NCBI GenBank assembly: GCA_030615965.1
Contig: JAUWYE010000003.1
Coordinates: 1-37,645, forward strand
DNA: 37,645 bases
Source of the DNA: Dehalococcoidia bacterium
GTDB lineage: Bacteria; Chloroflexota; Dehalococcoidia; GIF9; AB-539-J10
Direction of reading: 5' to 3'
Below, one piece after another: positions 1 through 37,645 of the stretch (its first letter is position 1; each line of letters starts with the position of its first letter). The notes under the pieces were generated by a model that worked only from the letters and a program-made list of their open reading frames with translations, was not told the origin of the DNA and made no database searches. The position numbers were made by a program, and so were the translations under genes.

Positions 1-126
1 TCATTATACAATAACATAATATCAACGCCAGTTAACATTGTCAATTAGCTACTTCCGGCTGGAGGGGCTAAAACTCCTTTACTGGACAACTGCCATGTGG
101 TAGGCTGTGTGGGGTGGGTTGGTGCC

Positions 127-357
127 ATGACCCGCATAGAGAAATATCGCTTGCCGGCAACAGGAGCACAAGAGTATGTTTGCCTGTGTCCGCGCTGTCT
201 AACTTTTGAGACCTTGTGCTTTAGGGACGACATCCTGGTCCCGACAACCAGATTCAATCAGGAGGAAGGCGGCAGGATCTATCATAATTGCAACCAGTAC
301 TCATCTGGGCTGCGCCGGCTATTCCCTAACTGGGAGGTAAAGCCCCAGACAGTGTAG
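127..357 (+). CDS. Small Cys-containing hypothetical protein
   Basis: An ORF of 76 residues from the internal ATG at 127; the same frame also has an ATG at 97. The first methionine gives a Gly/Val-rich lead-in that looks unlike a protein start, so I prefer 127. The protein has a CxCPRC-type knuckle near residues 19-23 and later single Cys residues, and ends with a Pro/Trp-containing tail. The paired cysteines suggest a small metal-binding fold, but the second half of a zinc ribbon is not clear. No function is assigned. It stands alone in a poorly coding stretch, and no good ribosome binding site is visible. It may be a real small protein or a chance frame. Confidence 0.4.
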   Translation: MTRIEKYRLPATGAQEYVCLCPRCLTFETLCFRDDILVPTTRFNQEEGGRIYHNCNQYSSGLRRLFPNWEVKPQTV

Positions 358-1286
358 CCATGGCTATTCATACCGACCTTTACTTTTAGATGCACTGAAG
401 AGGATGGTAAAGGCGCCATATCGCTCTAATGCAATAATCCGATTAACCCTTATACATAGTTCTCTCCTTGAGTCCAGGATAGTCTGACTATTTTCAATCT
501 CAACTGGCGGCTTCTCACCGCTCCTAATCTGATTAAGACGAGTGCTTGACGCGGTCTTCGTGGGAAGTAGCAACCATATTTCTGATGCGTGTAAATATTT
601 CTAGTAAAGTATTTGTTAGAACTTTCCTTATCAATGACGATGGGCATTTCAGCAAGAGTGGATAAAGTCAAGAACCCCTGTGGTTTGAAGGAGCTAACCC
701 CCCTTATGTTTGGCGCATATACCAAAGCTGGCCTAAGGAATAAGCCGCGCTTAACTGCACCTCTGGACCCGAAGACCAATTGTAGTATGCTTTAAACATA
801 TCTCATTATTTTCCTATCTGCGATTCCTTTAGCTTCAGGGCATAATTATATCTGAAGTGGCTGGTGGTAAAGAAGATGCTCAGGGCAAAGGACTTCGTTC
901 AGGCTGCCGGCATCAGCAAAACGTTTGACCTGAACAAAAAGATGAAATGTTTAATGCGTTTAACTTACATCATACGCCAAGTAGAATCAAGCTTGATTTT
1001 ACGATCAATGGTTTATGAACATCTGAAAGGGTCTTTACTAGTTTTAAGCTACTTTACTTTTAGTCCACGTTAAAATATCATTAACTATTTGAAGTTTTGC
1101 TTTGCTCCCATCAACTACCAAGTCGGTGACCCGAGGTAATACTGTCTGCACTTGTTTTTCGGTGGAGTGTTCTTCGATTCGCCTTATCTTATTTTTGTCA
1201 GTAAGCCCTTTAATTTCTAATCGCTTTCGGTGCTTTATATACTTCTAGTTGTTGCCAGCATTAATTCATAAGACTATAATTGTGGT
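358..1286. other. Gene-poor stretch at the left end
   Basis: Nine hundred bases with several short overlapping frames on both strands and no recognisable complete protein. The only protein-like piece is the start-less minus-strand frame at 1044-1244, described separately. I see no tRNA-like cloverleaf, insertion sequence end or clear terminator here. A decayed gene region at the edge of the restriction island is the simplest reading. Confidence 0.5.
1044..1244 (-). pseudogene. Possible gene remnant, start-less Lys/Arg/Glu-rich frame
   Basis: A minus-strand frame of 66 codons between stop codons, with no ATG and only an internal GTG. Its translation is strongly charged, with a basic first half (KHRKRLEIKGL) and an amphipathic end (LVVDGSKAKLQIVNDIL), and reads like genuine protein rather than random frame. 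No family is recognised. It could be the C-terminus of a lost gene next to the RusA-like ORF. Confidence is low because the length is near what chance allows. Confidence 0.3.
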
Positions 1287-1697
1287 ATGCAGCAGGCAGA
1301 AATAAGTATCACGATTCCTGGACCGCTGATTACATTCAAATCTGCTTCTTGGGATGCAGGACAGAAGGAACTGTACCTCGAATCACAAGAAGCCATCCGA
1401 GAGGCTGTCAAAAAAAATCAATACTGCGGGATCCTTAGGGAATTGTTAACAAATAGAACCAAGCTCAGGATTGAAGTGGAATTCCATCTCAAACCGTTGC
1501 GAGCCTCAAACGCTGATTTAGATTCTCTTCTGAGCGATCTATTCAATCCATTAGTTGAGGGGGCTTGTGGCCCTCGACCAGTACAGAAGCCAATTCCACA
1601 GGTCAAAGACGCATTGTTCTGGGAATGCCACGCAGTAAAAAATTCAGTGCTAGAAACCGAAGAAAAAACCATTGTTAAGATTCAACCTTTGAGATAG
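1287..1697 (+). CDS. RusA-like Holliday junction resolvase family protein (probable)
   Basis: A 136-residue protein. It has the spacing expected of the RusA fold: a hydrophobic N-terminal strand ending in Ile-Pro-Gly-Pro (about residues 8-13), then a D-x-D pair (Asp77, Asp79) in a segment resembling the family's D-x-D-N-L-x-K motif, and a later Lys-Asp (Asp108) followed by a strand with a conserved Lys (K118). RusA proteins are Mg-dependent dimeric endonucleases that cut four-way DNA junctions and are often carried by phages and mobile DNA. The usual Asn after the second Asp is Ser here, so activity is uncertain. It sits just upstream of the restriction genes. The family assignment rests on motif pattern alone. 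Confidence 0.5.
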   Translation: MQQAEISITIPGPLITFKSASWDAGQKELYLESQEAIREAVKKNQYCGILRELLTNRTKLRIEVEFHLKPLRASNADLDSLLSDLFNPLVEGACGPRPVQKPIPQVKDALFWECHAVKNSVLETEEKTIVKIQPLR

Positions 1698-2073
1698 TTG
1701 AAATTTAATTGATAACTGTTATCTATTCAAATAATGATATAATCAGTATAAAAGTTGCTGAGACTACCCAGTCTTAAATGGTCTGGGCAATAACAGCGCT
1801 GCAAGCCGAACTAGATCGGCAGGAAAAGGAAAAGAGGTCGATATGAAAGATAGCGTTCAGCTTGTAGAAGCATACTTCAGAGACCTCAGAGATATCCGTC
1901 AGACTGGCGGAGGCGTTAAGGAAGAATCATATTACTCCAACCTACTCTTGATGAGAATTATGAACGGTGTAAAAAGAGTGCGTACAAGTGGCCGACCAAG
2001 ACTGGGTAATTAGCTGGTTTCAATGAAGGTGATTCTTACTCCAGCTGAAATACTTTAAAATCTGAGAAGGCTA
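1698..2073. other. Short-gene gap containing a restriction gene stump
   Basis: This gap holds an AT-rich promoter-like patch with a TATAAT at 1738-1743 but no well-spaced -35 box. A region of small stem-loops follows (CCCAG/CTGGG near 1768-1790; GCCGA/TCGGC near 1805-1820), then the truncated type IIG N-terminus at 1843-2013. The stems are short, and I could not match them to a known riboswitch. Confidence 0.4.
1843..2013 (+). pseudogene. Truncated N-terminus of a type IIG / Eco57I-like restriction-modification enzyme
   Basis: A 56-codon frame whose first thirty-odd residues (AYFRDLRDIRQTGGGVKEESYY and neighbours) match the typical opening of large single-chain type IIG enzymes, where a helix with LxDLRxIRxTGxGVxETSYY precedes the nuclease domain. 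After the Tyr-Tyr the resemblance stops, and the frame ends after a short unrelated tail. A weak ribosome binding site (AAGAGG) precedes the ATG. It lies 60 bases before a complete methylase gene in a different frame, so it is most likely the stump of an older restriction gene that was replaced. Family resemblance is from memory of such proteins. Confidence 0.6.
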
Positions 2074-5000
2074 ATGCAAGAAGACAGTGCTAAAAACCTA
2101 CTAGAAGCAGCATATAGTGACTTAGGTTACGATGAAGGTGATTTATGGGATGCGACTAAAGCGTCTCCCAGCATAGATTATGATGAGTGGATAGAGAAGG
2201 GTGATTGGTTAACCCTAGCCAATAATGTTGGTGCTGAAAAATTATTCTTTGTAGATAATAATCCGGTTGTTGTTTTTGCTCGCTGCGAAAGCGAAGATGC
2301 TGAAATACTTCGCGTAATCTATAACAAAATATGGTGCATGTCACGCCCACGCCTATTATTCTTAGCGAAGCCTGGAGAGTTGGCTGTCTACGATCTTGCT
2401 AATGAACCTTTTAGAACGCACGGAGACTGGCAAAAACGTAAGGTTCTAAACGTAGTAAATAGTATTAAGGAAGTTGCTACAAAACTAAAACAGTATAGAA
2501 AAGAACAAATAGAAACCGGATACCTTTTTGAAGAAAAACATTTTGGCGATTTGAAGTATCGGGCTGACAAATCTTTAATCCAAGACATAAAGAAGATACG
2601 TGAGGCTCTAATCAATAATGGACTGACCGGAGAAAAACTTAAGTATGCCCATGCTCTAATAGGGAGGTCAATATTTGTTCGCTATTTGGAAGACAGAGAG
2701 ATATTAACACGTGAGTACTTTTATAACATCGCGGAGCAAGATGCAGATTGGGTGGCCCTGTTAGACTCAACATCGGTAAAACCTGACATTGACCCTGAAA
2801 TGGGGAAACGCCTTTACCACAATATTTTAGGAAATAAAGATTTTACTTATGCGCTTTTTAACAAGCTGGCTAAAGATTTCAATGGGGATATGTTTCCTCA
2901 AAGTGATGAGGAACGAGACATCGTTTCTGAGGATCATCTGTTGCTACTTCAGAGCTTTCTACGTGGTGATATGGACATCCAGAAGAAGCTCCTCTTCTTT
3001 GCGTATCGTTTCGAGATAATTCCGATTGAATTGATAAGCAGTATTTATGAGGAATTTTATCATAAGGAAATCGGAGTAAAAAATACTAAAGGTTCTTTCT
3101 ATACTCCTCCAGCTTTAGTAGAATTTCTCCTACATCATGTCCTGACAAGAGTAAAACTTGAAACTAAGCCACGTATATTAGACCCTGCCTGTGGCTCAGG
3201 CATTTTTCTGGTCGAAGCTTTTAGGCGGATAGTAAGGTTTCAAGCAAAGCTTGCTGGACGGCGGTTAAGCTTCTCAGAACTAACAAAGATACTGAAGGAA
3301 CAAATAGCCGGCATAGATATTAATCCTGAAGCCATACAGGTTGCCGCATTTAGTCTGTATCTGGCAATGCTGCATTATCTCGAACCACCCGATATATTAC
3401 ATCATATCGAAAGCGGTGACCATCTTCCTCATTTTACAGTCAACTCAAATACCCAAGATAATGTTTCCCTAAATATATTATTAATCGCTAATACGTTCGA
3501 TATTGATTTGAGCATACCCGTATCTTTAAGAGAGAAATTCTCACAATCTTGTGCTGATGTAGTTGTCGCCAATCCACCTTGGGGAGACCCAAAATCGGAA
3601 GATAAAGAGGCACGAGAGGCAAACGATATCGGCCTCCGTTGGTGTGCAAGTAACGATTATCCGGTAGGGGATAAGGAAAGGTCACAGACATATATATGGA
3701 AAACTATAGACCTTTTGCGTTACGGTGGGACAGCAGGGTTACTCGTTTCTGCAGGTATGCTATTTAATTTCAATCGTCCAACTATAGAGTTTAGGAAAAA
3801 GTTTTTCTCCTCTGTTACTGTTGATTATATTTTTAACTTCACGCATACCAGAAAGTTTTTCTTTAAAGGATCAAACGCTCCATTTATAGCAGTGATCTTC
3901 AACAAGACTGAGGCTATTGAATCAAAAAACAGGATTCATTACTGGTCTGCAAAGCGAACCGCAAACATAGAATCATTACAGTCTGTAATATTGAGTAGAA
4001 ACGATCTGAAATTCATTGACCAATCGGATGCCGTAAAAGAGCACATTTGGAAGATTTATTGGTGGGGTAATCACCAGGACGAAGCACTTATCCGATATTT
4101 GAAAATGAATGATCGCCTTCGTGATTTGACAAAACCGGATTTAGTGGGACAAGGATTTAAAAAAGCAAATCAGAAGTTGGATGCTAATTGGTTAAAGCAA
4201 TACAAAGAATTTCCTGCAGAATCATTTCAAAGATATGGACAATATGATGCTAGCTTATTAAGAGAGGTTCCACAAAAATTCGAGTCGAGAGGCTCTCAGA
4301 TAATATATGAAGGGCCCCGACTGTTGATAGGACGTGGGATCGACGAAAAGACTCGTCCGAAAGGAAAAATCATTGCACGTTTTGAGACTGATAAGTTCTG
4401 CTTTACTAATTCAATTCATGGAATAAAACTAACAAATGCAGAGGACTGGCGTTATAAATGCATTCTGGGTATATTATGGTCTTCATTATCACGCTATTAT
4501 TTCTTTATGACGTCCGGTTCATGGGGAATGTGGCACAACGACATTCGTCTGAATGAACTGCTAAATTTACCAATTAGATTACCAGAGGATGGTAGTTTGA
4601 AAGAGAAGATAATCGATACTGTTAATAAACTGAGAGACTCCATTCCAGATGAAAATGAGTTTGCTTTATTTACGAATACACGGAATAGAAACAATTCTAA
4701 TCGCTTAAGAGAACTAGAGGGAAAGCTAGATGCAGCGGTATTCAAACTGTATGAATTGAGTGAGTCAGAAATAGATTTAATAAACGATTTATGTGATGTA
4801 GGAATTGAATATTTCTATTTCGCTTCCAAGAGCTCTGCTAGCGAAGCATTATCTCAAAATAGTCCTGCTATTAGAGAATATTTAGAAGCTTTTTCAGAAA
4901 TATGGAACCGAGAATTAGATAAAGATTCTGAATTTTCTTATGAAATGATAATCCCTCAAAATGGAATAGGTATGATCGCTGCTATTTTTTCGCCTCAACA

Positions 5001-5256
5001 TACAAGAAACGCCCAAAGCAAGCAGGTTATAACATCTGATTACAACAGATGGGACGAACTACTTAAAGATGAAAGTCTTTTTACGTACCCACTCGGAAGC
5101 AGAAGAATATACGTTGATGGCATATTACGTGTAGTAACTGATAAGGAAATAGTAATTATAAAAAGAAATGAAATCAGACTATGGACACGCAGTATGGCAC
5201 GCGAAGATGCAGAAGCAACTTTAGTGCAAGCGATGAGCCGGAAAGCAGTACAGTAG
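2074..5256 (+). CDS. Eco57I-like N6-adenine DNA methyltransferase (restriction-modification)
   Basis: A 1060-residue protein with a GAGAAGG ribosome binding site before the ATG. The methylase core is clear: a pre-motif of FYTPPALVEFLL type at about residues 347-358, the AdoMet motif I LDPACGSG at 369-376, and the catalytic NPPW at 500-503. This combination is typical of Eco57I/type I HsdM-like adenine methylases. The N-terminal 250 residues resemble the front domain of type IIG enzymes, but I see no convincing PD-(D/E)XK triad there. The last 500 residues are probably target recognition and helical spacer. The next gene begins 11 bases downstream and carries a nuclease signature, so the nuclease may be a separate subunit. 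Recognition sequence is unknown. Confidence 0.85.
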   Translation: MQEDSAKNLLEAAYSDLGYDEGDLWDATKASPSIDYDEWIEKGDWLTLANNVGAEKLFFVDNNPVVVFARCESEDAEILRVIYNKIWCMSRPRLLFLAKPGELAVYDLANEPFRTHGDWQKRKVLNVVNSIKEVATKLKQYRKEQIETGYLFEEKHFGDLKYRADKSLIQDIKKIREALINNGLTGEKLKYAHALIGRSIFVRYLEDREILTREYFYNIAEQDADWVALLDSTSVKPDIDPEMGKRLYHNILGNKDFTYALFNKLAKDFNGDMFPQSDEERDIVSEDHLLLLQSFLRGDMDIQKKLLFFAYRFEIIPIELISSIYEEFYHKEIGVKNTKGSFYTPPALVEFLLHHVLTRVKLETKPRILDPACGSGIFLVEAFRRIVRFQAKLAGRRLSFSELTKILKEQIAGIDINPEAIQVAAFSLYLAMLHYLEPPDILHHIESGDHLPHFTVNSNTQDNVSLNILLIANTFDIDLSIPVSLREKFSQSCADVVVANPPWGDPKSEDKEAREANDIGLRWCASNDYPVGDKERSQTYIWKTIDLLRYGGTAGLLVSAGMLFNFNRPTIEFRKKFFSSVTVDYIFNFTHTRKFFFKGSNAPFIAVIFNKTEAIESKNRIHYWSAKRTANIESLQSVILSRNDLKFIDQSDAVKEHIWKIYWWGNHQDEALIRYLKMNDRLRDLTKPDLVGQGFKKANQKLDANWLKQYKEFPAESFQRYGQYDASLLREVPQKFESRGSQIIYEGPRLLIGRGIDEKTRPKGKIIARFETDKFCFTNSIHGIKLTNAEDWRYKCILGILWSSLSRYYFFMTSGSWGMWHNDIRLNELLNLPIRLPEDGSLKEKIIDTVNKLRDSIPDENEFALFTNTRNRNNSNRLRELEGKLDAAVFKLYELSESEIDLINDLCDVGIEYFYFASKSSASEALSQNSPAIREYLEAFSEIWNRELDKDSEFSYEMIIPQNGIGMIAAIFSPQHTRNAQSKQVITSDYNRWDELLKDESLFTYPLGSRRIYVDGILRVVTDKEIVIIKRNEIRLWTRSMAREDAEATLVQAMSRKAVQ

Positions 5257-5267
5257 AGAATATTATT

Positions 5268-5972
5268 ATGCAAAAAGCTAGAATACCGTCTCCTGATAAA
5301 CTGTGGAGAAACATAGAAGAGCGGATAATAGAAGTAATATCCATTGCCCTCACAATGCTTCAGCAGGAATCTTCGTTGCCAAGCAAAGAAGATGAAATTA
5401 ATCCTAAGTTATGTGTAAAACTCCGGAAGGCAAACTATGATTTATGGAGTAAAGGCAGAGGCTTGCTCTCACCGCCTTTTTGTGAGGCACAGAATCAACC
5501 ACTAACAGAAGAAGACATCAATTCCCCACATATTAATAAAAAACCAGACATTCAATGGGGAATAACTAACCCCTCTGAAGAAGATTATGAAAAGGCCTAT
5601 AAATTTTACGCAATTGAATGTAAACGTTTAGGGGATCCTCCTAGCGATTCATGGATTCTAAACGAAAACTACATGAAGAAAGGTATTCTACGTTTCATTA
5701 AGAAAGAACATAGTTATGGGAAATTCACACCATCCGGAGCAATGGTTGGATATATTCAGAGCATGGAACTTGATGACATACTCAAAGAAGTGAATGGCTA
5801 TTTACAAGAAGAATCACTTGCCGAAATCGTTTTGCCCTTTAGTGGCTGGAATAAAAACGGAGTTTCTAGATTGGAGCAATGCTTAGAAAGGAGTGAAGTA
5901 CCACCCAGTCCATTTGATTTGAGACACCTGTGGGTTGATTTAAGAAACAATTATCACAGCCAGAAAAATTAG
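5268..5972 (+). CDS. PD-(D/E)XK nuclease-like protein paired with the methylase
   Basis: A 234-residue protein. The frame is open back to 5181, but that would overlap the methylase; the ATG at 5268, 11 bases after its stop, is the natural start. Pro93-Asp94 followed by Glu117-Cys-Lys119-Arg is a PD...ExK catalytic pattern. A downstream stretch (about 135-163: Tyr, GI-RFI, Tyr-Gly, then a Met-Val-Gly-Tyr-Ile strand) resembles helices seen in several restriction-endonuclease-like proteins. This suggests that restriction is done by this partner of the large methylase. The intact D, E and K are consistent with activity. The exact family is not recognised, and whether the two proteins form one complex is inference. 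Confidence 0.65.
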   Translation: MQKARIPSPDKLWRNIEERIIEVISIALTMLQQESSLPSKEDEINPKLCVKLRKANYDLWSKGRGLLSPPFCEAQNQPLTEEDINSPHINKKPDIQWGITNPSEEDYEKAYKFYAIECKRLGDPPSDSWILNENYMKKGILRFIKKEHSYGKFTPSGAMVGYIQSMELDDILKEVNGYLQEESLAEIVLPFSGWNKNGVSRLEQCLERSEVPPSPFDLRHLWVDLRNNYHSQKN

Positions 5973-6094
5973 TCGGTCGGCTTTCTAAAAATTGGTACGC
6001 CCCAGATCCACAGTCATGGTCTCACATATGATTGACTTCAGTACATTCAGTCTCTAACAAAATCTATCGACCATTCCGCAGATAAGTCCTTAAC

Positions 6095-6112
6095 TATACT
6101 GACATCAGTATA
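6095..6112. repeat. Perfect short palindrome
   Basis: TATACTGA and TCAGTATA are perfect inverted arms around a 2-base centre. Related words (TATACTGGA, CAGTATAC) recur nearby at about 6181 and 6316. It could be a protein binding site or a stump of a small repeat family; no gene starts next to it. Confidence 0.45.
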
Positions 6113-6209
6113 CTGGAGTAGGCGAACAGCTGGATACAAAAGAATAGTGATAGGATCTAGTAGCTTGGGAAAATAGTCACTATACTGGATAGACTAAGAC
6201 TACCAAAGG

Positions 6210-6253
6210 TGAGTAGCTGAGTCACTGACTATGTTAATGCTCCTAGCTACTCA
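6210..6253. repeat. Inverted repeat, 9-bp arms, 26-base loop
   Basis: TGAGTAGCT at 6210-6218 pairs with AGCTACTCA at 6245-6253. It lies in the convergent intergenic gap. It may help end transcription from either side, but it lacks the T-run of an intrinsic terminator. Confidence 0.4.
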
Positions 6254-6479
6254 GAGCACTCATGAACTACACACAAACTCCACTAACTGTACATGCCGTT
6301 TCAGTAACTCGAATACAGTATACCTCATTAGGAAGTCACTAGCTCAGTAGTTTGGTAGGATAAATTCCAGTTCCGTCCATTACACTTTCTGACGTTTTGT
6401 ATTCTCCAACATGCAATATCGTTACCTACAGCCATCCAACTCCAGCCCACTAAACAAACTACCCCAAAACCCATATATT

Positions 6480-7616
6480 CTAGTCGATAATATCCTCTTT
6501 GAGACCATGTAATCCATTCACCCAAGGTATAGGAGCTATGAGCATTGGTGCATCTGCTTCTTCAAGGATTTCTTTAACCTCTGACTCATTCTTAACGCAA
6601 TTATAATGATAGCGTAATTCCTTCATTTTACCAGCATATCTACCCGTCTTATGATATGCTTCACCGTGGTATACAATATACTCACAATTCTTCTTCGCTA
6701 CATTAATATCTTTATACAAGGAACACTGACTACAATCGAAGTATCCCTGCTCAGGTTCTTCATTATTTGAGCAGATCTTAATAACCTCATCACAGTACAA
6801 AATCCACTCAGAGCATCTACCGCACCTATAAGGTTGTGGTTGATTACGATCTCCAATATTAACTGAGAAAACTGGAATGGATGTAACTAGCGAAAACGAA
6901 CTCATCTGCTCTTCCTTACCTGTCCCAACTTCTATTCCAAATATTTCTCCTTTAGACCTAAGTAATAGATAATCTGGAGGTACAATAAAGCTTTGATTCC
7001 CAAGTATACGTTGTGAATGCAACAGAGAAACTAAGTAACCGAAGTTCTTTCTAACGAAATGAGCATAAACCAACAATTCTGGAACAGCTCCTATCCGTTT
7101 AGGCAGCATAGAATCATAACAACTCTCATGGCTTTGACCTTCTCCATATCTACCAGGAATGATCTTTCCCTTATAATTCCTTAATTCCGTAAATCTTTGT
7201 TGTTGATATTTATCTTCAAAGAAATCGGTACCCATTTTACTTTCTAGTGTATCAAGCATTTTATTCCTGAGTCCTGTATCTACAGATGTATCTTCCATCA
7301 GAAGAATAAGATTGCATACATACATTATCATAGACACAAAAGCTTCTCTTTGCTCATCGCCACGTACTGAGAAATAATAGCCTCTTCCAGTTAATATGTA
7401 TTGCAGAAGGTCACCAAGTATCATTTGTCTACCATATCCATACTTGCCTCCTTTCTTACCTCCTACATATATTTCTTTACGAAGTTCATCATATAGAGGT
7501 AAACCCTCAAGCTTCCGAGAAATCTCTGCATATGTGGGATAATTTCCTCTAAAGAATTTATCCAATACTGACAGGTGTTTCCCCGCAACAGAAAGACTGT
7601 CTAATAATTTTTTCAT
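6480..7616 (-). CDS. Third gene of the TdeIII-type locus: PD-(D/E)XK-like domain plus Cys-rich domain
   Basis: A 378-residue protein starting 21 bases after the restriction endonuclease gene, so probably in one operon with it and the methyltransferase. The first 160 residues are helical with a Gly/Lys-rich turn (about 52-62). The middle has Glu180 in a helix, Pro-Pro-Asp215, and then a strand with Glu229-Val-Gly-Thr-Gly-Lys234, which resembles nuclease folds where the usual ExK is shifted. The last part carries cysteines at 265, 268, 275, 282, 295, 298, 311 and 340, including two CxxC pairs, suggesting a zinc-binding domain. I do not recognise the family. It may be an accessory nuclease, a specificity factor, or an independent defence gene. 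Confidence 0.6.
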   Translation of the reverse strand: MKKLLDSLSVAGKHLSVLDKFFRGNYPTYAEISRKLEGLPLYDELRKEIYVGGKKGGKYGYGRQMILGDLLQYILTGRGYYFSVRGDEQREAFVSMIMYVCNLILLMEDTSVDTGLRNKMLDTLESKMGTDFFEDKYQQQRFTELRNYKGKIIPGRYGEGQSHESCYDSMLPKRIGAVPELLVYAHFVRKNFGYLVSLLHSQRILGNQSFIVPPDYLLLRSKGEIFGIEVGTGKEEQMSSFSLVTSIPVFSVNIGDRNQPQPYRCGRCSEWILYCDEVIKICSNNEEPEQGYFDCSQCSLYKDINVAKKNCEYIVYHGEAYHKTGRYAGKMKELRYHYNCVKNESEVKEILEEADAPMLIAPIPWVNGLHGLKEDIID

Positions 7617-7637
7617 AATGGCTTAACTTCTTTTAGA

Positions 7638-8417
7638 TTATCTAGTAAATTTAGCAAAATATTGGTCAATTTCTTCTCTCAATTCGACCCCCACTCTTTC
7701 AAAGCAATCTAACAAATCCTCATAGGCTCCTTCACCACCAAGAAAGTTCCAAAATTCATCCCCCACCTTCAATTCATTCTCTAGATCCAGCATCCCTCTC
7801 ATTGTCCAACGATTATACGGCTGCGGCTCATAAGGATTATAAGGAATGGCAATCAATGTGTTTACCTCAGCCTTCGGATTAGAAGCCAGAACCGAAGCCG
7901 CCCACTCCAATAATGTCCTTTTAAACTCTTTAAAACCTCCGGCATTCGGCTTTGCGGTCTTTAAATCAATTAAGTAAAGCTCGCCTGCCTTACTTTCAAG
8001 TTGTATATCTACTCTTGTAAGATTCACTTTTCGCTTCGAGCCCGATTGGCAAAATTTTCTAATGGTATCAATTTCTTCAATCTTATTTGGTGATGCTACA
8101 GCTGTCATTAAGTTATCCATCGTCTTTTGTATCTCAAATTGTGCATCTTCATAGATATACTCACCCGCTATGGCATGGGATTTGGCGCTCTTAAAGTTAC
8201 CTTCTGATATTGTTACGGCAATTGGTTCAAATATGGCCGTACCAAAATTAGTACTTAAAGAATGTATAAAAGAGTACAATGCCAGTCTGTCTTTACCGAG
8301 TAATCTGGTATGAAAGGGCATTGAGGCTGGTTCCGGATTGTAGTTTTGGAACTTTTTCCTTAAACTACTTTTTAGTACTTGTTCAACATCAGAGATCTGT
8401 TTTCTTGTAAGTCCCAT
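7638..8417 (-). CDS. TdeIII-family type II restriction endonuclease
   Basis: A 259-residue protein that I recognise as TdeIII family from its overall sequence. The opening is MGLTRKQI, followed by a PFHTRLLGKDRLALYSFIHSL segment (about 34-53) and a catalytic region with Asp137 in TRVDIQL and Asp151-Leu-Lys153 in IDLKTAKPN. These match a PD-(D/E)XK arrangement with D-x-K at the metal site. TdeIII enzymes are reported to recognise GGNCC; applying that here is inference. Length and catalytic residues look intact. The gene starts 5 bases after the methyltransferase stop, as expected of an R-M operon. Confidence 0.85.
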   Translation of the reverse strand: MGLTRKQISDVEQVLKSSLRKKFQNYNPEPASMPFHTRLLGKDRLALYSFIHSLSTNFGTAIFEPIAVTISEGNFKSAKSHAIAGEYIYEDAQFEIQKTMDNLMTAVASPNKIEEIDTIRKFCQSGSKRKVNLTRVDIQLESKAGELYLIDLKTAKPNAGGFKEFKRTLLEWAASVLASNPKAEVNTLIAIPYNPYEPQPYNRWTMRGMLDLENELKVGDEFWNFLGGEGAYEDLLDCFERVGVELREEIDQYFAKFTR

Positions 8418-8422
8418 AATAC

Positions 8423-10006
8423 TTATCCCTTTAAGTGAAATATGGTTTCTGAATAAGCACCCTTATCTCTTTCAGTTCTGTTTAATACTGGTCGCTTGTG
8501 TCTATTCACAACCTGCATGTTTGCTTTTTCAGCTATCAACGGATACAGGTCATATTTGTCATTTGCCACGAGAAAAACATCATAGTCATTAGCCAAATAT
8601 TTTCTGCAATTGTTTAAGACCTCCGAAATTGCTCGGATATATGACTCCCGGGCGTCTGCTCCCTGCCCGCTTGAGAGTGGGCCGATTTCCAGTTGGTCTT
8701 TTCTTTCAAAGTGGAATAAGTCATATGCATACGCATGTTGGTCATGATAGTCTATTAAACCTACGTAAGGCGGACTCGAAAATATCCCCTTGATTCTTTG
8801 GTCTTTAATTAGCCGGGCAAGGAACTGGTCATTCTCTTCCAGTTCCTTCACTATGTTAATAGTCCTAGAATCTCCGGTTAAACAGACCTGGTGAGTATCC
8901 GTTCGCAACTTATCAAACTGGGCTAGTCTTTCTATCGTGTCCTTACTGTATCTTACCCACCAGCTCACAATCGAAAATAGAGGCTTACATATTTTCCCAT
9001 GTTTATGGCAATAGTAAGTAGATGTTACCGGATCTTTAAGTGTGGCTAGGTCGAAGTGTGTTGTTGCACGACACGAACGGATAGTCCGGCTAAGAACTAC
9101 GATCAATACGTTTCTAATATCTTGGTCGCTAATTTGTTCAAATAAACTTTTAACAAAGTCTATTTCGCGTCTTACGTGTTTCATGTACCATTTGTTTAAG
9201 AATGTCCCGTTATCTTCTAAGCTCAGATCAATATTATATTGGGCTACCAGAGCATCATATATTAGTTTAAAATCATTTTCCTTCTCTGTACCATATTCCT
9301 CTTCGTCGATATCTCCGGCTCTTACCCTTAATTTAAATTCAGGTGAAGGAAAATACCTGGTGTTATAATTTACCAAAGCTTCTTTTAAGGAGGATTCAAA
9401 TTTAACGGTATTGGAATTGGAAACAAACTCTCTTAACGTTGAAGTAACTCTGCGCACTTCACTAGATAAATCAACTGGGTTATATTTATTTGTCTTTACA
9501 TTGCTGATTAACGCGTTAAAACTTGAAACATCTATACCGATACCGTGCATTCCGAGTTCGTTTGCTTGTACCAGGGCAGTGCCGCTACCACAGAAGGGAT
9601 CCAGTATAGTATCACCTTTTTTGAAATAGACGTCTTTTTTGAAATCGTTAACGTGGTTATCTAGGAAGTATTCAACCAGTTGAGGGATAAACTTACCTTT
9701 ATAAGGGTGTAGCCTGTGAACATGTTTGGTTCTCTCAGATTCTTTAAGATGGTCAAATGACAAGCTCCAATTTAGATCGTCCCCAAGCTTCCTAACCCAT
9801 TCTGTTTCCTTTTTCCCATGGTATGACTCATAGTACTTAATTAAATCCTCTTTATTAATCCAGGTATTGCCATTCTCGGTAACTCTATTTATTCTGCCAT
9901 ACTGGATCAGGTACGAAATGTTGGATGTAGTGACATTTCTCCCTAGATATTCACTCGCCCACTTGCTGGCCTGCTTGATTGTCATTAAGTTCGACGCTTC
10001 TTCCAT
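8423..10006 (-). CDS. DNA methyltransferase (m4C/m6A type) with N-terminal helix-turn-helix
   Basis: A 527-residue protein, first gene of the leftward R-M operon. Residues 7-60 look like an excisionase/MerR-type DNA-binding helix-turn-helix (TIKQASKWASEYLG... then a Trp-Ile-Asn strand and KEDLIKYY). The methylase part has HPYKGKF at 100-106, LDPFCGSGT at 135-143 and SPPY at 411-414. SPPY is common in N4-cytosine enzymes, and the order with about 270 residues between motif I and SPPY implies an internal target-recognition domain. It would protect host DNA from the adjacent TdeIII-like nuclease. The N-terminal domain could also repress the operon's own promoter; this is inference. Confidence 0.85.
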   Translation of the reverse strand: MEEASNLMTIKQASKWASEYLGRNVTTSNISYLIQYGRINRVTENGNTWINKEDLIKYYESYHGKKETEWVRKLGDDLNWSLSFDHLKESERTKHVHRLHPYKGKFIPQLVEYFLDNHVNDFKKDVYFKKGDTILDPFCGSGTALVQANELGMHGIGIDVSSFNALISNVKTNKYNPVDLSSEVRRVTSTLREFVSNSNTVKFESSLKEALVNYNTRYFPSPEFKLRVRAGDIDEEEYGTEKENDFKLIYDALVAQYNIDLSLEDNGTFLNKWYMKHVRREIDFVKSLFEQISDQDIRNVLIVVLSRTIRSCRATTHFDLATLKDPVTSTYYCHKHGKICKPLFSIVSWWVRYSKDTIERLAQFDKLRTDTHQVCLTGDSRTINIVKELEENDQFLARLIKDQRIKGIFSSPPYVGLIDYHDQHAYAYDLFHFERKDQLEIGPLSSGQGADARESYIRAISEVLNNCRKYLANDYDVFLVANDKYDLYPLIAEKANMQVVNRHKRPVLNRTERDKGAYSETIFHLKG

Positions 10007-10300
10007 TGTATTTGTATTTTACTCGCATTAAGGGCAATACTCAAGATCTGATTAACCTAACAATAGCTCAAATTGTTACCTTAACTGCACTTCATAGCGT
10101 CCTGAGTGACGCGCCGGCTTATGGTTGCACAAAACTGACAATTGTTACCTCATTACTACATAGTGGACCTTGCTGGAACAATTCCCGAACTCTTGTTTGA
10201 GAAGAAACAGCTTATCCCGGCGTTACAAGGGCTACTTGCATCCTATCCAAGTGTCGTCAGGAAGCGGATTATGATAGAATTACACTGGGTTGCCTAATCA
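10007..10300. promoter_or_regulatory. Divergent promoter region with 11-base direct repeats
   Basis: This region separates the leftward R-M operon from a rightward gene. AATTGTTACCT occurs at 10071-10081 and again at 10140-10150. The first copy is the right arm of an AACAAT/ATTGTT inverted repeat, and the second overlaps the palindrome ACAATTGT. Repeated palindromic words upstream of the methyltransferase fit operator sites for a control protein. No separate C-protein gene is present. Confidence 0.4.
10139..10297 (+). pseudogene. Possible C-terminal gene remnant
   Basis: A frame of 52 codons ending at the TAA at 10295, with no ATG near its beginning. The translation (DLAGTIPELLFEKKQLIPALQGLLASYP and on to IELHWVA) is well-balanced and amphipathic, like the last helices of a real protein. 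It ends four bases before the next start codon. I do not recognise it. It may be the stump of a gene removed when the R-M operon arrived, or a chance frame. Confidence 0.3.
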
Positions 10301-11071
10301 GTGAGAAATAAGATGGCATATAAAGATCAACAGCCAACCTTAATGGGGTTTATGTGTTCGCCATTTGTGGACAAGATTACTAGGAAGCCACTATTTGGTA
10401 GCCCATATGCACGCGCGGTTGACATTCTTGGGGTTGAAGCACAACTCTATTCGATCGGGGCAGCACTGGGACATGCGCTACGGAATAAGCTAGATACCTT
10501 GGTGAAGTTGCTATTTGTTCCTGGCACAGAGAAGCAGAAAGTCAACGAGGTTCTACGATTATGCAAAAACGATGTTGAGAAAAACCTTGAAGAATTTAGA
10601 GATGAATTTGGACAACAACCTGATACATTTGATGACTTTGCTTTTTACAGAGGAATAGGACATGTACTTAAGGCTGAAGGCATCAGATTAAGTCCTCGAG
10701 AAGCTTTTGAAGCCTACCTTAGTGGAGATAAGAAAGTAAGGAGACTATTCGATACAAAGGTCAACACAGCAGGGATTGGACAAAGAATCATGGTCTTGCT
10801 ATTACAGGGCATACATTTTGGTAGCATTTTCTCAGAATTGACAGAGAAAATGTATCAGAATGCTTATAAGGATGATAAGAACTTCTGGGCTGGTAGGTGG
10901 GCACAAGGTTTAACCGTTCCCGAGGAGCTCAAAGTGAAAAGCCTTGAAGAAACAGAGAGGGCAGTTCTTCAAATTGTGGCGGTTTACGCTTCAAAGTACT
11001 ACCCGGAACTCATCGATCCTTTGGGCCTAATGGGTTTTCTGCAACCGAGTAAATCCCGAGAGCAGAAATAA
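10301..11071 (+). CDS. Hypothetical protein, possible defence partner
   Basis: A 256-residue protein with alternative starts: GTG at 10301 or ATG at 10313, four codons later. The sequence is mostly alpha-helical with Lys/Glu-rich segments, has no signal peptide or membrane helix, and shows no motif I can name. It is followed after 30 bases by a PD-(D/E)XK protein on the same strand, so the two may be co-transcribed. Its place between an R-M operon and a nuclease-like gene suggests a restriction or abortive-infection role, but the sequence itself gives no support for a specific function. Confidence 0.65.
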   Translation: MRNKMAYKDQQPTLMGFMCSPFVDKITRKPLFGSPYARAVDILGVEAQLYSIGAALGHALRNKLDTLVKLLFVPGTEKQKVNEVLRLCKNDVEKNLEEFRDEFGQQPDTFDDFAFYRGIGHVLKAEGIRLSPREAFEAYLSGDKKVRRLFDTKVNTAGIGQRIMVLLLQGIHFGSIFSELTEKMYQNAYKDDKNFWAGRWAQGLTVPEELKVKSLEETERAVLQIVAVYASKYYPELIDPLGLMGFLQPSKSREQK

Positions 11072-11101
11072 TGGAACTTTAAGCAGTGATATGGTGAACC
11101 C

Positions 11102-11629
11102 ATGAGCAATGAGAAGACAATAAAATCACATGAAAGGGACCTCTACGAGCCTATTAAGGACTATCTGGCAGAATCCTTTAGGCAGAAGTTCGGTAACTGC
11201 TATTTGGAAATTACCGCTGAAGGAGTCTTTAGTCATACGCTGAAAAGCGTTGTTCGCCATGACATCATCTTCTACTTCTTACGGAAGAAAGCACCTGATT
11301 TAGTCGGTTTTGTCGCCAGGAAACAATCAGGATGGGATGCTTCATTTGTGCCCAGTATCGTTCAGGACTACATCACGGTAGAGATTAAGAAAGATAAAAT
11401 AGAATTGAAAGATATTTATCAAGCGAAGATGTACGGAGACCTTTTTCAAGCAAAATACGCCTTACTGATTTCACCTGAGCGCATACCTGAGGAAATCAGG
11501 CGACTTGACCAGAACACTTATGTAACACGGCGTTATATGAGCGGCTGGTATGTCCATGTCGGACACTGGATTAGTACTGTAGATAGGATAGAACAGAATT
11601 GGCTTCCGCGTTCGCCGTTTCAGGATTGA
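11102..11629 (+). CDS. PD-(D/E)XK nuclease-superfamily protein
   Basis: A 175-residue protein. Glu11 or Glu16 lies in the first helix (SHERDLYEPIKDYL), Pro65-Asp66 opens a strand, Glu94-Ile-Lys96 sits in the next strand (YITVEIKK), and Gln107-x-x-x-Tyr111 follows in a helix. This is the full E...PD...ExK...QxxxY pattern of restriction-like and Cas4/RecB-like nuclease folds. The small size means little besides the core domain. No iron-sulfur cysteines are present. It probably works with the gene 30 bases upstream. Alternatively it could be a non-catalytic DUF of the same superfamily, but the key residues are all there. Confidence 0.7.
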   Translation: MSNEKTIKSHERDLYEPIKDYLAESFRQKFGNCYLEITAEGVFSHTLKSVVRHDIIFYFLRKKAPDLVGFVARKQSGWDASFVPSIVQDYITVEIKKDKIELKDIYQAKMYGDLFQAKYALLISPERIPEEIRRLDQNTYVTRRYMSGWYVHVGHWISTVDRIEQNWLPRSPFQD

Positions 11630-11829
11630 CCACCTATACTCACTAGCTATTCCGGATAGGCTTTACATCTACCGTTTACGTGGTTGCATGACAGAGCGCT
11701 TGTCTGTGGATGGGCTGTTACCATTGCACAAGAACTCATAATGTTTACCCCGTTCAGACAGGGGTCGCTAGGCATTTTCTGTCGCTTGGTGTATGATTAT
11801 CCTAAGTAAGTAATGCAAGGAAACAAAGA

Positions 11830-12513
11830 ATGCCCTGGCTCTCCATCAATTCGGTTCTTTTAAACTTTTTGATTTTTATTGGTGCATGTCTATCCGTAGC
11901 TGCGATTGTTTTCTTGGCACTAGCAGCAAAAAAACGAAATTGGGGGAATGCTGCTATGGTATCGGCCATGCTACTCATAGCAGTATTCGGCTGGATATTT
12001 AGTTTGCAGGAAGGCTATCTCTCCACACCAGCAGGTAATCCAGACCTCGAAATAATTGACCAAATTGAGACGACAGGTGGCGGAAGTTTATATCTTACAT
12101 GGGTGACGGTATTGAACCGTGGGACAGGAACTGCAAGGAACTGCGTTGTAGAGATCGAGCATCGTACCCCTGAGGAGAAAGAATATAAATACTTAGGTTA
12201 TGCATTGTTTCAGCGTGATAGATTTACACCTCATACTCAGTCGAAGTTTTGGCTTTTATTGGCAAGATCATATGATGAAGGCGCACACTGGGAAACATGG
12301 ATTATGCTAAGAGACATAAGAGATTATGCAGATCAAGAAAGCAACGTTGTCCATTACCGCGTCAGCGCCGGCGAGTACTATTTAAAGTTGACAACGATTG
12401 CTGAAAACGCGGAATCCTCTCCCCGCGAATTCAAATTGTATGTCTCACAAGATGGAACTAAACTACCAAAGCTAGAGGCTCTGTCTCAAAAAGAAGTTCA
12501 AGCTGAACACTAA
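11830..12513 (+). CDS. Membrane protein with two N-terminal helices and a soluble beta-rich domain
   Basis: A 227-residue protein. Residues 9-33 and 38-58 are strongly hydrophobic membrane helices separated by a short KKRN loop, so the remaining 165 residues probably sit on one side of the membrane. The soluble part alternates hydrophobic and polar residues with many aromatic residues, suggesting a beta-sandwich. I do not recognise the family. It stands alone between the restriction island and the catabolic region. Confidence 0.6.
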   Translation: MPWLSINSVLLNFLIFIGACLSVAAIVFLALAAKKRNWGNAAMVSAMLLIAVFGWIFSLQEGYLSTPAGNPDLEIIDQIETTGGGSLYLTWVTVLNRGTGTARNCVVEIEHRTPEEKEYKYLGYALFQRDRFTPHTQSKFWLLLARSYDEGAHWETWIMLRDIRDYADQESNVVHYRVSAGEYYLKLTTIAENAESSPREFKLYVSQDGTKLPKLEALSQKEVQAEH

Positions 12514-12709
12514 AACACCTTTGTTTTAACTTGATCGTACCTAAACAGCGACTGGATAACCTATATTAATAGCCAGAGAACTGGCTGAAACCATTGCGAG
12601 CGCTGTGGTACTCGTTGACAGGGCAATAAATATCAATTTCACAAAATAGCGATTTGGTTAACGAAATAGTGTTGCGTATTAGAGATCATCTATTAAGCTT
12701 CCGCCGTAC

Positions 12710-15121
12710 TCATGTCAGCTGGTGTTCCGTCCGCGCGATGATCTCATCTTGTACCGCTTTGCCCAGATTAACAAAGTAGGCACTGTAACCAGCTACCCTT
12801 ACAATTAGATCACGATGTCTTTCTGGATACTTTTGGGCGTTCAGTAGTGTGTCCTTATTGATAATATTAAATTGAACATGCTTTCCATCAAAGCTGAAGT
12901 AGGTCTTTATCAGGTCTGATAGTTTTTTCAGGTCTTCTGTGCTCTTTAAGGCCGATGGATGGAACTTCATGTTCAGCAATGTTGACTGGAAGGGCACCTG
13001 GTTTATTGTCATGGCACTTCTAATGAGCGCTGTAGGCCCATGAGTATCCCTACCTTGCGCCGCTGACATTGTTCCGTCAGCCAGAGTTTCACCGGCATAT
13101 CTACCGTCGGGCGTAGCACCGGTTAAGGCTCCACCCGGCACATGCGCCGTAATCGAGATGCCTGCCGGTTTCATTGTCCCCCCCCAAGCAGTAGCGAATG
13201 TAACTGCTGTATCAACCCAACACTGGTAGAGTTCTTTGGCTATCGAGTCAACATAGTAGTCACCATTTCCATATTTGGGTGCCGCCAGAAACAATTTTCG
13301 CATTTCTGTGTATCCATTCCCCTGCCAGTTTGCCTCAAGAGCCGCCTTTAATTCTTTCTTGGCGACTTTCTTTCCGTCAAAGACAAGCCTCTTCACTGCC
13401 GCCATTGAGTCAGCTACATTTATCATGCCAACAGGGTTCAGCATTGAGCCATTCTCAAACGGCATTGTGCGGTCAAGAGCATCTTTGCCTTCCTTTATCG
13501 CGTCAACCATCAGCGCAGAATGAAAAGCGTCAGGGAAGAGTTCAGTCTGCGCTCGTAAGAGAATGTTGTGCTCCTCTGCCGCCAAACCCATGAAATAGGC
13601 AAGCTGTTCCTTGAATGCTTTCATGAAGTCATCGAATGTCTCAAAGCTTTCAAAGTCTCCGGTTCTGGGACCGAGTTGCCTACCGGTCCGCGGTTCAACG
13701 CCGTTGTTCATGGTAATCTCAAAAACCAGCGGTACAATGAACATGCCAATGGCATTGATGCGTGATTTACCGGCTAGGTTAACATCAAGACACCCGGCTA
13801 ATGCGTAATCCCGCGCATCTCGAAGAGGCACACCATGGCTAACCAAGTACTCGATGTAGGACTTGTCCCCGACGAAGGCGGGCATACCAATCCCGGTCTT
13901 CACCACTTCGAGAGCTTTCAGCATTAGGGCTTCGGGTGTCCCCTCATGAACCCTCACCGTTATGGTGTGGTGAGGAGTCTGACAGTCCTTCGCCGCTTCC
14001 AGAATGAGGTAGGATAGCTCGTTGGTAGCGTCTTCACCATCAGGTGTTACACCACCAATAACCCAATTGTTCCACCTGGCCAATCCCGACCACTTCTGTC
14101 GCTGAATATTGCCGCCGCCGACAAAATTGTACTGCATAACCTTAATCCGAAGACATTCCAGCAATTCCAGCACTTCATCGTCGGTGATTCTACCCTCTTC
14201 TTTATCTTTCTTGTAGAACGGGTACATGTATTGGTCAAACCTGCCTCCTGGCGCTGTCCCCTGAGCAATCATCATCCAAGTAAACCAGAAAGCCTGCATC
14301 GCTTCATAAAAGGTTCTGGCCGGGTTACCCGGCACCCAGTGGCACGTTTCCGCTATCCGTTTTAACTCTTTCTTCCGTGTTAGGTCTTTTTCCTTGAAGG
14401 CCATTTCTGCTGCCACGTCAGCGAATCTGTTGGCAAGGCGAACAACAGCCTTATTGATTATGATTACTGACTTCAGAAAATCTGCCTTTTTTATCGCATC
14501 GGTGCTGGTATACCTTAAATTCTTTAACTCTTCCTCTGCGTCTTCTATTATCTTGTTAAGACCCTCATTGAGCACCTTGGCATAGTCCACAACAATGAGA
14601 CACTGGCCCAAGCCTAAACCCCAGCCAACCCCGGCTGCCCCAAACCCACGCCCTTCGTCTTTCTTTTTCCACGGTGGGCAAAGGATACCCGACTGAATGA
14701 ACGGCCACAACCTCTCATCATCGTAGAATTGTCCCTGTCTCTCTTCGAGGGTCCTACCTTTACCTCTCCAGTAGTCATCCATTGACCTTAACAAGGCTTC
14801 ATCTTCATCAGAAATTGTGAGTCCCTGTTTCTTGAGTTCCTCTAGATCTTCCTCAGGCCATGTTGGACCTAGGGAGCCAGCCTCAAGCCCCATTGGTTTA
14901 CTCGCCACGTTGCCAACAATGAGTTCACCATCTTCAATGATTATTGTTTTGTTATCCAAGTAGTGCGCAGTCGCTTTCGCCCTTCTTAGAATTGCCGGTT
15001 CACCCTCGGTCTGTCTATACGAATCCATAACTAGGCGAGCCTTCTCCACGCAAATCGGGTATTTCTCTAATCTAAGACTTTCTTTTAGTTTCTTTACTTT
15101 TTGGTTCACTGTTATCTCCAA
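12710..15121 (-). CDS. Glycyl radical enzyme, PFL/glycerol dehydratase-like family (paralogue 1)
   Basis: An 803-residue protein of the usual length for non-PFL glycyl radical enzymes. The radical-site motif RVAGYSAYF is near the C-terminus with Gly778 as the radical carrier. The thiyl-forming cysteine is Cys444 in AGCLDVN. Such enzymes generate a Cys radical that abstracts H from the substrate; known members eliminate water, trimethylamine or sulfite, decarboxylate arylacetates, or add to fumarate. Most eliminases have Cys-x-Glu; here it is Cys444-Leu-Asp446, so the base is one carbon shorter. No specific substrate can be assigned. It is divergently transcribed from a close paralogue, and the activase lies 10 kb away. 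It needs strict anoxia. Confidence 0.92.
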   Translation of the reverse strand: MEITVNQKVKKLKESLRLEKYPICVEKARLVMDSYRQTEGEPAILRRAKATAHYLDNKTIIIEDGELIVGNVASKPMGLEAGSLGPTWPEEDLEELKKQGLTISDEDEALLRSMDDYWRGKGRTLEERQGQFYDDERLWPFIQSGILCPPWKKKDEGRGFGAAGVGWGLGLGQCLIVVDYAKVLNEGLNKIIEDAEEELKNLRYTSTDAIKKADFLKSVIIINKAVVRLANRFADVAAEMAFKEKDLTRKKELKRIAETCHWVPGNPARTFYEAMQAFWFTWMMIAQGTAPGGRFDQYMYPFYKKDKEEGRITDDEVLELLECLRIKVMQYNFVGGGNIQRQKWSGLARWNNWVIGGVTPDGEDATNELSYLILEAAKDCQTPHHTITVRVHEGTPEALMLKALEVVKTGIGMPAFVGDKSYIEYLVSHGVPLRDARDYALAGCLDVNLAGKSRINAIGMFIVPLVFEITMNNGVEPRTGRQLGPRTGDFESFETFDDFMKAFKEQLAYFMGLAAEEHNILLRAQTELFPDAFHSALMVDAIKEGKDALDRTMPFENGSMLNPVGMINVADSMAAVKRLVFDGKKVAKKELKAALEANWQGNGYTEMRKLFLAAPKYGNGDYYVDSIAKELYQCWVDTAVTFATAWGGTMKPAGISITAHVPGGALTGATPDGRYAGETLADGTMSAAQGRDTHGPTALIRSAMTINQVPFQSTLLNMKFHPSALKSTEDLKKLSDLIKTYFSFDGKHVQFNIINKDTLLNAQKYPERHRDLIVRVAGYSAYFVNLGKAVQDEIIARTEHQLT
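13847..13945. repeat. Gene-conversion-like patch, copy A1 (paralogue 1)
   Basis: On the minus strand this 99-base patch matches 16608-16706 on the plus strand with only three mismatches. The flanking parts of the two genes are clearly more diverged. It encodes the region leading up to the active-site loop. Confidence 0.7.
14459..14557. repeat. Gene-conversion-like patch, copy B1 (paralogue 1)
   Basis: On the minus strand this 99-base patch matches 15996-16094 on the plus strand with a single mismatch. The protein just before it differs strongly between the paralogues. Confidence 0.7.
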
Positions 15122-15449
15122 ACTATAATCGCATTAGACTCTATGGTCACCCTACATTTACCCAGAGCACCTCATCTAGGTATGGATTGTCAAGAGGCTT
15201 TTAGCGCTTGACACGGTGGTGCAGAGTAGTTTTGTGCATTAATCAGAGGTGGTACATAGATTATCTCCTCAATAGTCTACTTCATATATTCCAGCGGGCA
15301 GATTACCGGCGAGCGGCCCTGATATATTATAACAATGTTAATATAATCAAACAATATATTACAACTCTTGTAATTGTTTTTACAAGTGGGTATAATACAA
15401 ACGGACGCGAGGCAAGGTATACTTGCATACTTTTGCTTCGGGGATAATT
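15122..15449. promoter_or_regulatory. Shared regulatory region between the divergent GRE genes
   Basis: No gene is supported in these 328 bases. Near the left gene is an inverted repeat TGTCAAG/CTTGACA (15188-15194 and 15207-15213). On the minus strand its left arm also forms a consensus TTGACA, but I find no good -10 at the right distance. Near the right gene lies the strong promoter described separately. Paired palindromes suggest regulated, perhaps opposed, expression of the two GREs. Confidence 0.5.
15367..15396 (+). promoter_or_regulatory. Promoter with overlapping palindromic operator, upstream of GRE 2
   Basis: A -35 box TTGTAA at 15368-15373 and a perfect -10 TATAAT at 15391-15396 are separated by 17 bases. 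A perfect inverted repeat CTTGTAA-N6-TTACAAG (15367-15373 and 15380-15386) covers the -35 and most of the spacer, where a bound repressor would block RNA polymerase. A MarR-type regulator encoded at 24252 is one candidate. Confidence 0.65.
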
Positions 15450-17846
15450 ATGAGCCAGAGAATAGCGAAACTTAAGGAAGGGCTCCGTATAGATAAGTAC
15501 CCAATCTCCTGCGAGAAGGCTCGACTGATTACAGAGTCCTTTAAGCAGACCGAGGGCGAACCTCAAATCACAAGAAGAGCTAAAGCCCTTGCCAACGTCT
15601 TAGATAAGATAACAATCTTTATTGAAGATGGTGAGCCTATTGTTGGCAATGCGTCAAGTAAACCGATGGGGGTTGAAGTCGACTTCGATTATGGAATATG
15701 GTCCCGTGAAGAAATAGACTGGCTCAAGGAAGAGGGATACACAATCTCCGAAGAGGATGAATCAGAGATAATATCGATGAACGAGTATTGGAAGTCAAGG
15801 ACTCTTGTAGGTAGATCCGGGGAAATATTTGATGACGAAAGGCTGTGGCCATTCAGGCAATTAGGGGTGGCCCTTCCACCATGGAAAAGCAGAACAGAGG
15901 GAAGCGGAGGTGGATATGCCCAGGGTGGCATGGGCTTAGGTCCAGGTTTTCTTTTGTTTGGGGTAGACTTTGCCAAGGTGCTCAATAGCGGCTTCAACAA
16001 GATAATAGAAGACGCAGAGGAAGAGTTAAAGAATTTAAGGTATACCAGCACCGATGCGATAAAAAAGGCGGATTTTCTGAAGTCAGTAATCATATCACTT
16101 AAAGCTATTATTCGCTTTGCTAATAGGTTCACTGACCTGGCAGCAGAAATGGTGGCAAAGGAAAAAGACCTAACACGGAAGAAAGAGTTAAAACGGATAG
16201 CGGAAACGTGCCGATGGGTACCAGCTAATCCAGCAAGAACTTTCTATGAAGCTATACAGTCCTTCTGGTTTACATTCTTGATGATAAACCCATCGACTAC
16301 TGCGGCAGCAGGTAGGTTTGATCAGTATATGTACCCGTTCTACGAGAAGGATAAAGAAGAGGGAAGAATTACCGACGAGGAAGTCTTAGAATTGTTGCAA
16401 TGTCTACGGATTAAGGACATGCAGATAAACCGGACTTCAGGTAAAATTAACCGACAGAAGAACGCGGGGATGGCCAAATGGCACAATTGGACTATTGGTG
16501 GTGTAACACCTGATGGTGAAGACGCTACCAACGAGCTATCCTACCTCATTCTGGAAGCGGCCAAGAGATGCCAGACTACGCATCACACCATAACATTGAG
16601 GGTCTATGAGGGGACACCCGAAGCCCTAATGCTGAAAGCTCTGGAAGTGGTGAAGACCGGGATTGGTATGCCAGCATTCGTCGGGGACAAGTCCTACATC
16701 GAGTACCTGCTCAATCAGGGCGTACCCCTTAAGGTAGCACGAGATTACATAATGACAGGATGTATTGATGTAAATATAGTAGGACAGTCTCGTATTGCAT
16801 CCTACGATATGTTCATTGTTCCGCTAGTTTTTGACATTTTCATGCACAATGGCGTGGACCTGAACACCGGTAAACAAGTTGGCATCAAGACTGGAGACCT
16901 TGAAAGCTTTGAGTCGTTTGATGACCTAGTGAGAGCGTTTAAGGAGCAGCTTGCCTATTTCATGGGTCTGTCTGCAGAATGTAATAATATTCACCTGCGA
17001 GTAAATGCTGAATTATTCCCAGACCCAGTTCGGTCCTCATTGATGCTTGATGCTATTGAGGAAGGCAAGGACATTCTTGATCGCACTTTACCATTTGAGA
17101 ATGCTGCAGTACTTAACGCTGTTGGCATGATAAATGTAGCCGACTCGCTAGCGGCAATAAAGAAGCTTGTCTTCGATGAAAAGAAAGTCACCATGAAAGA
17201 GTTGAAGGCGGCTCTTGACGCAAACTGGCAAGGAGATGGATACGAAGAAATGCGAAAATTGTTTCTGGCGGCACCCAAATATGGAAATGATGACAATTAT
17301 GTGGACTCAATAGCCAAAGACCTCTACAAGTTCTGGGCGGATACGGCAGTGACATTTGATACCATCTTTGGGGGGAAACATAAACCGACAGGCATCTCAA
17401 TTTCAGCACAGTGGCCAGGTGGAGCCTTAACCGGTGCTACCCCTGATGGCAGGTATGCTGGTGAGTGTCTGGCTGATGGAACAATGTCACCTATGCGAGG
17501 CAGGGATACTCATGGGCCTACCGCAGTAATTAAAAGTGCGGCGAAGATAGACCAAGTGCACTATCAGGCTACACTGCTGAACGTGAAGTTCCATCCATCG
17601 GCGTTACAGACTACAGAAGACACGAGGAAACTATCAGATCTGATAAAGACCTACTTTAGCCTAGGTGGAAAGCATATTCAATTCAATGTTGTTGGTAGGG
17701 ACACGTTGCTAGATGCCCAAAGACACCCGGAGAACTACCGTGACCTAGTTGTAAGAGTGGCTGGTTATAGTGCCTACTTTGTACAGCTGGGCAAAGTAAT
17801 ACAAGATGAGATCATCAGGCGGATGGAGTACCAGCAGACGGCATAA
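15450..17846 (+). CDS. Glycyl radical enzyme, PFL/glycerol dehydratase-like family (paralogue 2)
   Basis: A 798-residue protein from the ATG at 15450. The frame opens nine codons earlier, but the paralogue aligns from this Met-Ser-Gln region. The glycyl radical site is RVAGYSAYF with Gly772, and the active Cys438 lies in TGCIDVN with Asp440 in place of the common Glu. It closely resembles paralogue 1 throughout. The paralogues differ around residues 75-170, at 325-335 (QYNFVGGGNIQ against QINRTSGKIN) and around the residues after the Cys, which may change substrate choice. A TRAP solute-binding gene follows 96 bases downstream on the same strand, so import and conversion may be coupled. Specific substrate unknown. 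Confidence 0.92.
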   Translation: MSQRIAKLKEGLRIDKYPISCEKARLITESFKQTEGEPQITRRAKALANVLDKITIFIEDGEPIVGNASSKPMGVEVDFDYGIWSREEIDWLKEEGYTISEEDESEIISMNEYWKSRTLVGRSGEIFDDERLWPFRQLGVALPPWKSRTEGSGGGYAQGGMGLGPGFLLFGVDFAKVLNSGFNKIIEDAEEELKNLRYTSTDAIKKADFLKSVIISLKAIIRFANRFTDLAAEMVAKEKDLTRKKELKRIAETCRWVPANPARTFYEAIQSFWFTFLMINPSTTAAAGRFDQYMYPFYEKDKEEGRITDEEVLELLQCLRIKDMQINRTSGKINRQKNAGMAKWHNWTIGGVTPDGEDATNELSYLILEAAKRCQTTHHTITLRVYEGTPEALMLKALEVVKTGIGMPAFVGDKSYIEYLLNQGVPLKVARDYIMTGCIDVNIVGQSRIASYDMFIVPLVFDIFMHNGVDLNTGKQVGIKTGDLESFESFDDLVRAFKEQLAYFMGLSAECNNIHLRVNAELFPDPVRSSLMLDAIEEGKDILDRTLPFENAAVLNAVGMINVADSLAAIKKLVFDEKKVTMKELKAALDANWQGDGYEEMRKLFLAAPKYGNDDNYVDSIAKDLYKFWADTAVTFDTIFGGKHKPTGISISAQWPGGALTGATPDGRYAGECLADGTMSPMRGRDTHGPTAVIKSAAKIDQVHYQATLLNVKFHPSALQTTEDTRKLSDLIKTYFSLGGKHIQFNVVGRDTLLDAQRHPENYRDLVVRVAGYSAYFVQLGKVIQDEIIRRMEYQQTA
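15996..16094. repeat. Gene-conversion-like patch, copy B2 (paralogue 2)
   Basis: Partner of 14459-14557, in inverted orientation, with one mismatch across 99 bases. It encodes the IIEDAEEELKNLRYTS segment and what follows. Confidence 0.7.
16608..16706. repeat. Gene-conversion-like patch, copy A2 (paralogue 2)
   Basis: Partner of 13847-13945, in inverted orientation, with three mismatches across 99 bases. It encodes EGTPEALMLKALEVVKTG and the next residues. Confidence 0.7.
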
Positions 17847-17871
17847 GTGAAGGAGCAAATTTTCCTGAGTC

Positions 17872-17903
17872 AGGAGGTGGTGCCTATGAGCTTAAGCATG
17901 TAA
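17872..17903 (+). promoter_or_regulatory. Strong ribosome binding site with a 5-codon mini-ORF before dctP 1
   Basis: AGGAGG at 17872-17877 is followed by ATG at 17886 and a stop after five codons (MSLSM). The real dctP start, with its own AAAGGAGA site, comes 40 bases later. The second dctP in the window has the same arrangement. It may be a short leader that affects dctP translation or mRNA stability. Confidence 0.35.
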
Positions 17904-17942
17904 GTGGCTTGGTAGAAATTAGCATAAAGGAGATAGTGCAAA

Positions 17943-19043
17943 ATGAAAAAGGCAATTTTGTTAATTTGCATCCTGATGGGACTAATGCTCATGATTAGCC
18001 CGCTCTTGGGTGCTTGCGCTGAACCAACACCCGCACCTACCCCGACACCACCACCTACGCCAACTCCGACACCACCACCGCCCCCACCCGAGCCGATAAA
18101 GTTGACCTTTGGCGGTCTGTATCCCCCGGCCCACCCCTTCTCGGTCGCCACTCAAGCCTGGATTGAAAAGATGGCGAAGGAGACCGACGGGCGGGTGGAA
18201 ATCGAGCCATTCTGGGCTGGCGCCCTCTACGGCCCCAGGGAGTCCGCTACCGAGCTAGGCAAGGGAGTAGCCGACACCGGCGACTTCTCCGGTGCCTACG
18301 CTGCTACGGGATTTGACTTCGAGAAGTCGTTTCGTATGGTATTCTGGGGTGTTGACGATAGAGCTCTCGCCCGGAAGGTATATTATGAGGTGTGTGCCAA
18401 GTACCCCGAGCTTGACGCCGAGTTCGCCGATGCCAACATCAAGGTTATGGCATATGCTTCCGTCCCACCCTACCACCTGATTACCGTGGACGACCCGGTC
18501 CGTAAGGTGGACGATTTCAGCGGCCTGATGTTAAAGACGACCGGCGATATTGGCAAGTTGGCTGCTGCCCTCGGCGCTGAGGGGATGACCATAGGCATGG
18601 GCGACACTTATATCGCCCTGCAGAAGAACACCATTGATGGCGGTTTCGTCACGGACGAGACGCTGAAATCGTTCCTGTTCGCCGAGGTGATAAAGTACTG
18701 CACGAGGCTGACCATCGCCTCCGCCCCCGCCGGGCACTGGGGCATGAGCATGGACGTCTGGAACAGCCTGCCACCGGACATCCAGCAGGTGTTTGAGGAC
18801 AACATCGAGTGGTTTGGCTTGAAGGTAGAGGAGTTGGCCTTTGCTATGAATCAGGAGGGCATCGCCCTGGCTGAGCAACATGGGGTGGAGTTCATCGAGC
18901 TTCCACCGGCGGAGCTGGACAAGGTCTACGCAGCGGCTGACACCGTCATACGAGAGGAGATGGCTGACCTTGACGCCAAGGGTTTTGCCGGCACTGCCGT
19001 CTATGAGGAGATACGCCGCCTTATCAAGGAGTACGGCGGTTAG
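17943..19043 (+). CDS. dctP: TRAP transporter solute-binding lipoprotein (DctP family), system 1
   Basis: A 366-residue protein. It has a lipoprotein signal peptide (MKKAILLICILMG onward) with lipobox Leu-Gly-Ala-Cys25, then a Pro/Thr-rich linker at about residues 27-50 that tethers the binding domain to the membrane. The rest is a DctP periplasmic-type fold, including the FxxxGLKVxxxx-like segment DDFSGLMLKTTG near 186-197 and the VWNSLPPDIQQVFEDN helix near 277-292. Family members bind carboxylates or sulfonates through a conserved Arg; the ligand here is unknown. It forms a dctP-dctQ-dctM set with the next two genes. Codon use is visibly more GC-rich than in the neighbouring GRE genes. Confidence 0.93.
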   Translation: MKKAILLICILMGLMLMISPLLGACAEPTPAPTPTPPPTPTPTPPPPPPEPIKLTFGGLYPPAHPFSVATQAWIEKMAKETDGRVEIEPFWAGALYGPRESATELGKGVADTGDFSGAYAATGFDFEKSFRMVFWGVDDRALARKVYYEVCAKYPELDAEFADANIKVMAYASVPPYHLITVDDPVRKVDDFSGLMLKTTGDIGKLAAALGAEGMTIGMGDTYIALQKNTIDGGFVTDETLKSFLFAEVIKYCTRLTIASAPAGHWGMSMDVWNSLPPDIQQVFEDNIEWFGLKVEELAFAMNQEGIALAEQHGVEFIELPPAELDKVYAAADTVIREEMADLDAKGFAGTAVYEEIRRLIKEYGG

Positions 19044-19103
19044 TGTCCAGCAGCAGTGGACTCTGTCCGCAAGCCTTTGACCGCAAGATTAGGTTGTCCT
19101 GAG

Positions 19104-19133
19104 TTGGGGGGTGCTGAGAGTAGCACCCCCCAA
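19104..19133 (+). terminator. Strong hairpin between dctP and dctQ
   Basis: TTGGGGGGTGCT and AGCACCCCCCAA form a perfect 12-bp stem with a 6-base loop. No T-run follows, and a GGGGAG ribosome binding site for dctQ begins right after the stem. This suits an mRNA 3'-end stabiliser or partial attenuator that leaves more binding protein than membrane subunits, rather than a full terminator. Confidence 0.6.
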
Positions 19134-19143
19134 AGGGGAGATT

Positions 19144-19635
19144 GTGGAGATTTTTGCCAGTATAGTCCAACGTGTGACCAGAGTGGGTGCGGTGGCGGCT
19201 GGGGTCTTCTTGTTGGGCGCCATGTTACTTATTGTGACCGGCGTCATCGTCCGCTTCTTCAACATAGCTATTGTCGGCAGCTACGAACTGATGGAGCTGA
19301 TGATGGCGGTCACTATCGCCTTTGCCCTGGTCTATACCGCCCTGCGGAAGGGGCACGTTGTGGTCAAGATTATCGTCTCTCGATTCCCGACAAGGCTCGG
19401 AGCCATCGTCGGTATAGCGGTCTCCTTCCTCAGCTTGGCCATATGGGGTCTGATGAGCTTTGCGGCAACACAGCTGGTCTATGAGAAGGGGCTGAGGGAG
19501 GTAAGCGAAACGCTGGAGTTGCCCTACCTCCCTTTCCGGATTGTGTTTATATTAGGCCTGTTCTTGTTCTCGCTGACCTACGTTTCGGACATCTTTGAGG
19601 AATTCAAAAAGGTGCTAGGCAAATGGACCCGGTAA
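19144..19635 (+). CDS. dctQ: TRAP transporter small membrane subunit (DctQ family), system 1
   Basis: About 163 residues from the GTG at 19144. The open frame extends to a GTG at 19111, but that lies inside the hairpin stem, whereas 19144 has GGGGAG just upstream. Four hydrophobic helices are visible, with the conserved DctQ segment GSYELMELMMAVTIAFAL near residues 44-61 and a ready helix end RxGHVVVKIIVSRFP. DctQ holds the large permease together with the solute-binding protein. It overlaps the dctM start by 13 bases, indicating translational coupling. Confidence 0.9.
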   Translation: MEIFASIVQRVTRVGAVAAGVFLLGAMLLIVTGVIVRFFNIAIVGSYELMELMMAVTIAFALVYTALRKGHVVVKIIVSRFPTRLGAIVGIAVSFLSLAIWGLMSFAATQLVYEKGLREVSETLELPYLPFRIVFILGLFLFSLTYVSDIFEEFKKVLGKWTR

Positions 19636-20921
19636 CTATCGGCCTTATTGGCTTCGTGATACTCTTCTCGCTTCTGGCTCTTGGTATACCCATCGGTGCC
19701 GGCATGGCTCTAGTAGGCTTTGTTGGAGTGTGGTTTATTACTTCCGAGGTGGCTGCCTTAACCAAGCTGGCTATCGTGCCCTTCCAGGTGGCGACAGACT
19801 ACTCCCTGGCGGTGCTGCCGCTCTTCCTGCTCATGGCTCATGTGGTCTTTGTCACTGGAATGGGCCGCGACCTGTTCAACCTGATGGCCAAATGGCTGGG
19901 GCACCAGCCCGGTGGGGTGGCCCAGGCCGCCGTCGCCGGCTGTGCCGGCTTTGCCGCCGTCAGCGCCTCAAGTATAGCCACGGCAGCTACCATGGGCCTG
20001 GTGGCTTTACCCGAGATGAAGCGGCTGAAGTACGACCCGGCTCTGGCTACCGGTGCCGTCGCCGCCGGGGGTAGCATGGGCGTTCTCATCCCCCCGAGCG
20101 GGGCACTCATTATCTACGGCATACTTACTGAGACATCCATCGGCAAGCTGTTCGCCGCCGGCCTTATCCCCGGCATACTGGAGGCGGTATTCTACATGGT
20201 TACCATATACATCCTGTGCACCTGGCGGCCCAGCCTTGGCCCCCGCGGTGAGAAGGCCACCTTCAGGGAGAAGATAGCGGCCTTTGGCAGTTGTGGTGAG
20301 GTAATCGCGCTTGCAGCCCTGGTGCTCACAGGCATAATCGTGGGCTGGTTTACGCCCACGGAGGCTGGTGCCGTCGGCGCCTTCGGGGCGATACTCTTCG
20401 CGCTGTTAAGGAAAAGGCTCAATTGGGAGAAGATGAAGACTGCCGTGCTGGAGACCCTGAAGACCACGGGGATGATCTACGGCATATTGATCGGCGCCTT
20501 CATCTTCAACTACTTCCTGGCTCCCACCACTATTCCCTACGTCATCGCTGAATCCGTAGGCGGCTTACCCTTGCCCCCAATGGCCATCTTGGGGATGGTG
20601 CTGATGGTATTCTTCTTCCTTGGCTGCTTTCTAGACGTCGCCGCGATGACTGTGCTCACCATACCCATCTTCTTCCCGCTGATTACCAGTCTGGGATTCA
20701 ACCCGGTGTGGTTCGGCATCCTGTTTGTGAGGATGGCAGAGATAGCCATGATTACCCCCCCGATAGGTATGAACGTTTATGTCATCGCCGGAGTCGCCCC
20801 CGATGTGCCCCTCCAGACGATATTCAAGGGTATTGTACCCTTTGTGTTGGCCGACTTCTTCCACGTGGCCCTGCTGCTGTTTGTCCCGGCAATTGTGCTG
20901 TTTCTGCCAGGCTTGATGTAA
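19623..20921 (+). CDS. dctM: TRAP transporter large permease (DctM family), system 1
   Basis: A 432-residue, very hydrophobic protein with about a dozen predicted membrane helices. Hallmark segments of DctM/SiaM are present: the ASSIATAATMGLVALPEM loop around residues 118-135, the GGSMGVLIPPSGALIIYG hairpin region after about 143, and TPTEAGAVGAFGA near 242-254, followed by the second IPP-type loop MITPPIGMNVYVIAG. This subunit carries substrate and Na+ across the membrane. It is closely similar to the second dctM at 34823, but its codons are far more GC-rich; one 60-base stretch reaches 43 of 60 G+C. Likely co-transcribed with the MmgE/PrpD gene that follows after 64 bases. Confidence 0.93.
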   Translation: MDPVTIGLIGFVILFSLLALGIPIGAGMALVGFVGVWFITSEVAALTKLAIVPFQVATDYSLAVLPLFLLMAHVVFVTGMGRDLFNLMAKWLGHQPGGVAQAAVAGCAGFAAVSASSIATAATMGLVALPEMKRLKYDPALATGAVAAGGSMGVLIPPSGALIIYGILTETSIGKLFAAGLIPGILEAVFYMVTIYILCTWRPSLGPRGEKATFREKIAAFGSCGEVIALAALVLTGIIVGWFTPTEAGAVGAFGAILFALLRKRLNWEKMKTAVLETLKTTGMIYGILIGAFIFNYFLAPTTIPYVIAESVGGLPLPPMAILGMVLMVFFFLGCFLDVAAMTVLTIPIFFPLITSLGFNPVWFGILFVRMAEIAMITPPIGMNVYVIAGVAPDVPLQTIFKGIVPFVLADFFHVALLLFVPAIVLFLPGLM

Positions 20922-20985
20922 CAGGTGTTACAGGAAGTCCGGCAGAAGCCAATGACGGCTCAAGAAAGGGGGTAAAGCGGTTCTA

Positions 20986-22359
20986 ATGAGGGAATCTCGG
21001 ATACTGGCGGAACACATTGCCCACATTCACTATGATGACATACCTAGCAGTGCTGTAGATGTCACAAAAAGTAGTCTTCTTGACGGACTAGGTGTGATAC
21101 TAGCTGCCGGCACTATGGGTGAAGGGTGCCAGCAGTTTGTCAACCTAGCTATAGAAGAGAGTGGGAAAGAAGAAAGCACAATCATTGGTTTTAATGCCAA
21201 GGTATCGGCAGCTATGGCTGCATTTGCTAATGGATCGATGTCGCATGCGCTGGATTTTGAGGACACTCATGACAGAGCGCTTGTCCATCCCAACGCAGCA
21301 ACAATACCGGCTGCCCTTGCAGTAGCTGAATCTATCGGGAATGTGAGCGGCAAGGAGCTCATTACGGCACTTGCCCTCGGAAGCGATATTGTTTCCAGGT
21401 TAGGTCTTGCACTAAAGGAGGACCCTATTAGATATGGTTGGTATATGCCCCCAATCTTGGGGGCTTTTGGCGCCGCAACGGCGGCTTGCAAGTTACTGAA
21501 CTTGAGTCCAAAGCAGATACTGGATGCCTTTTCTCTAACCCTTTGTCAGGTAACGTGTAGTGCAGAACTAACACGTAGTCCCCACTCAGTTGTCAGAGCC
21601 ATACGGGATGCTTTTTCAGCAAAGGCGGGTGTGTTATCAGCACTGTTGGCTGAAAAAGGCGTCACTGGCTTTGAGCAGCCAATAGAAGGTAAAGCCGGGC
21701 TTTTCCGGCTGTATTCAAGGGAAGACTATGACCTTACGGTGCTAGGGGATGGGCTTGGCAAAACCTTTGAGGGTGCTAATGTTAGCTTTAAGCCGTGGCC
21801 AAGTTGTCGCGGCACTCATTCCTTTATAGAAGCGACCTTTCAAATTGTGAACACTCACGATATAAAGCCCGGTGATATCGAAGACATTAGATTGATTGTA
21901 AGTCCTACCCCACTTAATAGAGTGCTCTGCGAGCCTTTGGAGACAAAACGGAGCCCAAGAACAGCCATAGATGCTAAATTTAGTATACCCTTTATTGTGG
22001 CTCTAGCCTCAGTCCGGAGAGGAGTTACTCTGAGGCATTTCACCCCACAAGCTCTAACAGACCCTGAGGTACTTGAAGTCGCCCAGAAGATTGCCTATGA
22101 GTTAGATAGCAAACTGGAGCCTATGGAGGGCTTCATACAGATAAAGGCTGGACACAAAGTGATGAGTTCAAAAATACCAGAGTTCGCTTATGGGCATCCT
22201 ACAAACCCGATAAGCCAGGAGTCACTTGTTGCCAAGTTCGTGGATTGTGCCGGGCATTCGGCAAAACAAATCCCAAGGGAAAACCTCAACAAACTAACAG
22301 AACTGATTTTGCACTTGGAAGATGTCAAGAACATCAGAGAGATTTTAGTGTATCTCTAG
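20986..22359 (+). CDS. MmgE/PrpD family protein
   Basis: A 457-residue protein of normal family length, with an AAAGGGGGT ribosome binding site. The family signature FANGSMSHALDFEDTH is at about residues 80-95, followed by a HPNAATIPAALAVAE helix. Members dehydrate 2-methylcitrate (PrpD), decarboxylate cis-aconitate, or act on related hydroxy di- and tricarboxylic acids; many environmental paralogues are of unknown role. Here it follows a TRAP transporter, so it may act on the imported acid or on a later intermediate. Gly-rich and His residues of the signature are intact. A PrpD-like methylcitrate role is less likely because no citrate synthase or methylisocitrate lyase is nearby. Confidence 0.88.
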   Translation: MRESRILAEHIAHIHYDDIPSSAVDVTKSSLLDGLGVILAAGTMGEGCQQFVNLAIEESGKEESTIIGFNAKVSAAMAAFANGSMSHALDFEDTHDRALVHPNAATIPAALAVAESIGNVSGKELITALALGSDIVSRLGLALKEDPIRYGWYMPPILGAFGAATAACKLLNLSPKQILDAFSLTLCQVTCSAELTRSPHSVVRAIRDAFSAKAGVLSALLAEKGVTGFEQPIEGKAGLFRLYSREDYDLTVLGDGLGKTFEGANVSFKPWPSCRGTHSFIEATFQIVNTHDIKPGDIEDIRLIVSPTPLNRVLCEPLETKRSPRTAIDAKFSIPFIVALASVRRGVTLRHFTPQALTDPEVLEVAQKIAYELDSKLEPMEGFIQIKAGHKVMSSKIPEFAYGHPTNPISQESLVAKFVDCAGHSAKQIPRENLNKLTELILHLEDVKNIREILVYL

Positions 22360-22502
22360 GTTTTATGTGCTGCTATCTATCTCTCTTTACCTCGGTTAGT
22401 CAAGAGCAAAAACGCTGATAACCACCTTGCGGACAAAGGCAATAGGTGTATTGTAATATCTTTCGGCTCGTCGAATACTAACCTTAACTACAGCCCAGCC
22501 TG

Positions 22503-22841
22503 CTAAGTGATTGCGTTTTCGTTCTTAAGAATTGCAATATCTTGCCATTCAAGATGCTGCGAATCGCCGATATGTTGCTTTACCATTTGTATGCCAGCTT
22601 CACAAAGAGCATGCGCGACTCTGAGCATCCCCTCCAGTGTGTAGTGTACGCCCGGTTGGTGCTGGCCCTCAGCCAATGTAACATCACGTATGGTAACTCT
22701 CTCCAATAAGTCGGGATACCCTGCCCTTACCTCTTCCACGTAGTTGTAATGGCTGACACGATATTTACCAGGCACTTCCCAACTCGTTCCCCTGACGCCT
22801 CCTTGACCCTCTGCTACACAGCCATAATACTCTGCCCCAAC
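22503..22841 (-). pseudogene. Truncated HMGL/isopropylmalate synthase-type TIM-barrel enzyme
   Basis: A frame of 112 codons with no ATG; a GTG at 22775 could start it, but protein-like sequence continues upstream to the preceding stop (GCVAEGQGGVRGTSWEVPGKY). The segment RVTIRDVTLAEGQHQPGV matches the start of the barrel in HMG-CoA lyase, citramalate and homocitrate synthases, whose motif is RDxTLREGxQ; the Arg of LREG is Ala here. The protein stops after only two barrel strands, where 250 more residues would be expected. It is a dead stump. A once complete aldol-type enzyme may have belonged to this pathway. Confidence 0.7.
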
Positions 22842-22856
22842 TTAAACCTTCCGTGG

Positions 22857-23990
22857 CTAGGCTTTCCGAATTAGGACTTCATCTCTTTCAATAACGTACT
22901 TAGTATTAAAACCTTGGTCTCGGGTAATCTCCTCCATGTATCTGACCACTTCACCAAACCGCTCATCTTTTGAACTCAAGACCTCTGGCTGAGATTGTTT
23001 ATTGATATAGGTAGGCAGAAAGGAAACACTCCTTATCTCTCCATTGGAGATAACACATTTAACAATAATTGTTTTCCTCGAATCAGGGGGTAAATAATAA
23101 GTGGGATACTCGGGGTCTGGCTGCCAGCTAGGATTAAGCACCTGTATTTCTTTATGCCTTGGACTTTCTAGCATTTCCTTGGTTGGAGACAGGTCTAAAG
23201 CAAAATTACAGAGGCTATAAAAGACCACTTTACCTGCATAAACCTCAATGCCCTTGAGTATGTGGGCGTGATGACCCAGTATCAGGTCACCTCCAGAATC
23301 AATCGCTACACGAGCGATCTCTTTTTGATATTCGGCTATCACGGCAGGGATGAAATGGATTCCCCAGTGCATGGACAGGATTACTAAGTCAGCTTGAGAC
23401 TTTGCTTTCCTGATATCATCCACCATCGCCTGCAGGTCATCCCTGTGGGGAAAGGTATGTATTCGGCATGGCGTGCCTGGCTGATCATGCTCAATCTGCT
23501 CATATAAGGTGAGACCCCTCATGGGAGCACAACCCGGACGATCGGTCTCAGCCCAATACCCCTGCGGTAAGATTGAATTGTAGGCTAAAAAGGCTATTCG
23601 GGTTCCCTTACATTCAACAATTGCTGGCTTTCGAGCCTCTTCAATATTCCTACCCACACCTATGACCATGAGCCCCTGTTCCTCAAGGGCGTGTATAGTA
23701 TCAAAAAAGGCTTCACGCCCCCAGTCCATGCAGTGATTGCTAGCGAAAGAGACGATACTGAAACCAGCTTCTTTAATTGCCTGGGCTGTTTTGGGATCAG
23801 CACGCATGGCAAGCCTAGCTTGTGGCAGAGGAGTCCCTTTGTGAGATAGATTGATTTCAAGCTGACAGAAGGCTATGTCAGCTTGTCTGGGAATGACTGC
23901 GACACACTGAAAAATTGAGCCCGGGTCTTCCCTATAGGGAGCCACATCGCCAACGGCATACAACACCAAATCATTAGCCTTATTTACCAT
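22857..23990 (-). CDS. CapA-like metallophosphatase-fold protein 1
   Basis: A 377-residue protein from the ATG at 23990, preceded by a GGAG ribosome binding site; an upstream in-frame start is less likely. CapA-family metal-binding motifs are in order: Gly14-Asp15, Glu45, Asn85-His86, His208-Trp-Gly, and Gly-His-His-Ala-His at 239-243. The best known members help make poly-gamma-glutamate capsule, but no capB/capC-type genes are present. The cytoplasmic-looking N-terminus lacks a signal or anchor. It is transcribed away from the MarR gene and has a paralogue at 31811, so a role in the catabolic pathway, perhaps hydrolysing a phosphate or amide bond, is possible but unproven. Confidence 0.8.
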   Translation of the reverse strand: MVNKANDLVLYAVGDVAPYREDPGSIFQCVAVIPRQADIAFCQLEINLSHKGTPLPQARLAMRADPKTAQAIKEAGFSIVSFASNHCMDWGREAFFDTIHALEEQGLMVIGVGRNIEEARKPAIVECKGTRIAFLAYNSILPQGYWAETDRPGCAPMRGLTLYEQIEHDQPGTPCRIHTFPHRDDLQAMVDDIRKAKSQADLVILSMHWGIHFIPAVIAEYQKEIARVAIDSGGDLILGHHAHILKGIEVYAGKVVFYSLCNFALDLSPTKEMLESPRHKEIQVLNPSWQPDPEYPTYYLPPDSRKTIIVKCVISNGEIRSVSFLPTYINKQSQPEVLSSKDERFGEVVRYMEEITRDQGFNTKYVIERDEVLIRKA

Positions 23991-24169
23991 GCACTTCTCC
24001 TTTCTCCCGTATATTTGACGTCCTCCTACCACGTCCTATGATAGACGCATCCCCAATAAGGCGGTTTCACCAGAAGTAAGGTTTCGACACTATTATAAGA
24101 TGTCTTCAGCATAATATAAATAGTGCATGTTTATCTGTCATTAAATTTATCTTTTTGTATATTATAACA

Positions 24170-24199
24170 GTTGTATTTTTTTTTGTTGTACTTTATAAT
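24170..24199 (+). promoter_or_regulatory. Promoter of the MarR gene with repeated GTTGTA
   Basis: A consensus TATAAT at 24194-24199 lies 17 bases after TTGTAT at 24171-24176. GTTGTA occurs at 24170-24175 and again at 24185-24190, covering the -35 and spacer, as for an autoregulated repressor. The word resembles the TTGTAA half-site upstream of GRE 2. Confidence 0.55.
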
Positions 24200-24251
24200 T
24201 GGGTTAAACTGGGTTACTGAAAACTTGAATAAGATAAATAAGAACCTTTAA

Positions 24252-24797
24252 ATGACGGTGAAGAGGGAGATTCAAAAAGTAGACAGGGAGATTCGAGCCA
24301 TGAACTTTCCCCGTCTTGTTGTGTTCGCTGATGTTGTAAACCGGTACACCAATAAAGTATTTAGGAGCAAGACCAGTTGGCTGCGAACAAGCGCCTTGTT
24401 TTTCATGATTACACGAGGGGGTAGTCTGACCCCCAGTCAGCTTGCCCGCATTATGCTTCGCTCTAACTACAGTGTGACGAAGATAATTGATGGTCTTGAG
24501 AAAGATGGATTGGTGAGAAGACGTCGTAATAGGAGGGATCGAAGGACTGTTAATGTTCAAGTAACTCCCGCTGGTCTAGAGTTTGTCATGGCAAGCTTAA
24601 ATAATGCTACTGTGGCTGAGGATGAAGTGAAATCCTGCCTGAGTAATAATGAACTTAAAGTGCTGGCAGACCTTACTCGTAAATTGAGGCTCAGACTTAT
24701 TGACAGGGTATCTGAAAGATATTCGCTCTCCGTCGATGATAGACGGGCGATTTTTGAAAAACCACTTACTTGGATATCAGAAATGTCAAAAAAGTAG
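24252..24797 (+). CDS. MarR-family transcriptional regulator
   Basis: A 181-residue protein. The winged helix spans about residues 55-125: SLTPSQLARIMLRSNYSVTKIIDGLEKDGLVRRRRNRRDRRTVNVQVTPAGLE-like sequence contains the helix-turn-helix and the Arg-rich Asp-Arg-Arg wing typical of MarR. Helices on both sides form the dimer interface. Members usually repress divergent or downstream genes until a small aromatic or acidic ligand binds. It lies between the CapA gene and the activase operon, so it is the natural candidate to control this cluster, with its own promoter showing repeated GTTGTA words. The ligand is unknown. Confidence 0.88.
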   Translation: MTVKREIQKVDREIRAMNFPRLVVFADVVNRYTNKVFRSKTSWLRTSALFFMITRGGSLTPSQLARIMLRSNYSVTKIIDGLEKDGLVRRRRNRRDRRTVNVQVTPAGLEFVMASLNNATVAEDEVKSCLSNNELKVLADLTRKLRLRLIDRVSERYSLSVDDRRAIFEKPLTWISEMSKK

Positions 24798-24902
24798 AAA
24801 ATGGGACAGACTTATAGTTTTGCCTACAGCATCAATTCTTAACAAGAACACACCATGCTTTTGTGGCTGCCTTAGGATTCTTACTGTAGGAGGTAATGGG
24901 GT

Positions 24903-25492
24903 TTGTCAAAAAGCCTTTTATTGAAGGAACTATCTCGGTATAGTATTGGCACGTACGCAGATATAATCTATAGAAATGCGCTCCTGTATCCAAACCAAGA
25001 AGCCTTCGTGTATGGAGATACGAGGATAACCTTCTCCGAGTTTAATACAAGAGTTAATAGGCTGATTCATGCCTTACATGAGATGGATGTTAAAAAGGGG
25101 GATGTGCTTGGCATTCTATCTTTGAACTGTCTGCAGTTTGCAGATGTGTATGGTGCAGCAATGAAAGGAGGATTCATTGCTGCACCATTTAATACGAGGT
25201 TGAAAGCGGAAGAGCTTGATTACATCATCAATTATTCGGAAGCCAATATCCTTTTTGTAGGGCCTGAATTATTAGAAGTGGCCAATTCCCTTAAGCTGCG
25301 ACTACCTAAGGTTAAGAATTTTATCTGCAGGGAGCAAGCACTACTGCCGAAGAGCTTATCGCCTTTTGCAAAGAGACCATAGCAGGTTATAAAGCACCGA
25401 AGTCGGTTGAGTTTGTTGATTCCCTGCCCAAGAACCCTGCCGGCAAGATTTTGAAGCGCGAGCTGAGGGAGAAGTACTGGAAAGGGCTATAG
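24903..25492 (+). pseudogene. Acyl-CoA ligase (AMP-binding) with internal deletion and frameshift
   Basis: The N-terminal 140 or so codons start at a TTG behind a strong AGGAGGT site and match the ANL ligase opening (YADIIYRNALLYPNQEAFVYGD; AAPFNTRLKAEELDYIINYS). Near 25330 the reading jumps to another frame, where the C-terminal domain appears: TAEELIAFCKETIAGYKAPK followed by the catalytic-lysine motif Pro-Lys-Asn-Pro-Ala-Gly-Lys-Ile-Leu-Lys. The middle, about 350 residues holding the AMP-binding and adenylation core, is gone. The gene cannot make an active enzyme. Its loss suggests CoA activation now depends on the CoA-transferases downstream; that is inference. Confidence 0.88.
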
Positions 25493-25527
25493 CAGTATTG
25501 CCCTGAGCTACTGCCACTTTACAGAAG

Positions 25528-26493
25528 GTGGTGTTTGTGGTACAGACTGAAGATGAGATAATTAGCAGAAATGAAGTAGAAGCTACAAAAGGCGTGATTT
25601 TCAATATACAACATTACTCCATTCACGATGGTCCTGGAATTCGGACTACTGTTTTTATTAAGGGATGCCCGCTGAAGTGTGTTTGGTGTCAGAACCCTGA
25701 GTCACAAGCATCGCAACCTGAAATCTTTTTTGATAGCGAGAAGTGTACTGGATGTGGAAAATGTGCTCAGGCTTGCCCAGAGGGAGCCATCGAAATTTAC
25801 GAGGGACGATCGAGGACGAACCGGCAGCTTTGCAAGGGTGCTGGGAAGTGTGCTGAAGTGTGTCCCAATGAGGCAAGAAATCTTATGGGAAGATATGTCA
25901 CAGCCGGAGAGGTTTTCAAAGAAGTGCAAGGGGACGCAATATTCTACCAGAGGTCGGGTGGTGGCGTCACCCTGAGTGGTGGTGAGCCCTTGGCCCAACC
26001 TCAGTTTGCGATTAGCTTGCTTAAGCTCTGTAAGGATGCTGGCATACATACAGCACTCGATACGTGTGGATACGCCAGATGGGAAACTGTGAAGCGGATT
26101 CTAAATTATGTTGACCTAGTGCTGTATGACCTTAAACATATGGATCCGGTTGAACATGAGAAGTGCACTGGGGTATCAAACGACTTGATATTGGATAACG
26201 TGAGAAAGATTCATCATGAGTTGCCCATTCCCATTCTTGCTCGGGTATCCATAATACCGGGTTACAGTGATTCTGTTGAAAACATTGAGGCAACAGCTAA
26301 ATTCATAGCAACTGAACTAGGGAATTCAATAAAGGTTCATCTTCTCCCATATCATCGGCTTGGGGAGACAAAATACGAAAGGCTGGAAAGGCTGGGCAAA
26401 TCAGTCTCAATTGAACCTCCCAGTGATGAGCATATGTCGGAACTCCAAAAGATTGTCGAGTCTTTTGGGTTAATAGCTTACATAGGTGGGTGA
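25528..26493 (+). CDS. Glycyl radical enzyme activating enzyme (radical SAM)
   Basis: A 321-residue protein. Start choice is open among several in-frame GTG codons; the one at 25537 has a better-spaced AAGG site. The radical SAM cluster motif is Cys47-x3-Cys51-x2-Cys54, followed by the ferredoxin-like insert: the first site has four Cys (73, 76, 79, 83), while the second reads Cys102-Lys-Gly-Ala105-Gly-Lys-Cys108-x3-Cys112, where Ala replaces an expected Cys. The GGEP motif is at about 151-154. It abstracts H from the GRE radical-site glycine using S-adenosylmethionine. As the only activase in the window it probably serves both GREs. It lies between the broken ligase and a dehydratase-type gene. 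Confidence 0.92.
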   Translation: MVFVVQTEDEIISRNEVEATKGVIFNIQHYSIHDGPGIRTTVFIKGCPLKCVWCQNPESQASQPEIFFDSEKCTGCGKCAQACPEGAIEIYEGRSRTNRQLCKGAGKCAEVCPNEARNLMGRYVTAGEVFKEVQGDAIFYQRSGGGVTLSGGEPLAQPQFAISLLKLCKDAGIHTALDTCGYARWETVKRILNYVDLVLYDLKHMDPVEHEKCTGVSNDLILDNVRKIHHELPIPILARVSIIPGYSDSVENIEATAKFIATELGNSIKVHLLPYHRLGETKYERLERLGKSVSIEPPSDEHMSELQKIVESFGLIAYIGG

Positions 26494-26557
26494 GGATGTC
26501 GAGATTAGGCAAAGTTATACTTGGGCAGAGTAATGCGCCGCGTCAGACCAAGAAGAT

Positions 26558-27748
26558 TTGAGAAGAATGGACGCATTTGAGACGATGCAAAAGCATTATC
26601 AGCAGCGTGACCTAGCCGCCAGGAAATGGAAGGAAAAAGGGGGAAAGGTGGCAGGTTATTTCTGTAACAATGTTCCCGAGGAAATGATTCTAGCTGCTGG
26701 CTTCTTCCCTTTTCGAATCAGTGGTGACCCGTGGGGTGGCACAGAGGTAGCGGACAGATACACTGAACCCTTTTACGAACCTGACGTGCGTTCCATGTTC
26801 AACATGCTTCTGACCGGGCGGTATGATTTTCTGGATTTCCTGATTATCCCACATTCCAGGGATGCTATTCTCGCATTGTATTATCACCTGGGCAAAGTGC
26901 AACAGATTGCCCCCACCCTGAAGCTTCCCGAACTTCACCTTTTTGATACACCTCATACCAGGTTCTGGATGTCTGGCCTTTATATGCGTGACAGGGTGCG
27001 TGAACTTAAGAAGAAACTAGAAGAATGGTCAGGGCAAGAGATTTCCAACGAACGGCTATCAAAAGCCATAGCCATCGGAAATGAAAACAAGATGTTGCTG
27101 AAGAAGGTTGCTGCCCTGAGGGCAGCCGAGCCACCGCGCATCTCAGGGGTGGAAGCACTCCAGATAATCGGGTCATCCATGTTTATGCTTAAGGAGGAGC
27201 ATAACAAGCTGCTCAGACAATTTCTGACGGAGGCTGCTCGGCTTCCTGCCAAGGATGGTGTAAGGCTATTTGTCGAAGGAAGCCCTATTGATAATTTGCA
27301 ATTCTATGAACTTGTTGAATCCGGCAATGCTACGATTGTTGGTGAGGATAACTGCTGGGGCAACAGGTATTCTGATGACCCAGTGGACGTATCTCTTGAC
27401 CCTCTAGAGGCTATTGCCGAGAGATATCACCTTAAATCACCCTGTCCTCGGATGCATCCCATGGATCGGAGAGTGGAGTATTGCCTACGGAGCGCTGTAG
27501 AGGCGAAGGCGCAAGGGATGATATTTTTCTTTCTTGAGTGGGATAATGCCCTAGCCTGGGAGTATCCTGACCAGAAAAAGGCACTGGAAGAGAAAGGTAT
27601 ACCGACTGTGTGTTTTGAGATGCAGAAATACCTTCTATCTGATCCTGAGCGTGAGCGGCTAAGAACCCGTATTGAGCAATTTGTTGAAGCTATAGGCATG
27701 GATAAAAAGTCGGCAAGAAGTGCTCATGCTCGACATGCTGCTCAGTGA
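26558..27748 (+). CDS. 2-hydroxyacyl-CoA dehydratase / benzoyl-CoA reductase-type subunit lacking usual cluster cysteines
   Basis: A 396-residue protein; ATG at 26567 or TTG at 26558. The opening GYFCNNVPEEMILAAGFFPFRI (about 33-54) is the family's N-terminal hallmark. The three places where family members bind a 4Fe-4S cluster align here with FYEPDVRS (72-79), IPHSRDA (97-103) and FLEWDNALA (325-333), and none has Cys; the remaining cysteines (36, 266, 296, 309, 352) are elsewhere. A second family subunit at 30403 keeps likely ligands, so this one may be a structural or substrate-binding partner with no cluster. No ATPase activator is in the window. The alignment is from memory of the family, so residue matching needs checking. 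Confidence 0.8.
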   Translation: MRRMDAFETMQKHYQQRDLAARKWKEKGGKVAGYFCNNVPEEMILAAGFFPFRISGDPWGGTEVADRYTEPFYEPDVRSMFNMLLTGRYDFLDFLIIPHSRDAILALYYHLGKVQQIAPTLKLPELHLFDTPHTRFWMSGLYMRDRVRELKKKLEEWSGQEISNERLSKAIAIGNENKMLLKKVAALRAAEPPRISGVEALQIIGSSMFMLKEEHNKLLRQFLTEAARLPAKDGVRLFVEGSPIDNLQFYELVESGNATIVGEDNCWGNRYSDDPVDVSLDPLEAIAERYHLKSPCPRMHPMDRRVEYCLRSAVEAKAQGMIFFFLEWDNALAWEYPDQKKALEEKGIPTVCFEMQKYLLSDPERERLRTRIEQFVEAIGMDKKSARSAHARHAAQ

Positions 27749-27864
27749 GCAGGCCAAAGACTTTTCTTCACAATGCACACTAAAAATGGATTTTAACAAT
27801 GAAAGAGTGTAGGGACAGTTAGAATCTACCATAGTTGTAATTCATGAGTAGACAGAGGTAGGCA

Positions 27865-29106
27865 ATGGCTGACAGTTTATTGGGTGGTTTTCGGGCTCTG
27901 GATCTAACGGATGAGAAAGGGTTTGTCTGTGGTAAGATTCTGGCGGCTTTAGGGGTGGAGACAATAAAGATTGAGAAACCTGGGGGAGACCCAGCACGAG
28001 GCATTCCCCCCTTTCTTCATGATGCACCGGCTCCTGAAAAAAGTCTGTACTGGTTTGCTTTCAATACCGATAAGCGGAGCATAACCCTTAATCTGGATGC
28101 GAGCCAAGGGCAAGACTTGTTCCGGAAACTAGTGGAGAGAGCTGACTTCGTGCTGGAGTCGTTTGCTCCAGGCTATATGGATAGCCTTGGGCTCGGTTAT
28201 GAAGCGTTAAGGCGAGTAAATCCTAGGATTATTATGACCTCGATAACCCCATTTGGGCAGAAAGGTCCCTATGCTCAATATAAGGGGAGTGAGTTGATAG
28301 CTTCTGCCATGAGTGGAGTCATGGTAAGCACTGGAGACCCGGATCGGCCACCTGTCAGGGAGGGGCCTGATTCTATATACTTCCGCTCTAGTGCTGCGGC
28401 TGCTCTCGGGACAGTAATGGCCCATTACTATCGTGAAAACACTGGCGAAGGACAACAAGTTGATGTTTCCCTGCAGGAGGTTGCCGCCAGCAGAACCTCA
28501 TCGGATCTTGTGGTCTGGGAGTTTGATAAGCGCTTGATAAAACGAAATGCCACTATCCGTACGGTTGGCGCTCGTGCTACTCAATGGCTCTGGCGATGTA
28601 AGGGCGGGTACGTGTTCTGGCCGTATATGGGTGGTCCGGGTGGAGCGCCGGCTAATAGCGCTCTGTCGCAATGGATTGACGACGATGGATTAGAGAATCC
28701 GCTTAATCAGGTGACAAATTGGGACGAATTTGATTTTGCCACATTGCCCAGGGCAGTGCTTGACGTCCAGCAGGAGGCAATACGCAAGTTCTTCATGAAC
28801 CACACCAAGAAAGAAATCGCTGAGGAGGGATTGAAGAGGGGGATAAATGCAAGTGTGGTAAATAATCCTGCCAATGTGCTTGAAAACCCGCAACTTGAAG
28901 CACGGAGCTATTGGGTAGAATTAGAACATTCCGAATTAGGCGTTACGCTTACCTATCCAAAGTATTTCTTTTTAAATAATCAGACGGAGAACTTTATAAG
29001 ACGCCGAGCACCACTTATCGGTGAGGACAACGACGATATCTATGCAAATGAGCTAGGATTGTCGAGCACTGAAATGGTGGCATTGAAGGAAGCAGGTGTT
29101 ATTTGA
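27865..29106 (+). CDS. Class III CoA-transferase (CaiB/BaiF family), first of a pair
   Basis: A 413-residue protein with a GAGGT site before the ATG. Family features: DLTDEKGFVCGKILAALGVETIKIEKPGGD at the N-terminus, FNTDKRSITLNLD near 66-78, GYMDSLGLGYEALRRVNPRIIM near 103-124, and TGEGQQVDVSLQE with the expected catalytic Asp200. Such enzymes move CoA between organic acids via an Asp-bound anhydride or thioester. The next gene encodes a second member 13 bases downstream, so they may form a heterodimer like benzylsuccinate CoA-transferase, or two enzymes with different acids. Its C-terminal motif RAPLIGEDNDDIYANELGL reappears as a stump at 31708. Confidence 0.9.
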   Translation: MADSLLGGFRALDLTDEKGFVCGKILAALGVETIKIEKPGGDPARGIPPFLHDAPAPEKSLYWFAFNTDKRSITLNLDASQGQDLFRKLVERADFVLESFAPGYMDSLGLGYEALRRVNPRIIMTSITPFGQKGPYAQYKGSELIASAMSGVMVSTGDPDRPPVREGPDSIYFRSSAAAALGTVMAHYYRENTGEGQQVDVSLQEVAASRTSSDLVVWEFDKRLIKRNATIRTVGARATQWLWRCKGGYVFWPYMGGPGGAPANSALSQWIDDDGLENPLNQVTNWDEFDFATLPRAVLDVQQEAIRKFFMNHTKKEIAEEGLKRGINASVVNNPANVLENPQLEARSYWVELEHSELGVTLTYPKYFFLNNQTENFIRRRAPLIGEDNDDIYANELGLSSTEMVALKEAGVI

Positions 29107-29119
29107 GAAGGAAGAACAA

Positions 29120-30358
29120 ATGAGGCGGGTCAGTGGAAGTATGGAAAAGCAGGCATTAGCTGGAGTAAAAGTTCTGGATTTTGGCTGGGCTTTAGTGGGC
29201 AGTTTGACTAGTAAACAACTTGCTGACCATGGAGCGCAGGTGGTCCGTGTCGAATCTATCACACGTATAGACCTCACGAGAACAAACCGGATGGTCTCCA
29301 TGTCTTCCGCAACCAACCCGGATGATAAACCATGGTTTACCCATCTTAATACCTCAAAATATGGCATAGCGGTTAATTTGAAGCATCCTCGGGCGCGGGA
29401 GGTCATAGACAGACTTATTCGTTGGGCCGATGTAGTCAACGCTAACATGGTTCCGGGGACACTGGGTAGGCTGGGTTTTGGCTACGAATATATTAGGAGT
29501 ATAAAGCCCGATATAATAATGGCTGAAGGGAGTGCGTATGGCCAAACAGGCCCCATGGCGCGCAAATGGGGCGTTGACGGAACTGGCGCGGCTTTATCAG
29601 GCTATCTCGATCTCACCGGCTGGCCAGACAGGGGACCAGTAGGCCCTAATGTTCCCTATGGTGATGTCGTGCTTCCGTTCTTTATTGCTGCGGCCATTGT
29701 TAGCGCCTTGGACTATAAGCGCCGCACTGGGAAGGGGCAGTATATTGATGGTAGTATGTTTGATGTTTGCGCTCATCAAATTACACCAGCTCTTCTTGAC
29801 TGGGAAGCTAATGAACACTTACAGACCCGCAATGGTAACCGCATCGCCTATGCTGCCCCACATGGTGTCTTTCCCTGCAGGGGAGACGACCGGTGGTGCG
29901 CCATCGGGGTGTTTACTGATAACGAATGGGAAGCTTTTTGTCATGTAATAGAGGACCCGTCCTGGACAAGAGAGCCGAGGTTCGCCACCCTAAAATCCAG
30001 GAAAGAGAACGAAGACGCACTGGAAGAGCTAGTAGCAGAATGGACAAAACAACATTCAGCTGAGGAAGTTATGCAAATAATGCAGGCAGCTGGTGTGCCG
30101 GCGGGCGTGGTGCAAACCATGCAGGATTTATTGGAACACGATCCTCAACTGAAAGAGAGGGAGTTTCTTGTGCCACTGGAGCACCCGGTAATAGGGGTCT
30201 TTGGTCATCCAACCCCTCCCTACAAATTACTCAAGACCAAAGCGCAAGTGAGGACTTCCCCGTGTTTGGGGGAACACACCGAGTACGTCTGTACCCAGCT
30301 TCTGGGTATGTCTGATGAGGAGTTTGTAGAGCTATTTCGGCAGGAGCTATTTAAATAG
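29120..30358 (+). CDS. Class III CoA-transferase (CaiB/BaiF family), second of a pair
   Basis: A 412-residue protein from the ATG at 29120. The open frame begins at 29096 inside the previous gene, but this ATG follows GAAGGAAG at a proper distance. Catalytic Asp210 sits in TGKGQYIDGSMFD, and the LAGVKVLDFGWALVGSLTSKQLADHGAQVVRVE opening is typical. It differs from the first transferase by a longer N-terminus and by LDLTGWPDRGPVGPN around 163-177. Two intact active sites are compatible with two separate transferases, but close coupling suggests that they work together. The acid they activate is unknown. Confidence 0.9.
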   Translation: MRRVSGSMEKQALAGVKVLDFGWALVGSLTSKQLADHGAQVVRVESITRIDLTRTNRMVSMSSATNPDDKPWFTHLNTSKYGIAVNLKHPRAREVIDRLIRWADVVNANMVPGTLGRLGFGYEYIRSIKPDIIMAEGSAYGQTGPMARKWGVDGTGAALSGYLDLTGWPDRGPVGPNVPYGDVVLPFFIAAAIVSALDYKRRTGKGQYIDGSMFDVCAHQITPALLDWEANEHLQTRNGNRIAYAAPHGVFPCRGDDRWCAIGVFTDNEWEAFCHVIEDPSWTREPRFATLKSRKENEDALEELVAEWTKQHSAEEVMQIMQAAGVPAGVVQTMQDLLEHDPQLKEREFLVPLEHPVIGVFGHPTPPYKLLKTKAQVRTSPCLGEHTEYVCTQLLGMSDEEFVELFRQELFK

Positions 30359-30402
30359 AGCAGGTTATTGGTGGTAGTGGTATACGAAAGTGAGGCTGAT
30401 GG

Positions 30403-31707
30403 ATGAGTGAAGTAAGAAGTGTTAGCGGTCAGCCCAAGGCTGGCAGCGGGCAGGGGGATAGGAGTGTCAAGCAGTTGAGGAGCTCCGTCGAGGCAGCTGC
30501 CTACCAGAAAGAATGGTTCAAGAAGACGAGAGAGAGAATAAGCGAAGGCGACCCCTTCGCTCTAGCGCAAGCTGATACACCCCATGAAATATTCCTTACC
30601 ATGGATATACCGGTTGTACCGGTTCAGTGGTGGTCGGCGGTTATTGCTGCCAAGCGCCTGTCTGCCTACTACTTCGATTTGATGAACGAGCGGGGCTACC
30701 AAAGGAACCTGTGCCGTTACTGCTGCCTGCCATTGGCTTGTACCATGGACCACAATCCAGAGCGCGCACCCTGGGGGGGATTGCCCAAACCCACAGTGCT
30801 ATTAGCGGAACTAACATGTGACTCACATTCAAAAATATTTCATCTCTGGGCCCGTGAGTATGGTTGCCACTTCTTTCCGCTGGAGTGTAGCGCTTCTACC
30901 GTATCGTACTCTCGTTGGTGGGAAAGGATAAAACACCACTGGGATGAGGTAATCGAGCCTCATAGACTGGATTTGAGGGTTGAAGAGCTGAAAGCGCTGA
31001 TAAGATTCTTGGAGGTTACCACTGAAAGGACATTCAGCCATGCCAAGTTTGTAGAAATCATGGAACTGGAAAATGAACAAGAAGAATACTTCAAGAAGAC
31101 GCGTGACTTGATAGCTGAGACCGTTCCTTGCCCGGTGAACTTAGCCGACCAGTTCGCCAGCACTATGAATCCACAGTGGCACCGGGGCACGCAGTGGGGG
31201 CGCGACCAAGCCAGGATGTTCTACGAGGAGGTGAAAGAGAGGGTAAATAAGGGCGAAGCAGTTTGCAAAAATGAAAAGCTCAGGCTGATGTGGATTGGGG
31301 CAGGACTCTGGCATAACATCGCTTTTTATCAGTACTTTGAGGAAAAGTACGGTGCTGTTTTTGTTTGTTCCATTTATCTCTCTATTGCAGCAGACGGCTA
31401 CGCTCGGGATTGCCTTAATGACCCGCTGAGAGCTTTAGCTAGCCGCCACTTGAGCATGGGAGAGCACTTGCGCCAACCAGACTGGCTGGTGAAGGAGGCA
31501 AAGCTGCACAAAGTCAATGGGGCGGTTATGATAGTAGCTGAAAATTGCATACGTGATGTTGGACGCAGATTCACACAGATAGCTTTCGAAGATGCCGGTA
31601 TACCGCTGCTTACCATTTATGCCGACGTTGTTGATGCCAGGGAATGGGATGACGATAAGATCAAATCTCAAGTTTCCAGCTTTATTGAAGAAAGGCTTTT
31701 ATCCTAA
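30403..31707 (+). CDS. 2-hydroxyacyl-CoA dehydratase / benzoyl-CoA reductase-type subunit with retained cysteines
   Basis: A 434-residue protein of the HgdB/BcrB-like family. It keeps candidate cluster ligands at the expected places: Cys104/Cys107/Cys108 in NLCRYCCLPLAC, Cys139 in ELTCDSHSK, and Cys382 in AENCIRDVG. The N-terminal 50 residues are Ser/Gly/Lys-rich and probably disordered. Family members use an ATP-driven activator to inject an electron for a radical dehydration or ring reduction of an acyl-CoA. The partner at 26558 lacks these cysteines, and the two genes are split by the CoA-transferases, which is unusual. The stop codon is followed in frame by a CoA-transferase stump. Confidence 0.8.
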   Translation: MSEVRSVSGQPKAGSGQGDRSVKQLRSSVEAAAYQKEWFKKTRERISEGDPFALAQADTPHEIFLTMDIPVVPVQWWSAVIAAKRLSAYYFDLMNERGYQRNLCRYCCLPLACTMDHNPERAPWGGLPKPTVLLAELTCDSHSKIFHLWAREYGCHFFPLECSASTVSYSRWWERIKHHWDEVIEPHRLDLRVEELKALIRFLEVTTERTFSHAKFVEIMELENEQEEYFKKTRDLIAETVPCPVNLADQFASTMNPQWHRGTQWGRDQARMFYEEVKERVNKGEAVCKNEKLRLMWIGAGLWHNIAFYQYFEEKYGAVFVCSIYLSIAADGYARDCLNDPLRALASRHLSMGEHLRQPDWLVKEAKLHKVNGAVMIVAENCIRDVGRRFTQIAFEDAGIPLLTIYADVVDAREWDDDKIKSQVSSFIEERLLS

Positions 31708-31809
31708 ATTAGGTTTAGGGCGCCACTTATCGGAGAGCATAATGAGCAAATCTACGAAAAAGAGCGTGGCTTATCTAAGCAGCAGATAGCTGATTTGAAG
31801 GAGGTAAAA
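31708..31809 (+). pseudogene. C-terminal stump of a class III CoA-transferase
   Basis: Directly after the TAA of the dehydratase-type gene, and in the same frame, reads RAPLIGEHNEQIYEKERGLSKQQIADLKE, which closely matches the C-terminus of the transferase at 27865. No start codon precedes it. It is the remains of a third CoA-transferase copy, cut away by a rearrangement. Its last bases now supply the AAGGAGGT ribosome binding site (31798-31805) of the next gene. Confidence 0.8.
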
Positions 31810-31810
31810 G

Positions 31811-32932
31811 ATGACCGACGAGACACTCACGATGATGGCTGTAGGGGATTTGATTCTTGACGAGCCACAAGCTGAAACCTATTTTGAGCTTGTGGTGCCG
31901 GTGCTGAAGTCAGCTGACGTGGTAGTTGGACAAGGAGAGGTCGTCTTTACCGACCGTGGTTTCTGTGCATCTACAGATGTGGTTGCTCCACCTTGTGACC
32001 CGAGTAACATGAGTGCTTTACCCTTTGCCGGCTTTAACGTAATCACCCTTGCCGGCAACCATCTCTGGGATTCGGGCCCACCAGGGATAGAGGACACAAT
32101 AGCTGGTCTTCGGAATTATGGCATTGCCGTTTGCGGAGCCGGGATGAATATTGACGAGGCCAGGCGCCCGGCCATAGTTGAGCGTAATGGAACACTATTT
32201 GGTTTTCTGTCTTACAATTGCGTTGGACCCAAGGAATCCTGGGCGACCGCTAACAAGCCGGGTTGCGCCTATGTGAACATCCTTACCCACTATGAATTGG
32301 ATTATGCTACTCCCGGAGGTCCTCCGGCCATATACACCTTCGCTGAGTCCAGAAGTCTCGAATTGATGGAAGATGATATCCACAAGCTCAGGTCCCTTTG
32401 TGATGTTCTGGTAGTTGCTTTACATAAAGGTATCGGGCATGTGCCAGCCAAGCTGGCAATGTACGAACAACAAGTATCGTATGCCGCCATCGACGCCGGA
32501 GCTGACCTGATCCTCGGACATCACGCTCACATACTCAGAGGAGTCGAGCAGTACAAAGGGAAAACGATATTTCACGGCTTATGCAATTTCGTTACCGTCA
32601 CCCGAGCTCTAACAGTTGACCATACCCAGGACTCCCAGCAGTGGGCTATAAGGAGGAAGGAACTCTTTGGCTTTGAGCCAGACCCTGAGTATCCAACGTA
32701 TCCCTTTCATCCTGAAGCAAAGCAAACAATAATTGCCAAGTGCACCATAAGTGATGGTAAGATTACCCGGGTGAGTTACCTTCCCTGTTTGGTCAATAAA
32801 CAGGGACAACCGGAGATACTCAAGAATGACGAAAGGGGACAGCAAGTTTTCAATTACATGGACAGGATAACCCAAGCAGCAGGTCTAAATGCTCGGTATG
32901 AATGGGACGGGAATGAAGTAGTAATCCATTGA
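31811..32932 (+). CDS. CapA-like metallophosphatase-fold protein 2
   Basis: A 373-residue paralogue of the protein at 22857, with a very good ribosome binding site. Metal-binding motifs: Gly12-Asp13, Asn83-His84, His205 (here followed by Lys-Gly where the paralogue has Trp-Gly) and Gly-His-His-Ala-His at 236-240. It shares with the paralogue the unusual C-terminal half (PDPEYPTYxxxPxxKQTIIxKCxIxxGxI and VNKQxQPEIL), so both descend from one duplication within this cluster. No signal peptide. Presence of two copies in a catabolic cluster argues for a hydrolase role other than capsule making. Substrate unknown. Confidence 0.8.
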   Translation: MTDETLTMMAVGDLILDEPQAETYFELVVPVLKSADVVVGQGEVVFTDRGFCASTDVVAPPCDPSNMSALPFAGFNVITLAGNHLWDSGPPGIEDTIAGLRNYGIAVCGAGMNIDEARRPAIVERNGTLFGFLSYNCVGPKESWATANKPGCAYVNILTHYELDYATPGGPPAIYTFAESRSLELMEDDIHKLRSLCDVLVVALHKGIGHVPAKLAMYEQQVSYAAIDAGADLILGHHAHILRGVEQYKGKTIFHGLCNFVTVTRALTVDHTQDSQQWAIRRKELFGFEPDPEYPTYPFHPEAKQTIIAKCTISDGKITRVSYLPCLVNKQGQPEILKNDERGQQVFNYMDRITQAAGLNARYEWDGNEVVIH

Positions 32933-33049
32933 TAAGGAATTAGGGGAAAGGGGATAGAATACGTGATAAGCAGCTGTGCCATGAATATGGGTTGTGACTC
33001 TTGTGTTTAGCTGTCAAGACAACGTTTAAAATGTTTAATATCTAAACTG

Positions 33050-33090
33050 TTGACCTGTAGGGGGGGGGTGTTAGTATAATATTGTAACAC
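33050..33090 (+). promoter_or_regulatory. Promoter and operator-like palindrome of dctP 2, with a 9-G run in the spacer
   Basis: TTGACC at 33050-33055 and TATAAT at 33075-33080 are 19 bases apart, two more than ideal, and the spacer contains nine G in a row (33060-33068). GTGTTA (33068-33073) and TAACAC (33085-33090) form an inverted repeat around the -10 box. Slippage in the G run would change spacing and promoter strength. Confidence 0.55.
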
Positions 33091-33147
33091 TACAGTTCGG
33101 CAGCAAAGTCTCTACTTATAGATCAAGACTGGTTGAAATAATGCCGA

Positions 33148-33174
33148 AAGGAGGTAGGACAAATGAGAAAATAG
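33148..33174 (+). promoter_or_regulatory. Strong ribosome binding site with a 3-codon mini-ORF before dctP 2
   Basis: AAGGAGGT at 33148-33155 leads to ATG-AGA-AAA-TAG at 33163-33174. The real dctP start, with a second AGGAGGT, follows 50 bases later. The same layout precedes dctP 1. Confidence 0.35.
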
Positions 33175-33223
33175 CTGCTGGATTACGCTGCAACAAAGAG
33201 TATACAAAATCAGGAGGTATCAA

Positions 33224-34252
33224 GTGAAAAGTCTAAAACTGGTAGTGTTCATTCTTGTAGGAGTAATTTTCGTAGCCACCGCGTTCTTGGGTGCCTGTGC
33301 CGCACCAGCTCCAGAAAAGGTTATAGAACTAACCTACGGCCAGACCGAAGGCCCAGAACATACTTTCTCCCAGGCGGATTTACTCTGGATAGACAAAATA
33401 GAGAAGGATACCAACGGCTGGGTTCATATCACGCCGTATTGGGGTGCAACCTTAGTCAGCAGGGCAGAGAATACCGCTGAGCTCATTAAAGGGGTTGCTG
33501 ATCTTAGCTATCTTTCTCCAAGAACAGGGTACCCTCTTATGTTGGGAACTCTGGGGTTTCCTTTTGGGGTCCCTGATTGGGAGACCCAAGTGCGTATTTA
33601 CGAGGAAGTGTTTGAAAAATTCCCTGAGCTCGACGCCGAATGGGTTGATTTGAAGGTTATGGCAAAGTCCGTGGCATCGAACTATCAGCTTATCAGCACA
33701 GTGCCCGTCCGCACTCTAGATGATTTCAAGGGGCTGAGAATAAAAGCTACGGGGGCCTACATCGAGGTAGGTAAAGCGCTGGGAGCCGACGCGTTCTATG
33801 TATCTATGGGTGAGACCTATATGGCTTTAGAAAAAGGGACTATAGATGCTTGTTTTGCCCCCTACGACACCCTCAAGTCATTTAGGTTTTATGAAGTGGC
33901 ACCGTACGTCACTATCTTAAACCTGCAAAGCGCGGTTCGCCCGACGAGAGGAATGAACCTGTATACCTGGAACAGGCTGCCACCGGATATACAGCAGATT
34001 TTCGAAGACAGCATTGCGTTTTGGAGTTTAGAGGATAATAAGGCGAGGGAACGTGTTAATGGGGAGGGTGTTGAACTCGCCGAGCAGGCAGGTGTTGAGT
34101 TTATTGAGGTGTCAGCGGAGGATTTAGCCGAGCTTTATCAAATTATGGATACCGTAATGCGTGCCGAGGCAGCCAAGCTTGATGAGAAGGGGCTTCCCGG
34201 GACCGAGATTTATGAGGAGGTACGCCGCCTCGTAGAAGAATATACCAAGTGA
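33224..34252 (+). CDS. dctP: TRAP transporter solute-binding lipoprotein (DctP family), system 2
   Basis: A 342-residue protein with a GTG start behind AGGAGGT. Lipoprotein signal peptide with lipobox Phe-Leu-Gly-Ala-Cys25 and only a short linker (AAPAPEK), unlike the long Pro/Thr linker of system 1. The body follows the same pattern as system 1: TRTLDDFKGLRIKATG-type segment near 163-178 and TWNRLPPDIQQIFEDS near 247-262, so the two are paralogues. Residues around the presumed ligand site differ (for instance KGVADLSYLSPRTGYP against KGVADTGDFSGAYAATG), hinting at different ligands. It begins the second dctPQM operon. Confidence 0.93.
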   Translation: MKSLKLVVFILVGVIFVATAFLGACAAPAPEKVIELTYGQTEGPEHTFSQADLLWIDKIEKDTNGWVHITPYWGATLVSRAENTAELIKGVADLSYLSPRTGYPLMLGTLGFPFGVPDWETQVRIYEEVFEKFPELDAEWVDLKVMAKSVASNYQLISTVPVRTLDDFKGLRIKATGAYIEVGKALGADAFYVSMGETYMALEKGTIDACFAPYDTLKSFRFYEVAPYVTILNLQSAVRPTRGMNLYTWNRLPPDIQQIFEDSIAFWSLEDNKARERVNGEGVELAEQAGVEFIEVSAEDLAELYQIMDTVMRAEAAKLDEKGLPGTEIYEEVRRLVEEYTK

Positions 34253-34343
34253 GGTTTAACTGACACATAGAGAACATACACTCTTGCACATAAAGTCGTA
34301 ATAATTCCTTGCCCCGACGCAAGAGGGCAGTGGAACGTAAAGT

Positions 34344-34826
34344 ATGGACTATTTGGCTAACATTGTTCGTCGGATGGGCGGGTGGGGTATGGCTCTGGGG
34401 GCTGCCTTCCTGACAGGGATGATGGTTCTCATTGTGGCAAACATTATTTCCCGCCTTTCCGGGCATGTTATAGCCGGTAGCTACGAGCTTTCTGAGCTTA
34501 TGATAGTCGTCGCCGTTGCCTTTGCCCTGGGCTATGCGGCGCTGAAGAAAAGTCATGTTGTTGTAAAAATTGTGGTATCTCGATTTCCCCAGCGGGCTCA
34601 GTCAATTATTGAAGCTTTTATGTCCCTTATTTCCCTGGCTACCTGGGCACTGATAGCCTGGGCTGGTTTTCTTATCTTGTCTGAAAGGTGGCTTACAGAA
34701 GAAACTGACCTGCTCGATGTTCCTTACCTCCCATTTAGATTTGTCTTTTTGTTGGGTTTGCTCCTGTTCTGCTTGGTATACCTGATAGACCTATTTAGGG
34801 CGCTGAGCCAGGCGGTGAGGAAATGA
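34344..34826 (+). CDS. dctQ: TRAP transporter small membrane subunit (DctQ family), system 2
   Basis: A 160-residue protein with four hydrophobic helices. It carries the family segment AGSYELSELMIVVAVAFALGYAALKKSHVVVKIVVSRFP, nearly the same as in system 1. It overlaps dctM by 4 bases (ATGA), a sign of coupled translation. The 91-base gap after dctP lacks the strong hairpin found in system 1. Confidence 0.92.
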   Translation: MDYLANIVRRMGGWGMALGAAFLTGMMVLIVANIISRLSGHVIAGSYELSELMIVVAVAFALGYAALKKSHVVVKIVVSRFPQRAQSIIEAFMSLISLATWALIAWAGFLILSERWLTEETDLLDVPYLPFRFVFLLGLLLFCLVYLIDLFRALSQAVRK

Positions 34827-36142
34827 GCCCGGTTGAAGTGAGCCCGGTTGTTGTAGGTCTTATCGGTTTCGTTGCTCTTTTTTCCCTTTTAGCCTTTGGA
34901 TTGCCGATTGGCGTTGGCATGGCTATAGTAGGCTTTGGTGGGCTATGGTATTTGATATCGCAAGGTGCCGCCATCGCCAAATTTGGATTGATGCCATTTG
35001 ACACGGTATGTAATTGGGATTTGGGCGTCCTGCCCCTTTTTCTACTTATGGCTCACGTTATCTTTGCCTCCGGAATAAGTAAAGACCTGTATAACGTTGC
35101 CGCTAAATGGCTGGGGCATCAACGCGGGGGGGTAGCTATGGCTACTGTGGGGGGATGTGCCGGGTTTGCTGCTGTCAGCGCCTCCAGTCTAGCCACAGCA
35201 GTTACTATGGGTCTGGTGGCCCTCCCCGAAATGAAAAAGTATAAGTATGACCCGGCGCTGTCTACCGGCTGTGTCGCCGCTGGGGGAACTATAGGCCAAC
35301 TTATCCCCCCCAGCGCTGGCCTTATTACGTATGGGATAATCACTGAAACATCCATAGGCAGGCTTTTTGCTGGCGGCATAGTGCCAGGAATACTCGAGGC
35401 TATCTTCTATATGGTTACCATTTATATTCTTTGCCGGTGGAAGCCTAGCCTTGGTCCTCGAGGACCCAGCTTCAGTTTCAGAGAAAAGGTGGCGTCTTTT
35501 GCGAGCTGCGGCGAGATAATAGGGTTAATTATCCTTGTCCTCGGGGGTCTCATCGTTGGTTGGTTTACCCCTACTGAAGCCGGGGCAGTAGGCGCTTTCG
35601 GGGCTATCTTTTTCTCCCTGCTCAGAAGGCGACTCAATTGGGAAAAATTCAAGCATGCTCTGACTGAGACGATGAAGACCACGGGCATGCTTTATGGTAT
35701 CCTGATTGGCGCCTTTATTTTTAAATACTTCCTGGCGGTGACCACTATTCCGTTCGTGCTAGCCGATTTTGTCGGCGGGCTGCCCCTGCCCCCTCTAGTC
35801 ATTATGGTACTTGTTATGTTAGTGTATATATTCCTCGGTTGCGTTATGGATGCACTGACAATGATTCTGCTTACTATACCCGTTTTCTTTCCCCTGGTTC
35901 TAAGCTTGGGCTTTGACGCAATATGGTTTGGCATAATAATAGTGAGAATGGTGGAGATAGGGCTGATTACCCCACCTATAGGTATGAATGTATATGCCAT
36001 CTCCGGGATAGCTCCAGATGTGCCTGTAACTACTATATTCAAAGGCGTAATTCCGTTTCTTATAGCTGATATGTTTCACGTGGCCCTCTTGTTGTTTGTT
36101 CCCGCAGTTGTACTGTTTTTGCCCGGCATCATGATGCAGTAA
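34823..36142 (+). CDS. dctM: TRAP transporter large permease (DctM family), system 2
   Basis: A 439-residue permease with about a dozen membrane helices, co-linear with the system 1 protein. It shows ASSLATAVTMGLVALPEMKKYKYDPALSTG near 124-151, GGTIGQLIPPSAGLITYG, FTPTEAGAVGAFGAIFF, and LITPPIGMNVYAISGIAPDVP. The N-terminus carries seven extra residues (MSPVEVS). G+C is lower than in system 1, although the two proteins are very similar, so the two operons have had different recent histories. It probably imports an organic anion with Na+. The next frame, a corrinoid protein tail, begins right at its stop. Confidence 0.93.
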   Translation: MSPVEVSPVVVGLIGFVALFSLLAFGLPIGVGMAIVGFGGLWYLISQGAAIAKFGLMPFDTVCNWDLGVLPLFLLMAHVIFASGISKDLYNVAAKWLGHQRGGVAMATVGGCAGFAAVSASSLATAVTMGLVALPEMKKYKYDPALSTGCVAAGGTIGQLIPPSAGLITYGIITETSIGRLFAGGIVPGILEAIFYMVTIYILCRWKPSLGPRGPSFSFREKVASFASCGEIIGLIILVLGGLIVGWFTPTEAGAVGAFGAIFFSLLRRRLNWEKFKHALTETMKTTGMLYGILIGAFIFKYFLAVTTIPFVLADFVGGLPLPPLVIMVLVMLVYIFLGCVMDALTMILLTIPVFFPLVLSLGFDAIWFGIIIVRMVEIGLITPPIGMNVYAISGIAPDVPVTTIFKGVIPFLIADMFHVALLLFVPAVVLFLPGIMMQ

Positions 36143-36389
36143 GCTAGAGACGATTAACAATGTTCGGCCACAGGTAGTAGGCTTAAGTGGATTCTTGACC
36201 CTGGCCTACGATTCCATGAAGAGCACTATAGCCGCAATCAAAGATGCTGGTCTGCGAGACAAAGTGAAAATTATGATCGGCGACGGTCAGATTAGCAAGC
36301 AGGTAAAAGAGTATCCCGGCGCTGATGCCTATGGCCGAGACGCCATGGCCGGGGTATCACTAGCCAGGGCATGGATAGGGGGCAAATAA
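36138..36389 (+). pseudogene. C-terminal stump of a corrinoid (B12-binding) protein
   Basis: A frame of 83 codons overlapping the dctM stop, with no good start (TTG at 36195 at best). The sequence VRPQVVGLSGFLTLAYDSMKSTIAAIKDAG and ADAYGRDAMAGVSLARAWIGG matches the last third of MtbC/MttC-type corrinoid proteins. The missing front would hold the four-helix cap and the DxHxxG motif that binds cobalt. The usual IGGGQ loop is IGDGQ. The fusion point at the dctM end shows that a deletion joined the transporter to a methyltransferase module. Confidence 0.8.
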
Positions 36390-37645
36390 GTGGACAAGGA
36401 ATGGACCGGGTTATCGCTGGAAGCAAAGCTGGAGAAGATGTTTGAGTCCTGGCTTGCGCCACAGGGGATAGATTTTATCAGTGCTAGAGCAGAGAAGGCG
36501 TACCAGGAAAGGGCAACCAGGATAAAAGACGCTATTCAATTGAAAGTGCCGGACAGGGTTCCGGTCATCCCCAGCGTCGGGTTTTTTCCTGCCTATTATG
36601 CCGGGATAACAGTTGAAGAAGCCATGTACGACTACGACAAGCTTTGCCAGGCATGGGGGAAATATACCTTTGACTTTGCGCCAGATGCACATTCCGGCTG
36701 TGGCCGTGCTGGGCCTGGGAAGGTCTACGATATTATCGACTATAAGCTTTATGTATGGCCAGGGCATGGCATTGGTCCCGATATGCCATTCCAGTGCGTT
36801 GAAGCTGAGTATATGAAAGCTGATGAATATGACGCGCTGATTCAAGACCCGTCCGATTTCTGGATGAGGGTTTATTTACCTCGCATTATCGGTGTGCTGG
36901 AGCCTTTAAGTAAGCTCTTTCCATTTTCCAGGGTAATTGAAATAAGTAGTATAAGTAGTTTTGTCCTGGAGTACGGCATGCCAGACATCCGCGCCTCGTT
37001 TGAGACCCTTTTCAAAGCGGGAGAGGAAGCTATGAAATGGAGAGAGGCTTGCCGTGCCTGTGATAAAGCGGTAGTGGAAACCGGGTTTCCAATGTTTCGC
37101 AGTGGTGGCAGTTTAGCACCTTTTGATGTGCTCGGTGACACCCTCAGGGGAACCCGAGGCATAATGCTGGATATGTACCGGCAACCTGATAGGCCACTTG
37201 AAGCTATGGAAAGGCTGACGCCCCTGATGATTGAGAGGGGGGTATCAAGCGCGCGCTCTTCGGCTAGTCCTCTGGTGTTCATACCTTTACACAAAGGTGC
37301 CGATGGTTTTATGTCTGATGAGCAGTACAAGTCGTTCTACTGGCCCACCCTCAGAAAGGTTATCCTGGGTTTAATTGACGAAGGGCTCATACCGTTTGTT
37401 TTTGCCGAAGGCTCCTACAATGGGCGTCTGGAGATTATCAGGGATTTGCCCAAAGGCAGGGTCGTATGGAGGTTTGACGACACAGATATGGCCAGGGCCA
37501 AGGAAATCCTGGGTGATAACGCTTGCATCTACGGGAACGTGCCAGCGGCAATATTAAGCACAGGAACGACCGATGAGGTGAAGGCCTACTGTAAGAAACT
37601 CATAGACGTTGCTGGCAAAGGCGGTGGATTCATCTTATCCTCCGG
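36390..37645 (+). CDS. Uroporphyrinogen decarboxylase (URO-D) family methyltransferase, incomplete at window end
   Basis: An open frame of 418 codons from the GTG at 36390, directly after the corrinoid stump's stop, still open at the last base. Recognisable pieces: KDAIQLKVPDRVPVIPSVGFFPAYYAG near 50-76, PDRPLEAMERLTPLMI around 266-281, FIPLHKGADGFMS near 294-306, and VWRFDDTDMARAKEILGDNACIYGNVPAAIL then GGGFILSS at the end. This is the pattern of URO-D proteins that move methyl groups to or from corrinoid proteins, as in MtaA/CmuA-like systems and O-demethylation, not heme biosynthesis. The corrinoid partner next to it is broken, so an intact one must be elsewhere if it is active. Confidence 0.85.
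   Translation, partial: MDKEWTGLSLEAKLEKMFESWLAPQGIDFISARAEKAYQERATRIKDAIQLKVPDRVPVIPSVGFFPAYYAGITVEEAMYDYDKLCQAWGKYTFDFAPDAHSGCGRAGPGKVYDIIDYKLYVWPGHGIGPDMPFQCVEAEYMKADEYDALIQDPSDFWMRVYLPRIIGVLEPLSKLFPFSRVIEISSISSFVLEYGMPDIRASFETLFKAGEEAMKWREACRACDKAVVETGFPMFRSGGSLAPFDVLGDTLRGTRGIMLDMYRQPDRPLEAMERLTPLMIERGVSSARSSASPLVFIPLHKGADGFMSDEQYKSFYWPTLRKVILGLIDEGLIPFVFAEGSYNGRLEIIRDLPKGRVVWRFDDTDMARAKEILGDNACIYGNVPAAILSTGTTDEVKAYCKKLIDVAGKGGGFILSS

Follow-up and report, generated by a model that had tools for sequence, protein, structure and literature searches.

The two divergent genes at positions 12710 to 17846 of the window, i.e. the whole stretch of 37,645 nucleotides that was analysed, encode intact members of one uncharacterised family of glycyl radical enzymes (GREs), the Cys-x-Asp or 'CxD' family. 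In a literature search that was not exhaustive, we found no description of this family.

12710..15121, minus strand: GRE-A, glycyl radical enzyme of the A subclade in the tree; PF02901 and PF01228; loop GCLDVNLAGKSR, radical loop RVAGYSAYF
15122..15422, no strand: intergenic region common to the divergent GRE-A and GRE-B genes, 301 bp
15423..17846, plus strand: GRE-B, glycyl radical enzyme of the B subclade; PF02901 and PF01228; loop GCIDVNIVGQSR; Cys447, Asp449, Arg457 and Gly781 in the model

The ORFs of GRE-A (803 aa) and GRE-B (807 aa) are uninterrupted, with mechanically assigned TTG starts. The sequence context suggests the ATG at 15450 as the probable start of GRE-B; for GRE-A, it favours a GTG that lies a few codons inside the ORF and follows GGAG. 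GRE-A harbours the motif ...ARDYALAGCLDVNLAGKSR... with the Cys loop GCLDVN, and GRE-B the motif ...ARDYIMTGCIDVNIVGQSR... with GCIDVN. The first-pass annotation had reported these Cys loops and the radical loop RVAGYSAYF in both paralogues, and we found them where it had placed them. It had also rightly called the genes divergent, as they lie on opposite strands with divergent transcription and their products share 71% amino acid identity.

Both proteins score above the gathering thresholds of PF02901 (PFL-like; 573 bits for GRE-A and 584 for GRE-B) and PF01228 (Gly_radical; 102 and 123 bits). The window copies have the hallmarks of the superfamily, namely the Gly loop RVxG[FWY], the catalytic Cys447 and the barrel fold, and both carry Gly at the radical position rather than the Thr of threonyl radical enzymes. 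The AlphaFold2 model of GRE-B (pLDDT 94, pTM 0.93) was most similar in the PDB, according to Foldseek, to glycerol dehydratase 1r8w (TM 0.94, 37% identity). On another contig (C18), the genome encodes a third GRE with its own activase; this one is of the ordinary Cys-x-Glu type (GCSEAQ).

Extent and phylogeny of the CxD family

Using an alignment of GRE-A, GRE-B and a 46%-identical protein of the Novosphingobium sp. PP1Y plasmid Mpl as the family query, we collected 68 loci in a profile search of genome contigs; extra genes of the same genomes brought the family to 93 members. The hosts of the 68 loci include Dehalococcoidia, Deltaproteobacteria, Burkholderiaceae, Sterolibacterium, Sphingomonas and many Clostridia, gut isolates among them, and the 93 members span Chloroflexota, Clostridia, Deltaproteobacteria and Alpha- and Betaproteobacteria. 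The family, of which this many members were found with little effort, is thus broad, with representatives in gut, soil and sediment bacteria. As it has cultured members, both from the human or animal gut (Hominifimenecus, Cuneatibacter, Intestinimonas, Murimonas) and among other anaerobes (Geosporobacter, Youngiibacter, Fusibacter), the question of its substrate is directly testable.

The residue two positions after the catalytic Cys (Cys+2) is Asp in 85 members, Glu in four, Gly in three and Ala in one, and Arg is found at Cys+10 in 84 of the 93. Together, Cys-x-Asp and the Arg at Cys+10 make a simple diagnostic for the family. With 85 of 93 members carrying it, the Asp appears to be a selected, family-wide feature, far beyond chance, which supports the earlier suggestion that its conservation in the two paralogues reflects a selected change.

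In a tree of 75 GREs (LG+C20, 780 columns, SH-aLRT support only), the CxD family formed a single clade (support 99) without any characterised enzyme inside. GRE-A and GRE-B, which the first-pass annotation had proposed to place in such a tree, fell outside every characterised isofunctional cluster. The two types represent old subclades, A with a support of 100 (nine rows) and B with 94. The eight members with Glu, Gly or Ala at Cys+2 are confined to two derived lineages, the Glu copies forming one branch within A and the Gly and Ala copies one branch with the sphingomonads. Since each of these groups is a single branch, Asp is the original residue of the family, from which the exceptions have departed.

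The A-type copies with Cys-x-Glu occupy the GRE-A position in the related loci L035 to L037 and are also found in L162; they harbour Ser or Ala at Cys+10, not Arg. The exchange of Asp/Arg for Glu/Ser(Ala) thus looks like a single paired switch inside the A subclade. The Gly or Ala lineage comprises proteins of Sphingomonas soli (L083), Novosphingobium PP1Y Mpl (L034) and Sterolibacterium (L082, L163), with radical loops of the form R(I/V)GGCS(A/V)YF. The 3.5-Mb genome of S. soli encodes two family copies beside HGD-D, CoA-transferase, PaaX and RPE65 genes, and no GRE activase was detected in it at E <= 1e-20. GREs are oxygen-sensitive; in S. soli, presumably an aerobe, the two copies may work without a radical or be activated in another way.

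Among 100 relatives of the window's genome, no protein was more than 43% identical to GRE-B except over short fragments (50-54%). Together with the distribution of the family over several phyla, this points to spread by horizontal transfer. Viral contigs searched with GRE-B gave no match.

We considered whether the Cys-x-Asp loop might be a unique one-off and rejected this idea, as a distant tandem pair of ~860-aa GREs, arranged in the window's order, also has it (L110:889-6175 and L111:664-5924; Cys loops SCVDLC and GCVDMV; radical loops VKVGGYSA(C/Y)F). The substitution has thus arisen at least twice. Other uncharacterised GREs (L108, L124, L167, L006-L008, L159) harbour further unusual residues at Cys+2, namely Arg (GC(V/M)RW), Tyr (GCVY), and His and Asn in a tandem pair (GCVHP/GCANP). 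The notion of A and B as an obligate heterodimer was weakened by the many genomes that encode B alone (e.g. G106) and by some loci with A alone. Judging from these gene contents, GRE-A and GRE-B need not act as a pair.

Gene neighbourhoods

Downstream of GRE-B, the window contains the following genes.

17943..20921, plus strand: TRAP transporter DctP-DctQ-DctM next to GRE-B, candidate for organic-acid uptake (PF03480, PF04290, PF06808)
20986..22359, plus strand: MmgE/PrpD family protein (PF03972/PF19305); nearest solved proteins IRG1/cis-aconitate decarboxylase-like and IDS-epimerase
22857..24032, minus strand: PGA_cap protein 1, calcineurin-like (PF09587), relative of the peptide epimerase MslH
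24252..24797, plus strand: MarR-type regulator (PF12802/PF01047)
24903..25497, plus strand: acyl-CoA ligase, apparently decayed (tblastn; PF00501 fragment)
25528..26493, plus strand: GRE activating enzyme, radical SAM protein with two ferredoxin-type 4Fe-4S motifs (TIGR02494, 365 bits for a cut-off of 174)
26558..31707, plus strand: HGD-D, CoA_transf_3, CoA_transf_3 and HGD-D, i.e. a pair of the 2-hydroxyacyl-CoA dehydratase/benzoyl-CoA reductase type and two type III CoA-transferases
31811..32932, plus strand: PGA_cap protein 2 (PF09587; PDB 8gqb/8gq9)
33224..36142, plus strand: second TRAP transporter DctP-DctQ-DctM
36390..37643, plus strand: URO-D family protein (PF01208), running off the window

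The activase is the only one for GREs in the window. The HGD-D proteins are BzdO/BzdN-like, and the nearest solved relative of the second type III CoA-transferase is benzylsuccinate CoA-transferase. Elsewhere in the window's genome, a single 690-aa frame with BadF domains in tandem (G000:C139:8986-10662; L192, L193) might encode an activator of the HGD-D proteins. The nearest solved relative of the PGA_cap proteins is described in the PDB as a 'poly-gamma-glutamate synthesis protein', which we take to be MslH. An epimerase role of the PGA_cap proteins here is a guess. MslH itself is a peptide epimerase (PMC10406935). The ligase remnant matches residues 14-148 and 478-530 of the 530-residue ligase in the syntenic locus L035 (76% and 87% identity), and the middle ~330 codons are missing; it is either a decayed gene or an assembly collapse. 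On the other side of the GRE locus, positions 2074-10006 contain restriction-modification genes, which code for an N6 methylase (1060 aa), an endonuclease of the TdeIII type and a DNA methylase of the N4/N6 type.

Dehalococcoidia MAGs have the same gene order (L035, L036; in L037 as far as the ligase), i.e. GRE-A, GRE-B, MmgE, PGA_cap, ligase, activase and PGA_cap. Relative to them, the TRAP and MarR genes and the HGD-D block of the window are inserts. The ligase gene is whole in the MAGs. The first 7 kb of L035-L037, just upstream of the GRE pair, code for two ATPases of the BadF/BcrAD type, a GltD-like protein that depends on NAD, and a thiolase together with a short partner, a block that represents an aromatic-acid or a 2-hydroxyacyl-CoA module.

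We compared the environments of 69 family loci with those of 20 loci of other GREs, taken from some of the same genomes; the p-values serve as a guide only, as the loci are related, hence not phylogenetically independent, and many are short. Genes for PucR-type regulators (24/69 versus 0/20, p = 0.0007), MmgE/PrpD (15/69 versus 0/20, p = 0.015) and PGA_cap proteins (18/69 versus 1/20, p about 0.04) were more frequent beside family members. Carboxylate carriers (CitMHS/MatC, TctA, TRAP, DASS) were found in 24 of the 69 family loci, including 21 of the 39 long ones, versus three of the 20 controls, but none of the carriers reaches significance when taken singly (p = 0.135 for CitM). URO-D-like genes recur as well, and the HGD-D/CoA-transferase set is also present in L055 and L083. 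The Youngiibacter locus L055 has these elements in one run, namely a carrier, GRE-B, the activase, another carrier, PGA_cap, two HGD-D genes and one for a type III CoA-transferase. Benzoyl-CoA-reductase-like and aromatic genes accompany the family in Chloroflexota and Sphingomonas, and citrate-type carriers in Clostridia. As the hints from the neighbours differ by lineage, the CxD family may cover more than one acid. Our literature search yielded no paper linking a GRE with MmgE/PrpD.

Active site and proposed reaction

Neither GRE-A nor GRE-B comes near any of the NCBIfam equivalog cut-offs, which for full-length GREs are at about 1000 bits or more. Scores were 549 bits for CutC (cut-off 1050), 550 for HypD (1100), 438 for HPAD (1150), 521 for IAD (1100) and 591 for HpsG, the (S)-3-sulfopropanediol dehydratase (1000). 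Even the broad subfamily TIGR01774 was missed (600 and 629 bits for the two copies, cut-off 678). Identity to all references is at most 40%, with 39-40% for glycerol dehydratase (GD) and 30-38% for PD, CutC, HypD, HpsG, HPAD, BssA and E. coli PflD and YbiW.

We mapped known substrate residues through the alignment and checked the numbering by the type of residue found. The Cys and Gly are kept in both copies, and the substrate residues of GD, CutC, HypD, HPAD and BSS are mostly replaced. For GD, His164 is changed to Leu, His281 to Ala/Gly, Ser282 to Ala or a gap, Glu435 to Asp and Asp447 to Ser/Ala, and Tyr339 is also replaced. The same holds for Tyr208, Asp216, Thr502 and Tyr506 of CutC, for Arg156, His160 and Tyr450 of HypD, and for HPAD Glu505 (Asp), Glu637 (Asn) and His536; the counterpart of HPAD Arg223 is an Arg in GRE-A only. 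In BssA, which we identified by an adjacent BssD scoring over the curated cut-off, the fumarate Arg508 corresponds to a gap and Gln707 to Ile, and Glu189 is not kept.

The CXE signature of GRE eliminases, with Glu at Cys+2, is thus replaced by Cys-x-Asp in both copies, a difference that also sets them apart from the isethionate sulfite-lyase IslA (residues Arg189, Gln193 and Arg678). The first-pass annotation had attributed this Glu to arylacetate decarboxylases as well, which is correct for HPAD and IAD. However, PAD has Gln (PMC9248008), and the AAD of Olsenella scatoligenes (PDB 7e7l) has Leu (GCVLHQ). Cys-x-Glu is therefore not general among GRE decarboxylases and, with Ser/Ala at Cys+2 in the LCM(A/S)PG loop of BssA, a missing Glu is not new by itself.

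AAD appears to be the nearest characterised relative of the CxD family by its active-site region, as it forms one clade with 30 family rows (99/87) in a tree limited to 161 aa of that region. AAD also has His387 and Thr389, two residues of a barrel strand that are diagnostic of the family. In the full-length tree, BssA and HPAD are nearer to the CxD clade and the eliminase branches (PD/GD, CutC, HpsG) further away. No AAD homologues above about 45% were found in Clostridia.

Based on these data, we propose that GRE-A and GRE-B are functional enzymes that most likely cleave a C-C bond of a carboxylate, with Asp449 as the acid/base, and we give this reading a probability of roughly 0.4. The activase at 25528-26493 would install the glycyl radical on GRE-A and GRE-B, and the radical would pass from Gly to the Cys thiyl, which would abstract hydrogen from an anionic carboxylate imported by carriers of the TRAP, CitMHS/MatC or Tct type. 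Family-specific basic residues could hold this substrate, candidates being Arg329, Arg344, Lys346, Arg457 and Lys750; such residues are invariant in the CxD family and missing from most reference enzymes. Asp449, which is shorter than the Glu that usually serves as acid/base and is probably near Arg457, would handle the proton. By analogy with AAD, the most likely outcome would be decarboxylation of the non-oxidative kind. MmgE/PrpD, PGA_cap (a possible epimerase) and the CoA-transferase and HGD-D proteins may process the acid before or after this step. A point against this reading is the reversion of an A sublineage to Cys-x-Glu, which suggests a task that Glu can also perform.

The decarboxylation step rests mainly on the 161-aa region tree, as the comparison is limited to the AAD fragment, whereas full-length identity and fold are closest to an eliminase, GD. 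As the active-site tree and the overall identity and fold disagree, decarboxylation appears only moderately favoured over elimination; more generally, we infer decarboxylation or elimination of an anionic carboxylate with Asp as acid/base. In a dehydratase-like reaction, the thiyl would abstract H from a hydroxylated carboxylate, Asp449 would deprotonate the hydroxyl, and a beta group (water, amine or other) would leave. The HGD-D and CoA-transferase neighbours would suit such a hydroxy-acid pathway, and a carboxylate is kept at Cys+2 in 89 of the 93 members. Nevertheless, the replaced GD, CutC and HypD substrate residues and the position of the CxD clade on the AAD/HPAD/BSS side of the tree make elimination the somewhat less probable reaction.

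The grouping with AAD would also fit ordinary arylacetate decarboxylases that, like known GREs, act on phenylacetate, p-hydroxyphenylacetate or something closely similar, as would the aromatic-type neighbours, i.e. the BzdO/BzdN-like HGD-D and benzylsuccinate-type CoA-transferase of the window and PaaX and RPE65 in Sphingomonas. However, AAD lacks the Asp and Arg457, the window copies match neither the HPAD nor the IAD equivalog, and the citrate, tricarboxylate and dicarboxylate carriers of Clostridia, with MmgE/PrpD, do not suggest aryl monoacids, so that this role is unlikely. The two tandem type III CoA-transferases, one of them nearest to benzylsuccinate CoA-transferase, and the thiolase and BadF ATPases of L035-L037 brought to mind X-succinate synthases, which join a hydrocarbon to fumarate; the CoA-transferases would then play the part of BbsEF. 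We rejected this idea, which we regard as very improbable, on account of the active-site residues described above and the lack of space for small Bss-type subunits beside the genes (gaps of about 300 and 96 bp); in addition, the window activase scores 236 against BssD, for a cut-off of 496. Least probable of all is that radical chemistry was lost or changed to another mechanism. The S. soli members without Asp or Glu, in a genome in which we detected no activase, are in line with it, but the window copies keep the Gly, Cys, Asp and fold, with a nearby activase that passes TIGR02494.

Taking the family as a whole, we hold it slightly short of an even bet that this cross-phylum group uses the Asp/Arg pair around its catalytic Cys to convert a di- or tricarboxylate by chemistry not yet known from GREs, e.g. 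by a radical decarboxylation without oxidation. It would do so in environmental anaerobes and in Clostridia of the gut, and a sphingomonad side lineage would have lost the carboxylate at Cys+2 and, at least in S. soli, lacks a recognisable activase.

Comparison with known systems

GREs catalyse difficult reactions of anaerobic metabolism, and every new family to date has brought a new metabolic step. The CxD family lies within this superfamily and does not constitute a new kind of enzyme, and AAD, PAD and BSS are earlier cases in which the CXE Glu has been lost. The glycerol/1,2-propanediol dehydratases (1r8w, 5i2a, 9rco) have the highest overall identity to the family (37-40%; TM 0.94), but they harbour Glu rather than Asp and form a separate branch of the tree. 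HPAD, IAD and PAD share the GRE scaffold, and HPAD adjoins the CxD clade (support 84, on a long branch), yet the window copies are far below the HPAD and IAD cut-offs and lack HPAD Glu637 and His536. BssA and the X-succinate synthases also lack the CXE Glu and branch near the family; they differ by the BssA loop and by the fumarate Arg508, absent from the window copies. AAD, likewise without the CXE Glu, shares His387, Thr389 and Phe419 with the family, in contrast with Leu and Ser in place of the Asp and Arg at Cys+2 and Cys+10, and is about 31-32% identical overall. Lastly, the pairs of threonyl radical enzymes (PMC11528403), which we compared by their description only, consist of two homologues with one activase in common and are frequent in gut Clostridia; unlike them, all CxD family radical loops that we read have Gly.
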